Shown: positions 1 through 64,000 of the stretch, one piece after another | How positions within the stretch are numbered: the stretch's first letter is position 1 | Layout: each line of letters opens with the position of its first letter | From: Parapedobacter soli | Lineage (GTDB): Bacteria; Bacteroidota; Bacteroidia; Sphingobacteriales; Sphingobacteriaceae | Assembly: GCF_025460835.1 (NCBI RefSeq) | Contig: NZ_JAMXAY010000008.1 | Span: 1 to 64,000, forward strand | Direction of reading: 5' to 3' | Length of the DNA stretch: 64,000 bases | The notes under the pieces: generated by a model | Databases searched by the model: none | What the model was told of the DNA's origin: nothing | Seen by the model: only the letters and a program-made list of their open reading frames with translations | Program-made: the position numbers and the translations under genes

Positions 1-428
1 TGGTTGATCAGCTAATTTAGCCATACAAATCGTCATAGAACCGTAATTATTAATCAACACCTCAATCAGCAAATAGACTACAATGTTGTTAATTTCGGTT
101 CATTCGTATAACCACTACCGCCCCCGACTCATCCACTTTTCCAAACGTACCACTATCGGGGAAATCACCCTCGTGACCTACGAAAACCTACCAATCTTAC
201 ACTCATCGTATCAATGAACTCAGGCTCATAACGCTACAAATGTAATAAAATATAATACTTAAAAACAAAATAAAATTAAAAATAATATCAAATTAAAGTT
301 TAATTAACTTAATAAAAGTTATTTGCTAACCGTTATATCCCAAAACACCATGTTTTTACTTCGACTTGTTCATAAAATAAACTACTTTTGTGCAAAAAGA
401 AAGCTCCTTAAACTAAAGATAAGTCATC
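1..428. other. Intergenic region upstream of the DeoR gene, no gene recognised
   Basis: This 428-base stretch holds no open reading frame that looks like a real protein, and I see no tRNA cloverleaf or strong hairpin. The last 200 bases are very rich in A and T, as expected of a promoter region. The only element I can point to is the -7 box at 383-390. The first 230 bases could be the far upstream region of a gene outside the window. Confidence 0.6.
383..390 (+). promoter_or_regulatory. Bacteroidota -7 promoter box for the DeoR-family gene
   Basis: TACTTTTG matches the Bacteroidota -7 consensus TAnnTTTG and lies 38 bases before the ATG at 429. No convincing -33 TTTG was found at the usual spacing, so only half of the promoter is supported. 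Confidence 0.45.
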
Positions 429-1196
429 ATGAAGAACATCACGAAGCGGCACCAGTTCATTTTGGAACGACTCAAGAAAAAAGGACAAATCACTATCCCC
501 GAGTTGATCGACCAAACTAAGGTTTCTGGTGTCACCATTCGAAAGGACCTCAAATTCCTAGAAGACAAGGGACTTATCTTTATTACGCGTGGAGGCGCTT
601 CGCTCACTAATCCATACACGATCGACCGTCCTATTTTAGAAAAGGCAACCATCAATGCCGAGCAGAAGAAAAAAATCGCAAAGGCCGCCGTCAAGCTTAT
701 CGGACAAAATGATGCCATCATCATCGGCTCCGGCACCACTGCTTTCGAATTAGCCCATTATTTGCATCCGGCCAAACCGCTTACCGTTATTACGCCTGCC
801 ATCAAGGTAACGATGGAATTATGTAATCGCACGAATGTTGAAGTGCTGCAATTGGGCGGCATCATTCGCATCAACTCATCGTCCGTAGCAGGTTCTTACG
901 CCGAATATATGCTTGACCGGGTTTCCTGCGGGGTGTTGTTCATCGGCGTGGATGGAATCGATCTCGATTTTGGGTTTTCCATCAGTAATCTCACCGAAGC
1001 CAATATCAACCAAAAGATGATTAATGCATCGCAGGTCGTGGTGGTATTGGCCGACAGCTCGAAATTCGGAAAGCGTGGCATCGGCAAAATATGCGAACTG
1101 GAACAAGTACAATACATTATAACGGACACTGGTGTATCGGAGACGACGGTCAAGGAACTTGAAGAGCGCGGGTTGAAAGTAATCGTCGCCAAGTGA
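429..1196 (+). CDS. DeoR/GlpR-family transcriptional regulator
   Basis: A 255-residue cytoplasmic repressor-type regulator. A winged helix-turn-helix of the DeoR type fills about residues 5-57, with ITIPELIDQTKVSGVTIRKD as the recognition region and the family hallmark ITRGGA at 52-57. Residues 75-235 form the DeoR C-terminal sensor domain, which in this family binds a phosphorylated sugar; the phosphate loop IIGSGTT lies near residues 98-104. The length is normal for the family. It stands alone: the next gene is on the other strand and no sugar kinase or transporter adjoins it, so its targets cannot be read from context. It could serve any of the glycan loci downstream. Confidence 0.9.
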   Translation: MKNITKRHQFILERLKKKGQITIPELIDQTKVSGVTIRKDLKFLEDKGLIFITRGGASLTNPYTIDRPILEKATINAEQKKKIAKAAVKLIGQNDAIIIGSGTTAFELAHYLHPAKPLTVITPAIKVTMELCNRTNVEVLQLGGIIRINSSSVAGSYAEYMLDRVSCGVLFIGVDGIDLDFGFSISNLTEANINQKMINASQVVVVLADSSKFGKRGIGKICELEQVQYIITDTGVSETTVKELEERGLKVIVAK

Positions 1197-1231
1197 GACG
1201 GCGACAGCTTATAACGTGCGGGCCGGTTAGG

Positions 1232-1582
1232 TCAACCCTTCCGCCGCACCAGCAGCACCTCGTCCGCATCCAACAACAGGTATCCATACTCGTAGCAAAA
1301 CCGATACTGGCACGCTTCCGTCGGCTCATTCATGTCGGTGATATAATTGAAATTGAACCCTTCGTCTATCAGCGCTTGCCATTTCACTTTTCTACCGCCT
1401 TCTGGGCTCAGTTTCGCTAAAATCCTCCGATTTCGCTTAAGAATGTTATTTACCTTACGGAGGTAACCGCTCTCTTCACTGTTGCGCCGGTTATTGTAAT
1501 TGGCACGGCAGGCATCATCGCAAAATTTCTTGTCGGCTCGCCCTACAACCGGCTCACCACAGTCCATGCATCTTCTTTCCAT
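1232..1582 (-). CDS. Small zinc-ribbon protein of unknown function
   Basis: A 116-residue protein without signal peptide or membrane segment. The N-terminus carries four cysteines spaced as in a zinc ribbon (C5, C8, C21, C25: CMDCG, then FCDDAC), followed by a basic stretch around RANYNNRR and NNILKRNRRIL. The C-terminal half (about 60-116) is aromatic and mixed, with the repeated tyrosines FCYEYGYLL. Proteins of this layout are common and unnamed in Bacteroidota. The ribbon plus basic region would suit nucleic-acid binding, but that is inference. It converges with the DeoR gene, leaving 35 bases between their stops. Confidence 0.75.
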   Translation of the reverse strand: MERRCMDCGEPVVGRADKKFCDDACRANYNNRRNSEESGYLRKVNNILKRNRRILAKLSPEGGRKVKWQALIDEGFNFNYITDMNEPTEACQYRFCYEYGYLLLDADEVLLVRRKG

Positions 1583-1653
1583 AGGAAACGGTTATGTTTG
1601 ACAACCATTTGATGGTGCCCTAAAGATAACATTTTTTTTGCAAATACATTTCG

Positions 1654-1661
1654 TAGCTTTG
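1654..1661 (+). promoter_or_regulatory. -7 promoter box for the GT4-sulfatase pair
   Basis: TAGCTTTG matches TAnnTTTG exactly and ends 11 bases before the ATG at 1673, implying a very short leader. A TTTG at 1637-1640 is too close (13 bases) to be a standard -33 element. Confidence 0.45.
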
Positions 1662-1672
1662 CCATACACGCC

Positions 1673-2833
1673 ATGCGCATACTCATTATCCATAATTTTT
1701 ATCAGCAGCCAGGCGGTGAAGATGTGGTTTTCGAGCAGGAGCGCGTTTTACTTAGCACCACCGAAGAAGTCTTCACGCTAGTGTTCCAAAACCGGAAAGG
1801 GTGGCGGGGTGCCTGGCAGACCCTATGGTTACCCTGGAATGTTTGGGCAGGGCGACGCATAAGAAAGGCTATCGAGCGCTATCAGCCAGACCTCGTCCAT
1901 ATCCATAACCTACACTATGCGGTCGGCCCACTCGCCATACGCATAGCCAGCCGCTTGGGGGTACCCGTGGTTATGACACTACACAACTACCGCTTGCTTT
2001 GCCCTTCGGCAACCCTATTCCACCAAGGACAGGTCTTCACGGCCAGTCTCCACACAAACTTCCCTTGGGAAGCGGTGCGAAAAGGCGTACACAGCCACTC
2101 GGTAGTGAAAACAGCGTGGCTGGCTTTCTCCAATTGGCTACACCGGAAAGTGGGCACGTGGCGCATGGTAGACAGATACATTACGTTGACGGATTTCTCC
2201 AAACAGCTATTCGTAAACTCCTCATTAGGTGTGGCCGCCGAAAAATTTATAACCAAGCCGAATTTCGTGGTTGACGGTCCCGAAAGCTCCGCATCTCGTG
2301 GTGACCATTTTCTATTCATCGGGCGCCTCTCCGCAGAGAAAGGGGTTCAGGTATTGCTGGATGCCTTTACTCGCACCGATCATCAACTCCGTATAGCAGG
2401 CGACGGTCCGCTACGGGAACAGGTGATAGCGGCAGCACAAGCCTCTCCAAACATCACATACCTCGGTAACCTCAGCCGCACCGCTATCGGCCATCAGCTG
2501 GCAGAATGCACTGCATTGCTTTTTCCGTCCATCTGGTTTGAAGGGCTGCCCATGACATTGCTTGAAGCATTTGCCGCAGGCACTCCGGTCATCGTCAGCG
2601 ATCTCGGCGCCATGCGTAGTCTGGTACACGAAGGGCAGAACGGTTGGCGGTTTGCCGCCAACGATGCTACGGCCTTACGTCAAAAGGTTGCCGAATGGTT
2701 GCGCACAGACCGCCCATACAAAATGCAAATCAGTCGTAACGCACGGGGGGAATATGAGCAGTATTATACGGCATCACAAAACAAAAAGCTATTATTAACC
2801 TGTTATCACGCAACGAAAGGAACCGCATTATGA
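1673..2833 (+). CDS. Family 4 glycosyltransferase
   Basis: A 386-residue cytoplasmic GT-B fold enzyme expected to move a sugar from a nucleotide-activated donor onto a glycan or lipid acceptor. The N-terminal domain opens with MRILIIHNFYQQPGGEDVV, whose GGE loop is typical of the acceptor side of GT4 enzymes. The C-terminal Rossmann domain begins near residue 205 with FIGRLSAEKG and contains the EX7E-type donor motif in FEGLPMTLLEAF near residues 290-298, followed by AAGTPVIVSD. Donor and acceptor cannot be told from sequence. The gene ends in an ATGA overlap with the sulfatase gene, so the two are probably translated together. That pairing of a glycan builder with a sulfate remover is unusual. 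Confidence 0.9.
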   Translation: MRILIIHNFYQQPGGEDVVFEQERVLLSTTEEVFTLVFQNRKGWRGAWQTLWLPWNVWAGRRIRKAIERYQPDLVHIHNLHYAVGPLAIRIASRLGVPVVMTLHNYRLLCPSATLFHQGQVFTASLHTNFPWEAVRKGVHSHSVVKTAWLAFSNWLHRKVGTWRMVDRYITLTDFSKQLFVNSSLGVAAEKFITKPNFVVDGPESSASRGDHFLFIGRLSAEKGVQVLLDAFTRTDHQLRIAGDGPLREQVIAAAQASPNITYLGNLSRTAIGHQLAECTALLFPSIWFEGLPMTLLEAFAAGTPVIVSDLGAMRSLVHEGQNGWRFAANDATALRQKVAEWLRTDRPYKMQISRNARGEYEQYYTASQNKKLLLTCYHATKGTAL

Positions 2834-4257
2834 TTATCCGCAACATCTTTAGGCTTATACTATTACTGGGCTCATTACCGCTGGCATTACACGCCCAACA
2901 ACGGCCCAACATCGTTTTTATCCTTGCCGACGACCTCGGCTATGGTGATCTCGGTGTATACGGGCAAACACACATCCACACCCCCAACTTGGACCGGCTG
3001 GCAGCCGAGGGCATGCGCTTCACACAGTTTTATGCGGGCACCACGGTATGTGCTCCGTCGCGTTCCGTTCTCCTCACCGGCCAGCATACAGGGCATACCT
3101 ATATACGTGGCAATAAAGAAATCCAACCGGAGGGCCAAGAGCCCCTAGCCGATTCCGTGCAGACGTTCGCCCAGTTGCTGCAGCAGGCGGGCTATACCAC
3201 CGGGGCTTTCGGTAAGTGGGGTTTGGGCATGGTGGGCACCAGCGGCGACCCTAACCATAAGGGGTTCGATGAGTTTTTCGGATACAATTGCCAGCGCCAA
3301 TCACATCGCTACTATCCTACTCACCTTTGGCACAATAGCGAAAAAGTCATATTGGAGGGCAATGATTTATCGCAAAAGGTGCATTACGCCCCAGCTATCA
3401 TCCAAGAAAAGACGTTAGCATTTATCGAAAACCATCAAGATCATCCCTTTTTCTTATTTATCCCCACTATACTGCCCCATGCCGAGCTGCAAGGTCCGGA
3501 AGATGAATATTACAGGCAGTATGAAAATATGTTTCCGGAAACGCCCCACAAAGGTAACGACTACGGCCCGGAAGCCACCGTAGGCGGCTATGCTTCCGTA
3601 GCCAAGCCACGGGCTACGTTTGCCGCCATGGTAAGCCGAATGGATGCATACGTAGGTCAGGTATTGGACAAACTCGACGAACTGGGGTTGGCCGATAATA
3701 CCATCGTGCTGTTCAGCAGCGACAATGGGCCCCATCAGGAAGGCGGCGCAGACCCCGACTTTTTCAACAGTGCAGCAGGCTTCCGCGGGGTGAAACGCGA
3801 CCTATACGAGGGGGGCATCCGCACGCCGTTCATCGTACGTTGGCCGAACCATATAGCTGACGCAAGCGTATCGGATCATATCGGGGCTTTTTGGGATGTC
3901 ATGCCTACGCTGGTTGAGATTACCGGGGCAACCCGGCCCCGCTATACCGACGGGATTTCATTTTTACCAACGCTCCTCGGCCAAGGCAACCAGCGGCAGC
4001 ATACCTACCTGTACTGGGAGTTCCACGAGGGTGGTGGCCGACAAGCCGTACGCATGGGCAAATGGAAAGGTATACGGCTCAATGTGAAAGAAAATCCGGA
4101 TGCACCCATAGCTCTTTACAATCTCTATGACGACCCCGCTGAAACAACAGACGTGGCCGCCGAACATCCGGAAATCGTGGGCCAGTTGGCAGGGATGATG
4201 GCGGAGGCCCATGAGGAAAGTGCTGTGTTTCCATTTATTCCGACGCAGCTCCGTTAA
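2830..4257 (+). CDS. Secreted arylsulfatase, family S1 (formylglycine type)
   Basis: A 475-residue sulfatase that would hydrolyse sulfate esters from glycans or small aryl sulfates outside the cytoplasm. A signal peptide is clear (about residues 1-22, ending LALHAQQ). The metal-binding ADDLGYGDLG follows directly. The sulfatase signature CAPSR starts near residue 74; its cysteine is the one converted to formylglycine. GKWGLG, LPHAEL and the metal-binding SSDNGPH follow in the expected order. All catalytic residues I can check are present and the length is normal. Its start codon overlaps the stop of the glycosyltransferase (ATGA). No anaerobic or aerobic sulfatase-maturase gene lies in this window. 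Confidence 0.92.
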   Translation: MIIRNIFRLILLLGSLPLALHAQQRPNIVFILADDLGYGDLGVYGQTHIHTPNLDRLAAEGMRFTQFYAGTTVCAPSRSVLLTGQHTGHTYIRGNKEIQPEGQEPLADSVQTFAQLLQQAGYTTGAFGKWGLGMVGTSGDPNHKGFDEFFGYNCQRQSHRYYPTHLWHNSEKVILEGNDLSQKVHYAPAIIQEKTLAFIENHQDHPFFLFIPTILPHAELQGPEDEYYRQYENMFPETPHKGNDYGPEATVGGYASVAKPRATFAAMVSRMDAYVGQVLDKLDELGLADNTIVLFSSDNGPHQEGGADPDFFNSAAGFRGVKRDLYEGGIRTPFIVRWPNHIADASVSDHIGAFWDVMPTLVEITGATRPRYTDGISFLPTLLGQGNQRQHTYLYWEFHEGGGRQAVRMGKWKGIRLNVKENPDAPIALYNLYDDPAETTDVAAEHPEIVGQLAGMMAEAHEESAVFPFIPTQLR

Positions 4258-4360
4258 CGTTACACGGCTTGTAGTTGGTTTAACAAAAGTAGCGGGTTAC
4301 AAGAAAGGAAGCAAAATTGACCGTCGCGAGGTAACAGGAGTAGTTCCAACGCCAAACAAA

Positions 4361-4396
4361 AAACCGTTACCCGCCTTAACTGACGGATAACGGTTT
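4361..4396 (-). terminator. Terminator at the end of the first SusCD operon
   Basis: AAACCGTTA (4361-4369) pairs with TAACGGTTT (4388-4396), and an inner CCG/CGG extends the stem. Read on the minus strand the hairpin is followed by a T-rich tract (complement of the A-rich 4354-4363), as in intrinsic terminators. It lies 20 bases after the DUF3823 stop. Confidence 0.7.
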
Positions 4397-4416
4397 AAAG
4401 ATAAGTTCAATGGAAC

Positions 4417-5091
4417 TTATCGTAACTTAACAACCTGCGAATAAATCGCTTGATCCTTACCTACCGGGCGTAATCCTACACGCGCATACAATGCCTTCCC
4501 CGATTGGAAATCCGCATTGTTTGCCAAATCAATGGAGCCGGTAACCGTGCTGCCAGCAGCAACTTCATTGATATCGACCCGTGCCGTGTACGAGACATCA
4601 TCAACAAAGGAGGTTTTACCCACCAAAATCATTACGTATTCGATATCCCTGCCTCCTGCCACTTCATTAACCTGGAAAGAGGCATTGGCAGTATTACCAC
4701 TTAGCGAGAGCTGTACATTGGATAGTGTGTAAAACGGCGTTACCTCAATATCGACGTTTGCTGTGCCCTTCACGTTAACCACTGTTGTATCACGGTCGTT
4801 TACCCACGGACCATTATTATCCCGTGTAACCAATTTGTATTCACCGTCGAAGACCAACGCCTCGAAGCTACCATCCTGTGCAACATACACCGGAATAGGG
4901 CTGCCCAATTCGTAACCATCTTGGTATAGCTGAAGCTGAACCGCCTCACCCGTACCACGGACACCTACCGGCTCCCCGTTATAGACTACGCGTCCCAGTA
5001 TTTTTGACTCCGGTGCATCATAGTTATCCAGTCCACAACTACTTACCGCTACTATTGCGGGAAGCAACAACATATTAAATAATTTTTTCAT
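4417..5091 (-). CDS. DUF3823-type SusCD-associated lipoprotein
   Basis: A 224-residue lipoprotein encoded last in the first SusC-SusD operon. It begins MKKLFNMLLLPAIVAVSSCG, with the lipobox cysteine near residue 19. About residues 25-110 form a carboxypeptidase-regulatory-like beta sandwich (GRVVYNGEPVGVRGTGEAVQ onwards) and 110-224 a second beta domain, matching the two-part layout of DUF3823 proteins that accompany SusCD pairs. Its role is probably glycan binding at the cell surface, by context only. I chose the ATG at 5091 because the signal peptide starts there; in-frame ATGs at 5097 and 5112 are alternatives, and the latter would overlap the SusD stop codon (ATGA). Confidence 0.8.
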   Translation of the reverse strand: MKKLFNMLLLPAIVAVSSCGLDNYDAPESKILGRVVYNGEPVGVRGTGEAVQLQLYQDGYELGSPIPVYVAQDGSFEALVFDGEYKLVTRDNNGPWVNDRDTTVVNVKGTANVDIEVTPFYTLSNVQLSLSGNTANASFQVNEVAGGRDIEYVMILVGKTSFVDDVSYTARVDINEVAAGSTVTGSIDLANNADFQSGKALYARVGLRPVGKDQAIYSQVVKLR

Positions 5092-5108
5092 CGTCATAAT
5101 CATTAAAA

Positions 5109-6956
5109 TCATTGAAACGGATTCAATACAATCTTCGGATTCGCATTCTGCCAACCTAAGTCGATGAAATTGTAATAATTTCTCAACTCAAAAAAGCGTG
5201 GGTGCAATGAATTGCTGAACACCAACCGATCAAACACGTATTTGCCGTCATTCTCGGTTCCAGGCGCAACCACTAAATATGGAAATAATGCATATTGTTG
5301 GGCTGTTGGGCTATTCACCACACCATTCCATACAATATGTGCCCTACGGAAACGCTTCAAATCCCAGTAGCGATGATTTTCAAAAGCAAACTCTACTCGA
5401 CGTTCTTGGATGATATCATCCAAGGTCACGCTTGTCAACGGCTGTATCCCCGCCCGATCGCGCACCTGATTGATATATCCAACCGCTGCAGATTGCTGGC
5501 CCAGCTCCATCGCAGCCTCCGCAGCAATCAACACCGCTTCGGCGAACCGAAATCTTGGGAACCACATATCGCTATTACGGCCGCGCGTGGATGCTAACGG
5601 GGCTTCATCCAAAAATTTACGAAAGAAAAAACCGGTTTTGTTGACGTATGGTTCACTGGAACGGTTCGGCCCATTAGCCGCGGTTATCAACCGACCTGCA
5701 TCGTCTTCCTCGTCACCGCCACTCGTTATCGTTTGCCACGCTCCGTTGTTCCACACTTTTTGGCCTGCTTGCAACACAACAGGTATACCCTTGAATGGTG
5801 CGTTTGGCAAAATCACCGTTCCTCCTAACCGGGCATCTTTATTTGCAAATGCATCCAATGGGTCGTCATAGAAAATATAATCACCTTGGCCATCCCGGAT
5901 ACGGATATCACCATTTCGGTTATCCGTATATTCGAAATCTTCTACCAGGTTCAAAATGGGGCCGGCATACGCGCGGTCAATATCCTCGGCATGCGAACCA
6001 GGGATGTTCTGAGTGGTAAAGTTAGTCTGTTGGCCACTACCCGGATAGATACGGTCTTGTGCCCAGATAACTTCTTTGTTGTTATCCTTCACACTCAATG
6101 CTTCGTAAAAATTCCGCTCCAAATCATCCGGCTTATTCAGCTGCAGCTCGTATGGACTGTTTTCAATGACATCTTTTGCGGCAGCCAAGGCTTGCTCGTA
6201 ATAACCAGCTGCTCGATCGGCAGGAATCCCTACTTCACCTCCCGAGGTCCTGATGGGGCTCGGCATCTTGTTGTTGTAATTTGCCAGCGAGCCCGCATAA
6301 ATTGCGGCACGTGCCTTCAACATCAGTGCCACCCACTTATTGGCACGGGCGGAGTTTTGGTTTGTTCCGTCTGGTAGCAGAGTAGAAATTGCGTCGCATT
6401 CTTCGATGACGTAATCATAAATCCCCGCCTCGGTAGACCGCGGATATTGCAAGGCTGTGACGTCCATACCACTTTCGTAATCAAATACCTCATCGCCTAC
6501 AATGGGCATACCGCCCAATCCCTTGGCCATATTAAAATACGTCCAGGCACGGAGAAACCTGGCTTCTCCCTCGTACACCTGTTTGTCTGCAGCAGCCAAT
6601 GCTGTCGTTTCTCGCAGACCCTGCAAAAATTGATTGATATTACGTATCAAGGTATAATCGTAAACGCGCCAGAGACTGTTCGAATAACCCTGTATATTAT
6701 CAGGGCCTCCATCGGATTTTCCAGCCTCATCCAAGATGGTGTAATCATAGCCATTACCTGAGTTACTCTGCCCCCAGTTCACGCGACCGTAGTAATTAGC
6801 CAGTACCGAACGGATCATCACCGCATCACCAAAAATCTGGTCGTCGGTCATGATGGTGTCGGGCTGGCGCTCAAGGAAGTCTGAACAGCTATTAAAGCAG
6901 GTAATCCCGCTCGCTAGTATCAGCACCTTGAATATTGATATGCTAGACTTTTTCAT
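5109..6956 (-). CDS. SusD/RagB-family nutrient-binding lipoprotein (locus B)
   Basis: A 615-residue surface lipoprotein that captures an oligosaccharide and hands it to the SusC partner encoded just before it. The lipobox cysteine is near residue 24 (FNSCSDFLE), and SDFLE directly after the cysteine is typical of SusD proteins. The N-terminal TPR-like part includes DDQIFGDAVMIRSVLANYY and FLRAWTYFNMAKGLGG. The C-terminal SusD motif is seen in FAFENHRYWDLKRFRRAHI near residues 535-555. The ligand cannot be predicted. It follows SusC by 35 bases and is followed by the DUF3823 lipoprotein. Neighbouring oxidoreductase and epimerase genes suggest an unusual or oxidised sugar. Confidence 0.95.
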   Translation of the reverse strand: MKKSSISIFKVLILASGITCFNSCSDFLERQPDTIMTDDQIFGDAVMIRSVLANYYGRVNWGQSNSGNGYDYTILDEAGKSDGGPDNIQGYSNSLWRVYDYTLIRNINQFLQGLRETTALAAADKQVYEGEARFLRAWTYFNMAKGLGGMPIVGDEVFDYESGMDVTALQYPRSTEAGIYDYVIEECDAISTLLPDGTNQNSARANKWVALMLKARAAIYAGSLANYNNKMPSPIRTSGGEVGIPADRAAGYYEQALAAAKDVIENSPYELQLNKPDDLERNFYEALSVKDNNKEVIWAQDRIYPGSGQQTNFTTQNIPGSHAEDIDRAYAGPILNLVEDFEYTDNRNGDIRIRDGQGDYIFYDDPLDAFANKDARLGGTVILPNAPFKGIPVVLQAGQKVWNNGAWQTITSGGDEEDDAGRLITAANGPNRSSEPYVNKTGFFFRKFLDEAPLASTRGRNSDMWFPRFRFAEAVLIAAEAAMELGQQSAAVGYINQVRDRAGIQPLTSVTLDDIIQERRVEFAFENHRYWDLKRFRRAHIVWNGVVNSPTAQQYALFPYLVVAPGTENDGKYVFDRLVFSNSLHPRFFELRNYYNFIDLGWQNANPKIVLNPFQ

Positions 6957-6991
6957 AATACTTTCTTTTCTACTTAATAATCTTCAACCTA

Positions 6992-9900
6992 TTAAAACCT
7001 CACATTGATACCGAAGTTCATGATCCGCATCGTCGGGTAACCTAATCCGTTGTTATCCTGTGTTTCAGGGTCAATACCAATCAGGTTGGTAAGCGTGAGC
7101 AGGTTCTGACCGGAGAAATAAACCCGAACACCTGTGATGGAAAGCGGCTCAAGAATCCGTGTCGGCAACGAATAGCCGAAGTCCAAATTCCGGAGTTTGA
7201 TATAGCGGATGTTTTGCTTCCAGAAATCACTGTTCCAGTAGTTACTGTGTGACCCATTACCGATTAGGAGCATCGGGTATTCACCCGGTATAAGCTCACT
7301 ATTGGCATCCCAGATATCGGAAAGCTTCCACGCACCGTCCGCATAGTACTGCGGAATATTCCCATCATTTTGGAAAGGAGTACGCATCTCCCACTCCTTG
7401 TAGAAGGTGTACATCGCACCACCGGAGAAATCTAGTGCTAAATCAAAGTTTTTATAGCCGAATGCAAAGTTTAAACCGAAGTTAATAACCGGTGTCGCAT
7501 CTTGACGGTATCCAATCGGGCGTTCATCCAGCCCATTGATTACCCCATCGCCATTGAGGTCCTTGTATTTTACATCACCCGGCCGCAACGTGCGGTTACC
7601 TTGGCGGTCATTGTCGATTGGCCAGCTGTCAATCTCTTCCCAGCTTTGGAATTGCCCATCAGACTGCAAGCCCCAGTTCAAGTAACCATACCGGTGACCG
7701 AGTGAACCTCTATACTCATCCCAGGAGTTGCTGAAGCGGGGTTTGTAGCGGTCCCAATCGTAGAATCGAGCATAAGTAAAGTTACCTCCCAACGAGTAGG
7801 AAAACTCCCCCGCACGATCACTCCAGCGAACCATGGTTTCATAGCCTTTAATCATATCAGAATTCAGGTTTTCATTAGGAAGCCCAAACCCGACTTCTGC
7901 AGGTAACAAAATATCATAACGACCTGCCGGCAACCCCGTACGTTTACGCTGAAATAGTTCGACGGTGGCGGTCAACCGGTTGTCCAGGAAAGCCGCATCG
8001 AAACCGATATTGATCATCTTAGCACGCAACCAGGACAAAGTGGTTACAGGTAGGCCGCGTGGCTGCGTACCCAAAACGTATTGTCCGTTGATTACCGAAC
8101 CACCTTGTTTGTAATTATATCCCGGCATGTAATCAAATGCCCCATAGCCCGGCGTGTCATCATCACCCACCAAACCATAGGATCCCCGAAGTTTCAAATC
8201 GTTAACAACATTCGCCAGCTTGCTGTCTTGCCAGAACGATTCCTGCGAAATACGCCATCCAGCAGATGCTGCAGGGAAGAAACCCCAGCGGTCATTGGGT
8301 GGGAATTTCCATGAACCATCATAGCGTCCAAGTAACTCAAGGAGATATTTGCCATTATAATCGTAATTGATTTTTCCAATATAACCTATCCGAGCTTGTG
8401 GATTATCACCCCTATCGTTATAGGTATCCATCGTTTCATAATCAATCAGGTGCAACGAATTGGCCGTAGGAATGGAATGCAGCCACGCCCCCGGCTCCTT
8501 TCTCAGGATCGTTTCCACACCACCAATTACCGCGAGATTATGCCCACCAAATGCCTTGGCGTAATTCAGCTGCACGTTCGAGGTCATTTCCTCCACATGG
8601 CCCATTTCCCGCTCGCGCCAAGGGTTGTTGTTTTCGAAAATCACCGGATAGGTATCGGTAGCTTCGTCATACCCATACAACTTATAGGTATACTCCTGAT
8701 TATCCATCCGGTTGTTGGCGAAATAATAACCTACCAATGCTTTCGCTTTCAACCCATCGATAATATCATATTCAGCATCAAAGTTGAGTTGGCTAACCCG
8801 CCAAGTATCTGTCCGTTTACCCGCCAAATCATAGGTCAGCCAGCCGAAATTCGTTCCTGGGTCATTCGAAGTCAGCGTCGGGTACAATGGGTTGTCGTTG
8901 GCAAACGGCCGTACCGTAGGCAAATTACGGAATGTACCGAAGCGCGGTAACCACAGATCGTCACCGCCGGGTACACCTGGGTTTTCACGGTACTCTAGAC
9001 GCGCGTTATAGCTGGCGCCAATCTTAAAACGGTCAGAAATCTGTGAATTGACATTTATCTGTACGTTGGTACGCTTGAATCCGCCATAATTCACAATCAC
9101 ATCCTGCTGGTTAAGGTGGCCCAAGCTAAAGTAATAATTGATCTTGTCCGAACCTCCTGATACGTTGGCATTCAGGTAAACTTGGGGAGAGGTTTCCCAA
9201 ATAAAATCACGCCAATCAAACGGCACGTAGCCTTTCTCGGTGCCTTGCTTCCATTTGGCGAGGTCTTCAGCATTGTACCGATAATTATCTACCTGTTGTA
9301 CAGTTTGGGATTGAATATAACTCTCCACATAGGTCACTGCATCCGCTGGTTCAGGAAAGGTGGATAAGTTCTGGAAACCATAATTTGATGTCAGATTGAA
9401 CGTGTTTTTTGTGTTCCGCTTACCCTTTTTGGTCGTGACTACCACGACACCGTTCGCCGCCCGTACACCATAGATAGCTGCTGATGCATCCTTCAACACC
9501 GCGATTGATTCAATGTCATTGAAATCAAGATTGTTGAATTGCCCGGCATCTTTCTGTACACCGTCGATAACATACAGCGGGTTACCCATGTTGCGTATCC
9601 GCAACTGCGTAGACGATCCCGGCCGGCCGTCGGTTTGCCGAAAGTTTACGCCAGATAATTTTCCCACTAACGCACCAGACGTGGTGGAAGCTAATGATCG
9701 GCTGATATCCTCTGCACCGATAGATGCGATAGCGCCAGTTAACGTCTCTTTCCGCTGTGCCATACCAAAGCCTGTGACGACCACTTCTTCCAACGACTCG
9801 GCAGACGAAGTCAAACTGATAGATATATTATTCGTACCGATGCCAATGTTTACCACCGCCTGGTCGTAGCCAAGGTAGGTTACCAATAAGGAATCACCGG

Positions 9901-10099
9901 TGGATGACACCTCAATGGAAAACGTTCCATCAGCCGAACTCGACGTGGTCCGTTCGCTGGCCAACGCTTTGATGGTTGCACTGCCGATTGGCGTGCCTCC
10001 CGTCGCATCCCTTACCGTCCCAGTAACGGAACGGGTCTGGGCCATTGTCATGGATAGTCCAACACACCATAACAATGTTACAAGTAAAGTTTTACTCAT
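6992..10099 (-). CDS. SusC/RagA-family TonB-dependent outer-membrane transporter (locus B)
   Basis: A 1035-residue outer-membrane transporter. A signal peptide (1-20, ending SMTMAQ) precedes a carboxypeptidase-D-like beta-sandwich domain (about 22-100). A TonB-box-like LEEVVVTGFG comes next, then the plug (about 110-230, with LYVIDGVQ and IESIAVLKDASAAIYGVRA) and a 22-strand type barrel to the C-terminal phenylalanine (NFGINVRF). Length and order are normal for SusC. It is driven by TonB-ExbBD and works with the SusD encoded downstream. A 138-base gap with a LacI-type palindrome separates it from the upstream enolase-superfamily gene, so it may have its own promoter as well as read-through from that operon. 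Confidence 0.95.
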   Translation of the reverse strand: MSKTLLVTLLWCVGLSMTMAQTRSVTGTVRDATGGTPIGSATIKALASERTTSSSADGTFSIEVSSTGDSLLVTYLGYDQAVVNIGIGTNNISISLTSSAESLEEVVVTGFGMAQRKETLTGAIASIGAEDISRSLASTTSGALVGKLSGVNFRQTDGRPGSSTQLRIRNMGNPLYVIDGVQKDAGQFNNLDFNDIESIAVLKDASAAIYGVRAANGVVVVTTKKGKRNTKNTFNLTSNYGFQNLSTFPEPADAVTYVESYIQSQTVQQVDNYRYNAEDLAKWKQGTEKGYVPFDWRDFIWETSPQVYLNANVSGGSDKINYYFSLGHLNQQDVIVNYGGFKRTNVQINVNSQISDRFKIGASYNARLEYRENPGVPGGDDLWLPRFGTFRNLPTVRPFANDNPLYPTLTSNDPGTNFGWLTYDLAGKRTDTWRVSQLNFDAEYDIIDGLKAKALVGYYFANNRMDNQEYTYKLYGYDEATDTYPVIFENNNPWREREMGHVEEMTSNVQLNYAKAFGGHNLAVIGGVETILRKEPGAWLHSIPTANSLHLIDYETMDTYNDRGDNPQARIGYIGKINYDYNGKYLLELLGRYDGSWKFPPNDRWGFFPAASAGWRISQESFWQDSKLANVVNDLKLRGSYGLVGDDDTPGYGAFDYMPGYNYKQGGSVINGQYVLGTQPRGLPVTTLSWLRAKMINIGFDAAFLDNRLTATVELFQRKRTGLPAGRYDILLPAEVGFGLPNENLNSDMIKGYETMVRWSDRAGEFSYSLGGNFTYARFYDWDRYKPRFSNSWDEYRGSLGHRYGYLNWGLQSDGQFQSWEEIDSWPIDNDRQGNRTLRPGDVKYKDLNGDGVINGLDERPIGYRQDATPVINFGLNFAFGYKNFDLALDFSGGAMYTFYKEWEMRTPFQNDGNIPQYYADGAWKLSDIWDANSELIPGEYPMLLIGNGSHSNYWNSDFWKQNIRYIKLRNLDFGYSLPTRILEPLSITGVRVYFSGQNLLTLTNLIGIDPETQDNNGLGYPTMRIMNFGINVRF

Positions 10100-10178
10100 A
10101 GTTCTGTTGTTGTTTTAATTGTTTATAACTGTATTTATTAATCCTGTATTCAAGTTTTCCAAACATCCACCCGTTAAC

Positions 10179-10190
10179 TAAACCGGTTTA
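10179..10190. promoter_or_regulatory. LacI-type palindromic operator candidate
   Basis: TAAACCGGTTTA is a perfect 12-base palindrome with the central CG step typical of LacI/GalR-family operators. It lies about 80 bases upstream of the SusC start at 10099 and in the gap after the enolase-superfamily gene. No LacI-family gene is present in the window, so a regulator encoded elsewhere would be needed. Confidence 0.45.
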
Positions 10191-10237
10191 CTAATCCCAG
10201 CAAAAGCGGCAGACATGGAATTTTCACCTTGCCAAGA

Positions 10238-11446
10238 CTACCTTAACAAGGTAATCCCGAATCCCGGTGCATCCGGCGGAATGAGCCTTCCCGCTTTGAT
10301 GGTATATCCACTGAGGTCCACATCGTCCGACGTGCTCGTTACCCCTTCTATCGTCACCGTATTGCCCAAGCCCCCGGCCATATGGGCGGTATAATAGGTC
10401 TTGAGCAGCGAACCCCACGCGTGGGGAGACGCTTGGACGCCGTATTGCACCAGTCTTGGCATGAGTTTCCGCCAGTTGGTAAATCCAAGCCCTTCGATAT
10501 CCGAGATGTGCACGTCCATCAGCTTTTGCTGCATCAACTCGTCCAGCAATGCCGGATCTGGGTCGGCCTCACCCTCCGCGAGCAAACTTTTTACATTGGC
10601 TTTGGCCATCCAGTCGCGCAGTTTCCGGTAGTCCTGCACGGTCTCATGGAAGGGTTCCTCGATCCAGAACAGGGGCGTATCGCCTATCCCTTCGAGGTAC
10701 TCAGTAAACTCATTGACCGTAAAACCGTTGTTGCCGTCTACCAGAATCTCACAATCGGGGAAGGCTGCCGCCACCCGCTTGGTGACCTCAATATCCCGGG
10801 CCAACCCTTCCTTTTGGGCCATCCAACGGTGTCCTCTACCGATTTTCAATTTGAACTGGCGGTAGCCGTAGTCGTAGTCATAGCGGCAGTTGGCCAACAC
10901 TTTATCGATACCTCCCGGCGCGTGGGCTGGTTCGAGGTCATCGAAATAAATCATGCCGCTATAGTACTTTGTTGTAAATGGCTTGTCACGCCCAAGCAGG
11001 GCATATACCGGTTTGTTCAGGGCTACACCGGCTAGGTCGTGCAGCGCGATATCGAACGATAGATAACGGTCGTCTGTGATGCCTGCATCGACATGGAACA
11101 CCTCTGATAATTTCTTGCCTACCAGTTCCGGAACAATCCGTTGTGCGCTATCGCGGCCGCCCCGAAGGGAGGCCCAGCCTTTGGCCCCCTTGTCTGTCGT
11201 GATGGTACAGATACCGATACGCGGTCCGAAACCATGCACGTCTAGCCGCGCATTTTTCCCCACAAAACGAGGGTACTGCATGCGCACATCGCCAAACGTT
11301 ACCGATTGTATGGTATGGTAGGCTAATTCCTCTTGCATGCGGGCTGCACCCGGCCTGCTTCGCAACACCCCGCCAAGGGCCGTCTTTGACAGCACACCCG
11401 CCGCCAGTCCGGCATTCAGCATGTAAATGAATTCCCTTCTTCTCAT
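10238..11446 (-). CDS. Exported enolase-superfamily enzyme (mandelate racemase/muconate lactonizing type)
   Basis: A 402-residue enzyme expected to abstract a proton next to a carboxylate, for example as an acid-sugar dehydratase or epimerase. The N-terminus MRRREFIYMLNAGLAAGVLS is a likely twin-arginine signal, so it would act in the periplasm after folding with its magnesium. The capping domain covers about 35-150. The barrel shows the KxK base motif (FKLKIG), metal ligands in VDGNNGF, IEEPFHE and LAEGEAD, and a histidine in ASPHAWGS. All three metal ligands are therefore present. It is the fifth gene of the oxidative operon, followed after 138 bases by SusC. The substrate is unknown; sugar acids are the main possibility. 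Confidence 0.85.
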   Translation of the reverse strand: MRRREFIYMLNAGLAAGVLSKTALGGVLRSRPGAARMQEELAYHTIQSVTFGDVRMQYPRFVGKNARLDVHGFGPRIGICTITTDKGAKGWASLRGGRDSAQRIVPELVGKKLSEVFHVDAGITDDRYLSFDIALHDLAGVALNKPVYALLGRDKPFTTKYYSGMIYFDDLEPAHAPGGIDKVLANCRYDYDYGYRQFKLKIGRGHRWMAQKEGLARDIEVTKRVAAAFPDCEILVDGNNGFTVNEFTEYLEGIGDTPLFWIEEPFHETVQDYRKLRDWMAKANVKSLLAEGEADPDPALLDELMQQKLMDVHISDIEGLGFTNWRKLMPRLVQYGVQASPHAWGSLLKTYYTAHMAGGLGNTVTIEGVTSTSDDVDLSGYTIKAGRLIPPDAPGFGITLLR

Positions 11447-11489
11447 AATTTAGTGTTTTAATAGTTAATCATTGTGTATCAATTACCCA

Positions 11490-12338
11490 TCATTCACGAA
11501 ATGTTTTCTTTAAAAATTCAAATCCTTCCACTGCCAGTTCATCGGCGCTATTGGCCAACGGGCGCCAGATACTGGCCGCCCGGGCTAGTTCTTTAGACGG
11601 TGCACCGAAAGTCTCGATCACCAGGCTTCCCTCATAGCCAATGGTGCGCAGCGCATCACGTATGCCTATCCAGTCCAAATGGCCCGTTCCGGGTGTCCCG
11701 CGGTCATTCTCATTGGCCTGCACATGGACCAGCCGATCCCCTAGCTTCACGATGCTGGCAGGGATGTCTTTTTCTTCAATATTGTTGTGGAAGGTATCTA
11801 ACAAAACCTTCAAATAAGGGCTGTTCAATTCATCTACAATGGCAATAGCCTGATCGACGGTATTGACCATATCGGTCTCAAAACGATTCAATGGCTCCAA
11901 TGCCAGGGTCACACCCAGCTCCTCAGCTCGCTTAATGGCTTCATGAAGGTTGTCCAGGCACCATTGCCTTTCCTGTGCTTTCTGTTCGGCAGAAACCAAT
12001 CTTGTCTTCCCGACGGCCGAATAAAGAGGTCCGCCGAATACCGGACTTTCAAAGTCATTCGCGATCTCTAGGCAATCGATGATATAGGAAAGCCCATTTG
12101 CCCGGATTTCCGGCCGATCACTGGAAATATCGCGGTCCATACCGAAAGCGCCGCTGACCGTCACGCGCAAACCCAGCTCGCGGCTCACCTTCTTCAAGAC
12201 CACCCAATCAATCAAATCGCGATCTTCCACAGCTATTTCAATGACATCGTACCCGATAGCTTTTGCCTTATGCAACACATCAAACGATGCTGTTGAGAAC
12301 GGTGAAACCCAAACAAACGTGCTAATTCCTATATACAT
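11490..12338 (-). CDS. Xylose-isomerase-like TIM-barrel sugar epimerase/isomerase
   Basis: A 282-residue cytoplasmic TIM barrel of the AP-endonuclease-2 fold, related to D-tagatose/D-psicose 3-epimerases. There is no signal peptide. Candidate metal ligands lie in LEPLNRFE, LLDTFHNN and the C-terminal VIETFG, and NENDRGTPGTGHLDW matches the conserved arginine loop. At the place where classical 3-epimerases have the ligand histidine (HFHTGE), this protein reads HVQANE, so one ligand is Gln or lies elsewhere. That substitution is probably shared by a subfamily rather than a sign of decay. It sits between the oxidoreductase and the enolase-superfamily enzyme, consistent with isomerising an intermediate of the same pathway. 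Confidence 0.85.
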   Translation of the reverse strand: MYIGISTFVWVSPFSTASFDVLHKAKAIGYDVIEIAVEDRDLIDWVVLKKVSRELGLRVTVSGAFGMDRDISSDRPEIRANGLSYIIDCLEIANDFESPVFGGPLYSAVGKTRLVSAEQKAQERQWCLDNLHEAIKRAEELGVTLALEPLNRFETDMVNTVDQAIAIVDELNSPYLKVLLDTFHNNIEEKDIPASIVKLGDRLVHVQANENDRGTPGTGHLDWIGIRDALRTIGYEGSLVIETFGAPSKELARAASIWRPLANSADELAVEGFEFLKKTFRE

Positions 12339-12380
12339 CTTTTTAAACCAACCTAACTTATGAATGGAACAAACCTTAAC

Positions 12381-13490
12381 TTATTCAAAACTTGGAATCT
12401 CCACTCGGATGCCGCCTTTCATGGCCGACTCGTGGGCGCAGATACCCGCACAGGTATAGTTAGCCGCGAGTGCCGCATCCACCGCTGAGTCGCGGCCTTC
12501 CACGATGGCTGCAACGAATTCCTGCACCAAGTGGGGGTGCGAACCACCGTGTCCGGCCCCCTGGAGGAAAGACACGTGGTTAGGATCGTCGATGCGCTCG
12601 CGCTTGGTGAAATCAGCAATCTCCGGAATCAATAGTTCGTCGGTATCAGGCACGTCAATCCGACGCGCATTTTCACCGCCGTCAAAAATCACATGCTGCT
12701 CATCCTGCAATTGCTCCCATTCAAAAGACATCTTCGTTCCGTATACATCATAGCTCTCACGGTATTGCCTTACCACGTCAAATAACGACCGTGTAGCCTC
12801 TGCCACGACATCCGAATCTTTCAACTTGAACGTTGCGGTTTCTACGGCGTAGGGCGCATTGTAACGGCTGGCCAGATCGTCTGACAACCTCCCAGAGCCA
12901 TGGCAAACCACAGACTCGGCAATGGTATTGTTGATGCGCAGCAATGGGGAGATGGCGTGCGTACCGTTCAACATTGGTGGATAGCCCTTCCAGTACTCCG
13001 CCCAGCCATCCATACTCATGTCTTGGATGTGCGATCCACGGACAAACTGGATTTTACCCAATTGTCCGGTTTCGGCCAATTTCAGTCCATAGAGGAATTC
13101 ACGGGTATACAGTGCGGTTTCCATCATCATGTATACCTTACCTGATCTACGCTTGGCAGCTACAATGGCCTCACAGTCTGCTACCGTCATGGCCATCGGT
13201 ATGGTACAGGCCGTATGCTTATTCGCATTTAATGAAGCCAGTGTCATCCGGGCATGTTCCGGTACAGGCGTTACAATGTGGATGGCATCCACATCATCCC
13301 GTTTCACGACTTCTTCGAAATCGGTAAACACCAAATCTTCATCGAGGTCGAACTTTGTTTTCAGCTCATTCAATGTATTTTCGTTGCGCGTGCAAATCCC
13401 AACAGCTTTGATATTCGGGTGTTTTTGGTAGATGGGTATAAACTCTTTACCAAAACCCATTCCTACGATAACGACAGTGATTTGTGACAT
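12381..13490 (-). CDS. Gfo/Idh/MocA-family oxidoreductase with altered active-site motif
   Basis: A 369-residue NAD(P)-dependent sugar oxidoreductase by fold. The N-terminal Rossmann domain has VGMGFGKEF (residues 9-17) as the dinucleotide loop and IHIVTPVPEH near 70-79. The motif that is normally EKP, and whose lysine is catalytic, reads CTIP here (95-98), so the lysine is missing. The C-terminal alpha/beta domain (about 130-330) looks complete, ending AHESAMKGGIRVEIPSFE. No signal peptide is seen, so it is cytoplasmic. It lies 38 bases after the ThuA gene and 42 before the epimerase gene. Redox chemistry at a sugar hydroxyl is likely, but the altered motif leaves the mechanism open. Confidence 0.85.
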   Translation of the reverse strand: MSQITVVIVGMGFGKEFIPIYQKHPNIKAVGICTRNENTLNELKTKFDLDEDLVFTDFEEVVKRDDVDAIHIVTPVPEHARMTLASLNANKHTACTIPMAMTVADCEAIVAAKRRSGKVYMMMETALYTREFLYGLKLAETGQLGKIQFVRGSHIQDMSMDGWAEYWKGYPPMLNGTHAISPLLRINNTIAESVVCHGSGRLSDDLASRYNAPYAVETATFKLKDSDVVAEATRSLFDVVRQYRESYDVYGTKMSFEWEQLQDEQHVIFDGGENARRIDVPDTDELLIPEIADFTKRERIDDPNHVSFLQGAGHGGSHPHLVQEFVAAIVEGRDSAVDAALAANYTCAGICAHESAMKGGIRVEIPSFE

Positions 13491-13528
13491 GTTCTAATCT
13501 TGTTTTTAGCTAAATATTTCGTTTTTTG

Positions 13529-14239
13529 TTAGTTTGCAATCCAGTTAACAGCATTGATCAGCAGCGATTTGTATGCATCATGCTGGTGGCTATGTTCGTC
13601 GTGTCCCAAGGTGATTCCTGCAATCTTCGCTTTGCGGTGTTTCACGGTAAAAACAACTGGGTAAACGGCATCGGTTTCTTTCGACTGCCCGATAACCAGC
13701 ACCTCAATCCCTTTAGCTGCTGGGTCCGGTACGTGGCGGTATAATTCGTCCTTAAATTCAAACTTTGCCGGCACGCCCTGTGTAATAGGGTGCGCTGGGT
13801 TAATGACATAGTCCTTGAATTCTTGGAACTTCTCGTGGCTCCTGCTACCGCCGCCCACATAATTAAGGTTGTACTCAGGCCAATCTTCCCAATTATACCA
13901 TACAGCCGCGTGCAACAGCAGTAAGCCACGGCCTTTCTCCACGAATTTCGTGATTGCGGCCTGTCCTTCTGCGCCGATCGGCTGGTTGTTCGTTAGGATA
14001 AGAAGATCAGCGTGCTTCAGGTATGCCGGTATGGAATCGGTGTTCTCGGTATAAATAACACGGAATTCACCTGCCGATTCGATGGTGCTTTTGTCCTCCT
14101 GGCCATACCACCGGGCGAAATCATGGGAGCCGCCACCTCCAACCATCAAAATTTCGATAGGTTTGGTCTGACCCGGCGCTGTGCTCACCGTAATAAGCAA
14201 CAATGCCAATACCGCTAATAGTTTCATTGTGTTGTTCAT
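13529..14239 (-). CDS. Secreted ThuA-like (trehalose-utilisation type) protein
   Basis: A 236-residue protein with an N-terminal signal peptide (about 1-23, ending TAPGQ), placing it in the periplasm. The rest is one ThuA domain, a class I glutamine-amidotransferase-like fold: EILMVGGGGSHDF at the start, ADLLILTNNQP and KGRGLLLLHAAVWYNW in the middle, and KIAGITLGHDEHSHQHD near the end, rich in histidine and likely metal binding. ThuA proteins occur in pathways that oxidise disaccharides to 3-keto sugars, though their chemistry is poorly defined. The neighbours here (PVC-type dehydrogenase, oxidoreductase, epimerase) fit that picture. An alternative start is the ATG at 14227 (MKLLAV). Confidence 0.88.
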   Translation of the reverse strand: MNNTMKLLAVLALLLITVSTAPGQTKPIEILMVGGGGSHDFARWYGQEDKSTIESAGEFRVIYTENTDSIPAYLKHADLLILTNNQPIGAEGQAAITKFVEKGRGLLLLHAAVWYNWEDWPEYNLNYVGGGSRSHEKFQEFKDYVINPAHPITQGVPAKFEFKDELYRHVPDPAAKGIEVLVIGQSKETDAVYPVVFTVKHRKAKIAGITLGHDEHSHQHDAYKSLLINAVNWIAN

Positions 14240-14273
14240 CTTTTATATTTTATAAATACATTTAATCCAATCC

Positions 14274-17200
14274 CTATTTCACTACCCGCATAATACCGTT
14301 CATCCCCCGCCAGTGCCCCGGGAACGTACATACGTAAGGATAGTCACCCGGCTCCCCCGGTGCCGTAAACTCCAACGTGTAGCTCTCGCCCGGATCTACC
14401 AATGGCGTATGGTGCAATACCTCGGGTATGCTGGGGATATATTGTTTTTCAAACGCTTCGGATGAACGGAGCATATCATCTGCCGCCTTGCCTACGATAT
14501 CCAGCGTACCGGGTTGGATAATCAGTAGATTATGCTGCATTCCGTCAGGGTTTTCAAACACGAGTGTTATCCGCTTGCCGGCCGGAACGGTGATCAGTTT
14601 CTTATCATACTGCATGATATCTTTCACCGCTTTCAGTTCAATCCGTTCAGAAGGTACGCTCGCGGCAGCGTCGGCCGCAGCTGCTGCCCCATCGCTTGCC
14701 AAAGCAGACCGGTTTGCCTTTGAAAGCCTGACGATGATATTATTGGCATTACCTGTAAACCGGGAATGGTCGCCATAGTCTGTAAACGCTTCGGGTCCTT
14801 CTATATCTTCGCCCGAGCGCAGGTTGAGGCCCAGCGGCTGGGCAAAGAGGTGCATCGCTTTTGCACTTCCCTGGCTTACCCCATTGATGAGTAGCTCTAT
14901 CGAGGCATCGGCCGTCAAACGGGCATCGGCCACAAACTCACCGGGCAGATTGCCACGTGAAGTTACCGTTGCCGATTGGCCATGCTGGTATACCTCGAAA
15001 AACAGTCGGTTGTTCTTGGCATACAACGCATAACCGCTATTTTTATCGCCCTGTCCTACAATCAGCCCGTTGTAAGGCTGGTTGTCTCGTCGCTGCACCT
15101 CCGCCTGGATGCGGATTTCCTTGTTTGAAACGTCGGGCGAAAACGTGAAACGGCTTCTACGGCCGAGCGTGTACTCTTCCGTAGCGAGCGACTCAAGTAT
15201 GCGTGTAGCAAAATTACTTACGCCCGGTGCAGACGCCAACCTAAAAAATGGGTCTTCGTGATGCGCTATTGCCGCAAACAGTCCTTGTGATAGCCACCTA
15301 TCGCTCTCATTAACCGAATCGCTCGTGGCTTCTAGCAACGCCTCTGCGACTTGTTCCGACACCGGGTACTCCGTGAGCTTCACAAACGCGGCGAGCCGGG
15401 TATTCAGATTAGTATCGGCCAACACGCCACTCTTCAATAACTCATCACGGAACTGCTCTCCTGTCGGCAACACCTGTACCGCAGCTTTACGTACCCCGGC
15501 TGAGGGGTGCCCCAAAGCTTTCACCACGGCGTCAGATACATCCTGCCGCTGACCAACCAGGTTCAATCCTTGCAAAGTCCAAAGTGCATGGATGGCCGGT
15601 GCATTCAACCCGATTTTGTCGACGCTACGATCACCCGCTATCCTGATCAAGTCCTTGGCAACGTCATCCTTTTGCCGCTCCACCAATAGCCGCTGCGCGT
15701 GCATGCGCCAAAATTTATTGTCGCTCTTCAGGGCCTTCAGTAGGCCACCCGTATCGTCTTTGGAAAGCTTATATGAGCTGTGGTGTTTGGCGTCTTTGTA
15801 CACCAAGCGATATACACGGCCGTATTTTTTATCCCGCAACTCACTCTCAAACGCATTGCCGGGACCATGGGGTTGTTCCACAAATGGCAATACCAATTCC
15901 GATGGTGCCTGGGCCGGTACGAACACATTGTGCTGGATGATGAAGTTATACCAGTCAAGCACCCACACAGCTCCATCGGGACCTACCTCTGCGTGGACCG
16001 GACCGAACCATTCATCTGAACTGGCCATCAAATTCCACCCATCGTGCTCCTTAAAACCCGCGCCGTCAGGCTCGATAATGGCTTTATGAACCAAACGCAC
16101 AGTTGGCTCGGTGACAAATGCGACCTTATTCCAATAACTTTGCGGATAGTCACGTGCGGTGTAGAAATGATGCCCAGCGGCCGAAGTGAATCCACCCACC
16201 ACATCCACCTGGCGGAGGTTTGGTGTCATCGTATGCACCTCATAGTGACCATCGATTTTTTGCACTGCATTGATCGATGGCCGCGAGTCATCGCCCCGAA
16301 GCCTACGCTGCAACAGCTGCTCGGGCATCGAATAGTAGGCACTGTGCGTGTTGTTTGCCGTTGAAATAAAAACGTTGTTATCTTCAGTCATACCCAACCC
16401 CCATGTATTGTTGCTGGTGGTAGCTAAGAATTCGAAATCAGTACCATCGGGGTTAAAATGGTATACACCTTGGCCGAAGGCTAGCCGCTGGCCATTAATG
16501 TAACCGTTGAAACCAGCATAGCCCGTAACACCCCAGATTTTGTTATCGAACCCATACTGTAGGTTAGAAGGTCCAGCGTGGGTATCATTCTTATTCCATC
16601 CCGTCATCACGGTGTCGCGTAGGTCTGCCACGTCATCGCCATCGGTATCTTTGAGGAAAATGAAATGGGGGGCCATCGATACAATGACACCATCATTGGC
16701 AAAGGTCAGGCTCGTGGCTATATTCAGCCCGTCTGCAAATACCGTGAACTTATCCGCCACGCCATCGCCGTCGGTGTCTTCACAAATCTTAATCCGGTCG
16801 TTCGCCTCCCCTTTAAGCTCAACAAAATTGTTGGGATAATCCATAGCCTCAATAATCCACAGGCGCCCCTTCTCGTCCCAGCTCATCGCCATAGGGTTAA
16901 CGATATCCGGTTCCGAAGCGAATAGCTTCAATTCGAAATCTGTGGGAACCTGGATAAGTTTCTCCGATTCCTCCGGCGACAACGGATCTTGCATTTTTGG
17001 AACAAAATGCCGGGCAGTAAAATCGGCAATGGTATCTTCATAAATACTTACACTTGGAATCTGTAATTGAGCTACCAAACCCATCACTTTCTCACCCAAT
17101 GCCCACTGCGCACCACTATTGATCATTCGCAAAAAGTCCAAACGCTTCCACGTGTCGTTTTCTTTACCAAGCGCCGTATGGAATATACGGCCATTGCCCT

Positions 17201-17621
17201 TCACTAGCTGTTGCGCCGAGTTTGCGGCACCGCCATCCATTGCTCCGGCGGGTGTGGCGTCATCGATAACCAGTGATTCCGTACCTAAAGAGAGAAGACC
17301 CTTACCACCGGATACATAGTCAGATAAAATCCGCTTTTGATCTGCTGCAAGGGAGTCGGAAATGCCAAATAACACCACGCCATCGTATACGTGTAGGTTT
17401 TTTTTATTCAGATCTTCAAAGTTCTCGGTATACGTCAGGTTGATGCCGCTCTTAAAAAGTTCGATTGCCAGCCACGATGCATACTTACCTGCTTCGTCTG
17501 CTTCATCAGCGCTGCCTACGAACAACACCTCGGCTCGCCGGGGGTAATTTCGATTATCGCCCGTACATTGGACAAGAAACAGACACAAAACGGCAAGATA
17601 CAAGTAGGAAATTAGTTTCAT
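14274..17621 (-). CDS. Giant lipoprotein: ThuA-like, PVC-type dehydrogenase, HEAT-like, jelly-roll and azurin-like copper domains
   Basis: A 1115-residue exported lipoprotein, first gene of the oxidative operon. The start at 17621 gives a lipobox with Cys19 (LFLVQCTGD). Domains in order: ThuA-like (about 28-195, with GRIFHTALGKENDTW and GAQWALGE); PVC-type dehydrogenase beta-propeller (about 223-607, with MAMSWDEKGRLWIIEAMDYP and DTDGDGVADKF); HEAT-like helical repeats (about 610-815); a jelly roll like those at sulfatase C-termini (about 824-967, with YALYAKNNRLFFEVY); and an azurin/plastocyanin domain (about 993-1115). The copper ligands are His1030, Cys1098, His1103 and Met1107, the last three with azurin spacing C-x4-H-x3-M. 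There is no CxxCH, so the copper site takes the place of the usual cytochrome c domain. Likely a periplasmic sugar or alcohol oxidase-like enzyme passing electrons to copper; the substrate is unknown. Confidence 0.88.
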   Translation of the reverse strand: MKLISYLYLAVLCLFLVQCTGDNRNYPRRAEVLFVGSADEADEAGKYASWLAIELFKSGINLTYTENFEDLNKKNLHVYDGVVLFGISDSLAADQKRILSDYVSGGKGLLSLGTESLVIDDATPAGAMDGGAANSAQQLVKGNGRIFHTALGKENDTWKRLDFLRMINSGAQWALGEKVMGLVAQLQIPSVSIYEDTIADFTARHFVPKMQDPLSPEESEKLIQVPTDFELKLFASEPDIVNPMAMSWDEKGRLWIIEAMDYPNNFVELKGEANDRIKICEDTDGDGVADKFTVFADGLNIATSLTFANDGVIVSMAPHFIFLKDTDGDDVADLRDTVMTGWNKNDTHAGPSNLQYGFDNKIWGVTGYAGFNGYINGQRLAFGQGVYHFNPDGTDFEFLATTSNNTWGLGMTEDNNVFISTANNTHSAYYSMPEQLLQRRLRGDDSRPSINAVQKIDGHYEVHTMTPNLRQVDVVGGFTSAAGHHFYTARDYPQSYWNKVAFVTEPTVRLVHKAIIEPDGAGFKEHDGWNLMASSDEWFGPVHAEVGPDGAVWVLDWYNFIIQHNVFVPAQAPSELVLPFVEQPHGPGNAFESELRDKKYGRVYRLVYKDAKHHSSYKLSKDDTGGLLKALKSDNKFWRMHAQRLLVERQKDDVAKDLIRIAGDRSVDKIGLNAPAIHALWTLQGLNLVGQRQDVSDAVVKALGHPSAGVRKAAVQVLPTGEQFRDELLKSGVLADTNLNTRLAAFVKLTEYPVSEQVAEALLEATSDSVNESDRWLSQGLFAAIAHHEDPFFRLASAPGVSNFATRILESLATEEYTLGRRSRFTFSPDVSNKEIRIQAEVQRRDNQPYNGLIVGQGDKNSGYALYAKNNRLFFEVYQHGQSATVTSRGNLPGEFVADARLTADASIELLINGVSQGSAKAMHLFAQPLGLNLRSGEDIEGPEAFTDYGDHSRFTGNANNIIVRLSKANRSALASDGAAAAADAAASVPSERIELKAVKDIMQYDKKLITVPAGKRITLVFENPDGMQHNLLIIQPGTLDIVGKAADDMLRSSEAFEKQYIPSIPEVLHHTPLVDPGESYTLEFTAPGEPGDYPYVCTFPGHWRGMNGIMRVVK

Positions 17622-17649
17622 ATAATAAGCTCTATAATCGTAAACAATA

Positions 17650-17716
17650 CAAAAGTACACCGCAAACCCGCAGAAAAACCACGGTATCTTATCTCTTTAT
17701 AATCAAATTATATCAT
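17650..17716 (-). promoter_or_regulatory. Promoter plus 42-base activator site of the oxidative operon (copy 1)
   Basis: On the minus strand a -7 box TACTTTTG lies at 17657-17650, ending 28 bases before the ATG at 17621. From 17675 to 17716 lies a 42-base element matching another copy at 20816-20857 without gaps; the core TTATAATCAAATTATATCAT (17697-17716) agrees with copy 2 at 18 of 20 positions. The distance from -7 box to element is the same in both copies. It probably binds the AraC regulator encoded divergently at 17752. Confidence 0.65.
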
Positions 17717-17731
17717 TATTTTGTATTTTTA

Positions 17732-17739
17732 TATATTTG
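17732..17739 (+). promoter_or_regulatory. -7 promoter box of the AraC-family regulator gene
   Basis: TATATTTG matches TAnnTTTG and ends 12 bases before the ATG at 17752. The 42-base element at 17675-17716 lies just upstream, so the regulator may control its own gene from the same site. Confidence 0.5.
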
Positions 17740-17751
17740 CAATGATAAATC

Positions 17752-18654
17752 ATGAAAAAAAAGAACGTTATACCCAAAGCACTTATCCCCGAAAACCGGA
17801 CGTTCGTGGTACGTAAGCAAGTAGAACCTTATTTTGACCCCACATTCCACCTCCACCCGGAGTTCCAATTGTCTTACGTGGTTGAAGGCGAGGGAAACCG
17901 GTTCGTCGGCGATAGCATCAAACCATTCAAATCAAATGACTTGGTTCTTATCGGTCCGAACCTACCCCACGTATGGCGCAGCCATAACAGTTATTTCGAA
18001 AAAGACAGCGGCTTGAGTACCACGGTTATCGTCATTTATTTCCTCGACCATTTCTTGGGTGAAATCATCCATGACAAAGAGGAATTTGAAAGTATCAAGC
18101 ATCTTTTCCAGCGCTCGCAATGTGGCATTGAAATCACTGGTGTCACCCAGCGGGCCGTAAGTCATATGATGGTCGAGTTGCTGGAGTTGAAAGGTACCGA
18201 CAGTATCATTCAGCTCCTTAGGATACTCAATACCATCGCGTTATCAGACGAGTGCCAACTTATTACCGATACCCACTCAAAAGTCTACAATACCGAAGCA
18301 GAAACAGACCGGATGAACAAAGTGTATGAATTCATCATGAAGAACTTCCATCGGAAAATACATCTGGAAGAGGTCGCATCTATTGCTAGCATGACGAATA
18401 CATCATTCAGCCGGTATTTTAAGTCGCGGGTCAACCAATCATTTTCCGACTTCCTGAAGGAGATCCGTATCGAGTATGCGTGCAAGCTTCTCAAAGAAGA
18501 CAAGATGAACATAGACCGTATCGGATTCGCATGCGGTTTCCAGTCGGTCACCAATTTCAACAAACAATTCAAAAGCGTAACAGGCAAGCAGCCCCACCAG
18601 TACCGGAACGAGTACCAAAAGGTTGCGATAGACACGTACCACCAATATCATTGA
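17752..18654 (+). CDS. AraC-family transcriptional regulator with cupin sensor domain
   Basis: A 300-residue cytoplasmic regulator. Residues about 20-110 form a cupin-like ligand-binding domain (FHLHPEFQLSYVVEGEG, then LVLIGPNLPHVW). Residues about 190-295 carry the two helix-turn-helix motifs of AraC proteins: IHLEEVASIASMTNTSFSRY and IDRIGFACGFQSVTNFNKQF, closing with TGKQPHQYRNEY. It is divergent from the oxidative operon, with a conserved 42-base element in the shared gap and a second copy before the GH43 gene at 20755. It is therefore the best candidate regulator of both units, probably as an activator. Its last 7 bases overlap the end of the convergent GH43 gene, so there is no room for a terminator between them. 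Confidence 0.93.
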   Translation: MKKKNVIPKALIPENRTFVVRKQVEPYFDPTFHLHPEFQLSYVVEGEGNRFVGDSIKPFKSNDLVLIGPNLPHVWRSHNSYFEKDSGLSTTVIVIYFLDHFLGEIIHDKEEFESIKHLFQRSQCGIEITGVTQRAVSHMMVELLELKGTDSIIQLLRILNTIALSDECQLITDTHSKVYNTEAETDRMNKVYEFIMKNFHRKIHLEEVASIASMTNTSFSRYFKSRVNQSFSDFLKEIRIEYACKLLKEDKMNIDRIGFACGFQSVTNFNKQFKSVTGKQPHQYRNEYQKVAIDTYHQYH

Positions 18655-19718
18655 AACACCGGCGCCGCTTGCGGTGTGGTGCTGGGTACGCCGCCGGCGA
18701 TTTCCGGCCAGCCGTCGCGCCAAGTGACTTTATCCAATAGCAGCATCCGCCGGCTCGCACCGCTCGACACCTTGCCCTTAGCGCGGTCTATGCCATGGTA
18801 TAGGAACCAATCTGTTCCTTCATCGTCGGCAATCAGCCGCGCATTATGGCCCGGACCAGCAATACGTGCGTTCCCTTCCATAAAAAGCGTACCTTTTCCA
18901 CGGTCGGTAATGGCGTATCCTGCCTTGTCCACATACGGTCCCATCAGGTGTTCCGAGCGCGCCACCAACACATGGTATTTACTATCGGCCCCTTCGCAAC
19001 AACTGCCTTTGGAACCGAAGAAATAATAATATTCGCCCCGTTTATGGATCATCACGGCTTCATAATCGCCGGCGGCGATTTTCACTTTTTGCGACAGATC
19101 GGGTACAGATAGCCCGTCGTCTGCCATTTTCACGCCATAGGTGCCTTGTGTTGGCGCATTGCTGAAGCTGCCCCAAAATAGGTATTTTTCTCCCTCTTCT
19201 TCAAAATAAAAGGCATCGATGGAATTCGGAACGTCCACTTCTTCGCTGGTAAACACCTTACCGTGGTCGGTAAAGGGGCCCGTCGGCTGGTCCGCCACAG
19301 CCACGCCGATACCCGGATTAGGGTCGCCCCACGTGGAATACGCATAGTAAAGGTGATATTTACCATTCACGAGATTTATATCCGGAGCCCATATCCCCCC
19401 GTCTTCCTTCCAAGAGGGCTTCTGTTCAAATGCCTGCCCCACCACTTGCCAGTCTACCAGGTTGGTCGATCGGATGATGGGCACGAGCCGGCTACCTTGC
19501 CCATCACCCCAATTATCCTGGGTGCCATAAGCGTAAAAGAATCCCGTTTCCGGGTCGCGGACCACGGTCGGGTCAGCAAGGATGGGTTCAAAGACCGGAT
19601 TGGTGTATGTCGCCACCGATGTATCCGGTTGCTGTACATCGTCGGTATCAGGTTGTTCGTCTGTGCGTGCGCAGCCCGCAAGTAGCAACAAGACAACGAG
19701 AAGATTGTAAATCAGCAT
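18648..19718 (-). CDS. GH43-family arabinosidase/xylosidase-type lipoprotein
   Basis: A 356-residue lipoprotein (lipobox LLLLAGCARTD, Cys near 16) with a single five-bladed GH43 propeller. ILADPTVVRDPETGFFYAYG carries the general-base aspartate of blade one, NSIDAFYFEEEGEKYLFWG the second acidic residue, and LFMEGNARIAGPGH the probable acid glutamate. GH43 enzymes invert alpha-L-arabinofuranosyl or beta-D-xylosyl bonds; endo-arabinanase-like members look closest, but the specificity is not settled. It lies 29 bases after the GH43 gene at 19748 and probably shares its promoter. Its end overlaps the convergent AraC gene by 7 bases. Confidence 0.9.
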   Translation of the reverse strand: MLIYNLLVVLLLLAGCARTDEQPDTDDVQQPDTSVATYTNPVFEPILADPTVVRDPETGFFYAYGTQDNWGDGQGSRLVPIIRSTNLVDWQVVGQAFEQKPSWKEDGGIWAPDINLVNGKYHLYYAYSTWGDPNPGIGVAVADQPTGPFTDHGKVFTSEEVDVPNSIDAFYFEEEGEKYLFWGSFSNAPTQGTYGVKMADDGLSVPDLSQKVKIAAGDYEAVMIHKRGEYYYFFGSKGSCCEGADSKYHVLVARSEHLMGPYVDKAGYAITDRGKGTLFMEGNARIAGPGHNARLIADDEGTDWFLYHGIDRAKGKVSSGASRRMLLLDKVTWRDGWPEIAGGVPSTTPQAAPVFQ

Positions 19719-19747
19719 CGCTTTTGAACTTGAATGAGAAAATAGTT

Positions 19748-20755
19748 TTATTTCTGTAGCGTGGGTTTAATTATCCCATCGCTGTCCACACGAAACGTGT
19801 AGTGGCCGACCGCCTCATCCCACTTCCTAATGACGGGAACAATCCGCGTCCGCCTGGGCGTTACCTGTTGCTGGTCGAAATGCACATGGTACACGTAGTA
19901 CAATTGACCATCCAATCCTTCAAATAAATCGCCATGTCCGGAGCCGTTTTCACCCACGATTGTACGGTGGATGATGGGGCTATCGCTTTGTTTGATCCAA
20001 GGGCCGTATGGCGAATCGGCAACGGCATATCCTACGGCGTAGTCGATATTCATGAAGTGATTGGCCGAATAAAACAGGTAATATTTATCTTTCAACTTGA
20101 TGACGGTGGGTCCTTCCATGATGGGTGCCGACTCATAAGCCGGCGTTGCTTCCCATGGTTCGGTTTGACCAAAACATTTCGTTAATGTTTCGGGTTTTAT
20201 CTCTCCTTTCTTCAAATCGAACTCGGCCACCCACAGGTAATTGCCATTATCAAACCGAACATGGTAGAGGTAATGTTTACCATCTTCATCTTTGAAGATG
20301 TAAGAGTCGATATTCTTCTCGGTACCGTCTATGGGCCTAACTTCACCTTGCGTATAGGGGCCTAGCAACGTAGTCGATTGCGTCAACACGGTTTGCTCAT
20401 TGGCGGTATACGTCAAATAATACGCACCGTTTCCCTTTAATACTTGCGGCGCCCAGAACCCGTGGCTACCGAAGGCCTGCTCACCCTTCGAGAGGATCAT
20501 ATGCGAATCTTGCATACCCGTGGGCACGGTCCAGGTTTTTAGGTCCGTCGATTCCAACGCCGCGAATCCCGACGATGCCGACTTTCCACTTCCTCCTGTG
20601 CCTGTTAGGTAGTACTTTCCATTTTCGACATATATCGTTGGATCGGCAAAAAAAAGTTCCTGCTTTTCCTGCGCCCTCAGGTATATTCCGACGGTCAATA
20701 ATCCGGTTACTAGCAAAAAGCAATAGCAAGTCGTGTTGTTCATTCGCTCGTTCAT
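19748..20755 (-). CDS. Secreted GH43-family glycoside hydrolase
   Basis: A 335-residue exported GH43 propeller enzyme, with signal peptide about 1-29 (ending YLRAQEK). The catalytic trio is visible: the base aspartate in ELFFADPTIYV, the second aspartate in KNIDSYIFKDEDGKHYLYH, and the acid glutamate in IMEGPTVIKLKDKYYLFYS. HGDLFEGLDGQLYYVYHVHF is the usual last blade. Arabinofuranosidase activity is the likeliest role. Upstream lie a -7 box (20791-20798) and a 42-base element shared with the oxidative operon, so this gene starts its own transcription unit with the GH43 at 18648. The ATG at 20743 is an alternative start. Confidence 0.9.
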   Translation of the reverse strand: MNERMNNTTCYCFLLVTGLLTVGIYLRAQEKQELFFADPTIYVENGKYYLTGTGGSGKSASSGFAALESTDLKTWTVPTGMQDSHMILSKGEQAFGSHGFWAPQVLKGNGAYYLTYTANEQTVLTQSTTLLGPYTQGEVRPIDGTEKNIDSYIFKDEDGKHYLYHVRFDNGNYLWVAEFDLKKGEIKPETLTKCFGQTEPWEATPAYESAPIMEGPTVIKLKDKYYLFYSANHFMNIDYAVGYAVADSPYGPWIKQSDSPIIHRTIVGENGSGHGDLFEGLDGQLYYVYHVHFDQQQVTPRRTRIVPVIRKWDEAVGHYTFRVDSDGIIKPTLQK

Positions 20756-20790
20756 CTCAAAGGTTAGTATACGTTCAACTCGTTACAAGA

Positions 20791-20857
20791 CAAAAATAAA
20801 CCGTTCGCTTCCACAAAAACCATGATATATTGCCTCATTATAGTCAAATTATAGCAT
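20791..20857 (-). promoter_or_regulatory. Promoter plus 42-base activator site of the GH43 pair (copy 2)
   Basis: On the minus strand a -7 box TATTTTTG lies at 20798-20791. From 20816 to 20857 is the second copy of the 42-base element, with core TTATAGTCAAATTATAGCAT (20838-20857). The last -7 base and the first element base are 18 positions apart, exactly as in copy 1 (17657 to 17675). The element overlaps the shifted 3' end of the preceding GH43 gene, but lies wholly outside that gene's restored reading frame. Confidence 0.65.
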
Positions 20858-21899
20858 CGCACAGTCTTTCCGCCCATTTAGAATGACAATCACGGAGGAA
20901 ACCAACAACCGACGAATAGGTGTCGTTATTGCAAAAGCACCGGTGTAATGTAATCGGCATCGATCTGCATGGTGGTTTCTCCATCCTTTTCGACGAAGTC
21001 CACCTTGCTGATATGCATGATACGGGGATGAATCTTCGCCTCACTGTGATGGGCATGGAAACGATCCGCAAGTCGCCCGCTTTATCGGTAAATAGGGCAC
21101 TGTGGCCTACTCCGACCAAGTCGCCCGGCTTTTGTAAAATCGGGTTACCGGCGTACTTCGTCCAAGGCCCTGTTACCTTGTCGGCTGTAGCATACCCGAT
21201 ACCATAAAATGGACTCTCATAGCTATTAGCTGAATAGGTCATGTAATATTTCCCATCATGCTTTAGCACGAAAGGCCCTTCATTCACCCGCGGCCACACT
21301 TCTTCCCACGCTTGCGAAACGTTGATGCATTTCACAGCTGTTTCCGGCCGAATTTCCGTCAGGTTTTCTTCAAGCTCAGCCACCCAGATGTTCAAGCCGT
21401 CGTTAAACCGATCATAGAAAAGGTAAGGTTTCCCATCACCGTCTATGAACAACGAATTGTCGATGCATTTCTCACCGCTGATCATCGGCTGCTGTACTTC
21501 CTGCTTAAACGGGCCGAGCGGGTGGTCACTCGTGGCTACACAGATATGTTCGTCAGCTGAGTAATACATATAAAATTTGCCGTTCACATGGTACACTTCG
21601 GGCGCCCAAAACCAACGGTCGCCCCAAGAGTCTTTCTTATCCAGCGCCAACCGATTGCCCGGCACGGCTTCCCATGTAAGCAGGTCTTGCGACACATAAA
21701 CGGCAATACCGTCGTCGGCATAGGTACCGTAAGCGTAATATGTATCCCCGTGCAATAAAATGAAAGGGTCACCGAAAAATACCTTTGTTTCCACTCGCTT
21801 GGGAGGCGGTTCCGGCAGCTCACCGTTCTTGCTCGACGAACAAGCCAATACATTGAAACTGATGGCGGCTGTGATCAATAAAATCGTCCTCATACCCAT
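20844..21899 (-). CDS. GH43-family lipoprotein with a C-terminal frameshift
   Basis: Encodes 351 residues as read, of which about 1-280 are a good GH43 propeller: lipobox near Cys20 (FNVLACSSSK), base aspartate in VFFGDPFILL, second aspartate in KCIDNSLFIDGDGKPYLFYD, acid glutamate in RVNEGPFVLKHDGKYYMTYS. After residue 280 (LRIV) the sequence turns into arginine- and serine-rich text unlike the family. Adding one base to the A-run at 21059-21061 restores LRIVFHAHHS and a normal last blade, ending at a TAA at 20926-20928 with a 324-residue product. So this is a one-base deletion, real or from sequencing. The restored end also frees the regulatory element at 20816-20857 from coding sequence. 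It starts 5 bases after the stop of the preceding gene. Confidence 0.85.
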   Translation of the reverse strand: MGMRTILLITAAISFNVLACSSSKNGELPEPPPKRVETKVFFGDPFILLHGDTYYAYGTYADDGIAVYVSQDLLTWEAVPGNRLALDKKDSWGDRWFWAPEVYHVNGKFYMYYSADEHICVATSDHPLGPFKQEVQQPMISGEKCIDNSLFIDGDGKPYLFYDRFNDGLNIWVAELEENLTEIRPETAVKCINVSQAWEEVWPRVNEGPFVLKHDGKYYMTYSANSYESPFYGIGYATADKVTGPWTKYAGNPILQKPGDLVGVGHSALFTDKAGDLRIVSMPITVRRRFIPVSCISARWTSSKRMEKPPCRSMPITLHRCFCNNDTYSSVVGFLRDCHSKWAERLCDAII

Positions 21900-21904
21900 A
21901 TACT

Positions 21905-22948
21905 TTACTCGTTATCTATTCCAAAATGATTTACTAACGCGTCGTACTCCGCTTTCGAAATCGTGATCATACAGCCATGGCGTACGGATGCCGGCAGGCT
22001 GTACTTGTCCCAATCTGCATGGAACGTATAACCCGATGCCTGGTACCAAGGCCCTTCCAGTCGATCGGCAATAGACAAGCCATATGAAACGCCGGGGTAT
22101 TGTTCGTAGTACATGTACCAGATCTGGTTATCGGGCGACGGAATCAACATCGGTGCTTCCCGGAAATTGGGGCTTATCGGTGCCATAGGTTCCGAATAGG
22201 GGCCGGTAAGCGCCGGTGCCCGCGAAATACGGATGGTTTTGCCCGTAGGCCAGTACAAGGTGGGATACGTTTCGTCCTTGATAACGGCATAGTAATGAGC
22301 GTCTATCTTGCGGATGAACACATCAATGGTACCCATGTCCCAATCGAACAATTTCGTGGGGTGTTCGGAGAACGATTTGAGGTCTTTGGAAAGCACATAC
22401 AAGGTGCGTTGGCTTGCCCAGTACCGTTCGGGGTCCTCCTTGGTACCCTCTTCGTGCGGCGTATGCCACGTAAGGATGTATTGCCGCGATGGCGCATCGA
22501 AATAGAGTTTTGGTGCACCGATACGTTGCAAAGCATGCCCATAGTCGGGTGTACTCTTCAGGTCGGGCGTGTAGGTGCTGTATTTTTCCCACTTGATCAA
22601 ATCGGCAGATACCCAGATGTTGATATCCGGCGACGAATCACTGGTGTTTCCGGCGATGTAATACCTACCATCGTGCCCCTTGCAGATATCGGGGTGGCCG
22701 CGATAGTCTTCAAATACCCGCTTCTCGCCGTTGAGGGCATACCAATGCAAGCCATCGGTGCTGACCGAGTAGTACAATTTGCCATAATCCTGGTGGGTCA
22801 TGTGAGCAAACAGATAGGCTTGGTTTATGGCCTCCGCGGGCTCCTCTACCTGTCCGGGAGGATCGGGTTGTTGGGCAAGAGTGGGGTTGCCTATCCATAT
22901 GAATAGGAACAGTACCATCCTCGTTTGATTTTGTTTAACAGTTATCAT
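21905..22948 (-). CDS. GH43-like five-bladed propeller protein, secreted
   Basis: A 347-residue exported protein (signal peptide about 1-25, ending GNPTLAQQ) with a propeller resembling GH43 and related families, but more distant than its neighbours. Blade signatures include LYYSVSTDGLHWYAL, INIWVSADLIKWEKY and TIRISRAPALTGPYSEP. Possible catalytic acids are in RGHPDICKG, MGTIDVFIRK and FREAPMLIP; the usual ADP motif near the start is absent. It lies between the BNR gene and the frameshifted GH43, so it probably helps degrade the same arabinose-rich glycan. The specificity is unknown and it may belong to a different propeller family. An alternative start is the ATG at 22918. Confidence 0.75.
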   Translation of the reverse strand: MITVKQNQTRMVLFLFIWIGNPTLAQQPDPPGQVEEPAEAINQAYLFAHMTHQDYGKLYYSVSTDGLHWYALNGEKRVFEDYRGHPDICKGHDGRYYIAGNTSDSSPDINIWVSADLIKWEKYSTYTPDLKSTPDYGHALQRIGAPKLYFDAPSRQYILTWHTPHEEGTKEDPERYWASQRTLYVLSKDLKSFSEHPTKLFDWDMGTIDVFIRKIDAHYYAVIKDETYPTLYWPTGKTIRISRAPALTGPYSEPMAPISPNFREAPMLIPSPDNQIWYMYYEQYPGVSYGLSIADRLEGPWYQASGYTFHADWDKYSLPASVRHGCMITISKAEYDALVNHFGIDNE

Positions 22949-22959
22949 AGTTTGTTCAT

Positions 22960-22978
22960 TGACGCATCATTTGCGTCA
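22960..22978. promoter_or_regulatory. Perfect inverted repeat upstream of the GH43-like gene
   Basis: TGACGCA (22960-22966) and TGCGTCA (22972-22978) are perfect 7-base arms around TCATT. The element lies 11 bases before the ATG at 22948. It could be an operator, or a hairpin in the leader that tunes translation. Confidence 0.4.
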
Positions 22979-23143
22979 TAAATTAACATCTACTTCTCCA
23001 CAAAAGGGCGGTAATAGGTATTCGCTGTGACATTACTTGTTTTAATCTTTACCCAAATAAAAACCGCGTTCTCAATTGATTTAGCCTCATTTATTTATTA
23101 AAAAAGAGGCAATGATATTATGTATCATGGAGGTAACAAGCAA

Positions 23144-24343
23144 TCAATCCCGTTTTATTTGCCCCACAATCATCCATACGCCGATATTCCCACCGTCTAA
23201 ATTGGAGGCCGATGTCGCTACCACGGTGTTATTATTCAAAACGGTTATCGCGTTCCATTTCGCTTCCCGATCCAATGAAACAGAAAAGGGCTGAGAAATA
23301 TGCTCAAATTGGCGTCCGTCCTTGTCACCAATAGCCACTTCCATGGTCGATTTTTCCCAGTCAGGTCCGCGCCGCCTTGTCGTTTGGTACGATAGTAATA
23401 CCTCGCCGGTAGTGAGCCGTGCCAGGTATGGCGCACCGGCATAGACATCATCGGGCAATAGATCTTTTAACGCATATTCCCGCTTGGGCGAATCGCCCAA
23501 AACAGGTTGGTTCCAGTTGTCGGGGATAGAAGTGCGTACGATATAGGGTTTAAACTGCCCGACCTTATTGTCTTCAATCGCCACCAAAATCTCATCGCCA
23601 ACCAGCAATGGTACAGGCATACCATCCCGACGGCCCGCCCGGAAACTGACGGTCCGCGAGTCGGTATCCCATGTCTTTCCATTATCCACCGACGTCAGCA
23701 CTGCAATCTCTTGCTCATCCGACTCGGTAAACGGCGCTTCATTTGCAAAGTAAACCTGCAACGTACCATCAGGCAATTGCAGGAAGGCCGGTTCCCAACA
23801 ACCATCGCGGAACCGAGGCTCCGCCTCGAAAATTACCTGCGACTCGCTCCACGTTTCTCCCCGGTTAGTACTCCGGGTGATAGCTATCGCGAACGGCGCT
23901 ACCTCCTCCCTAACGGGCCTGTAATTGCAGGCAGCCAGCCAGTCGCCATTTTGCAGTTCGATAAACTCCGGATTGGAAATATTGACCCGTACGGTATTCC
24001 CTTTTTCATCCGTATAGTCGTGCGCAGGAAAAAGGACCATAGGTTCAGACCACGTCTGCATGTCGGCTGTACTTCGAATCAACTCGACATCCCCATCGGC
24101 CTCATACACGGCGACGATTGCCCCGTCCCTTAGCTGTTTCACCCGCGGATAGCCCGCATAAGCGAGTTGTCGATCACTTTGCGGCGCAATCCGTTGGAGT
24201 GTAGAACGATCCCACTCAATTCGCAACCCCTTTGGCTTCTCCTCGGGAGGGGCAATTTCCGACCGAGGTTCCCCCTTCGATGTGCACCCCAAAAAAGCCA
24301 TGCATACCAGCCCCCTTAGTAGCCATTTACTTTTTTTTCTCAT
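23144..24343 (-). CDS. BNR-propeller (sialidase-fold) exo-glycosidase-like lipoprotein
   Basis: A 399-residue lipoprotein (lipobox CMAFLGCTSKG, Cys20) with a six-bladed sialidase-type propeller. Asp-box-like repeats are visible as TRSTNRGETWSES and LTSVDNGKTWDTDS, with further blades at ELIRSTADMQTWSEP and TSASNLDGGNIGVW. Such proteins are often labelled exo-alpha-sialidases, but the same fold includes GH93 exo-arabinanases, which would suit the surrounding GH43 genes better. I could not confirm the sialidase arginine triad. It lies 116 bases after SusD, separated by an inverted repeat that may reduce read-through. No sialic-acid catabolic gene is present, which argues against a sialidase role. 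Confidence 0.75.
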   Translation of the reverse strand: MRKKSKWLLRGLVCMAFLGCTSKGEPRSEIAPPEEKPKGLRIEWDRSTLQRIAPQSDRQLAYAGYPRVKQLRDGAIVAVYEADGDVELIRSTADMQTWSEPMVLFPAHDYTDEKGNTVRVNISNPEFIELQNGDWLAACNYRPVREEVAPFAIAITRSTNRGETWSESQVIFEAEPRFRDGCWEPAFLQLPDGTLQVYFANEAPFTESDEQEIAVLTSVDNGKTWDTDSRTVSFRAGRRDGMPVPLLVGDEILVAIEDNKVGQFKPYIVRTSIPDNWNQPVLGDSPKREYALKDLLPDDVYAGAPYLARLTTGEVLLSYQTTRRRGPDWEKSTMEVAIGDKDGRQFEHISQPFSVSLDREAKWNAITVLNNNTVVATSASNLDGGNIGVWMIVGQIKRD

Positions 24344-24406
24344 TTATACTAGTAAGCGTTTCCGCTTTCGATGTTATACTCGACAATGTATGATCGCTGC
24401 CATCTA

Positions 24407-24442
24407 AAGACTACCTCACACGTAATGGCGTAAGGTAGTCTT
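24407..24442 (-). terminator. Hairpin after SusD (attenuating terminator)
   Basis: AAGACTACCT (24407-24416) and AGGTAGTCTT (24433-24442) are perfect 10-base arms with a 16-base loop, 17 bases after the SusD stop. On the minus strand only TTT follows, so termination may be partial; such hairpins after SusD often hold SusCD transcripts above those of the enzymes downstream. Confidence 0.5.
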
Positions 24443-24459
24443 CATCGATTTGCCTACTC

Positions 24460-26262
24460 CTATATCCAACCTGGATTTTGGATAATCGTGGGCGTCTTAT
24501 TGATTTCCGATTGAGGTATTGGCCAAAGGTAATGCTTCTTCTCGAATACCCTGCGCTTCAAGATTGATCGCTCATAAAACTCATCGTCCTGCAAATGTGT
24601 CCCTTTGTCCACCGTCATCCGATAGAAATCCTTATTATCGGTTTCTTCGGCAATCAACCACCGACGCGTATCAAAATACCTATGCGTTTCAAAAGCGAGT
24701 TCGATTCTCCGTTCGTGACGAATCTTCTCCCGCATTTCGTCTTGGGTCAATCCTTCAGGAAGCTCCGGCAACCCAGACCGGTTTCGGATCGCATTCACAT
24801 ACTTGTAAACGTCAGCTACCGGGCCTTGTGCCTCATTTAGCGCCTCGGCATAATTGAGGTATTGTTCACCCAGCCGGAAATAAATCCACGTTTTCTGGGT
24901 AAAAATATTTTGCGGTATACGGACAGATTCTTCCGAGAATTTTTTCATGAGATATCCCGTCACGGAATGGTCCACTGCACTTCTCGACCGGCCATCGAGG
25001 CCACTATTCCAAAACTCGATGCGACGTTCGCGCCAGAAAGCTCCACTGTAATTGATAGCGGCATAGAAACGGGGTTCGCGGCCGACGTACATATTCCTGA
25101 TCTGGTCCAAGTGGTAGCCTTTGGGATGGGCCTCCTCGGCATAGCCGGTTTCCCGATAACCCGATTCCGGATTAATAATAGGTTGCCCATTGGCCTCATA
25201 TCCTAAAATCGGCGTAGACCCATCCGCCATCTCGTAGGCATCCACCAACTCCTGCGTAGGGCAATAGCCGCTCCATCCCCCCATTCCGTTAGGGCTCGTA
25301 CAGCGCTCTTGATGGTCCCAATTGCCCATATTCCGAGCAAACAATACTTCTTTGTTGTGACGTACGTAAAACAACTCCTGATAATTGCGCATCGGATCAT
25401 TATTGGTCGAGGTGTAAAGGCCATAACCGGCGGCTTCAGCCGCTGTGATTACATCACGTGCTGCGTCAGCAGCCTTCTGCCAACCTTGCGGGTCATATTC
25501 GGCAAACAATTTCAACCCGTCTTGATCGGTAAAGTCCGTATACTCTGGATTACCGTTCCAGAGTGGACTAGCAGCATACAATAACATTCGGGCTTTTAAT
25601 GCCAGAGCCGAAGACTTGGTCGGGCGACCTAGCTGCGTCCGGTCTTCAGTGGCCCCACTAATATACGAAGGCAGCAATAATGAAGCTGCGCGGTCGCAGT
25701 CAGCCACGATAAAATCGACCACTTCTTTATAAGGCCGCCTTTTTATCGCTGCAAAGTCATCATCCAATGTAGCTGCACGGTCCATGATGGGTATCGGTCC
25801 ATGAATACGCACTTGGAAAAAATGGAAGAATGCCCGCAAGAAATACGCCTCACCTTTCCAGATGTTTTTTTCCGCCTCGCTCATCGGTGTCTGGTCGATG
25901 CGTTCCAGGAATATATTTACCTTCCGCATACCTTCCCAATCAAATCGCCAAATGTTTTCCTCAATATTCTGCGGGCTCCATGCGCCAGACGTCATGACGT
26001 GTGCAAAAGGGTACGTCCATGTAATTTCCATCTCATCCGAGGCACCCACAAATGGATTACGCCCCCACCAATCGTTGAAACTAATCTCTTCATGCAGGGT
26101 AAAATAGGCCGAGGTAAGAAATCGCTCGGCATATTGGCGCTGGGCGAAGACTTGATCGAGTGTTAAGTCTTCATCGGGAGTCTTATCCAGAAAATCTTTG
26201 GTACACCCATTGAGTGCTAAAAAGAAGGTAAAAACCGTTATATATAGGAATATCCGCTTCAT
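24460..26262 (-). CDS. SusD/RagB-family nutrient-binding lipoprotein (locus C)
   Basis: A 600-residue surface lipoprotein. The ATG at 26262 was chosen because it opens the signal peptide MKRIFLYITVFTFFLALNGC (Cys20) and avoids overlap with SusC; a longer reading frame reaches 26295. After the cysteine come KDFLDKTPDEDLT, FLRAFFHFFQVRIHGPIPIM in the helical core, and FETHRYFDTRRW plus LWPIPQSEINKTP at the C-terminus, all typical of SusD. It binds an oligosaccharide for the SusC encoded 7 bases upstream. GH43 and GH5-like genes around it suggest an arabinose- or xylose-bearing ligand, by context only. Confidence 0.95.
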   Translation of the reverse strand: MKRIFLYITVFTFFLALNGCTKDFLDKTPDEDLTLDQVFAQRQYAERFLTSAYFTLHEEISFNDWWGRNPFVGASDEMEITWTYPFAHVMTSGAWSPQNIEENIWRFDWEGMRKVNIFLERIDQTPMSEAEKNIWKGEAYFLRAFFHFFQVRIHGPIPIMDRAATLDDDFAAIKRRPYKEVVDFIVADCDRAASLLLPSYISGATEDRTQLGRPTKSSALALKARMLLYAASPLWNGNPEYTDFTDQDGLKLFAEYDPQGWQKAADAARDVITAAEAAGYGLYTSTNNDPMRNYQELFYVRHNKEVLFARNMGNWDHQERCTSPNGMGGWSGYCPTQELVDAYEMADGSTPILGYEANGQPIINPESGYRETGYAEEAHPKGYHLDQIRNMYVGREPRFYAAINYSGAFWRERRIEFWNSGLDGRSRSAVDHSVTGYLMKKFSEESVRIPQNIFTQKTWIYFRLGEQYLNYAEALNEAQGPVADVYKYVNAIRNRSGLPELPEGLTQDEMREKIRHERRIELAFETHRYFDTRRWLIAEETDNKDFYRMTVDKGTHLQDDEFYERSILKRRVFEKKHYLWPIPQSEINKTPTIIQNPGWI

Positions 26263-26269
26263 GTCTTTT

Positions 26270-29200
26270 TTACTTAAAATTAACTTGTAGACCAAAATTT
26301 AATGTGCGTTGCAACGGGTAAAAATTCGTTCCGTTATTGGACTCGGGGTCCATAATTTTTACCTTGTCCCAAGTGTGGAGGTTTACACCATTCACGAATA
26401 GGCGAATGCTATTCATGCCCCAGTTGGCCAAACTCGGCTGGGTAAACGTATAAGCTACTTCTGCATTTTTTAACCTTAAGAAAGAACCATCTACTTGCCA
26501 AAGCGTTGACGTTCTGTTATTATTGGGGTTGGCAACGGTGATTGCGCCCGGGTACTTGCCCTCTGGATTATCTGGGGTCCAGCGGTTGTCATAATACTGC
26601 CGTTGCACATTAAAGGTACCGACACCGTCTTGGAAGGGATACATTGTTGAACCATCCAGAAAAATACTAGTTCTTGTCGCGCCGGTAAGGAATAAACTCA
26701 CGTCAAACCCTTTATACGCCACGGTCCCTCCAAATCCATACACGATTTGCGGCGTACGTGGGAAACCAATTGCGGTACGATCGTTGTCATCGATGATATT
26801 GTCGTTGTTCAGATCGCGGTATTTGATGTCGCCCGGCTGGCTAGCTCGCCCAAGCCGTTGCTCTGGGCTGTTTGCAATTTCGTCATCGCTTTGGAATATA
26901 CCCTCGGCGATCCATCCGAACGGTTGATCAATGGGCAGCCCTTTTGCCGACAACCACGGATAACGTTGTGGTGGTTCATCGTTCTCAATGATGGTATTCT
27001 TGGCAAATGTAAAGTTACCTTGGAACGAATAGTACCAACCTGACGAGGTAGAATTCTTCACTTCAATCATTCCATCGATACCACGGTTCTTCGCTCGACC
27101 TAAGTTAGCATAAGGGATTACCCAAGGATAGAATCCGGTAACAAACGGTATCTGTTGACGCTGGATAAGGATACCTTCTCGATCTTCCCAAAAGGCATCT
27201 ACCTGAAGAACAACTTTGCTTCGGAACAATTCGAGGTCTAACCCGAGGTTTGTTTTTGTCGCTACTTCCCACGTGACATTCTCATTACCGGTTTGGTCTT
27301 CTTCGATACCCGGCATAAAACGCATGTTATCACCGAAGTGGTAGGATTGAGCGCCCTCCGTTTTCATCGACGTTAGAAATAGAAAACGGATGTCTTGGCC
27401 TAAGTCGTCATTACCTACCTTTCCGACAGACCCTCTTATTTTGAAGTGGTTTATCGGGTTATTGTCGCCCCAGAACGACTCATTGGATAATATCCAGCCG
27501 GCAGATGCCGAAGGGAAAAAGCCGAAACGATTTCCTTTCGGAAAGTTTTCGGAGCCATTGTATCCGGCATTCACTTCCAAAAGATAGCGGTTATCGTATG
27601 CATAGGTGACGCGCGACGCCGTGCCCAATCTACGGTAGGGCAAGTTCAGCATCGACTCCCCAGCTGTGAGCCTTACCCTATCCCGTTGGTTGTACATCAA
27701 CATACCAGAAACGTCGTGCTTTCCGAAAGATCGGGTATAGTTAGCCAGTAACTCGGTATAATATACCCGCTCTGCGGTGTTACCAAGTGCGTAGCCCAGG
27801 GGGCTCGCTTCGCGAAGAATTTCGCTATAAATATCTTCCCCAGTTACCGGGTCTTTCCCTTGGTATTGTTTCACCTCGAAATTCTTTTGCCGGCGTACGT
27901 CCGATCGGTAGTAATGGTCATATGCAAACTTACCGTTGAGTGAGAGCCCGGAGGTGATTAAGTCAGAGAGGTCCCATTTCGCCCCGAAAGTGCCTTGTAC
28001 GGTATTGCGTGAATCCACGAGGTATCCAGATTGCGTAACCATACCCCAGGGATTGGAGCCCAGAAATTGAGTAATACCTGCCGGAGACCCGTCCGGATTC
28101 TGCTTAGGAAAAGCAATAGGAGGTGTTTTCCGCAATGCATCGAAAATATCCGGGGCCGACCGAGCCGGGTAATTCCCTTGCTGGATGATTCCACCCAACC
28201 CGAACTCAAATAATAGGTCCTTGGTAACACTCACGTCGATATTAGACCGGAGGTTATATCGACGCATATTGATGTTGGTGTTATACGGGTTGCTTTCGTC
28301 GTTCTTCCACAAACCACTCTGTTCGGTATAGCCGACATTTCCGTAATAGCGTATCACCTCCGTACCCCCATTAATACTGAGGTTGTTAATGGTCTGATAA
28401 GTGTTCTTCTTCATGATCTCGTTGGTCCAGTCGACGTTTGGGTAGAGATAAGGATCTTCCCCACTTGCATATCGTTGAATCTCTTCTTCCGAAAAAAAGT
28501 CGCTCTGGCCCATATTGCGGTATGCCTCATTCCATAACCTGGCATACTCCACGCCATCAATATACTTTGGCATCCGTTGTGCAGTAAGCAGTCCGGTTTC
28601 AGAACGGAGCGTTACCTTCGGCCGGCCTTGTACGCCGCGTTTGGTCGTGATGAGAATCACACCATTTGCTCCACGTACACCGTAAACAGCCGTGGCCGAC
28701 GCATCTTTAAGGATAGAGAAACTCTCGATTTCTTGTGCGTTGATCGTATTCAACGCCGACATCCCACGCTCCACGCCATCAACCAATACCAGTGGTGTAC
28801 GACTCACCCAAGTTCCCATACCGCGAATATAGACTTGCGCCTGGTCGTAACCGGGCTCGCCGCTGGTTTGTCGGGTAATGATACCGGGCATACGACCGGC
28901 CAAGGCATTCGACAGCGAGGGCGCGGTAGATTGTTCCAGCGCTTTGACCGACACCGAGGCTACGGAACCCGTCATGGTCACTTTTTTCTGCGTACCGAAA
29001 CCAACGACTACGACCTCTTCGAGTTTGCTTTGTTCTTCATCAAATTCCATGACAAAACGCCGCTCCCGATCATTGCCTGCCGGAACCTCAATGGGAAAAT
29101 AGCCCTGATAGGTAATGACGATAATCGATTCTGGCGACGGAATTTCCAACATAAAATTCCCATCAATGTCCGTTTGCGTACCATGTGTACTGTTTTTTAT

Positions 29201-29398
29201 CATTACGGTTGCCCCGGCTAGCGGCTCATTTTGCTGGTCCGTCACTCTACCGTTCAACACATGCGATGATTGTGCTTGCACCCACATAGAAGACACAAGC
29301 AAAAACACCGTAAACGCAATTCCCATGCAACGAGCGGTATGCACTCCTGTACGGCACCACCGCTGCATGAGAAAATTTTTGGTAATTTTCTCACTCAT
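26270..29398 (-). CDS. SusC/RagA-family TonB-dependent outer-membrane transporter (locus C)
   Basis: A 1042-residue transporter. The N-terminus is longer than usual (signal-like segment near residues 22-43, ending VQAQSS). A beta-sandwich domain (about 47-125) and a TonB-box-like LEEVVVVGFG follow, then the plug (about 140-245, with PLVLVDGVERG and FSILKDASATAVYGVRGANG) and the barrel ending LNFGLQVNFK. It imports oligosaccharides together with the SusD encoded next. The 58 bases before its start contain two 15-base direct repeats with a 21-base period, a likely activator site, so transcription may start here as well as at the GH5-like gene. Confidence 0.95.
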   Translation of the reverse strand: MSEKITKNFLMQRWCRTGVHTARCMGIAFTVFLLVSSMWVQAQSSHVLNGRVTDQQNEPLAGATVMIKNSTHGTQTDIDGNFMLEIPSPESIIVITYQGYFPIEVPAGNDRERRFVMEFDEEQSKLEEVVVVGFGTQKKVTMTGSVASVSVKALEQSTAPSLSNALAGRMPGIITRQTSGEPGYDQAQVYIRGMGTWVSRTPLVLVDGVERGMSALNTINAQEIESFSILKDASATAVYGVRGANGVILITTKRGVQGRPKVTLRSETGLLTAQRMPKYIDGVEYARLWNEAYRNMGQSDFFSEEEIQRYASGEDPYLYPNVDWTNEIMKKNTYQTINNLSINGGTEVIRYYGNVGYTEQSGLWKNDESNPYNTNINMRRYNLRSNIDVSVTKDLLFEFGLGGIIQQGNYPARSAPDIFDALRKTPPIAFPKQNPDGSPAGITQFLGSNPWGMVTQSGYLVDSRNTVQGTFGAKWDLSDLITSGLSLNGKFAYDHYYRSDVRRQKNFEVKQYQGKDPVTGEDIYSEILREASPLGYALGNTAERVYYTELLANYTRSFGKHDVSGMLMYNQRDRVRLTAGESMLNLPYRRLGTASRVTYAYDNRYLLEVNAGYNGSENFPKGNRFGFFPSASAGWILSNESFWGDNNPINHFKIRGSVGKVGNDDLGQDIRFLFLTSMKTEGAQSYHFGDNMRFMPGIEEDQTGNENVTWEVATKTNLGLDLELFRSKVVLQVDAFWEDREGILIQRQQIPFVTGFYPWVIPYANLGRAKNRGIDGMIEVKNSTSSGWYYSFQGNFTFAKNTIIENDEPPQRYPWLSAKGLPIDQPFGWIAEGIFQSDDEIANSPEQRLGRASQPGDIKYRDLNNDNIIDDNDRTAIGFPRTPQIVYGFGGTVAYKGFDVSLFLTGATRTSIFLDGSTMYPFQDGVGTFNVQRQYYDNRWTPDNPEGKYPGAITVANPNNNRTSTLWQVDGSFLRLKNAEVAYTFTQPSLANWGMNSIRLFVNGVNLHTWDKVKIMDPESNNGTNFYPLQRTLNFGLQVNFK

Positions 29399-29408
29399 AA
29401 TTCACTAA

Positions 29409-29444
29409 TTTATTTGATTACTAAACTTATTTATTTGGTTACTA
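29409..29444. repeat. Direct repeat with 21-base period upstream of SusC
   Basis: TTTATTTGATTACTA (29409-29423) and TTTATTTGGTTACTA (29430-29444) differ at one of 15 positions and start 21 bases apart, two turns of the helix. AraC-type DNA-binding domains commonly bind direct repeats at this spacing. It lies between the GH5-like stop and the SusC start, a fitting site for the response regulator at 34230. Confidence 0.55.
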
Positions 29445-29456
29445 GCTATATTTAGG

Positions 29457-30617
29457 TTACCTTTTTCCGATGTCGTCGGTTAACTGTTTAATCAATTCCA
29501 CCTCTTCCTGCTTATACGGAGTGCCATCGCCCCTGAAAATATCATGGAACCACAGCGGCGGCTCATCCGTGTAGGTTTTCGTCCAGCTATCCCAAGGATA
29601 AATGGTCTGCGTCTTGCCGTCTACAAATCCCCAGTTAAACATGGCCACGTTGTATTGCTTGGCAATTGGCAGGAAGCCTTCGAACGTACTGCCATTGGCG
29701 CGTGCCATATATTCGGTACACCACAACGGCTTATTGTACCGCTGGAGTTGCTGTATACGCTTTTCGAAATCCTCGGGCTTGTCGTAGTTATGGAAACTAA
29801 TGATATCCGACTGCTCGATCTGTAGTTTTTCGATTGGCTTTAACCCTTCGTGCGTAGACCAATCGCCCGCCCAGATACCCGACGTAAGCGGCTGCGAGGG
29901 GTTTGCTGACCGTGCCCATGCGAACGCCTGCTCCAACAACGGCAGCACAAAGGCCACCTTATCCTTTATTTCCACTGCTTCATAAGACGGTCCCGTCATG
30001 TTATCCGGCTCGTTCCATACGTCCCAACCGAGAATACGGTCATCTTCGGCAAAATGGCTGATGACACCTTTCACGTAACGTTCCAAACGTGGGTACTGTG
30101 TGCTGTCTTGAAGTACGTGTTGACCGGGGCTTTGTACCCAACCCGAATTATGCACATGCGGTTTGGGGGCGCGCTGCTTGCCGGCCACCGGGAACGGATC
30201 CCAGCAGGAATCAAAGAAAACAAATAAGGGCCGGATGCCGTGTTGATCGGCCAAACGCAGAAAATGTTCGATGCGGGCAATAAAACCTGCCGAGTCTTGC
30301 TCATAAGGTAAGTCATGCAAGTATACCCGCGCCGTGTTCATGCCCAGATCGGCCGCCCATCCAAGTTCTTTGTCAATCGTTTCCGGATCGAAGGTGTCTT
30401 CCTGCCACATCTCCAATTGGTTGATGGCCGTTGCGGGTGTATAATTTGGTCCTACGAGCCAGCCTTGCTCGGCCTGCCAGGCGTTGGCTTCCTCGGCCGT
30501 CCAAATGCCTCGCGCAGACTCACTTTTAACACCATCTCCGCCGCTGTTGCAACCGGATAATGAAAAAAGCGTTACGATAGAAAAAATCAAAAATGTACTG
30601 GTAATCCTTGTTGTCAT
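29457..30617 (-). CDS. GH5-like (cellulase-fold) lipoprotein
   Basis: A 386-residue lipoprotein with a TIM-barrel clan A glycosidase fold. The ATG at 30617 opens the signal peptide, with lipobox cysteine near 22 (FSLSGCNSGG); a TTG at 30638 is an alternative. The acid/base glutamate is in ILGWDVWNEPDNM near residue 195 and the probable nucleophile glutamate in PLWCTEYMAR near 295. MNTARVYLHDLPYE and GIRPLFVFFDSCWDP are other barrel strands. Proteins of this type are often called 1,4-beta-xylanases without proof. It is the first gene of locus C, opposite the two-component genes, so it should be among the first induced. The substrate is open: xylan, mannan or a glucan backbone. Confidence 0.8.
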   Translation of the reverse strand: MTTRITSTFLIFSIVTLFSLSGCNSGGDGVKSESARGIWTAEEANAWQAEQGWLVGPNYTPATAINQLEMWQEDTFDPETIDKELGWAADLGMNTARVYLHDLPYEQDSAGFIARIEHFLRLADQHGIRPLFVFFDSCWDPFPVAGKQRAPKPHVHNSGWVQSPGQHVLQDSTQYPRLERYVKGVISHFAEDDRILGWDVWNEPDNMTGPSYEAVEIKDKVAFVLPLLEQAFAWARSANPSQPLTSGIWAGDWSTHEGLKPIEKLQIEQSDIISFHNYDKPEDFEKRIQQLQRYNKPLWCTEYMARANGSTFEGFLPIAKQYNVAMFNWGFVDGKTQTIYPWDSWTKTYTDEPPLWFHDIFRGDGTPYKQEEVELIKQLTDDIGKR

Positions 30618-30867
30618 TGGTGTTTTGCTGGTTATCAAATTGGCATCATGCCTTACTTCTTACAAAGGACGGCATTTATGGCTGCTGCGTGTTATACCAT
30701 TTTGTTTCAACTTTTCCCTATTTTGTCTCAAAAAGTCTTTACCTTTGTTATACACAACCGCCAGTTGTTACCATGGGTTCCCGCCAACTCTTCTAAACGC
30801 TTCGTACTTGCTCCGTAATCGATTGGTACCTGATTTGCCGTAGTCCAGGTTTTTCCCGTAAAAAGGT

Positions 30868-30897
30868 GGACTCACCCGGACTCACCTTGGACTTACT
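30868..30897. repeat. Three 9-base direct repeats in helical phase
   Basis: GGACTCACC occurs at 30868-30876 and 30878-30886, and a variant GGACTTACT at 30889-30897. The starts are 10 and 11 bases apart, so all three face the same side of the helix. This looks like a regulator binding array in the divergent promoter region. Confidence 0.5.
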
Positions 30898-31034
30898 CCG
30901 AAAGAGGTTCAAACGAAGTACCTATATGGTTCCTTGCAAAACCGATGCGGGGATGCGCCAGTAAGAAGACGAATAAGGTGGTGTGGTTGACGATTCGAAA
31001 GTACGATAAATTCTGCTATCTTGCAAATTACCGT

Positions 31035-31042
31035 TACCTTTG
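31035..31042 (+). promoter_or_regulatory. -7 promoter box of the histidine kinase gene
   Basis: TACCTTTG matches TAnnTTTG exactly and lies 30 bases before the ATG at 31073. This placement favours the ATG over the in-frame TTG at 31040, which lies inside the box. Confidence 0.5.
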
Positions 31043-31072
31043 GCTAAAAAACCGCGGGAGCCGGATGAGCTA

Positions 31073-34000
31073 ATGAGATTGCTTTTGTTGACATATATCG
31101 TATGTATGGGGTTGGCCATCGGCCCTGCCCATGGCCAACCGTTTTATTTCAAACACTACCAGGTGGAGAACGGACTGTCAAACAATGCCGTGCTATGCAG
31201 TGCCCAAGACCCCATGGGTTTCATGTGGTTCGGCACCAAAGATGGCCTCAACCGCTTCGATGGGTATTCTTTCAAGGTTTTCCATAGCGATCCGGATAAC
31301 CCCAACGGGCTGGGAAGCAATTTCGTGAGGGCTTTATACGTGGGTGATTCGGGCATTTTATGGGTTGGCACCGACCAGGGCATTTTCCTGTTCAATCCGA
31401 AATCGGAAACCTTTTCACTTTTCCATCCCGCTATCACGAATGAAATACTCGATATACAAGGTGATCACCGAGGAAACATCTGGTTCGTCAATGACCTGAC
31501 TTTGTATCGGTACGACACGACCACCGACAGTTTATCATCCGTTCCGCAAGCCACAACGGGATCTATAAGCTCATTCGGAATCAGCGAAACGGGTGACGTC
31601 TGGGCGGGAACCGTCAACGGCAACCTTCTTCATTACCAGCAAAACCATGGCGTCCGTCAGTCTTATGACCTCTTCATCCACTCTCCAAAAGTGGTATCGC
31701 AATGGATTGAACGGGTGTTGTGCACCAACGATGGCCACGTGCTGGTTGGAACATCCAAACAGGGCTTCAAAGTATTCGACACGGGAAGGGGAACCTACAC
31801 CGATCTGCTGACACGGAACGGCGAGGGAACTGACTTGTTCATCCGTGATATCATCGAGCACCACACCAATGAATATTGGCTGGCAACTGAATCGGGCATT
31901 TTCATTTATAACCGCGCCACGGAAACCTACACCAACCTCAAAAAAGAGCGGGGAAACCCGTGGTCGCTATCCGATAACGCGGTATACACGCTTTGCAAAG
32001 ACAAAGAAAACAGTATATGGGCCGGCACGTACTTCGGCGGCATCAACCACTACGCCCCCGCGAACACGTTCTTTGAAAAATATTTCCCCCTAGGCCGTGG
32101 GAACACCATATCTGGCAATGCCGTCCGGGAGATTTGCGCCGATGGATATGGCAACCTGTGGATCGGTACCGAAGACGATGGCCTCAATAAAATGGACCTC
32201 CGAACCGGCCGCATCACCAACTTCCGGCCAACCGGTGAGCCGGGTAGCCTGGCCCATTCCAATATCCATGGCCTGCTGATTACCGGTGACACCCTATGGG
32301 TAGGCACGTTCGAACATGGTCTCGATTTATTCAACGTCCGCACCGGAAAAGTTATCCGCCACTACAATGCCGAAGATGGCGACGGCACGCTTCATAATAA
32401 CTTCATATTCAACATCTGTCGTACGCAAGACGGGCGCATATTGTTAGCCACGGGCCGGGGGCTGTATGAATATGTCATACCGGCCAAACGTTTCCAGCTC
32501 GTTCCGGATTTTCCGGACTACATTTTCTATACGACACTTTTTGAGGATAGCCGCGGAACGATATGGGCCGGTACCTGGCGCGATGGCTTGTATTATTCGA
32601 ACCCCCGTACAGGAGAAAAGGGCTCGTTCGCACACCATGCGCGCGTACCCGGCAGCATTGGCAGCAATCGGGTAAACCGCATATTCGAAGATAGCCGCGC
32701 CAATATCTGGGTGGCCACAGAGGGTGGCCTATGTATGTTCCGTCCGGACCGTAGCGATTTCCAACGCTATGGCACCACGCAAGGATTCCCCAGCAACCTT
32801 ATCCTTGCGCTATTGGAAGATGCACATGGAAGGTTGTGGGTAACCACCTCAAAAGGGTTGGTGCGATTCACGCCGGCTAACGGCGACATCACCGTGTTCA
32901 CCAAAGCCAATGGCTTACTGGGCGATCAATTCAATTATAACTCCGCTTACGGAGCTCCGGATGGCACCTTGTATTTCGGTAGCGTGAAAGGACTGATCCG
33001 GTTCAACCCTACCCACCTCGCCGAAAACACCTTTCAGCCACCGGTCTACATCACCGGGATGCAGGTGTATGACCGTGAGCTGGCAATCAATCAAAAAGGG
33101 TCACCACTCACGCAGTCGATTACGTTCATGGAGCACCTCGAACTCAGCCATAACCAGTCGTCTTTCAGCATCGATTTTGCCGCGCTGAGCTATATCTCGC
33201 CCGATATGACGGAATACGCCTATAAGATGGAAGGTTTAGACAACGAATGGACGCATATCCAGACCAACCGAAAGGCGTATTTCACCAAACTGCCACCGGG
33301 CGACTACATGTTCAGGGTGAACGTGGTTGATCATAATGGCGACCTGAAAGGCAAGGAAACAACACTCCGCATTACCATCTTACCGCCTTTCTGGGCAAGC
33401 AACCCGGCCTTCCTGCTCTACGTCGTATTACTCATCGCCATCGTTTGGTATTCGATTAGCAGTTATCACCGCCGCGTCAGGGAAAAAAACAAACGAAAAC
33501 TGGAGCAACTGCGCCATCGAAAGGAAGAAGAGCTATACCGGGCAAAAATCGACTTTTTCACCAACGTGACCCACGAAATACGTACACCGCTCACCCTCAT
33601 CAAAGCGCCTTTGGAAAAGGTGATGAAAAAGGCGGAAGAGTTGCCCGCCGTACGTAAACACCTACAGACCATGGAGCGAAACACTGAGCGGTTACTCCAA
33701 TTGACCGACCAATTGCTCGATTTCAGGAAAACCGAGGTCAATGGATACCGGTTGAGCTTCATAGACCAAGATGTTGCCGCTTTGGTGAAGGAAAATTATG
33801 CGGCCTTTAAACTGGTGGCCACACAGAGAAATATCAAGCTTTCATTTACCGCGCCAGCGCATCCGTGCATCGCCGCCGTGGATAAAGAAGCGTTCACCCA
33901 GATCATCGGCAATTTGCTCACCAATGCATTGAAATATGCCGAGCGTACGATTGAAATCGTCATGCGTACCGAATCGCCAACAGGTACCGTTACCATCTTG

Positions 34001-34255
34001 GTCAAAAATGACGGTTACCTCATCCCGCTATCGATGCGGGAGAAAATTTTCGAAACGTTTACCCGTCTGAAAATGACAGACAACCAACAAGGATCTGGTC
34101 TGGGCTTAGCCTTGGCCCGCTCACTCGCTCAGCTGCACAAAGGCCACCTCCGCTTAGCAAGCCCAGAAAACGGGATGAATGTATTTCTATTGACACTGCC
34201 CCTTAAACAACGCCCACACAAACGATACCATGGAACCAAAATCGCCAAAGATTGA
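31073..34255 (+). CDS. HTCS-type sensor histidine kinase without receiver domain
   Basis: A 1060-residue membrane sensor kinase. The ATG at 31073 opens a signal peptide (LLLLTYIVCMGLAIGPAHGQ). The periplasmic part holds repeated two-component propeller motifs (for example MGFMWFGTKDGLNRFDGYSF and GNLWIGTEDDGLNKMD), then a Y_Y_Y domain near 680-770 (MTEYAYKMEGLDNEWTHI). One membrane helix (about 780-800) precedes the HisKA domain with phospho-accepting His834 in FFTNVTHEIRTPLT. The HATPase has its N box in IIGNLLTNALKYAE and a G box in GSGLGLALARSL. It stops shortly after the ATPase domain, whereas classical HTCS proteins continue into receiver and AraC domains, which are encoded here by the next, overlapping gene. 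It probably senses an oligosaccharide of locus C. Confidence 0.93.
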   Translation: MRLLLLTYIVCMGLAIGPAHGQPFYFKHYQVENGLSNNAVLCSAQDPMGFMWFGTKDGLNRFDGYSFKVFHSDPDNPNGLGSNFVRALYVGDSGILWVGTDQGIFLFNPKSETFSLFHPAITNEILDIQGDHRGNIWFVNDLTLYRYDTTTDSLSSVPQATTGSISSFGISETGDVWAGTVNGNLLHYQQNHGVRQSYDLFIHSPKVVSQWIERVLCTNDGHVLVGTSKQGFKVFDTGRGTYTDLLTRNGEGTDLFIRDIIEHHTNEYWLATESGIFIYNRATETYTNLKKERGNPWSLSDNAVYTLCKDKENSIWAGTYFGGINHYAPANTFFEKYFPLGRGNTISGNAVREICADGYGNLWIGTEDDGLNKMDLRTGRITNFRPTGEPGSLAHSNIHGLLITGDTLWVGTFEHGLDLFNVRTGKVIRHYNAEDGDGTLHNNFIFNICRTQDGRILLATGRGLYEYVIPAKRFQLVPDFPDYIFYTTLFEDSRGTIWAGTWRDGLYYSNPRTGEKGSFAHHARVPGSIGSNRVNRIFEDSRANIWVATEGGLCMFRPDRSDFQRYGTTQGFPSNLILALLEDAHGRLWVTTSKGLVRFTPANGDITVFTKANGLLGDQFNYNSAYGAPDGTLYFGSVKGLIRFNPTHLAENTFQPPVYITGMQVYDRELAINQKGSPLTQSITFMEHLELSHNQSSFSIDFAALSYISPDMTEYAYKMEGLDNEWTHIQTNRKAYFTKLPPGDYMFRVNVVDHNGDLKGKETTLRITILPPFWASNPAFLLYVVLLIAIVWYSISSYHRRVREKNKRKLEQLRHRKEEELYRAKIDFFTNVTHEIRTPLTLIKAPLEKVMKKAEELPAVRKHLQTMERNTERLLQLTDQLLDFRKTEVNGYRLSFIDQDVAALVKENYAAFKLVATQRNIKLSFTAPAHPCIAAVDKEAFTQIIGNLLTNALKYAERTIEIVMRTESPTGTVTILVKNDGYLIPLSMREKIFETFTRLKMTDNQQGSGLGLALARSLAQLHKGHLRLASPENGMNVFLLTLPLKQRPHKRYHGTKIAKD

Positions 34256-35024
34256 TAGATCGACCATACTGGTGGTAGACGATCACGTGGAAATTCTCGA
34301 TTTCATCGTGGATGACCTTAGTGAACACTACGAGGTACTGCAAGCCGAAAATGGCAAACAGGCCTTGGAAGTCCTTGCAGCCCATCCAGTCCAATTGGTG
34401 GTAAGCGATGTGATGATGCCCGAGATGGATGGTTATGAACTGTGTCAACGCATCAAATCCGACTTGGCGCATAGCCATATCCCCATTATCTTACTAACGG
34501 CCAAAAACACGTTGAAATCGAAAATAGAAGGGTTGGAGCAGGGTGCCGATGCGTATATCGAAAAGCCGTTTTCGCCCGAACATCTCCAGGCCCAAATCGG
34601 TAGCTTGCTGGCGAACAGGAACAAAATCCGTGCATATTTCGCGCATTCGCCATTGGCACACATCAACTCAATGGCGCATACCAAAGCGGATGTGCTTTTC
34701 TTGGAAGAATTGAATACGTTGATCCTTGAACATATGGGCGATGTAGGATTCGATGTGGAACACCTGGCCGACCAAATGAATATGAGCCGTCCTACACTAT
34801 ACCGTAAAATCAAGGCGATATCCGATTTGACACCCAACGACCTGATCAATGTTGCCCGCCTAAAGAAAGCAGCTGAACTGCTCAGCGAAGGCCACTACAA
34901 AATCTACGAAGTTTCCTATCGCGTGGGATACAGTTCACAGACGCAATTCGGCCGGAATTTCCAGAAGCAATTCGGCATGTCGCCCAGCGAGTATATCGCG
35001 AAGCATAAGTCGCGAGAAAACTAG
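34230..35024 (+). CDS. Response regulator with AraC-type DNA-binding domain
   Basis: A 264-residue response regulator. The receiver domain (about 12-130) has the acidic pair D17-D18 (ILVVDDH), the phospho-acceptor Asp60 in VVSDVMMPEMDG, a threonine in ILLTAKN and the lysine in EKPFSPEH. An AraC-type helix-turn-helix domain follows (about 160-262): FDVEHLADQMNMSRPTLYRK, then YEVSYRVGYSSQTQFGRNFQ and GMSPSEYIAKH. Its start overlaps the kinase gene by 26 bases in another frame, so the two are translated in tandem. Together the pair (1060 plus 264 residues) equals one HTCS protein. The direct repeats at 29409-29444 and 30868-30897 are candidate sites. Its last 4 bases overlap the convergent GH92 gene. 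Confidence 0.93.
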   Translation: MEPKSPKIDRSTILVVDDHVEILDFIVDDLSEHYEVLQAENGKQALEVLAAHPVQLVVSDVMMPEMDGYELCQRIKSDLAHSHIPIILLTAKNTLKSKIEGLEQGADAYIEKPFSPEHLQAQIGSLLANRNKIRAYFAHSPLAHINSMAHTKADVLFLEELNTLILEHMGDVGFDVEHLADQMNMSRPTLYRKIKAISDLTPNDLINVARLKKAAELLSEGHYKIYEVSYRVGYSSQTQFGRNFQKQFGMSPSEYIAKHKSREN

Positions 35025-37288
35025 TTCTTTGAAAAAGAATACGGAGCGTCTTCCACGTCCGTTCCCCGCAATTTATTGGGCTGGCTGTCCATCGTGAAGA
35101 TCAGGTCAGCGCCACCAGTCAGTATTCCATGCGTGACGTAGTTTTTTTCATACGGCTTACCATCTACCGTCAGCGATTCAATATAGCGGTTTTGCCGCCC
35201 GTTGTTTGGTGCTGAGATCGTAATTGCATTTCCGTTTTCCAATTGCAATGACACCTTTCGGAAAAGCGGCGAACCGATTACATATTCATCCGACCCGGGG
35301 CATACCGGGTAAAAGCCCATCGCAGAAAACACATACCATGCAGACGTCTGGCCGTTGTCTTCGTCGCCACAATACCCATCGGCGGCCGGCGAATAGAGCT
35401 TATCCATAATCTCCCGCACCCGGTACTGTGCTTTCCAAGGCTGCTTGGAGTAATTGTACAAATAAGTCATGTGCTGGATGGGCTGGTTGCCGTGGGCATA
35501 CTGCCCCATGTTCATCACCTGCATTTCCCGCATTTCGTGGATCATCCGCCGGCTTTGCATGCCTTCGTTGCTCGGAATGGTAAACACCGAATCCATCATG
35601 GCATTGAACATGTCATCTCCTCCCATCAGGTCAATCAGCCCCTGCGGGTCGTGGAATACACAAAAGCTCCAGTGCCAGCTGTTCCCCTCGCAAAACGGCC
35701 AACTCCAATCTGCCGGGTTGAAATCGGGATCGAATACACCGCGGTCATCGCGCCCCGCCATCAGCCGGCGGTTGGGAAGGTAGACGTTCTTGTAGTTCAT
35801 TGCGCGCTGGGCGTAGATACCGATTTCGCTTTCCGGCTTCCCCAATGCTTTACCCAGCGTATAGATGGTCCAGTCGTTGTAGGCGTATTCGAGCGTACGC
35901 GCCGTGCTGTGCCTGATGTCTACATTGTCGGGCACATACCCGATGTCGTTATAGTATTGGTAACCCACGCGGCCGGACGCCGTGCCTTCCAGATGATTGT
36001 TGGCGCCATGTTTCAACGCTTCCCATAGCAGCTCTATATCATAGCCACGGAGGCCCTTGACGTACGCATCGGCAACAACGGAAGCCGAATTATTGCCAAT
36101 CATGATGTTCCGGTGCCCCGGGCTGGCCCACTCTGGAAGATACCCACTTTGCTTGTACGCATTGATAAGCCCTTCCTGCATCTTGATGCTCATGGAAGGG
36201 TAAGCTAGGTTCAACAGCGGAAACAGGCTTCGGAACGTGTCCCAAAACCCCGTGTCGGTGAACATATAGCCGGGATGAACACCGCCGTCGTAGGGACTGT
36301 AATGGACAATTTGGCCATCGCCGTCGATTTCATAGAAAGCGCGTGGGAAAAGCACCGAGCGGTAAAGGCAGGAATAGAAAGTACGCAGGTTATCGATGTT
36401 ATCGTCTTCCACCTCGATACGGCCAAGCACGTCATTCCAAGCAGTTCTCCCCTTTTCGGCTACGCAATCAAAAGAATCGTTTCCAAGTTCGTTGAGGTTG
36501 CGCTCGGCCTGCTCAAAGCTGATAAAAGAGGAGGCAACCCGGGCGTGGATCTCTTCGCCACGCTTGGTTCTAAAGCCCACGATGGCACCGGCGTGGTTTT
36601 CGTCGGCTTCCAGTTCGTCCTCACGGATGATGCTATCGGCCACCGTTGCCTGATAGGTAAACGGTTTATCGAAGTGGATTACGAAATAATTCTTGAAATT
36701 CTCGGGCACACCGCCGCTGTTGCGCGTGGTAAATCCGATGATTTTGTTCTCCGAAGGGATGACCTTTACATACGATCCTCTGTCGAACGCATCGATAACC
36801 ACGTATGCACTGTCCGTCTCGGGAAACGTAAACCGGAACATAGCGGCCCGTTCAGTTGGTGTAATCTCCGTCGTCACATCATGGTCGGCTAAGTACACTT
36901 TGTAATAATAAGGCTTTGCTATTTCGGCCTTGTGCGAAAACCAGCTTGCCCGCTCATCTTGGTCGAATGTAAGGCTACCAGTGATCGGCATGATAGCGAA
37001 TTGCCCGTAATCGTTCATCCACGGGCTAGGTTGGTGCGTTTGCTTGAATCCGCGGATTTTATCTGCGGTATACGTATACAACCAGCCGTTGCCCATTTTG
37101 CCGGTCTGGGGCGCCCAGAAGTTCATGCCCCAAGGCCGCGCGATGACGGGATACGTGTTGCCTGTGGAAAGCTCGTATTTAGACATGGTTCCCATGAGTG
37201 GGTTGACATAATCTACAGGCTCTTGGGCACACACCGCTAGCGGAGCAAACAACCAAAATAAGCCAGCCAATTTTCTTAAGAATGCCAT
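35021..37288 (-). CDS. GH92-family alpha-mannosidase, secreted
   Basis: A 755-residue exported enzyme (signal peptide 1-21, ending LAVCAQEP) of family GH92, calcium-dependent exo-alpha-mannosidases that release mannose with inversion. The N-terminal beta-sandwich starts with YVNPLMGTMSKYELSTGNTYP and includes GFKQTHQPSPWMNDYG. The catalytic (alpha/alpha)6 part holds FCEGNSWHWSFCVFHD, with the general acid glutamate, and YCGDEDNGQTSAWYVFSAMGF, with the base aspartates. All of these are intact. It is the last gene of the mannan-type locus D and so follows the mannose transporter and isomerase genes. Linkage preference (1,2, 1,3 or 1,6) cannot be read from sequence. Confidence 0.93.
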   Translation of the reverse strand: MAFLRKLAGLFWLFAPLAVCAQEPVDYVNPLMGTMSKYELSTGNTYPVIARPWGMNFWAPQTGKMGNGWLYTYTADKIRGFKQTHQPSPWMNDYGQFAIMPITGSLTFDQDERASWFSHKAEIAKPYYYKVYLADHDVTTEITPTERAAMFRFTFPETDSAYVVIDAFDRGSYVKVIPSENKIIGFTTRNSGGVPENFKNYFVIHFDKPFTYQATVADSIIREDELEADENHAGAIVGFRTKRGEEIHARVASSFISFEQAERNLNELGNDSFDCVAEKGRTAWNDVLGRIEVEDDNIDNLRTFYSCLYRSVLFPRAFYEIDGDGQIVHYSPYDGGVHPGYMFTDTGFWDTFRSLFPLLNLAYPSMSIKMQEGLINAYKQSGYLPEWASPGHRNIMIGNNSASVVADAYVKGLRGYDIELLWEALKHGANNHLEGTASGRVGYQYYNDIGYVPDNVDIRHSTARTLEYAYNDWTIYTLGKALGKPESEIGIYAQRAMNYKNVYLPNRRLMAGRDDRGVFDPDFNPADWSWPFCEGNSWHWSFCVFHDPQGLIDLMGGDDMFNAMMDSVFTIPSNEGMQSRRMIHEMREMQVMNMGQYAHGNQPIQHMTYLYNYSKQPWKAQYRVREIMDKLYSPAADGYCGDEDNGQTSAWYVFSAMGFYPVCPGSDEYVIGSPLFRKVSLQLENGNAITISAPNNGRQNRYIESLTVDGKPYEKNYVTHGILTGGADLIFTMDSQPNKLRGTDVEDAPYSFSKN

Positions 37289-37319
37289 AAGAGTAAGCGT
37301 TTTTTTTTGTGTAAAATGG

Positions 37320-38234
37320 TTAAAAGTTTATGGTTACTACCACCGGATTATGGTCGGAAGGAAGCCGCGCCTGATGCTTTAGGAGTGAGACCTCGTCGGG
37401 AAAGTTCGCCGACTTGATGGAATCTGCGGGTACATTGGCCGTTGAAAAATAAAAATCGGTGAGCAACCCGTAACGCTGTACCTCAATCGTTGGACTTAAG
37501 AAAATATGATCGATCCGGCTGTTCGTTTTTAGGTTGATATCGAAGTTGTTGAATGTACCCGTCGGTGCGTACCGCAATGCAGCGGCTTCATACGCATCGA
37601 CCAATATGCCCGAATCGTGGATAACAGCGTAGTTGGCATGTGTTTGATCTACATTGAAATCGCCGGTGAGGATGACCGGCCCGGCTGGAGCTATCTCCCG
37701 TATTTTCTCAAGTACCAAGGCGGCACTCTTCTCGCGGGCCATTACCCCCCGGTGATCCATATGTAGGTTGAAAAACCAGAAAGCCGTACCCGTCTCCTTC
37801 TCTTTGAAATGCCCCCAGGTGCATATCCGCGGAAGTGCGGCATCCCATCCCTTGTTGGGGTAGGTGGTCTCTTCGGACAACCAAAAATGCCCCGAGTCCA
37901 GCAGGTCAAACTTGTCCTTCTTCCAAAAAATCGGTGCGTATTCGCCTTCGGTTTTGCCGTCGTCACGGCCGACACCCACGTAGGTATAGTCGGACAAACA
38001 ACCCAGCAGGTCTCCCAGCTGGCCGTGCAGTACTTCCTGTGCACCCCAGATATCGAAATCGTGGTACTGCACCAAGTTACAGATAACGGGTAAGCGTTGT
38101 TCCCATCCGTTGCCGTGCTTCGTGTCGTTACTGTTTTGGTAGCGTACATTGTAGGTGGCTATCTTCAACTGCTGGCTATAGCCGATTAATGCAAAGCAAA
38201 CCGCTGGTATAAGTAATAGGAACCGTCTTATCAT
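37320..38234 (-). CDS. Secreted endonuclease/exonuclease/phosphatase-family protein
   Basis: A 304-residue exported protein (signal peptide 1-20, ending ALIGYSQQ) with a complete EEP fold. Motifs appear in order: IATYNVRYQN, DIWGAQEVLH with the metal-binding glutamate, FFNLHMDHRG, ILTGDFNVD, and the final LPSDHNPVVV. The family includes nucleases, inositol-phosphate phosphatases and sphingomyelinases. In a mannan locus, removing phosphate from phosphorylated mannan side chains is an attractive but unproven role. I chose the ATG at 38234 because it opens the signal peptide; a longer frame reaches 38399 but would overlap the transporter gene. It lies 28 bases after the transporter stop. Confidence 0.88.
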   Translation of the reverse strand: MIRRFLLLIPAVCFALIGYSQQLKIATYNVRYQNSNDTKHGNGWEQRLPVICNLVQYHDFDIWGAQEVLHGQLGDLLGCLSDYTYVGVGRDDGKTEGEYAPIFWKKDKFDLLDSGHFWLSEETTYPNKGWDAALPRICTWGHFKEKETGTAFWFFNLHMDHRGVMAREKSAALVLEKIREIAPAGPVILTGDFNVDQTHANYAVIHDSGILVDAYEAAALRYAPTGTFNNFDINLKTNSRIDHIFLSPTIEVQRYGLLTDFYFSTANVPADSIKSANFPDEVSLLKHQARLPSDHNPVVVTINF

Positions 38235-38262
38235 AGCGTCAAAGTTAGCTAAATCGATTAAA

Positions 38263-39654
38263 TTAACCGCTATTTTTCGTAAACCACTCATCCTGTATCT
38301 CTTCCAGCGACTTGCCCTTGGTCTCGGGCAATAGTTTATAAACCACCGCAAACGCGAGTACGCACCAACATGCGAAAAACCAGAACGTAAAACCTGCACC
38401 GATGCTTTTCAGCAACACGGGTGTCAGTTGCCCGATGATGGTATCAGCCACCCACATCACCATGATGCTGAGTGCTACGGCTCTTCCGCGGATATGGACG
38501 GGGAAGATCTCGGCCGCGACCACAAATTTGAGGGGGCCGATCGAAAATGCGAAGCTGGCCAGAAAGATCACAACGGAAAGCAGCAACAACAAGCCTTGGG
38601 TATTTTCGGTGTACATGCACGCGCCGACTGCTATTAGGCTCAACGCCGCCGCCGCCGTACCAATCAAGTAAAGTGGTCGCCTGCCCAGTTGGTCTACCTT
38701 CCATACTGCGATTAATGTAAATGCAAGATTGGCGGCACCGAAAATAATCTGGCTTTGCAACGAGTTCGACAAGCTCACACCCGCGTCGCTCAATATGCTC
38801 GGGCCATAATAGATAATCGCGTTGATGCCGCAGAACTGCGAGAAGAATGGAAGGAGCAGCCCCAAAAGGAGCGGCCTGCGAAGGCTTGGTGAAAACAAAT
38901 CGCGGTAGGAAGGCCGCCGCGGCTCCTGCTGGCGCCTGCTTTCCAACTCAGCTTTGGCCTCGGTCTCTCCCGCGAAGCGGGAGAGCAGTGCTGCCCCAGC
39001 AGCCGTTTGCCCTTTCTGCAACAGCCAACGCGGGCTTTCCGGGATACCCAACAAACCCAACAGGAACACCAGTGCCGGCAACGCACCTACGAGAAACATG
39101 CCACGCCACACTTCTCCGTAGAACCAGGTACCGATCCAACAGGTTATCCCGTTGGCCGCGGCCTGTACCAAGAATGCATTGCTCACGTAAGCCACGAGAA
39201 TCCCCAATGTCACAGCCAATTGGTAGTAGGTAACCAGTCGGCCCCGGATGCTGGCGGGAGCGATTTCTGATATATAGAGGGGTACCATGCTGGATGCGAT
39301 GCCAACGCCCAGGCCACCTAGTATGCGTGCTGCGATAATCGTGTCGAACGTGGGCAGCAACCCGCACCCCATGGCAGATACCAGGAACAAAACAGCGGCC
39401 AGCAGCAATATCCTGCGGCGGCCATACCGGTCGCCGAGTTCGCCAGATGCCGCCACCCCCGCTATGCACCCCACCAGTGCCGAAGAAACGAACCAGCCCT
39501 GCTGGAAGGCCGAAAGCGAAAACTGCTTCGTAACCAGCGGCAGTATCCCAGACACCACTGCCATGTCAAATCCAAAGAGAAAGCCCCCCAGTGCCGCAAT
39601 GGCACAGGCCCACCAGAGGATTCTGGGCAATCTATGGCGTTGTTGCATCGACAT
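38263..39654 (-). CDS. MFS sugar porter (inner-membrane hexose transporter)
   Basis: A 463-residue, 12-helix transporter of the sugar porter family. The family signatures are all present: GELGDRYGRRRILL after helix 2, PESPRWLL at the end of helix 6, VDQLGRRPLYLIG in the second half and PETKGKSLEEIQDEW at the C-terminus. GFDMAVVSGILPL and FCGINAIIYYGPSIL are conserved in helices 1 and 7. It would bring a monosaccharide, here most likely mannose, into the cytoplasm by proton symport. Its start overlaps the end of the isomerase gene by 23 bases, a sign of translational coupling. Confidence 0.93.
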   Translation of the reverse strand: MSMQQRHRLPRILWWACAIAALGGFLFGFDMAVVSGILPLVTKQFSLSAFQQGWFVSSALVGCIAGVAASGELGDRYGRRRILLLAAVLFLVSAMGCGLLPTFDTIIAARILGGLGVGIASSMVPLYISEIAPASIRGRLVTYYQLAVTLGILVAYVSNAFLVQAAANGITCWIGTWFYGEVWRGMFLVGALPALVFLLGLLGIPESPRWLLQKGQTAAGAALLSRFAGETEAKAELESRRQQEPRRPSYRDLFSPSLRRPLLLGLLLPFFSQFCGINAIIYYGPSILSDAGVSLSNSLQSQIIFGAANLAFTLIAVWKVDQLGRRPLYLIGTAAAALSLIAVGACMYTENTQGLLLLLSVVIFLASFAFSIGPLKFVVAAEIFPVHIRGRAVALSIMVMWVADTIIGQLTPVLLKSIGAGFTFWFFACWCVLAFAVVYKLLPETKGKSLEEIQDEWFTKNSG

Positions 39655-41460
39655 CTTTTACGAACGCTTTCACTACCTTGGCGGTCGCCCCACTGGTATT
39701 GATCAGCGTATATTGAGTTACTACGGCTGGAATAACGAATGTTTCCGCGTACTGGAATACCGTTTCTTTGTTGCCGACCCTAACCCGTATTTCGGTACCT
39801 TCCACCAGCATCATCACATGGCAGGCGTTGTAGGTCTGTACTGTCACCGTATCTGCTAGCTCGATTCGATGCACGTCATAAAAATGTGCCGCGTGTGTAG
39901 GTAGATGGATGGTCTTCCAGTCGGCACCCTGTTCTAGAACATAAGGTTTGGAAATGAGTTCCTGTTGCACCATCTTCCCTTTCCGGTCGAACCGCAGGTT
40001 ATTGAAAGCATGCTCGATATTGATCGGCCGCGGGTCCCCGTTCAGGTCCTTGCTCAGCCAGTCATACATTTTGAACGTGAAAATATAGGGTGTGGCACTG
40101 ATCTCAAGCACCAAATTATTCTGTCCGGAACTGTGTACGGTGCCGTTTGGGATGAGATACAGTCCGTGCTTCTCGGCTGGGAATGACTGTACATAATCCT
40201 CAATCGACACCTCGGTATCATTTTCCAAGCTGTTTTCCAACTCCTGCCTGAACGCCGTCGGGTCTATGTTGTCTTGAAAGCCCAAATATACCTTTGCATC
40301 GGGCGCACAGTCTAGCATATAATACGTCTCATCCTGTGTGAGGGTTTCGCCAAAATGTTCTTGGATGTAAGACTGTGAAGGGTGACATTGGATGGATAGG
40401 TTGCCGCCCTGGAATGTATCCAGGAAATCAAACCGGATGGGAAACTCATCGCCAAATCGAGCATGGTGTTTACCCAACACCTGCGCTCCGGCAAGCATCA
40501 TCAAGCAATCGAACGACACTTCCAATCGGACGCCACCATGCTCGAAAACCAAGCCATTTTCAGGTGCAATGAGCTCGAAAGACCAAGCATAATTGGGTTC
40601 CTCTTGATTAATTTGCGGGATATGTTCCGTGAGCCACTGCCCCCCCCCCACGAGCCGGGGGTAAACCATGGACGCGGCCGGAACACCGACTGACTAAGTG
40701 CGTTTAAGCCGTTACGGATGTCCCGTGCATAAGCCCAGGTCAACCAGTCAATCCCTTGGCCATCGGCCAATACGTCTGCATGGGGGAGCACGGATGCCTT
40801 GTGCTGGTTGCAAACCACCCAGTCTACAAAATAAAACCGCTTGTACATCGCTGCCGGCTTTTCGGGAGATGATTTGCCCAGGTTCGTAATTGCCCCGGCA
40901 TTCATACGGTGCTGCAATTCATTTTTGGGTAAATCGATGTAAATCATGGCAGCTTCCCATCCACTCAGGGCAGCACCTGTACCGATGAGGATGTTGACGG
41001 AGAAAGCCGGGTTCGGTTTACGGTTGACCAAGGCATCCATTTGATAGAAATCCGATAATTGAAGTGACGTTTTCGTGCCCCATACAGAATCCTCGCTTCC
41101 TAAAAAGGGTTGCACGAGTTGTTCGATAGCGGCTTCCGGCTTCAGGAAATCATCCATGAAACACCAATTCACCCTCGTTCCTTGCTTTTCGAACTCACGG
41201 GATAAATCCGCCACGATACGATTCCAAAAAGTACCCACATAACCGTCGATGACCACCGTTTTTTTCCCAACGATCCATTTTACCAGTGTTTCGTACCCAT
41301 TGTAGATTGTCGCTTCCAACGAATGGGACGGATAGATGTTGTACCCGCGCATATCCGTTGCCTCTGCCATGGCGGGCATGATTTCTTGTTTCGTGTTCCT
41401 CAATGTAGTAGACGCATTCGATGCGATTGTTTCCGTTTCTTCGCTTTCCTTCAGTTCCAT
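39632..41460 (-). pseudogene. manA: Class I mannose-6-phosphate isomerase with kinase-like N-terminus, frameshifted at a G10 tract
   Basis: Two overlapping frames make one protein of about 608 residues. The first (41460 down to about 40650) encodes a uridine-kinase-like domain (VVIDGYVGTFWNRIVADLSR) whose P-loop lacks the GK[ST] signature, then FRPRPWFTPGSWGG. The second frame continues with QWLTEHIPQINQEEPNYAWS and a full type I isomerase cupin: zinc ligands in IQCHPSQSYI, DETYYMLD and IPNGTVHSSG. The frames meet in a run of ten Gs (minus strand; 40640-40649). Eight Gs would read SWGGQWL and eleven SWGGGQWL. The enzyme would convert mannose-6-phosphate to fructose-6-phosphate, matching the GH92 and sugar-porter genes. 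As read, translation ends after the tract and no active isomerase is made, unless slippage restores the frame. Confidence 0.88.
40640..40649. repeat. Poly-C/poly-G homopolymer of ten inside the isomerase gene
   Basis: Ten consecutive C on the plus strand (ten G in the coding strand) lie exactly where the isomerase changes frame. Runs of this length slip easily in replication, as in phase-variable genes, and are also common places for sequencing errors. Confidence 0.9.
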
Positions 41461-41525
41461 TCACAAAAAAAAATTAAATTACGTAATAATAAATATAATA
41501 GCACGGCACCTAACGGGCTGAAAAA

Positions 41526-42827
41526 TCAACGATTGGCGGCAGCAAATTCCTCGAATAAAACGATGGTGTCATAAAGCACCCCCGCTGCCCCACGGAACGT
41601 CCCCGAGCCATTAGGTAGATTATCTACGGTATACCATTCATAAAAACCATGGTTGTCGACGGCGCGGCGCAGCATCGGTTGTACCTGTTCATAGGCTTCA
41701 GTTACCAAACCGTAGTGGATAAGCTGTTGAATCATACGCCCGCCAAACCAATCCCAGTCGCCCCCATTCTGATAACCGTAGGGATACATTCCCTCGTTTT
41801 TAAAACTGCCCGCCGGGTAGGTTGGGTATAACGTGAGGCCGATGGTTGCGGCACCAGATTGCTGAACATTGGCTACCATCCGATCAAGCGCGTGCTTTAC
41901 CTGTGCCTGTGACAGTAAGCCCGCTTCGATCGCCACGGCTGTGCCACCATGGTAGTAAACGTCCATTTCATTGAACCCGGAGGGAAAGGGCGAACCGTCC
42001 AAGTAGACGTGGGGGATGAACTTTTGACGCTCCTTATCCCACAGATGTGCCATACAATGCTTAGCAATTTCGTCATGGATTGTACTCCACTTCGGTTGTA
42101 CTTCGGGGAGTAGCTCTATCAAATTGTCGAGCGCTATCAAGAACATAGCGTTATCATAAATATCAATGGCATAATGCGTGCTATCCGTCAGGTAGACGCC
42201 CCAGGTATGCTCCGGCTGCACGTCACCCCAATCGGCCGTAGTAGCGCCCCATAGCAAGCCGTACTTCCGGTCATACCGATGTGCCATAAGAAAGTCCATG
42301 GCCCGTTCCATGCGCCGGGCAACGGTTTGCCCACCCACGGTATCTCGTAAAAAAGCGTTATCCCCACTGCTCGATACATATTTGTACACCGCTTGTACCA
42401 ACGAGCTTTCCTGATCGGTTTCAACCGTATTTTTATGCCCCGCATAATCGGGCTCCAATTCAGTGTAAATATAGGTGTACCCAACGCTCGCGGTTTGGGC
42501 TTTTTCTTTGGAAACGAAGCCGTCGACGATATTGCCATCTTCGCCCTGGAGGCGGAAAAACACGCGGAGGTTCTCTTTGATGGTTTCTGCCGGATGCAGC
42601 TCTGTCGCCAAAGTGATGAAGGTGTTGTAATCACGGATCCATACTTCGGCGTATCCATCGCCCGCGTTGAATCCCGAACCCACGGTCGCCTGCGCCATGG
42701 ATTTAACCGTTTGCATCGAGGTGTCCTGGCTAATTCGAGCAGCTAGCACCCGGTCGCTACGCGAATCGGGCCCGCATGCGGTCAAACTAACTCCAACCAA
42801 CCCTATTAACACGAGTACATTCTTCAT
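41526..42827 (-). CDS. (alpha/alpha)6-barrel glycosidase-like lipoprotein, family unassigned
   Basis: A 433-residue lipoprotein (lipobox VSLTACGPD, Cys18). The body looks like a six-hairpin glycosidase: GDGYAEVWIRDYNTFITLA near residues 57-75, VETDQESSLVQAVYKY, YGLLWGATTADWGDV, IDIYDNAMFLIALDNLIELL and GYQNGGDWDWFGGRMIQQL. The conserved WIRD and the acidic residues in TADWGDV and GGDWDWFGG are plausible active-site parts. It resembles the clans holding GH63, GH125 and amylo-glucosidases, but I cannot assign a family; clear GH125 signatures were not found. Its place between GH92 and the mannose isomerase suggests it removes a mannosyl or glucosyl cap from the same glycan. Confidence 0.75.
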   Translation of the reverse strand: MKNVLVLIGLVGVSLTACGPDSRSDRVLAARISQDTSMQTVKSMAQATVGSGFNAGDGYAEVWIRDYNTFITLATELHPAETIKENLRVFFRLQGEDGNIVDGFVSKEKAQTASVGYTYIYTELEPDYAGHKNTVETDQESSLVQAVYKYVSSSGDNAFLRDTVGGQTVARRMERAMDFLMAHRYDRKYGLLWGATTADWGDVQPEHTWGVYLTDSTHYAIDIYDNAMFLIALDNLIELLPEVQPKWSTIHDEIAKHCMAHLWDKERQKFIPHVYLDGSPFPSGFNEMDVYYHGGTAVAIEAGLLSQAQVKHALDRMVANVQQSGAATIGLTLYPTYPAGSFKNEGMYPYGYQNGGDWDWFGGRMIQQLIHYGLVTEAYEQVQPMLRRAVDNHGFYEWYTVDNLPNGSGTFRGAAGVLYDTIVLFEEFAAANR

Positions 42828-42860
42828 GATATGTTCCTGTTTACGTAATGCCGTTTTATT

Positions 42861-45800
42861 TTAGTCGCTTACCGGCGGCAGCACTGCTGTGCCCCAATCG
42901 GTCTTTGGCTCCGGACCCATAACCAATTCGAGCTTTCCGCCTTTGAGCAACTCTGAAGCGGGGAACCAGCAATTCTCCAAAGGCTTTCCGTTAAGCCGTG
43001 CTTGCTGGACATAACGGTTTTCGCGAGAGGCATTTGTCGCAGTGATGGTAAAGGTTTTGCCCCTTCCGAAGCGATTGCCGAGATCGATGTCGACACGCTC
43101 GAAAATGGGGCTTCCAATTTCGTAGATGGGATTCTCGCGCGCGCCGCCATCAACCTGGAACAATCCCAGCGCGCTCATCACAAACCAGGCACTCATCTGG
43201 CCCTGGTCTTCATCGCCTAGGTAGGCATTGGAAACACCGTATCCATAGTAGCGATCCATGATGGCCCGGCTCCAATGCTGGGTAAGCCACGGTTTGCCCA
43301 CCCAATTGAATAGATAGGCAAAATGCATGGACTGTTGGTTCCCCTGTACCACGGGATAGTCCCAGTATTGGTCATTCGGGCCGTTGAACCGCCATTTATA
43401 GCTTTCCTCAAACCCCCACTGCAACCGGTTGACGAACGTGTCGCGGCCGATAAGCCTGGCCAGGCCCGGGATGTCCTGTGGCACAAAATAGGTCAGCTGC
43501 CATGCATTGCCCTCCACATAATGCTCATTGGCGCCCGACTTGAATGGATCGAAATCAGGGAACCAATTACCCGCGGCATCTTTCATACGGGCGTACCCCG
43601 TGGCGGGGTCTATAGCGTTGCGCCACCATTGCCCCCGCTCTTTGAATTGGCGGTACTCGGCTTGTTTTCCCAGTGATTTGGCAAATTGCGAAACCGTCCA
43701 ATCGTCATAGCTGTATTCCAACGAATTGGAAAACCGACCTTTATCATAAGGTACGTACTGGTGCTTGAGGTAAGTTACCAGATCGCGGTTGCCCGCCAAC
43801 CCTCCCGCTACGCGCTCTGCCGGGGTAGTCTGCATCTTGTAGACGGCTTCGAATGCTTTCTGGGCATCAAAATCACGTATACCCATTTGGTAAGCCCCTA
43901 TAATCAACGGGATTTCGTGCTCGGCGACCATCACCGGGATATACTCCATGCCGGCGGGTCCCTTGGCCAGCCAACCATTCGCATCGTACATAGCCAGCTG
44001 GGAACGTACCCAACGGTTCGACCATTCCGGTGTTACGAGGTTCCAGAACTGGTTGAGGTTCCAAAAGGTGTTCCAAAACGCATCGCAGCCCAGCGCTACA
44101 TCGTCGGCATTGCCAAACTGCTGGATGCGTTCGTCTGCATCCCGCCATTTTCCATCAACATCGCTGAAGATGTTCCGGCTGGCCAAGCTACGATACATAT
44201 TGGTATAGAACCGCACTTTCTCCCGCCGGTCGTTGCTGGTAACCTTTACGCGTGCCAACAAATCGTTCCACACATCGCGCTGGTGCTTGCGCACAGCATC
44301 GAAGTCTCAGCCGAACGGCTTTGAAATTTCCGTCTCCAAGTTGGTCGCTGCGTTTTCCGTGCTCACGTACGAAATACCGGTACGCACTTGGACGGAGGAC
44401 GACTGCCTCGTATCAAATTCCACATATAGGCCAGCTTTATCCACCGCAGCTGCGTGCATATCGGCGCCGCTTTCAACGTTCCCATCCAACCAGTTCCCCG
44501 CGCGCAGCATGGGTCGGTCAAATTCCATGACGAAATGGACAGTATACTCCTGATCGGCATCTTTTGACCAAACACCGGACGACAGCTGCTTGCTATATCC
44601 CTCGATACGATATGGCGACACTTGTCTGACATCAAGCTCTTCCACCCCATAGCGGTATTCGGCAGGGATGGTGAAGTCGACCATGATACGGCCAGTATCT
44701 GCATCATGATAGGTGTAACGTTGTAGACTGGCACGTGTCGTCGCCGTCAATTCCGCTGTGATGTTGTAATCAGTCAAGTACACTTTGTAGTAGCCCAGCG
44801 GGGCCTGCTCGGAATCTTTGTCTATCCGCGAACGGTAGCCGGAATCGGGATCGGACTGGTCCCCGATTTGAGTGGTTAACACACCGGTTACCGGGAAGGT
44901 ACCCAACCCCGCCATTGTCCATTCGTGGATATGGCTGAAGGTACCGATCGACTCGAATGTCGGGTCATAGCCGGACTGCCAGCCGCTGTTTTGGTTATCG
45001 GGACTGATCTTTACCATACCGAACGGCATCCATGGGCCCGGGGCAATCATCCAACGCGAATGGCCGGTGCCCATCATAGTGTTAACATAGTCGGCCGGTG
45101 TAATTACCGGTTGGGGGGACCGTTCAACTTCGCCTTGGTCAATGATCTCCCCATCCCGTAATATGGTATAAAGGCTGGTTGTGCGGTCGCTTACTCGGGG
45201 CATCGGCACTTCAAAACCATATTCTCCGCGTTCGATACGCTGGCTGAACGCGGCTTGGCCATCTAGCTCAACCGTAAGCATAGGGCTATTTTCCAGATGC
45301 GCCACATCAATGAGCAATGGCTGGTATCGCTCACCATTTTGCATCACTTCATATTCCGCTGCGGCTACCTGTTTTACGAGGACATCGGCAGGGACGGTAA
45401 TGCTGGCTTCCAAGGGACCTACCAGCTGTACATTATCAAACACCAACCAGCCACCCATGAGCGTGGCCAGCGTGATTTCATTATATCCCGGCTTGATGCT
45501 GCCCGCAGGTAAATCGATAGTAACCTGTTGCCTATGTGCAGGCGTAAACGGTCCGATCGGTTCGTCGCTCCCGCTACCTCCTGTTAGCTGGTGGGTCGAT
45601 GACCGATTATTTACCGTCACTTTGAGTAGTGGCGGGGCTTCTTTTTCCGTATCGAGGATACCTACCACCAGCTTACAATCCGCCTGCCGGGGGATATCTT
45701 TCACGATGAAATAGGCATTCAGCACATGTGAACGGATCCCAGCGGTGCGTCCCGTTCCTCCCCATCCATTGGCCGGTCCAGGCAGCACGTAAGGCCAATC

Positions 45801-46019
45801 GGTTTCGGGCGAAGAGTAGCCCACGAGAAAAAAGCGATCTTCGTAACCGAAGTCATGCCGCACGAATTGGGTATATTCACCCGGCGCAAGCGCCATACCG
45901 TCCGGTGAGCCGTCGTGCTGCCCAATTTGCCAGATGGTATGGTTTTGGCCGAACGTGAACTGCCCCATCGAGCACATGATGGCTACCAGAACGCTCGTAA
46001 CATACTTTTTTTTCTTCAT
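42861..46019 (-). pseudogene. GH92-family alpha-mannosidase interrupted by an in-frame TGA
   Basis: One reading frame of 1052 codons after a clear signal peptide (ending FTFGQNH), broken by a TGA at 44307-44309. Upstream (571 codons) lie an extra N-terminal galactose-binding-like domain (about 25-205, IWQIGQHDGSPDG), a linker, and the GH92 beta-sandwich (PADYVNTMMGTGHSRWMI). Downstream in the same frame come DFDAVRKHQRDVWNDLLARV and the catalytic part with YVEGNAWQLTYFVPQD and LGDEDQGQMSAWFVMSALGL. TGA replaces what is probably a Trp codon in KPFG-x-DFDAV, a TGG to TGA change. Without read-through, the truncated product lacks the catalytic half. A separate start at 44294 could make the C-terminal part but without signal peptide. 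No sign of further decay is visible, so the stop is recent or an error. Confidence 0.85.
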
Positions 46020-46033
46020 TTGTTAATCTCCAT

Positions 46034-47614
46034 TTACTCGGTATACCCCGGATTTGGTTCGAGCGCAGGGTTACGCTGCATCTCATCATCCGGGATAGGG
46101 TACAATAAATGGTCTTCCGTATAGGTGGCGTCAAAACTGTTATTATGCCCCACCACATCCACGAAGTTGATCTGCCCATTGTCAGTTACGGGGAATTGCC
46201 GTGTACGCTGAATATCAAACCATACATGGAATTCGAAAATCAGTTCACGCAACCGTTCCTTCCATACTTCGGCCACGAATTGCTGCGGCGTTAAACCGGC
46301 CAAACTCGCTTTGACCTGTTCGGCCGATTGTTTCCAATAGGCACGTGCCCGTACCTGAGACAGGTAGTCTATGGCCTCGGCCGTGACCCCTTCTGAGAGG
46401 GCGATGGATTCCGCGGCGATGAGCAGCACATTGGCATACGTATAAATGGGTAAATCCTTTTCTGATGTTGCCGTTTCAAATGCGGCCTGCTCGTCATACC
46501 AAAGGTACGGCGCTTTCTGAAAATTGACCACGGTACCGTCTTCCCGCGTAAACGAAGAATGGAAATACTGCTTCTCCTGTCCGCGCAAATCTTCGGTAGG
46601 GCTGTATGCAGCTAAAAGATCCGCCGTAGGCGCATAAGCATTGTTGGCGATGGCGTATTCCAGTTCGGGTGAAATATTCGTCGGGAACGCCCACTGTGCG
46701 TACCCTGAAGTAGCGATGCCCACCGTATACTCGAAATAATAGATGTGTTCGTTGGGCAGATAATCGGCCAACCGCGCTTTGTTATAGGCACTCGCTGTAG
46801 GAATCACGTTCCCCGCCCCATCCCGGTCATGTGACGTAAGGCTAAAGACACCGCCGTTGATCAATGAGCGGGCTTGCTGAGCGGCATCGGCGTAATGGTT
46901 GGCCTGGAGCGGATATCCGCTCATGGTAAGATATACCTCGGCGAGCAAGGCTGTGGCGATACCATGGGTAATACGGTTCCCGTTTCCGTCCATGGTCGTA
47001 TTGGGTAGGACACCTGCCTGCACGGCAAATCGAAGATCCTCTACGATTAAGGCATACACATCGCCGACGGCGGCACGCTCGACATATAGGTTCTCCAAGC
47101 TTTCGTAGGGCTCGGTGATCAACGGCACACCACCAAAGAAACGGACAAGGTAATAATAGTTCAATGCCCGGAAAAACCGTGCCTCGGCCAGTAGTTTATT
47201 GGCTTCCGCCTCGGCCAAGCCGGGTGTTGTGGGAACGTATTTGATGGCATTGTTCGCCCGTGATACGCCGAGGTAAAGATCCCGCCATATCCCGCCGAGA
47301 TAGCCCGACATATTGACCGCATTCATGGTTAGTTGCTGGGCATGTTGCACATGCACTTCCTGGCCCTTATATTCGTTATCGATCAGTCCAGAGGTATAGG
47401 GGCCGAACATGATCCGGGAACCGGAATACACCCCGCCGCTGAACAGCGAAGGCAATCCGGACCGGTAAAGTGCATTGACAGCGTTGTAGGCATGGTCTGA
47501 ATTTTTGAAAAACTGGCTGGGGGCTATCTCATCTTTCGGTATTTCCGTAAGAAAATCCGAGCAGGAAGTTGCCAACGCCCCTACGGCAACTATAATGGTG
47601 ATTAACTTCTTCAT
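46034..47614 (-). CDS. SusD/RagB-family nutrient-binding lipoprotein (locus D)
   Basis: A 526-residue surface lipoprotein, start MKKLITIIVAVGALATSCSD with Cys18. SDFLTEIPKDEIAPSQFF after the cysteine, FFRALNYYYLVRFFGGVPLI in the helical core, and ELIFEFHVWFDIQRTRQFPV and LYPIPDDEMQRNP near the C-terminus are standard SusD signatures. It captures the glycan that the upstream SusC imports; GH92 and mannose genes after it suggest an alpha-mannoside. It begins 18 bases after the SusC stop and ends 14 bases before the GH92 start, so these three genes are tightly coupled. Confidence 0.95.
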   Translation of the reverse strand: MKKLITIIVAVGALATSCSDFLTEIPKDEIAPSQFFKNSDHAYNAVNALYRSGLPSLFSGGVYSGSRIMFGPYTSGLIDNEYKGQEVHVQHAQQLTMNAVNMSGYLGGIWRDLYLGVSRANNAIKYVPTTPGLAEAEANKLLAEARFFRALNYYYLVRFFGGVPLITEPYESLENLYVERAAVGDVYALIVEDLRFAVQAGVLPNTTMDGNGNRITHGIATALLAEVYLTMSGYPLQANHYADAAQQARSLINGGVFSLTSHDRDGAGNVIPTASAYNKARLADYLPNEHIYYFEYTVGIATSGYAQWAFPTNISPELEYAIANNAYAPTADLLAAYSPTEDLRGQEKQYFHSSFTREDGTVVNFQKAPYLWYDEQAAFETATSEKDLPIYTYANVLLIAAESIALSEGVTAEAIDYLSQVRARAYWKQSAEQVKASLAGLTPQQFVAEVWKERLRELIFEFHVWFDIQRTRQFPVTDNGQINFVDVVGHNNSFDATYTEDHLLYPIPDDEMQRNPALEPNPGYTE

Positions 47615-47632
47615 AATCTCGTATATTATCGT

Positions 47633-50600
47633 TTAAAATTGGAAACTTGTGCCCACGGTGAACGTACGGGGATTGGGGTATTGATGGAAGAAAATATTCT
47701 GCCCCCACTGATTGCCTCCCCACGAGGTCGCTTCGGGATCATAGCCCTTAAAGTCGTCCGATTTGATTAGGAAGGCGTTCTGCACGCTCGCATAAATACG
47801 TAAACCTTTGATATTGAACCTATTGAGCAACGCACCACCGAAGTTATAACCCAACGAGACCAAGTTGCCCCGGATATAGGCCCCATCAGCCACCCAATGA
47901 TCATCCACCTCACTGTTCTGCCCTGTATATGGGCCGTTTCTGATCTGCTGGATCATGGTGTTCTGGTTATCTTCGGTCCAGCTGTCGTAGAGGGTAGCCG
48001 CCAGCCCGTTGGAATAGCCCGTCCGGTCTTCCATGGAGTGCGTGAATTGCTGCAGGATATCTACCCCAAACACGAATTGGACATCGACGGTGAGGTCGAA
48101 ATTTTTGTAACGTACGTTGTTTATAAAACTACCCATCCAGTCGGGAAGCCCGTTGCCGATGATCTGGCGCTCGCTGCTCCGCTTCGCCACACCCGGTATG
48201 GCGCCCACCGCCGCTGCTGCGTCTGCTTCATCCGTTCCCCAGGTGCCCAGGCGCCGATAGCCCCAGAACGAGCTGAGTGGCTCGCCTACACGTAGGATGG
48301 TTTGGCTGCCGGATACCCAGCCCGGCCCCGGGAAGATGTCTTCATCGTTTTCGCCCAGTGCCTCAATGCGATTCTTGTTGAAGTTGAAATTGAGCGTGGA
48401 CTGCCAGCCAAAAACGTCGTTTGCTGCCGGCGTACCGCTTACCATCAATTCCACGCCCCTATTGGAGACCGATCCGATATTGTCCCGCACACCTTGGAAG
48501 CCGGTCGATGTGGGGACAGGCTTGTCGAGGAGCAGGTCGGTGGTGAGCTTGTAATAATAGTCAAAGCTCGCGTTGAGACGGCGGTTGAACAATGCAAGGT
48601 CGAAACCGACGTCGAACTGATTGGTCTTCTCCCACTCCAGGTTGGGGTTGGGTAGCCGGTTGATGTAGCTTTGCGATACACGCGTGCCGTTAAGCAATGT
48701 TGTACTGGTGGATATGGTACCGAGTGACTGGTAGGTTGGGATTTCCGTGTTCCCGGTGATCCCGTAGCTCGAACGGATCTTGAGTTCGTCCAGCCCTGCG
48801 GCATCGCTCAGGAACGGTTCTTCGGAAAGCACCCACCCCAGACCCGCCGAAGGGAATATCCCGTACTTATTATTCTCGCCGAACCGGGAGGAGCCATCAA
48901 CACGGCCCGTCACGGTGAGCAAGTACCGGTTCTTGTAGCTATAGCTGCCACGCAGGAAGTACGAATTCATGGCCCATTTATCGTGCGAGGAGCCCGGTGC
49001 ACCGGGCTGGCTGGCCGATTGGATCGCGTTGAAGCGGAAGAAGTCGTCTGCAAAACCCTGCGCAGTAATCCAGTTGCCTTGGTAAACGCGCTGTTGCCAG
49101 CTTAAACCCAATACGGAGTTGATACGATGGTCGCCGATTTCGGTGTTGTAGTTGAGGTAGGTTTCTTCCTGCCAATAAAACGACTGCTGGTTTTCCAGCC
49201 GGGCAGAGCCCAACGGTGCCGAAATATTGATTAAGTCGGTGGGACTGTACTCCTGGATATTCGTATCGTGTTTGTCAAAACCGAACTGCGTGCGCAGATC
49301 CAATCCCGGCAGGATATGGAATGTCAAGTAGGCATTACCGAACAGCTGCTGCCGCTTGCGGATGCGATCTTGTGTCTCCAGTACGTGTACGGGATTGGGT
49401 ATGGCTTCAAGCCCATACAAATCGGTAATCATACTGCTATTGGACCACGTGCCATCCGGAAATTTCACGGGGAATATCGGTGGCATCTCCAGCATGGATC
49501 GCCGGGGCATCTGATGGCCCCCACCTTCTTCCGTTTCATTATCGCGGGTGTAATTAGCCAGTAGATTGACGCCCAGCGACAACCAGTTTTTCGGTTTCGC
49601 GTCATAGGCAACTTTACCATTTATCCGCTCCAGATCGCTGCGGAGCATAATACCCTGCATGTCGGCATAGTTGAGAAACGCGCCGAACGAGGAATTGTCG
49701 CCCTTGGTCTGCACGGAAAACTGGTGGTTATGCGACATCGCTGTCCGAGTGGCCTCCTCCTGCCAGTCCGTATCGTACAGGGGGTTGCCCTGTGCATCGA
49801 ATAAACTTGGGTCGTTGCGCGTGAAAGCGGGTATGTCACTGCTACGGTATTTCGAGTGGTTGGCAAACCCGCGCTCCAGCACTTCCATGAATTCAGTAGC
49901 GTTAAGTACATCAAGTTTTCGTGGCAGCACTCCTACGTTCATGAACCCTTCATATCCTACAATCGTTCCGCCGACACTTGCACCCCTCCGGGTGGTGATT
50001 AGGACGACCCCATTCGCGCCCCGCGCACCGTAGATGGCGGTAGAAGAGGCGTCTTTGAGCACCTCCATGCGTTCTATGTCATTGGGGTTCAGAAATTGAA
50101 TGTTTTCCATCACCACGCCATCAACCACGAACAAGGGATTGGACGACGAATTGATGGTACCCAATCCACGGATGAGGATGCGGGGACTGCTTGTTGGCGA
50201 GCCCGAGTTTAGAAAAACATTTACACCGGCAACCCGCCCTTTCATGCCCTGCAAGGCATTGGTGACTGGCGCTTGTAACAGTTCATCGCCCGATACCACC
50301 CCAACGGAACCGGTTAAATCCGATTTCCGTTGTGTACCGTAACCGACCACGACCACTTCTTCCAATTGCTGATCGACTGGCAAAAGCAATACGTCGATGG
50401 GCTGATCAGATTCCACGGGCACTTCTTGGGTTTCATAGCCGAGATAGTTAAAAACAAGGATTGCTACCGCAGATGGCACTTCGATACTGAATCGACCCGA
50501 TTGGTCGGTAGTCGTACCGGTGTTACCTCCTTTTAATTGGATGCTTACCCCTTGTAAAATCGGATTGTTCTGCGATGCGTCGGCCGACCGGACCGTGCCC

Positions 50601-50680
50601 GTAGCGATGAAGCTGCTCTGTGCCCGGCTCGTCCACGGCAAGCAAGCCAGCATCATGACAAAAAGCCATGCGACCCGCAT
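47633..50680 (-). CDS. SusC/RagA-family TonB-dependent outer-membrane transporter (locus D)
   Basis: A 1015-residue outer-membrane transporter and first gene of locus D. Signal peptide 1-20 (ending WTSRAQSS), beta-sandwich (about 24-105), TonB-box-like LEEVVVVGYG, plug (about 115-230, with PLFVVDGVVMEN and MEVLKDASSTAIYGARGANG) and barrel to a C-terminal phenylalanine (TFTVGTSFQF). It would import alpha-mannan or N-glycan fragments with the SusD encoded next. The 237-base gap to the divergent GntR gene holds several palindromes and back-to-back -7 boxes; its own likely box, TACATTTG on the minus strand at 50859-50852, would give a leader of about 165 bases. Confidence 0.95.
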   Translation of the reverse strand: MRVAWLFVMMLACLPWTSRAQSSFIATGTVRSADASQNNPILQGVSIQLKGGNTGTTTDQSGRFSIEVPSAVAILVFNYLGYETQEVPVESDQPIDVLLLPVDQQLEEVVVVGYGTQRKSDLTGSVGVVSGDELLQAPVTNALQGMKGRVAGVNVFLNSGSPTSSPRILIRGLGTINSSSNPLFVVDGVVMENIQFLNPNDIERMEVLKDASSTAIYGARGANGVVLITTRRGASVGGTIVGYEGFMNVGVLPRKLDVLNATEFMEVLERGFANHSKYRSSDIPAFTRNDPSLFDAQGNPLYDTDWQEEATRTAMSHNHQFSVQTKGDNSSFGAFLNYADMQGIMLRSDLERINGKVAYDAKPKNWLSLGVNLLANYTRDNETEEGGGHQMPRRSMLEMPPIFPVKFPDGTWSNSSMITDLYGLEAIPNPVHVLETQDRIRKRQQLFGNAYLTFHILPGLDLRTQFGFDKHDTNIQEYSPTDLINISAPLGSARLENQQSFYWQEETYLNYNTEIGDHRINSVLGLSWQQRVYQGNWITAQGFADDFFRFNAIQSASQPGAPGSSHDKWAMNSYFLRGSYSYKNRYLLTVTGRVDGSSRFGENNKYGIFPSAGLGWVLSEEPFLSDAAGLDELKIRSSYGITGNTEIPTYQSLGTISTSTTLLNGTRVSQSYINRLPNPNLEWEKTNQFDVGFDLALFNRRLNASFDYYYKLTTDLLLDKPVPTSTGFQGVRDNIGSVSNRGVELMVSGTPAANDVFGWQSTLNFNFNKNRIEALGENDEDIFPGPGWVSGSQTILRVGEPLSSFWGYRRLGTWGTDEADAAAAVGAIPGVAKRSSERQIIGNGLPDWMGSFINNVRYKNFDLTVDVQFVFGVDILQQFTHSMEDRTGYSNGLAATLYDSWTEDNQNTMIQQIRNGPYTGQNSEVDDHWVADGAYIRGNLVSLGYNFGGALLNRFNIKGLRIYASVQNAFLIKSDDFKGYDPEATSWGGNQWGQNIFFHQYPNPRTFTVGTSFQF

Positions 50681-50748
50681 TTTTTTTGTCTTTAGGATAG
50701 TTGGATTTTGTACTATAACTGATAATAATTGGTGATAATTAAAAAATA

Positions 50749-50785
50749 ATTATGTACACACATAATAGATAATCTATATTAGATT
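50749..50785. promoter_or_regulatory. Cluster of overlapping palindromes upstream of SusC (locus D)
   Basis: ATTATGT-ACAC-ACATAAT (50749-50766) is an inverted repeat with perfect 7-base arms. It touches TAGATAATCTA (50766-50776), which overlaps AATCTA-TAT-TAGATT (50771-50785), arms of six. They lie between the likely SusC transcription start and its ATG, so they may be operators or form leader structure. Confidence 0.45.
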
Positions 50786-50838
50786 CACGGATATCTTGGT
50801 TAATCACATAAAATAAAGGCCATTAAATAAATGTATAT

Positions 50839-50867
50839 ATGTATATACATACAAATGTATAACTTTG
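50839..50867. promoter_or_regulatory. HutC/GntR-type operator flanking back-to-back promoters
   Basis: ATGTATATACAT (50839-50850) is a perfect palindrome fitting the GTnTAnAC pattern of HutC-type GntR operators. Next to it a minus-strand -7 box TACATTTG (50859-50852, for SusC) abuts a plus-strand -7 box TAACTTTG (50860-50867, for gntR). The regulator at 50918 could thus control both directions. Confidence 0.55.
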
Positions 50868-50917
50868 TTTTTAAACACCAAATCATTTTTTTAAATTAGC
50901 TTACATTTTTATCCATT

Positions 50918-51667
50918 ATGACAAAGTTGAATTTCAAGATCGACCATAAGAGTCCGATCCCCCTGCACGTACAAGCGGAAAATCTGTTGCGGAAACTGAT
51001 TGAGACTCCGGAGTACCAGGAGGGTAAGCTTTTGCCCAACGAGATTGACCTTGCCAAGCGGCTGGCCATTTCGCGGGCCACGTTACGGCAGGCCATCAAC
51101 AAGCTTGTTTTTGAGGAGCTTTTGGAACGGAAGAAGGGGGTCGGCACGAAGGCCGTTAAGAAGCGTTTCAGCTCGCGGTCCAACAACTGGCTCAGTTTCT
51201 CGCAGGAGATGGCCGCGCGGGGCATTCCGATCAAGAATTTCGAGCTTCACATCTCTTGGGAGGTCCCCAATGAAGGATTAGTGAATTTCTTCGGTATTGC
51301 CCCCGATCAAAAGATCCTGAAGCTCGAACGTGTGCGCGGCGGAACGGAGGGTCCGTTCGTCTACTTCGTTTCCTATTTCCACCCCCGCATAGGTCTTACC
51401 GGCGACGAGGATTTCAAGCGGCCGCTTTATGACATCCTGGAAACCGACCACCATACGGTGGCGGATTTATCAAAGGAAGAGATCAGTGCCACGGTGGCGG
51501 ATAAATTCCTTGCAAACAAATTGGAGACGCAGGTCGGCGCCGCCATACTCTTCCGCAAACGGCACGTATTTGACCAAGCCGATCGTCCGTTGGAATTTAA
51601 CCTGGGGTATTACAAAGCGGATAGTTTTATATATACGGTAGAAAGCAGGCGGCAGGGCACGCGCTAA
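50918..51667 (+). CDS. GntR-family transcriptional regulator, HutC subfamily (UTRA domain)
   Basis: A 249-residue cytoplasmic regulator. The N-terminal winged helix (about 8-75) reads IPLHVQAENLLRKLIETPEY, then LPNEIDLAKRLAISRATLRQ and LERKKGVGTKAV, all standard for GntR proteins. The UTRA ligand domain (about 95-245) has PDQKILKLERVRGG and the final EFNLGYYKADSFIYTVESRR. HutC-type members usually bind a small metabolite such as a sugar phosphate and release DNA. It is divergent from locus D, with a matching palindrome at 50839-50850, so repression of SusC, relieved by a mannose-derived signal, is a reasonable model. Direct evidence is lacking. Confidence 0.92.
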   Translation: MTKLNFKIDHKSPIPLHVQAENLLRKLIETPEYQEGKLLPNEIDLAKRLAISRATLRQAINKLVFEELLERKKGVGTKAVKKRFSSRSNNWLSFSQEMAARGIPIKNFELHISWEVPNEGLVNFFGIAPDQKILKLERVRGGTEGPFVYFVSYFHPRIGLTGDEDFKRPLYDILETDHHTVADLSKEEISATVADKFLANKLETQVGAAILFRKRHVFDQADRPLEFNLGYYKADSFIYTVESRRQGTR

Positions 51668-51687
51668 ACCCGTGCCCCTGCTGCCGC
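51649..51687. terminator. Convergent hairpin between gntR and the GH2 gene
   Basis: GCGGCAG-GGCACG (51649-51661) pairs with CGTGCC (51671-51676) and CTGCCGC (51681-51687), with a four-base bulge. It overlaps the last codons of gntR. There is no T-run, so it may slow rather than stop polymerase. Confidence 0.4.
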
Positions 51688-51703
51688 GTTACTGCTTTGG
51701 ATC

Positions 51704-53563
51704 TCAATCCACCGTTATCTGATACAATTGCTGATGCCACTCGTTCAATTCGGCTTCAGGCATCTTAACCACTTCGCGGTCGTACGTCATCAACCCGTTG
51801 GTTTCTATCTCCACATCGGTGGTCTGTGTGTATACCGCAGCAGAGAGGCCCAAGGGTATCAACCGGGCCAGGTCTTTAACCAATCCGCTATAGCGGCGTT
51901 TTAGCTCATCGGTGTTCTTGAAACTTTGGTATCCCCAGTTGTCTTTATCCTGCCAGGTATGCCCCTCTACGGGAAGCCCCAAGCCACCGAATTCACCAAG
52001 TACCAAGATCCGTGTATCGCCGTATAGCTCGGGGCGTGGCATTACGGCATCCGGGTAGTTGTGGATATCCATGATATGGCCGGTTTCGTAAAAGTTGCCA
52101 CCACTGGCGCTATTCACTAGGCGCGACGGATCGTAGGCCATCGTCCATTCGGTGATTTCTTCGGTTTTAAACTGACCCCAAGCTTCGTTGAAAGGAACCC
52201 ATACCACGATGCTGGGGAAATTATACAGGGCATCCATGATTGCCTTCCATTCCTTCCGATAGATCGCTTCCGACTGGGCACTGCGGTCTTTGTCGTGCTG
52301 GCGGCCCGACGTAATCCCTGGTCGCATATCCCAATGATTACCGCCGAGGTCGCCGCTAGGCATGTCTTGCCAAACCAATAAGCCCAGTTGATCGCAGTGG
52401 TAATACCAGCGTGCCGGTTCCACTTTGATATGCTTGCGGATCATGTTGAAGCCCATGTCTTTGGTCTTCTCAACATCATAACGCAGCGCTTCGTCTGTGG
52501 GTGCCGTATATAAGCCATCCGGCCACCAGCCTTGATCGAGCGGACCGTATTGGAATACGAACTCATTGTTAAGCAGCATCCGCTGTATGCCTTTTGCGTC
52601 CTTAGCCATCGATATCTTTCGCATGGCAAAGTACGATTCGATTTCATCTACCACTTTCCCTCTGCGCAAGACTGCCACTTTGAGGTCGTACAACGATGGC
52701 GATGTGGGCGACCACAATTGGGCATTGTTGATTTTCAACGTAGCTTCATTGCCTGCTGCCACCATTTCTTCGGCCACCTTTGCCCCGTTTTTCCATGCAG
52801 ATATCCGCACTTGGTCGCCTTCGCGCGCGCCTTCCACCACGGTTTGTACGGCCAGCGTACCCCGATCGATATCAGATGTATGTTTAGTCGCGGTGATGTG
52901 GGTTTCGGGCACCCCCTCAATCCACACGGTTTGCCAGATGCCGGTTACTGGCGTATACCAAATGCCATGCGGACGGACCACCTGTTTGCCATTTGGTTGC
53001 GGACCTTCATTCGTGGGGTCCCACACACCCACAACAATTTCCTGTTTGGCCCCCTTAGCTAAATAGGGGGTGATGTCGATGGAAAAAGGATCGTATCCTC
53101 CTTCGTGCGAACCTGCCTTTTGGCCATTGACATACACCTCACTCTGCCAATCGACAGCACCGAAATGCAGGAGTACCTGTTGCTTGCGGATTTTCTTATC
53201 CAACACCACGGTACGCCGGTACCACAGGGAGCTATCCTTACCCACGGTCTTCCCTACACCCGAAAGTGCCGACTCCACGGCAAAGGGGACTAGGATTTGA
53301 CCATCGAAATTGCCAGGTGCGGCCCCCAGCTTACCGGGTACGATGGCATAGTCCCAAAGACCATTGAGGTTTTGCCACTCTTCGCGCACCATTTGGGGCC
53401 TGGGATATTCAGGCAGGGGGTTGGCCACATTGATATTGTTAACCCAAGGCGATTTGATTTTATCACCTACAGGTTGCCAGGCCTGCGGCTCTTGTGCGGC
53501 TAACCGTCCGAATTGTAAGCAGGACAAGAAGAGAAGAATTGAATAACTAATTTTTTTCATCAT
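51704..53563 (-). CDS. GH2-family beta-glycosidase (beta-galactosidase/glucuronidase type), secreted
   Basis: A 619-residue exported enzyme (signal peptide about 1-24, ending GRLAAQEP). The sugar-binding jelly roll (about 55-215) has [13 protein letters not shown] and [12 protein letters not shown], an immunoglobulin-like domain follows (215-330), and a TIM barrel covers 330-600. The acid/base glutamate is in [13 protein letters not shown] near residue 452 and the nucleophile glutamate in [11 protein letters not shown] near 522. [21 protein letters not shown] is a conserved barrel segment. This short, three-domain form is common in Bacteroidota and covers beta-galactosidases, glucuronidases and mannosidases, so the substrate is uncertain. 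It is a single gene next to the mannan locus; a beta-mannosidase or galactosidase acting on N-glycan ends would fit. Confidence 0.9.
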
Positions 53564-53849
53564 TGTTATGTTTTAATATGTTGACTCCACACCAGCGAAG
53601 ATATGGACAATGTCCCGGTTTTCCGTCTCAATATTTCGATATTATGTCTTAGCAATACTACTGCACACACCTGTTTGCCTCAAGCCATGATTTCTATACA
53701 TTTTAATTTCTTTTGGAATAAAATAGGAAAAGAGCGAAAATAACTTTTACCTTCGCCCAATAGGTGATTCTCCTCCAACAAAGCGATCCATTAAATTCCG
53801 AGTCGGCAAAACGAATCTCGAAGACAATCTGATAAATCATAATAAAGCT

Positions 53850-54512
53850 ATGTTCAAAAAACAATTAAATAACCCTGCGCTAAAAATAAGTTTCGAAAAA
53901 ATCCTTAAAGGCAATGCCGAATGGGTTCAACAGGTGGAGGAAGATACCAGTGGGAAACTGAAGCAACTGGCGGAGGGGCAACATCCCGAGCTGCTGTGGA
54001 TCGGTTGTGCCGATAGCCGTGTGCCGGCAAACCAGATTACGAATACCCAGCCCGGCGAAGTTTTCGTACACCGTAACATTGCCAATATGTGCGTGCATTC
54101 AGACATGAACATGCTTAGCGTGCTTGACTACGCGGTAAACGTATTGAAGGTAAAGCACATCGTTGTAGCGGGGCATTACGGTTGCGGCGGCGTGGGCGCT
54201 GCATTGAGCCGCCAGCAATTCGGCATCATCGACAACTGGCTTTGCCACATCAAAGATGTATACCGTTTCCATAGCGAGGAGATTGACGCCATAACGGATG
54301 AAAAGCAAAAAGTAAACCGGTTGGTTGAGCTCAATGTGGCTGAACAGGTTTTCAACCTGTGCACCACCTCGATTGTACAGAACGCATGGAAGGAACGCGA
54401 TGACCTGGCCGTACATGGCATGGTTATCGACATCTCTACCGGCAAATTGATCGACCTCGATATCACGTTTACGGATAGTTTGGGTCTTGGCAAAGTGTTT
54501 GCTTTCAAATAA
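53850..54512 (+). CDS. Beta-class carbonic anhydrase
   Basis: A 220-residue cytoplasmic zinc enzyme that interconverts carbon dioxide and bicarbonate. The zinc ligands are Cys53 in IGCADSRVP, His109 and Cys112 in AGHYGCGGVG, and the Asp55-Arg57 dyad of the family is present. The length and the absence of a signal peptide are normal. It likely supplies bicarbonate to carboxylases. It is a single gene, with the pruA gene converging on it across a strong bidirectional terminator. The 286 bases before it contain no other gene. Confidence 0.95.
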   Translation: MFKKQLNNPALKISFEKILKGNAEWVQQVEEDTSGKLKQLAEGQHPELLWIGCADSRVPANQITNTQPGEVFVHRNIANMCVHSDMNMLSVLDYAVNVLKVKHIVVAGHYGCGGVGAALSRQQFGIIDNWLCHIKDVYRFHSEEIDAITDEKQKVNRLVELNVAEQVFNLCTTSIVQNAWKERDDLAVHGMVIDISTGKLIDLDITFTDSLGLGKVFAFK

Positions 54513-54515
54513 AAA

Positions 54516-54551
54516 AAGAAGGGCATCTGCCGGTTGGTAGATGCCCTTCTT
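54516..54551. terminator. Bidirectional terminator between carbonic anhydrase and pruA
   Basis: A 16-base stem, AAGAAGGGCATCTGCC (54516-54531) with GGTAGATGCCCTTCTT (54536-54551), holds one G-T pair and a GGTT loop. The A-run before it gives a T-run on the minus strand, so it can serve both convergent genes. The best terminator in the window. Confidence 0.9.
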
Positions 54552-54553
54552 CC

Positions 54554-56188
54554 CTATTCCGCCCCTAAAAACGGATACCGGTAATCCGTTGGTGGGTCGA
54601 ACGTTTCCTTGATGGTACGTGGCGATACCCACCGCAGCAGATTGATCATCGAACCCGCCTTATCGTTGGTACCGGATCCCCTGGCTCCCCCAAATGGCTG
54701 CTGCCCAACCACGGCACCCGTACATTTATCGTTGATGTAAAAATTGCCCGCCGCATTGCGGAGTGCTTGGGTTGCTTGGCTGATGGCATAGCGATCTTGC
54801 GCGATGACCGCTCCTGTAAGGGCGTAAATGGATGTATTGTCTATTACCTGCAGCGTATCTTCCCAATCGCCGTCGGGATATACATAAACGGTCAATACCG
54901 GGCCGAACAGTTCCTCACACATGGTGACGTAGTCGGGCCTATTGGCCTGGATTACCGTAGGGTGGATATAATAGCCTTCGCTCTTGTCGTACGTACCGCC
55001 TACGATAATCTCGGCATCAGCGTCGGCCTTTGCCCGGTCGATATACCCTGCTAGCTTATCGAAAGCTTTTTCATCGATGACCGCATTGATAAAATTACTG
55101 AAATCGTCGGTCGGTCCAATCTTGAAAGACTCAACATCGGCCACAATCAATCGTTTAAGCGCGGGCCACAGCGACTCAGGGATATAGACCCGCGAGGCCG
55201 CCGAACATTTCTGCCCTTGATATTCAAATGCTCCCCGCACGATGGCTGTCGCCGCCACTTCCACATTGGCGGAGGGATGCACCAATATAAAATCCTTCCC
55301 GCCGGTTTCACCCACGATGCGGGGATACGAGCGATAACGATGTATATTTTCACCGATTGTCTTCCAGATATGCTGGAACACAGCGGTGGATCCGGTGAAG
55401 TGTATGCCGGCAAAGTCGGGATGTTTGAAAATAACCTCACCGGCCGTGGGGCCATCTACGTAGACCAAGTTTATGACGCCTTCGGGCACACCGGCTTCAC
55501 GGAAGACCTCCATGAGCACATTAGCCGAAAAAATCTGCGTGTTGGCCGGCTTCCAAACCACAACATTGCCCATCATTGCTGCGGAAGTCGGTAGATTGCC
55601 CGCTATGGCGGTAAAATTAAAGGGGGTTAATGCAAATACGAATCCTTCCAATGGCCGCTGCTCTACACGGTTCCAACTACCCGTGGGTGAAACGGGCGGC
55701 TGCTGCATGTATATTTCACTCATATACTTCACGTTAAAGCGCAGGAAGTCGACAATTTCACAAGCGGAATCAATCTCAGCCTGAAAAGCATTTTTCGACT
55801 GCCCCAACATTGTTGCGGCATTTAGCTTGTACCGATAAGGGCCGGATATCAGATCGGCCGCTTTCAGAAATATCGCCGCACGCTGCTCCCATGGCAGGTT
55901 TTCCCAACCTTCCTTGGCTGCCAGCGCAGCACCAATAGCCGCCTGCACGTGGGTCTGATCCCCAGCATGATAGTATCCTAGGGTATGTTTGTGTTGGTGA
56001 GGCGGGTGGACGGCCACTTTCCGTTCCGTACGCACCTCTTCCCCACCGATATACATCGGAATATCAGCCTCTTCAGCTAATGCAGCTTGCACTGCCCGTT
56101 GCAACAGTTTCCGCTCGCTGCTGCCGGGGGCGTATGACAATACCGGCTCATTGATGGGATTGGGGACATTGAAAAATCCTTTTGACAT
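54554..56188 (-). CDS. pruA: L-glutamate gamma-semialdehyde dehydrogenase (1-pyrroline-5-carboxylate dehydrogenase)
   Basis: A 544-residue cytoplasmic NAD-dependent enzyme for the second step of proline catabolism, oxidising glutamate semialdehyde to glutamate. It is the stand-alone eukaryote-like form, not the PutA fusion. Visible motifs are FALTPFNFTAIAGNLP, the general-base glutamate in IVGETGGKDF, the catalytic cysteine in YQGQKCSAASRVYIP, CEELFGPVLTVYVYPD, and GQQPFGGARGSGTNDKAG near the end. No proline dehydrogenase gene adjoins it. A -7 box is visible at 56214-56221 on the minus strand. Confidence 0.95.
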   Translation of the reverse strand: MSKGFFNVPNPINEPVLSYAPGSSERKLLQRAVQAALAEEADIPMYIGGEEVRTERKVAVHPPHQHKHTLGYYHAGDQTHVQAAIGAALAAKEGWENLPWEQRAAIFLKAADLISGPYRYKLNAATMLGQSKNAFQAEIDSACEIVDFLRFNVKYMSEIYMQQPPVSPTGSWNRVEQRPLEGFVFALTPFNFTAIAGNLPTSAAMMGNVVVWKPANTQIFSANVLMEVFREAGVPEGVINLVYVDGPTAGEVIFKHPDFAGIHFTGSTAVFQHIWKTIGENIHRYRSYPRIVGETGGKDFILVHPSANVEVAATAIVRGAFEYQGQKCSAASRVYIPESLWPALKRLIVADVESFKIGPTDDFSNFINAVIDEKAFDKLAGYIDRAKADADAEIIVGGTYDKSEGYYIHPTVIQANRPDYVTMCEELFGPVLTVYVYPDGDWEDTLQVIDNTSIYALTGAVIAQDRYAISQATQALRNAAGNFYINDKCTGAVVGQQPFGGARGSGTNDKAGSMINLLRWVSPRTIKETFDPPTDYRYPFLGAE

Positions 56189-56213
56189 AGTTCATTCATT
56201 TTGTGTGACGCCA

Positions 56214-56221
56214 CAAAACTA
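56214..56221 (-). promoter_or_regulatory. -7 promoter box of pruA
   Basis: Read on the minus strand, TAGTTTTG matches TAnnTTTG and lies 25 bases before the ATG at 56188. Confidence 0.45.
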
Positions 56222-56339
56222 CCAAAACCAACAGGACTCTGCAAACCCTACTTCTTAAGCCGCTCTTTAAACACTTCCCTAAACTCCCGCTTCTTTAGCC
56301 CGGTTCCTTTCTACCACAAAAGCACAGAGGCTTAAGTGG

Positions 56340-56362
56340 TTTTGCGAGTGGAACCCGCAAAA
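56340..56362 (-). terminator. Weak hairpin after the quinone-oxidoreductase-like gene
   Basis: TTTTGCG (56340-56346) and CGCAAAA (56356-56362) are perfect 7-base arms, 26 bases after the stop at 56389. No T-run follows on the minus strand, so termination is uncertain. Confidence 0.3.
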
Positions 56363-56388
56363 TGCAATATATTAGGCACTGAGGGGTA

Positions 56389-57396
56389 TCAGGACACTTT
56401 CAATACGATTTTACCGAATTGCGTGTATCGGTCCATTTGCCGGATTGCGCTTTCGGCTTCGTGCCATGGATATACACCATGAACGACCGGAACTATCCGA
56501 TGCTGGTTTACGAAGGCTAACATGGCTGCAAAATCAGCCGGTGAGCCCATCGTCGTACCTAATAGGGAGAGCTGTTTCCAGAATATTTTCCGGGCATTCA
56601 ATGGAGGTAAGTTTCCTGCAGTCCCACCAAAAAATACGATCCGGCCGCCAGGATTGGCTAAGTCCAAATAGTGCGCTACGCCCTCACCCAATGCGCTATC
56701 CACGATGATATCAAAACCGCCAGCCCGTTCCCGGAGCTGTGTAGCCCAGTCGCCATCGGTATATAACACCCCTCCCTCAGCACCTAAGGATACCGCCCGT
56801 TCAATTTTGGGCGCTGTGCTGGAAGTGACGTATACCTTTGCACCGGCATGGATGGCCCACTGTAATACAAAGGTTGCCACTCCCCCACCTGCTCCAATCA
56901 CCAATAACGTGTCGCCGCCCTTCAATGCCGCCCGACTGAAGACAGCCCGATAAGCCGTAAGCCCACCGAGGGGCAGTGCGGCAGCTTCTTCAAACGAGAG
57001 ATGCATCGGCTTCTCGTGTAAATTGGCAACCGGAACACGTACGAATTCGGCGAAAGTGCCGTCTTGGGGCAGCCCGAGGATGTGGAATGACTTCCCTTGA
57101 AAGGCCTCGTTATCGCCCCATGCGATAGATGGATTAATTACAACTTCGCGACCGACCCAATACCTATGGCCTTCATCTCCCACTCTTTCAACGACCCCCG
57201 CTCCATCCGAACCTAATATGATGGGAAATTGCATTCCTGCATACTGGCCTTGTTGCATCCACCAATCACGCCGGTTGAATGCAGCTGCTTTGATTCGTAC
57301 TAGAGCCTCGTCTTTACCAATCGATGGAATAGGTACTTCTTCCAATACCAACGGCTTCTGGATACCATGGAGGACGATTGCTTTTTGGTTAGCCAT
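56389..57396 (-). CDS. Medium-chain quinone-oxidoreductase/alcohol-dehydrogenase-like protein
   Basis: A 335-residue cytoplasmic MDR-superfamily oxidoreductase. The N-terminal GroES-like part has AFNRRDWWMQQGQYAG and ILGSDGAGVVERVG. The NAD(P)-binding Rossmann part has LLVIGAGGGVATFVLQWAIH near residues 153-172 and GGRIVFFGGTAGN. The cysteine cluster that holds structural zinc in alcohol dehydrogenases is absent, which favours the zinc-free quinone oxidoreductase or enoyl-reductase branch, probably NADPH-dependent. The substrate is unknown. It is a single gene between terminators, with a 12-base repeat (TGAGATATGAGA) 13 bases before its start that also precedes tadA. Confidence 0.88.
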   Translation of the reverse strand: MANQKAIVLHGIQKPLVLEEVPIPSIGKDEALVRIKAAAFNRRDWWMQQGQYAGMQFPIILGSDGAGVVERVGDEGHRYWVGREVVINPSIAWGDNEAFQGKSFHILGLPQDGTFAEFVRVPVANLHEKPMHLSFEEAAALPLGGLTAYRAVFSRAALKGGDTLLVIGAGGGVATFVLQWAIHAGAKVYVTSSTAPKIERAVSLGAEGGVLYTDGDWATQLRERAGGFDIIVDSALGEGVAHYLDLANPGGRIVFFGGTAGNLPPLNARKIFWKQLSLLGTTMGSPADFAAMLAFVNQHRIVPVVHGVYPWHEAESAIRQMDRYTQFGKIVLKVS

Positions 57397-57409
57397 GAGA
57401 TGTTAGAAA

Positions 57410-57421
57410 TGAGATATGAGA
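57410..57421. repeat. Dispersed 12-base repeat, copy 1
   Basis: TGAGATATGAGA, identical to 58746-58757. Both copies lie just upstream of minus-strand start codons (57396 and 58738), in tracts rich in GAGAT/ATGAG units. Confidence 0.5.
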
Positions 57422-57432
57422 AAGGAGACAAC

Positions 57433-57471
57433 AAAAAAGCGGCACATAGAGCACGATGTGGCCGCTTTTTT
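57433..57471. terminator. Terminator of the superoxide dismutase gene
   Basis: AAAAAAGCGGC-ACAT (57433-57447) pairs with ATGT-GGCCGCTTTTTT (57456-57471) with one bulged base. On the minus strand a T6 run follows the stem, 16 bases after the SOD stop codon. The symmetric T-run also lets it act on plus-strand transcripts. Confidence 0.85.
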
Positions 57472-57486
57472 ACTTATATTTTTGCA

Positions 57487-58095
57487 CTATTTAGCATCTG
57501 CGTAGCGCTTGGCTACAGCGTCCCAATCGATTACATTGAAGATTGCCTCTAAGTAGCCCGGGCGCTTATTTTGGTATTTCAGGTAGTAGGCGTGTTCCCA
57601 AACGTCTATACCTAGGATAGGTGTGCCTTTCACTTCGGCAATATCAAACAAGGGATTATCTTGGTTGGGGGTTGACGTTACCTGAAGCTTACCGGAACCG
57701 TCTACGATAAGCCACGCCCAACCCGACCCAAACCGGGTAGCCCCTGCCTCTTGCAGTTTTTTCTTCAACTCATCGAATGAACCGAAAGCCTCGTCGATAG
57801 CAGCAGCGAGATCGCCTGATGGGGCACCTCCACCATTGGGCGACAGCACTGTCCAAAACAGGGAGTGGTTATAATGCCCACCGCCATTGTTACGTACAGC
57901 ACCGCTGTATTTCGAGATATTCTTGCAGATGTCCTCAATAGATAGATTCTCTGCGTCTGTTCCCGCAATCGCCTTATTGAGGTTATCGATATAGCCCTTG
58001 TGGTGACGGCCGTGGTGGATTTCCATGGTTTCTTTATCGATATGGGGTTCCAATGCGTCTGTGGCGTAGGGTAACGCCGGTAATTCAAAAGCCAT
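57487..58095 (-). CDS. sodA: Superoxide dismutase, manganese type
   Basis: A 202-residue cytoplasmic enzyme that converts superoxide to oxygen and hydrogen peroxide. Metal ligands are His27 (MEIHHGRHH), His77 (HYNHSLFW), Asp164 and His168 (IDVWEHAYY). A glycine-rich stretch before His77 (NNGGGHYNH) together with Gln145 in TPNQDNPLF is the manganese-type pattern, while iron enzymes carry the glutamine before the second histidine; cambialistic behaviour cannot be excluded. The length is normal. It is flanked by a good promoter and a strong terminator, so it is a single-gene unit. Confidence 0.95.
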
Positions 58096-58138
58096 AATAT
58101 GTATTGTTTTTAGTTAAAAATTAATATTTCGTGTTGGA

Positions 58139-58169
58139 CAAACTTAATTAAAGTTGCAGATAATTGCAA
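58139..58169 (-). promoter_or_regulatory. Promoter of the superoxide dismutase gene (-7 and -33)
   Basis: On the minus strand, TAAGTTTG (58146-58139) matches TAnnTTTG and TTG (58169-58167) lies 20 bases upstream, a good Bacteroidota sigma spacing. The start codon follows 43 bases later at 58095. Confidence 0.6.
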
Positions 58170-58261
58170 CCGACTTCGTTGCTTATCGTGACTAATTGCC
58201 GCGATAAAGACGTAATATCAACATTTATAACGCTGTTTTGTTTGTGGCCGATTGTTTCAGC

Positions 58262-58738
58262 TCACCGGATGGCGCGTTTATTACGGAAAAATGACGTAAC
58301 GAGATTAGCACAATCCGCTTCCAAAATCCCATTGGTTACTATCGTCTTCGGATGCAGTATTTTATTTCCGAAAATCGAAAAGCCCCGCTTTTCATCGATT
58401 GCACCGAATACAATTCGGTCGATTTGGGTCCAGTAAGCCGCACCTGCGCACATCACGCAAGGTTCGATGGTAACGTATAGGGTGCAGTCGCGCAAATATT
58501 TACCGCCAACGTAATTAGCAGCAGCAGTGAACGCCTGCATTTCGGCATGCGCCGTCACGTCGTTCAGCCGTTCGGTAAGGTTATGCCCCCGCCCGATGAT
58601 CTTCCCATTAGCAACAACCACGGCACCAATGGGCACCTCACCTTGCTCAAGTGCCTTCTGTGCCTCGCGGAGCGCCTCTTTCATATAGACCTCATCAGGG
58701 ATGGTGGCAACGGAATCTTCAAAGTTGATGTATTTCAT
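58262..58738 (-). CDS. tadA: tRNA-specific adenosine deaminase
   Basis: A 158-residue cytoplasmic zinc deaminase that converts the wobble adenosine of tRNA-Arg(ACG) to inosine. Zinc ligands are His64 (TAHAEMQAF, with catalytic Glu66), Cys94 and Cys97 (IEPCVMCAGA). EVPIGAVVVANGKIIGRGHN and YVTIEPCVMCAG match TadA rather than guanine or cytosine deaminases, and DEKRGFSIFGN near 115-125 is the usual loop. It is followed on the same strand by the oxidative-stress gene sodA, but with a separate promoter, so the link is only positional. An identical 12-base repeat precedes its start and that of the gene at 57396. Confidence 0.92.
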   Translation of the reverse strand: MKYINFEDSVATIPDEVYMKEALREAQKALEQGEVPIGAVVVANGKIIGRGHNLTERLNDVTAHAEMQAFTAAANYVGGKYLRDCTLYVTIEPCVMCAGAAYWTQIDRIVFGAIDEKRGFSIFGNKILHPKTIVTNGILEADCANLVTSFFRNKRAIR

Positions 58739-58745
58739 CTAGACT

Positions 58746-58757
58746 TGAGATATGAGA
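58746..58757. repeat. Dispersed 12-base repeat, copy 2
   Basis: TGAGATATGAGA, identical to 57410-57421, seven bases before the tadA start codon on the minus strand. It may be part of a family of small intergenic repeats in this genome. Confidence 0.5.
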
Positions 58758-58785
58758 TGTGTGAAACCATTCGTTGAGCGCCAGC

Positions 58786-59124
58786 TCACATTAACTTCGA
58801 TCCGTTTGGTACCGGGCGTTCCACGGCACTTAATACAATGTCTCCGTTGTCGTCAGCAAAACCCGTAACCAAGCATTCCGACATGAAGTCTGCAATCTGT
58901 TTCTTCGGGAAATTGACGACACCGACGACTTGTCTACCGACTAATTCCTCCTTGCTGTAATGTTTGGTAATCTGTGCACTGCTTCGACGTTGTCCAATTA
59001 CCGCCCCAAAATCTATAGTCAGTTTATAGGCCGGCTTGTGCGCTTTCGGGAATTCATCGACTTGGATGATCGTACCGACACGCAGCTCCACCTTCTCAAA
59101 ATCATGCCAAGAAATCTCAACCAT
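58786..59124 (-). CDS. csaA: tRNA-binding protein CsaA
   Basis: A 112-residue OB-fold protein related to the tRNA-binding domain of methionyl- and phenylalanyl-tRNA synthetases; CsaA proteins have been linked to chaperone-like and protein-export roles. The ATG at 59124 gives MVEISWHDFEKVELRVGTII, a typical start; a longer frame reaches 59172 but would overlap the gene before it. The family core SSAQITKHYSKEELVGRQVV and the end GSKLM are clear. It follows the CsbD-like gene by 19 bases, so the two are probably co-transcribed. Confidence 0.9.
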   Translation of the reverse strand: MVEISWHDFEKVELRVGTIIQVDEFPKAHKPAYKLTIDFGAVIGQRRSSAQITKHYSKEELVGRQVVGVVNFPKKQIADFMSECLVTGFADDNGDIVLSAVERPVPNGSKLM

Positions 59125-59143
59125 CAGAATATGCAAACCGTTA

Positions 59144-59359
59144 CTATAACCGATTACTCTCCAGGTCAGCAATACCCTTTTTCAACGTGAAAAGGATATA
59201 ATCCCGGCTACGCCGTACCCGCTTGGCTAACCTTCCGATTAGTTCGTTTTCCTTTCCAGGCTCGAAAGCGAGGTCCTCTTCTGAAAGATGGTTGTATTTC
59301 CGCAGGAATTTCGCCTTCGCTACTTCCCACTCTTCCAAAGTCATTTTGATATCAGCCAT
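59144..59359 (-). CDS. Small CsbD-like stress protein
   Basis: A 71-residue soluble, charged protein. MTLEEWEVAKAKFLRKYNHL, then LSEEDLAFEPGKENELIGRL and a final amphipathic helix match the CsbD pattern (K-F-x-L-T-x-x-D-L, then G-x-x-x-E-L-x-G-R-x-Q/A). CsbD-type proteins are general-stress proteins of unclear mechanism. The ATG at 59359 was preferred over the upstream one at 59407, because the family begins there and the upstream part would overlap the divergent gene's leader region. It is co-directional with csaA, 19 bases apart. Confidence 0.75.
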   Translation of the reverse strand: MADIKMTLEEWEVAKAKFLRKYNHLSEEDLAFEPGKENELIGRLAKRVRRSRDYILFTLKKGIADLESNRL

Positions 59360-59537
59360 ATAATGTTGATTTGAGACAAAATTAGCCAAAGTTGCTAGCT
59401 TGTGCAAGTTTATTAAGCTGATAACCTACGCGCTGCGCACATTCCCAACTGGCCACAATTTTATTTTCGGCTTGAATTTTGCTACAATTGCACATCAGTA
59501 TACGAATGGACAAATAAACATTAAAAAAGATTATGCT

Positions 59538-60134
59538 ATGAAAAAGTACTTTATTATTGCATTTCTCGTAACCGCTACGATTTTTGGCGCGAATGCTCAG
59601 TTGCTGCCGAGTTTCCAATTCGGGGTGAAAGCGGGGCTTAACTTTTCCAACTTGAAATCGGAAGACGGAAATTGGCTCGACGCTAGTACTAGGACCGGAT
59701 ACCAAGCCGGGGTGTGGGCGCGCATAGGCGGTGCCGGTGTACATTTTCAACCCGAACTCTATTTAACTGGCAAAAGCTCGGAAGCTAAACTGGTGGAAGA
59801 GAACGAAGAAGGCAAAGTGAGCTTTACGTCGCTCGACCTCCCGCTATTGCTTGGTACACGCATCGGTTTAGGCCCTGCCGGCCTGCGCATTGTCGCCGGT
59901 CCAGTCGTGTCGTTCGTCGTAGATAAAAATATTGGTGACGCGCTGGCCCAAGTCCCTGAATTCAGCGAATACAAAAACCAAGCCTGGGCAGTAACCGGCG
60001 GACTCGGACTCGACATCAGCAATTTCCGCATCGATGCGCGTTACGAGCACGGGTTAAGTGAATTAAGCAAGAACGATAGTGCACCGCAAAAGGTCAACCT
60101 CTGGACCGTGGGCATAGGTTATCGGTTGTTTTAA
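59538..60134 (+). CDS. Outer-membrane beta-barrel protein (porin-like, OmpA-N type)
   Basis: A 198-residue exported protein. The ATG at 59538 opens the signal peptide MKKYFIIAFLVTATIFGANA, followed by QLLPSFQFGVKAGLNFSNL, the usual first strand of eight-stranded barrels in Bacteroidota. Alternating hydrophobic strands run to the end: GYQAGVWARIGGAGVHFQPE, DLPLLLGTRIGLGPAGLRIV and the C-terminal LWTVGIGYRLF with terminal phenylalanine. The function is unknown; such barrels are often structural or stress-related. A strong terminator follows. Confidence 0.88.
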   Translation: MKKYFIIAFLVTATIFGANAQLLPSFQFGVKAGLNFSNLKSEDGNWLDASTRTGYQAGVWARIGGAGVHFQPELYLTGKSSEAKLVEENEEGKVSFTSLDLPLLLGTRIGLGPAGLRIVAGPVVSFVVDKNIGDALAQVPEFSEYKNQAWAVTGGLGLDISNFRIDARYEHGLSELSKNDSAPQKVNLWTVGIGYRLF

Positions 60135-60167
60135 CACTATTCGGGCTAAAAGAAATTACATGTTCGG

Positions 60168-60199
60168 CGCCACGCAAATCAATGTGTGGCGTTTTTTTT
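60168..60199 (+). terminator. Terminator of the outer-membrane barrel gene
   Basis: CGCCAC (60168-60173) pairs with GTGGCG (60186-60191), extended by a G-T pair and two more pairs inside, and is followed by eight T (60192-60199). It lies 33 bases after the stop at 60134. Confidence 0.88.
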
Positions 60200-60274
60200 G
60201 ACACCAAAACCAATTAGAACTGTTCTAAATTAAGGATTTTGCTTGTTTATTTACGCGCGTATTGAATCAATTGG

Positions 60275-60282
60275 TAGATTTG
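60275..60282 (+). promoter_or_regulatory. -7 promoter box of the succinate dehydrogenase operon, with ribosome site
   Basis: TAGATTTG matches TAnnTTTG, 27 bases before the ATG at 60310. GAGGAGA directly before that ATG is a Shine-Dalgarno-like sequence, rare in this window, and it decides the start over an upstream in-frame codon at 60262. Confidence 0.55.
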
Positions 60283-60309
60283 CTTACCAAAATTAAATAT
60301 TCGAGGAGA

Positions 60310-61083
60310 ATGAATAAGTCCAAACCACTACTTTCCTCAACGCTTGGGAAGAAGCTTATCATGAGCTTAACTGGTCTGTTTTTGTGCACATTTCTGATTG
60401 TCCATCTTATTGGCAATCTCCAGTTATTTTATAACGACCAAGGAAAAGCGTTTAACGATTATGCACATTTCATGACGCATTTCACGCCGATTAAAGTCGT
60501 ATCATACCTGCTTTATACGTCGATCGTTATACACGCAGTTTATGCATTGGTCATAACCATCCACAACAAAAAGGCGAGACCCATTGGTTACGCAGTTTAC
60601 CGCGGATCGGCCAACAGCGCTTGGAATTCCCGCAATATGGGCTTGTTGGGTACCGTTTTACTGGTATTCATCGTAACACACATGAGCAATTTCTGGTGGA
60701 AATATCATAATGACGCTGTACCTTATATAGAATACCGCACCAACTTGGCCACCCATGAGACTACGGCCACCGAGTTGATTGCTGGGGAATATACGGGTTA
60801 TGTGAAATATGTAGACAACGACTTTGAAATACTGAAGGCCAAGGATTTGTATAAGCAGGTGCAATTTGCTTTCCAGAATTGGATTTTGGTCGCATTTTAT
60901 GTCATTGCTATGGGAGCACTTTCTTTCCACCTCATCCATGGGTTCAAGAGCGCATTTCAGACTTTAGGGTGGGACCATAAGAAATATGCCCCTATTATCC
61001 GGTTTATCGGTATTTGGTTGTTCGGCGTTGTAATCCCCATCGGATTTGCGGCAATGCCGTTGTATTTCTATTTTTCTAACTAG
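60310..61083 (+). CDS. sdhC: Succinate dehydrogenase/fumarate reductase cytochrome b subunit
   Basis: A 257-residue inner-membrane protein of about five helices that anchors the enzyme and carries heme b, passing electrons to menaquinone. Histidines in candidate heme-ligand helices are seen in LIVHLIGNLQLFY, IVIHAVYALVITIHN, IVTHMSNFWWKYH and ALSFHLIHGFKSAFQTLGW. This single-subunit, di-heme form is typical of Bacteroidota and epsilon-proteobacterial type B enzymes. It is the first gene of sdhCAB, and the start at 60310 is supported by a close ribosome-binding site. Confidence 0.93.
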   Translation: MNKSKPLLSSTLGKKLIMSLTGLFLCTFLIVHLIGNLQLFYNDQGKAFNDYAHFMTHFTPIKVVSYLLYTSIVIHAVYALVITIHNKKARPIGYAVYRGSANSAWNSRNMGLLGTVLLVFIVTHMSNFWWKYHNDAVPYIEYRTNLATHETTATELIAGEYTGYVKYVDNDFEILKAKDLYKQVQFAFQNWILVAFYVIAMGALSFHLIHGFKSAFQTLGWDHKKYAPIIRFIGIWLFGVVIPIGFAAMPLYFYFSN

Positions 61084-61142
61084 CTATTTTGTAAGTCTAT
61101 GCACGTTTTGCAAGGCACAAAAGATATAACAGACATCATCAT

Positions 61143-63074
61143 ATGTTAGATTCGAAAGTACCAGCAGGGCCACTGGCCGAAAAGTGGTCGAGACATAAGT
61201 TTAATCTGAAGTTGGTCAACCCGGCCAACAAGCGTAAATACACCATCATTGTTGTCGGCACCGGCCTAGCCGGATCATCCGCTGCGGCTTCACTCGCCGA
61301 GCTCGGTTACAATGTAAAGGCATTTTGCTACCAGGACAGCCCACGGCGCGCACATTCCATTGCCGCCCAAGGTGGTATCAATGCAGCAAAAAATTATCAA
61401 AACGACGGCGACAGTGTTTATCGATTGTTTTACGACACCGTAAAGGGTGGCGACTACCGGTCGCGCGAGGCCAACGTACACCGCTTGGCAGAAGTGTCGG
61501 TAAACATTATCGACCAATGTGTGGCACAGGGCGTACCGTTCGCCCGCGAGTATGGTGGGTTGCTCGACAACCGTTCGTTTGGTGGGGCCCAGGTATCGCG
61601 TACATTTTATGCGCGGGGACAAACGGGGCAACAGTTGCTCCTGGGTGCTTACTCTGCCCTGAACCGGCAAATCCACAAAGGCACGGTGAAAATGTACAAC
61701 CGCCATGAAATGCTGGACTTGGTTACCATCGATGGCCATGCCCGTGGTATCGTTACGCGTGATATGATTACCGGCGAAATCGAATCGCACGAAGGCCACG
61801 CGGTGTTACTATGCACCGGTGGTTATGGCAACGTATTTTTCCTGTCCACAAACGCCATGGGCTGTAACGTCACCGCCGCGTGGCGGGCCCATAAGCGGGG
61901 TGCGTTCTTCGCCAATCCGTGTTATACGCAAATCCACCCAACCTGTATCCCAGTCACCGGCGACCACCAATCAAAGCTGACACTGATGTCTGAATCACTG
62001 CGCAACGACGGTCGTGTATGGGTGCCGAAAACCGTAGAGCTTGCACAAAAACTACGCAAGGGCGAAATTAAAATCGCCGACATCAAAGAAGAAGACCGGG
62101 ATTACTACCTAGAGCGTAAGTACCCTTCATTCGGCAACCTCGTACCTCGGGATGTGGCATCGCGGAATGCGAAAGAAGTGGTAGATGAGGGCCGTGGTGT
62201 AGGTGCCTCCGGCATCGCCGTATTCCTCGATTTCGAAGACGCCATTAAACGGCTTGGGGAAGACGCGGTTCGTGCCAAATACGGCAACCTGTTTGACATG
62301 TATCACCAGATTACCGATGAGAATCCATATAAACAGCCTATGCGCATCTATCCAGCTGTGCACTACACCATGGGGGGCGTTTGGGTCGACTATAACCTGA
62401 TGACTACCGTCCCCGGGTTGTATGCATTGGGCGAATGTAATTTCTCCGACCACGGAGCCAACCGGCTAGGGGCTTCGGCCTTGATGCAGGGACTCGCCGA
62501 TGGTTATTTCGTCATCCCATATACCGTGGGTGATTACCTAGCCGGCATCGGCTTCGATCCGGTAGACAAAAACCACCCTAATTTCGAAAAAACACGTAAG
62601 GAAGTGGAAGAACGGGTACATCATTTACTCTCCCTTAAAGGAAATAAAACGGTAGACGACATCCACAAAAAACTAGGCCATATCATGTGGGAATACTGCG
62701 GCATGGCGCGGAATGAGGCTGGACTTACCAAAGCGAAAGAGCTCATACGGGAGCTTCGGCAGGAATTTTGGGACGACGTGACCGTGCTGGGTGAAAATGA
62801 GGAAATGAACCAGTCGCTCGAGAAAGCAGGGCGAGTAGCAGACTTCCTTGAGCTCGCCGAGCTGATGGTAGAGGATGCACTCCATCGCCGTGAATCGTGT
62901 GGCGGGCACTTCCGCGAAGAGAGCCAAACCGACGAGGGTGAAGCGAAACGCGATGATGAAAACTTCAGCTATGTCGCTGCCTGGGAGTACAAGGGGGACG
63001 GGCAAGCCGAAGTACTCCACAAAGAAGCATTGGAATTCGAGTATGTTAAATTAACACAACGGAGTTATAAGTAA
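61143..63074 (+). CDS. sdhA: Succinate dehydrogenase/fumarate reductase flavoprotein subunit
   Basis: A 643-residue catalytic subunit with covalently bound FAD that oxidises succinate to fumarate in the citric acid cycle. The dinucleotide motif [20 protein letters not shown] lies near residues 37-56, [18 protein letters not shown] contains the histidine expected to bind FAD, and [18 protein letters not shown] plus [16 protein letters not shown] carry active-site residues. [20 protein letters not shown] and [19 protein letters not shown] are conserved near the FAD. The sequence is complete and of the B-type. It begins 59 bases after sdhC and precedes sdhB by 66 bases in one operon. Confidence 0.96.
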
Positions 63075-63140
63075 ACGAAGCTGCTGGCCGTAAGTCGCTA
63101 ATTGTAGCATAAAGCGCGAAGCAAAATAAAATAAAATAAC

Positions 63141-63911
63141 ATGAGTGGAAATATGAACCTGACGCTCAAAGTATGGCGCCAAAAGAATAACAAAACCAGG
63201 GGCAAGTTTGTAACGTACAACGCAAACGGCATCTCGCCTGATATGTCTTTTCTTGAAATGCTCGACGTGGTCAATGAAGACCTGGTACGGAAGGGCGAGG
63301 ATCCCATCCACTTTGACCACGACTGCCGTGAGGGGATATGCGGGATGTGCTCACTCCATATCAATGGGCGGCCACACGGCCCCAATCAACTCACAACCAC
63401 CTGCCAGCTGCACATGCGCAGTTTCCACGATGGACAAACCATCGTGATCGAACCGTGGCGAGCAGCCGCATTCCCGGTAATCAAGGATCTAGCGGTAGAC
63501 CGCACCGCTTTCGACCGGATACAACAAGCGGGGGGATATGTCAACGTCAACACCGGCGGTGTGCCCGATGCGAATAGCATACCCATTCCCAAAGCGGTAT
63601 CGGACGAGGCGTTTGAATCGGCGACCTGCATCGGTTGCGGTGCTTGCGTGGCAGCCTGCAAAAATTCTTCGGCTATGCTCTTTGTTTCGGCCAAAGTATC
63701 CCAATATGCTTTATTGCCCCAAGGCCAAACCGAGCGATACAGCCGTGCCCAAGCCATGGTTAACCAAATGGATGCGGAGGGTTTCGGCAGCTGTACCAAT
63801 ACCGGCGCTTGTGAAGCCGAATGCCCGGTAGGCATCAAACTCACCAATATTGCCCGGTTAAACCGGGAATACTTTACGGCCAAGCTCTTCAAAGAAGAAG
63901 AAGTACATTAA
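63141..63911 (+). CDS. sdhB: Succinate dehydrogenase/fumarate reductase iron-sulfur subunit
   Basis: A 256-residue subunit carrying three iron-sulfur clusters that pass electrons from FAD to the cytochrome. The 2Fe-2S site is in [15 protein letters not shown] and a later cysteine in [10 protein letters not shown]. The C-terminal helical domain has [15 protein letters not shown] and [15 protein letters not shown] for the 4Fe-4S and 3Fe-4S clusters. All ligand cysteines appear present. It is the last gene of sdhCAB, followed by a hairpin terminator. Confidence 0.96.
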
Positions 63912-63934
63912 GCCAATCCGCATAACCGTATTGC

Positions 63935-63970
63935 CCCCCACAGTGACCCGATATTGTGGGGGTTTCTATT
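63935..63970 (+). terminator. Terminator of the sdhCAB operon
   Basis: CCCCCACA (63935-63942) pairs with TGTGGGGG (63955-63962) around a 12-base loop and is followed by the T-rich TTTCTATTTTT. It lies 24 bases after the sdhB stop. Confidence 0.85.
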
Positions 63971-64000
63971 TTTACGTACATTAGCGGCTATAAACGGTGA

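Follow-up and report, generated by a model that had tools for sequence, protein, structure and literature searches.

Which regulator reads the promoter module that occurs on both sides of an AraC-family gene in Parapedobacter soli, and which genes does it govern? The first-pass annotation of this locus proposed a two-copy regulon in which a duplicated element, followed at a fixed distance by a -7 box, drives an oxidative operon and a pair of GH43 genes. The window analyzed here is the whole 64-kb stretch of DNA (64,000 nucleotides of contig NZ_JAMXAY010000008.1). We conclude, with a probability of about 0.87, that the AraC protein encoded at 17752-18654 has this element as its operator; it would activate transcription through RNA polymerase at the -33 position and is probably also a repressor of its own divergent promoter. 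This reading is drawn from sequence comparison.

The element has three copies in the P. soli genome

The 42-mers at 17675-17716 and 20816-20857 are identical at 34 of 42 positions in an ungapped comparison within the window, a score 8.1 SD over the mean of the window scan. The runner-up match to the 17675 42-mer has 24/42 identities on the same strand; on the opposite strand the best is 23/42. Both copies are present as first annotated, and minus-strand -7 boxes are found at equal distance from them at 17657-17650 and 20798-20791. A search of the entire 5.17-Mb genome with a degenerate pattern (up to three mismatches) gave three matches, and the reversed control gave none. A scan with R2, a 70-position model built from 14 sites of the genus, gave three strong sites (E = 2.6e-17, 1.6e-14, and 9.7e-14) followed by a match at E = 0.33. 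The genome-wide scans returned just these three strong sites. The third full copy lies on a separate contig (G000:C99:26109-26146) ahead of a sulfatase/GH43 gene run; both copies of the proposed two-copy regulon stand, and the regulon is bigger than claimed.

The predicted AraC operators are 41-bp elements on the minus strand. Operator 1 (17675-17715) is read toward the oxidative operon and is located between two divergent promoters, and operator 2 (20816-20856) is located ahead of the GH43 pair. Operator 2 overlaps the ORF at 20844-21899 only because a frameshift affects the last fifth of this GH43 ORF; read in the frame that matches homologues, it stops at about 20926, approximately 70 bases ahead of the operator.

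Predicted targets of the regulator

The first gene of the oxidative operon (14274-17621) encodes a lipoprotein-like protein with a DUF7133/PVC-type domain, a ThuA-like stretch, and a C-terminal plastocyanin/azurin-type copper domain. The ORF probably starts at ATG 17621 with the lipoprotein-like signal MKLISYLY..., because the GTG at 17660, called mechanically as the start, precedes the -7 box. The other genes, on the minus strand like the first, encode a ThuA-like protein (13529-14239), a Gfo/Idh/MocA oxidoreductase whose closest solved relatives are DgpA1 and DgpA (12381-13490), a xylose-isomerase-like TIM barrel whose best NCBIfam match, D-psicose 3-epimerase, is under its cut-off (11490-12338), and an enolase-superfamily dehydratase-like protein with an MR_MLE_C match (10238-11446). 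The operon probably runs through the minus-strand genes for SusC (6992-10099) and SusD (5109-6956), both probably members of the AraC regulon. The corresponding SusC has its own upstream element in several relatives (Membranihabitans, two Pedobacter, G259, and G045) and none in P. soli, and this SusCD appears to have been under the same AraC ancestrally. Position and comparison point to three targets in this genome: the oxidative operon, the two GH43 genes, and, at a distant place, three sulfatase genes in a run with an esterase/GH43 gene. The oxidative operon would be the ancestral target across genera, with the GH43 pair and the sulfatase run as accessory targets.

The first and second GH43 genes behind operator 2 are at 19748-20755 and 18648-19718 on the minus strand, and the closest solved relatives of the second are endo-1,5-alpha-L-arabinanases. 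The earlier proposal tied this pair to the oxidative module instead of to the adjacent SusCD, and it is half right. The SusCD at 24460-29398 lies behind a different 21-bp repeat, which places the P. soli GH43 pair on the AraC side; the link is absent from four other species that have the gene, and the SusCD at 5109-10099 itself looks AraC-controlled. Among the six other species with the AraC orthologue, P. pyrenivorans alone has the element ahead of the first GH43 gene. P. defluvii, P. indicus, P. koreensis, and P. luteus have the gene with no element before it, and P. tibetensis has no such GH43 gene in the stretch compared. P. soli and P. pyrenivorans are not sisters in the tree, so the GH43 site was either ancestral with later losses or gained twice. 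The similar flanks of the GH43 promoters in these two species favor an ancestral site.

Tandem half-sites at a fixed distance from the -7 box

The core of the element is a direct repeat of GATAnnAT with a spacing of 21 bp, the layout that tandem half-sites of an AraC-type protein should have. The repeat profile score of 30 mutually related sites peaked at an offset of 21 (offsets 9-31 tried), and 0 of 5000 column shuffles equaled the peak. The tandem half-sites are two helical turns apart beside the promoter, with a G at both half-site starts and identical key GATA positions in 30/30 sites, whereas the DNA between the element and the box is variable. The minus-strand distal and proximal half-site cores, located by the 21-bp direct repeat test, are GATATAAT (17707-17714) and GATAAGAT (17686-17693, starting 21 bp from the distal core) in operator 1, and GCTATAAT (20848-20855) and GGCAATAT (20827-20834) at the same spacing in operator 2.

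The -7 boxes of the oxidative operon (TACTTTTG, 17650-17657) and the GH43 pair (TATTTTTG, 20791-20798) are on the minus strand, 17 nt after the 41-bp element. The TAnnTTTG box characteristic of Bacteroidota -33/-7 promoters is present in 14/14 genus sites and starts 17 nt downstream of the element in 13 and 18 nt in one, compared to a background of 4 in 5786 positions in the flanks. R1, a model of the three P. soli sites without the box positions, picked up 11 new sites, all with a -7 box at 17 nt. TAnnnTTG is found at 17 nt in six of the eight outgroup sites of R3, the loosest model; the exceptions are L098 (CATTATTG) and L099, which has no box. Eight later sites all have the box at 17 nt, an agreement that is biased because the model that found them included the box.

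In Bacteroidota promoters the -7 box is preceded by a TTG -33 element at a distance of about 19-21 nt. Given the fixed 17 nt to the box, the conserved 3' end of the element (GGTTTT) falls at the expected -33 position. TTG is absent from this position in the genus sites, which read GGTTTT, GCTTT, or ATTT in the alignment by eye, as expected for a promoter that would depend on an activator.

The site accompanies one AraC orthologue

The gene between the operators (17752-18654, plus strand) encodes a 300-residue AraC-family one-component regulator. The C-terminal double helix-turn-helix matches HTH_18 with 72.3 bits (cut-off 33.6) and HTH_AraC with 44.6 bits (cut-off 26.6). The cupin-like N terminus is marginally below the cut-offs of Cupin_2 (25.2 bits against 27.2) and AraC_binding (21.0 against 21.1). 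A domain search of the protein found none of the kinase, receiver, or sensor domains of an HTCS.

An AraC orthologue (85-89% identical) is present in seven of the nine genus genomes searched, and strong element sites occur in exactly the same seven (n = 14, followed by a wide score gap). R1 placed a site just upstream of AraC in each of the seven (E ≤ 2.8e-7). Its best match was E = 5.5 in one of the two genus genomes without the orthologue, and nothing appeared at E ≤ 10 in the other. R1 added 11 sites to its three at E ≤ 0.003 with the next at 0.36, and R2 scored the 14 genus sites at E ≤ 1.1e-12 with the next at 0.0165. There are three strong sites on two contigs in P. soli, four in P. pyrenivorans, three in P. 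tibetensis, and one in each of the other four genomes; the same operator stands at several separate genome places, as in a dispersed regulon. The target genes differ (DUF7133 protein, GH43, sulfatase, SusC, and ECF sigma) and the flanks are dissimilar between targets. The P. indicus sulfatase has no element on its upstream side. A match at 904246 in P. pyrenivorans (E = 0.0165 with R2 and 1.9e-4 with R3), followed by a box at 17 nt, lies approximately 400 nt from its gene and is a candidate only.

The element is kept upstream of AraC orthologues in Sphingobacterium, Mucilaginibacter, Pedobacter, and Membranihabitans. The 301 family genomes contain 23 matches at E ≤ 1e-4, all in genomes with the AraC orthologue. 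Nine of these are outside the genus, each 41-218 nt upstream of the orthologue; five of the nine loci were in the model and four were not. A site was detected in the locus at E ≤ 0.01 in 16 of 19 AraC-orthologue genomes, and none at this threshold in G018, G228, and G283, whose orthologues have 50-54% identity. The upstream regions of AraC in three Cognataquiflexum loci (L100, L101, and L145; 50-51% identity) contain no repeat, and 23 loci of more distant AraC paralogues contain no full site (best E = 0.0093, partial). L093, L102, and L100 were left out of R2 (14 sites) and R3 (22 sites) from the 25 loci scanned for the element because their best matches fell away from the AraC promoter. When the AraC upstream region only was considered, L093 and L102 have the repeat (GATACAAT...GATAACAA), with TAAACTTG 17 nt further. 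Comparison strongly supports the original assignment of the module to the AraC gene between the copies, through the 7/9 co-occurrence, conservation across genera, the fixed spacing, and the 21-bp repeat.

R3 also gave weak matches (E = 1e-4 to 0.01) in 72 of 282 genomes without the AraC orthologue, the best being 2.8e-4 (G180), with genus member G001 at 0.0055. Many of the R3 matches at E = 0.004-0.01 cover only model positions ~4-44 and mostly recur in one genus (g16); these are taken as chance or another feature. A weak match at G259:803933 showed no box and was dropped.

Proposed mechanism and alternatives

With inducer, presumably a sugar, bound, two AraC subunits would occupy the tandem half-sites next to each other on the same DNA face, and the proximal subunit would contact RNA polymerase in class II activation of a promoter whose -33 box is poor. 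AraC bound to 17675-17715 would also repress araC by covering the core of its divergent promoter. The candidate plus-strand -7 boxes of this promoter (17724-17739) are TATTTTTA (17724-17731), located 8 nt from operator 1, and TATATTTG (17732-17739). A TAnnTTTR box occurs at the TATTTTTA place in 6/7 genus orthologues and three Sphingobacterium-type loci. The box at 8 nt is absent in 10 of the 19 orthologue promoters examined, which makes araC autorepression less sure.

We infer activation rather than repression from the position of the operator. One-component AraC relatives can repress without ligand, and AraC might bind as proposed and act mainly as a repressor lifted by inducer, since a repressor could also work from a site that borders the -33 position, as the operator does. 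The rigid 17-nt box distance and the missing TTG at -33 fit an activator-dependent promoter, and the AraC-family CgrA of Zobellia is described as a positive regulator (PMC5698469); a mainly repressing AraC is unlikely. An element that is simply a conserved part of a constitutive promoter or leader, or that recombination has copied as a repeat, would need no dedicated regulator and could account for the AT-rich promoter sequence and -7 box that the copies have in common and for the similar flanks of the P. pyrenivorans GH43 promoter, where the pair looks like shared inheritance. This reading has very little probability given that the target genes and flanks differ from target to target, that every strong site (E ≤ 1e-4) is in a genome with one AraC orthologue, and that the GATA positions are constant whereas the DNA leading to the box is not.

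The neighboring HTCS (31040-34255) and its response regulator (34230-35024) lie within 15 kb of the element, and the five other species in which that flank was compared have orthologues next to the locus. A protein of this type, with an AraC-type DNA-binding domain and expected 21-bp direct-repeat sites, might bind the element, and the Bacteroides HTCS motifs described in PMC3878776 are direct repeats with an average spacing of 21 bp. The HTCS side, however, has a separate 21-bp direct repeat of different sequence (GAGACAAAAT...GAAACAAAAT, 30699-30729, minus strand), which is conserved ahead of a GH10-like gene in six species, precedes the SusCD at 24460-29398, and is probably the HTCS operator. 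The element accompanies the AraC orthologue in the outgroup loci, and tblastn of the outgroup stretches (to ~10 kb on each side, several shorter) found no HTCS except a 26% match in G259. Binding of the element by the HTCS is highly improbable, if slightly less so than a feature with no regulator.

Possible role of the regulon

Two 21-bp tandem repeats of different sequence stand side by side here, each with a likely AraC-type regulator, and sequence alone is enough to divide the genes of what looks like a single polysaccharide locus between two regulons. The operator sequence is open to direct test: its geometry is fixed, and 14 sites of the genus, together with those of outgroups, document it. 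Particular hydrolases and sulfatases are linked to an oxidative sugar module that is still poorly understood, and the link reduces the range of possible substrates. A tentative scenario, which we regard as possible and somewhat doubtful, is that AraC ancestrally served an oxidative sugar route (3-keto-type, copper-protein-linked) that had a SusCD of its own. Individual species would attach GH43 arabinanase-like enzymes, sulfatases, or an ECF sigma/FecR-SusC locus to this route through the gain or loss of a single 41-bp module, with an AraC-to-ECF sigma two-tier cascade in P. pyrenivorans and P. tibetensis. The predicted substrate would be a glycan of the sulfated arabinan type, with oxidation as the route for its products.

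Relation to known systems

Searches of open-licence literature found no paper whose title or abstract describes this AraC regulator or its operator; an AraC-LacI hybrid from the literature is unrelated to the AraC system here. E. coli AraC binds araI1-I2 at pBAD through tandem direct half-sites 21 bp apart, the proximal one abutting the -35 element, with a divergent pC. The P. soli system shares the tandem 21-bp half-sites, the proximal half-site at -35/-33, the divergent regulator gene, and likely autoregulation. It differs in that a Bacteroidota -7 promoter (TAnnTTTG) replaces the -10 element, the half-site sequence is different, and the targets include oxidative sugar enzymes, GH43, and sulfatases.

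The Bacteroides HTCS regulons reported by Ravcheev et al. (2013, PMC3878776) share with this system an AraC-type DNA-binding domain, direct repeats averaging 21 bp, and control of polysaccharide loci. Unlike an HTCS, the regulator here is a 300-residue one-component protein with no sensor kinase or receiver, its motif is different, and the local HTCS seems to keep a motif of its own. In the account of Zobellia galactanivorans CgrA by Ficko-Blean et al. (2017, PMC5698469), carrageenan-induced genes, including sulfatases and SusCD, are dispersed. CgrA is likewise an AraC-family one-component regulator in a polysaccharide locus, with positive regulation there, and the enzymes here differ from those described for the carrageenan regulon. 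The proposed AraC operator and its predicted regulon look like a further case, newly mapped, of an established mode of regulation.

Distribution of the AraC element in the P. soli genome

The element is a 41-bp putative operator of the AraC-family protein encoded at 17752-18654 (plus strand). The first-pass annotation had described a duplicated promoter module, and both element copies (operator 1, 17675-17715; operator 2, 20816-20856; minus strand) and both minus-strand boxes (17657-17650 and 20798-20791) were confirmed. The sole real match in the window to the 42-mer of 17675 is at 20816 (34/42), and the rest reach at most 24/42. The window is situated on a 116-kb contig of the 5.17-Mb genome, and a genome-wide scan allowing ≤3 mismatches detected three element places versus none for the reversed pattern. 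The third full copy, which the annotation lacked, lies on another contig (G000:C99:26109-26146). A 70-position model (R2, 14 genus sites) again gave three strong sites, with the next candidate at E = 0.33, and neither search detected another strong copy in the 5.17 Mb. The genome scan that the annotation proposed as a check on its AraC regulon shows three strong sites only and not an element scattered at many places.

Architecture of the element and its promoter

Bacteroidota promoters have a -33/-7 consensus. The predicted -7 box, TAnnTTTG, starts 17 nt past the element in 13 of 14 genus sites and 18 nt past it in one, the P. soli sulfatase site; its background in the flanks is 4 in 5786 positions. 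R1, a model of the three P. soli sites with the box left out, added sites (E ≤ 0.003, next 0.36) that all have the box at 17 nt (11/11). Outgroup promoters picked by position upstream of AraC have TAnnnTTG at 17 nt in six of the eight used for the 22-site model R3, as do two Pedobacter loci dropped before R3. All eight later sites (8/8) likewise show it at this distance, an agreement that weighs less because they came from a box-containing model. Within the element, GATAnnAT repeats 21 bp further on. The repeat-profile score peaks at offset 21 (range 9-31), which was reached by 0 of 5000 column shuffles, and G begins both GATAnnAT copies in 30/30 sites, which are mutually related. GGTTTT, conserved in most genus sites, occupies the -33 position, and there is no TTG there.

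An AraC dimer would occupy the two half-sites on the same DNA face and make a class II contact at -33, with activation presumably by some sugar inducer. Binding at operator 1 would also cover the araC promoter, and may lead to autorepression. A candidate araC-side box is placed 8 nt away from the distal half-site in 6/7 genus orthologues and three Sphingobacterium-type loci; in 10 of the 19 promoters examined, none was found there.

Association of the element with the AraC orthologue

AraC orthologues, 85-89% identical, are present in seven of nine Parapedobacter genomes, P. soli included. R1 located a site directly upstream of AraC in each of the seven (E ≤ 2.8e-7) and none in the two genus genomes without the orthologue (best E 5.5 in one, the other empty at E ≤ 10). 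R2 returned 14 sites at E ≤ 1.1e-12, followed by a gap up to 0.0165. An orthologue threshold of E ≤ 1e-90 selects 19 of 301 family genomes, and all 23 R3 matches at E ≤ 1e-4 in the 301 fall in orthologue-bearing genomes. The nine outside Parapedobacter are all located 41-218 nt upstream of the orthologue; five of these loci were part of the model and four were not. A site at E ≤ 0.01 is found in the locus in 16/19 orthologue genomes, and at this threshold G018, G228 and G283 have none. Weak R3 matches (1e-4 to 0.01, best 2.8e-4) in 72 genomes without the orthologue are taken as noise; R3 was searched under Infernal's stricter filters, which may miss weak true sites. No full site was detected in 23 loci of more distant AraC paralogues, and the element is absent from all three Cognataquiflexum orthologue loci.

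Gene neighborhood

Past a SusCD pair (5109-10099, minus strand), the minus strand encodes five further proteins (together 10238-17621): an enolase-superfamily protein, a xylose-isomerase-like barrel, a Gfo/Idh/MocA oxidoreductase, ThuA and, from the first gene of the oxidative operon, a DUF7133 protein. The DUF7133 protein (14274-17621, minus strand) is long and lipoprotein-like, and fuses a ThuA-like stretch, a PVC-type DUF7133 domain and a C-terminal plastocyanin/azurin-type copper domain, an unusual combination. Its gene is the first of the predicted ancestral regulon, and an electron-transfer role is plausible. Locus L002 (G000:C152:7814-7898) matches the 5' end of the coding sequence over 85 bases at 75% identity and may represent a second, paralogous gene of P. 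soli.

Beyond this gene lie AraC on the plus strand and a minus-strand block of three GH43 genes; a fourth GH43-like gene in the block scores below the Pfam cut-off. These are followed on the minus strand by a BNR protein, a second SusCD and a GH10-like gene, and then by a divergent hybrid two-component regulator (HTCS, 31040-34255) and response regulator (34230-35024). Genus homologues of the 351-residue GH43 ORF at 20844-21899 mostly align to its first 280 residues only; the relatives' C-terminal frame runs here in another frame that ends about 20926. The apparent frameshift, near residue 280, may be genuine or may stem from an error in sequencing.

Targets of the putative regulon

The element lies ahead of the oxidative operon in all seven Parapedobacter species with the orthologue. 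It precedes the GH43 pair (18648-19718 and 19748-20755, minus strand) in P. soli and P. pyrenivorans, with similar flanks. The same GH43 gene is without the element in P. defluvii, P. indicus, P. koreensis and P. luteus, and P. tibetensis has no such gene within the fetched stretch. In P. soli the element also fronts three sulfatases with an esterase/GH43 gene behind them, and a P. pyrenivorans sulfatase that is likewise preceded by the element shares 81% identity with the third P. soli one. The sulfatase orthologue occurs in 5/9 genus genomes, and nothing recognizable as the element is upstream of it in P. indicus (19/41). Degenerate element-like fragments (24/41 and 21/41) lie just upstream of position 1501 in L212 and L210, the P. 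defluvii and P. tibetensis sulfatase loci, have no box at 17 nt, and are possibly decaying sites or chance. In P. tibetensis an element precedes SusC inside the oxidative operon. In P. pyrenivorans and P. tibetensis a copy also precedes a locus of ECF sigma, FecR and SusC genes (L071:10696-12595 and L073:15736-17626), which suggests an AraC-to-ECF cascade; P. defluvii encodes a third ECF orthologue, which lacks a strong site. A borderline fifth P. pyrenivorans site, L207:6246-6315 (G007:C1:904246-904313), has a TATTTTTG box at 17 nt and lies ~400 nt ahead of a UPF0261/PEP_hydrolase-like gene pair.

Outside the genus, the oxidative operon has the element ahead of it in Sphingobacterium, Mucilaginibacter, G200 and G249. 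The copies of Membranihabitans, G259, G045 and two Pedobacter are upstream of the orthologous SusC, and G032 has one copy ahead of each of the two. A GH43/HTCS block like that of P. soli is found in none of the outgroup stretches; partial matches are a downstream GH43 in G032 (43%) and L098 (25%) and a weak HTCS/regulator in G259 (26-28%). Because of this distribution across genus and outgroups, the oxidative module with its SusCD is, judged by sequence comparison, the old core of the regulon, and the GH43 and sulfatase genes look like accessory targets.

The HTCS at the far side of the GH43 block was considered as an alternative binder of the AraC element. The promoter of the GH10-like gene beside it contains GAGACAAAAT(11)GAAACAAAAT, with 21-bp spacing, in six species, and has no resemblance to the AraC element (matches of at most 21/41). 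In the window this direct repeat, GAGACAAAATAGGGAAAAGTTGAAACAAAAT at 30699-30729, is mismatch-free with the 21-bp spacing; a second place, 22928-22958, needs four substitutions. The repeat at 30699-30729 is likely the operator of the neighboring HTCS. With a dissimilar repeat, probably its own, kept in six species, the HTCS is an improbable binder of the AraC element. This supports dividing the GH43 genes between two regulators: the pair closest to AraC would be under operator 2, and gene order indicates that the others are probably read from the HTCS side. The annotation had assigned the GH43 pair to the oxidative module instead of the adjacent SusCD; the separate HTCS-side repeat favors this in P. 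soli, but it does not extend to the four other species in which the gene lacks the element.

Comparison with known systems

AraC-type tandem sites 21 bp apart are textbook knowledge from E. coli. Such sites are also described for Bacteroides HTCSs (PMC3878776), and an AraC-family one-component regulator acts positively in the Zobellia carrageenan regulon, whose sulfatase and SusCD genes are dispersed (PMC5698469). In the literature searched, titles and abstracts contain no account of the present AraC regulator or motif. Since the type of regulation is known and this regulator and motif are without a description found there, the predicted AraC operator and regulon, well supported by comparison, represent a new case within a known type of regulation.
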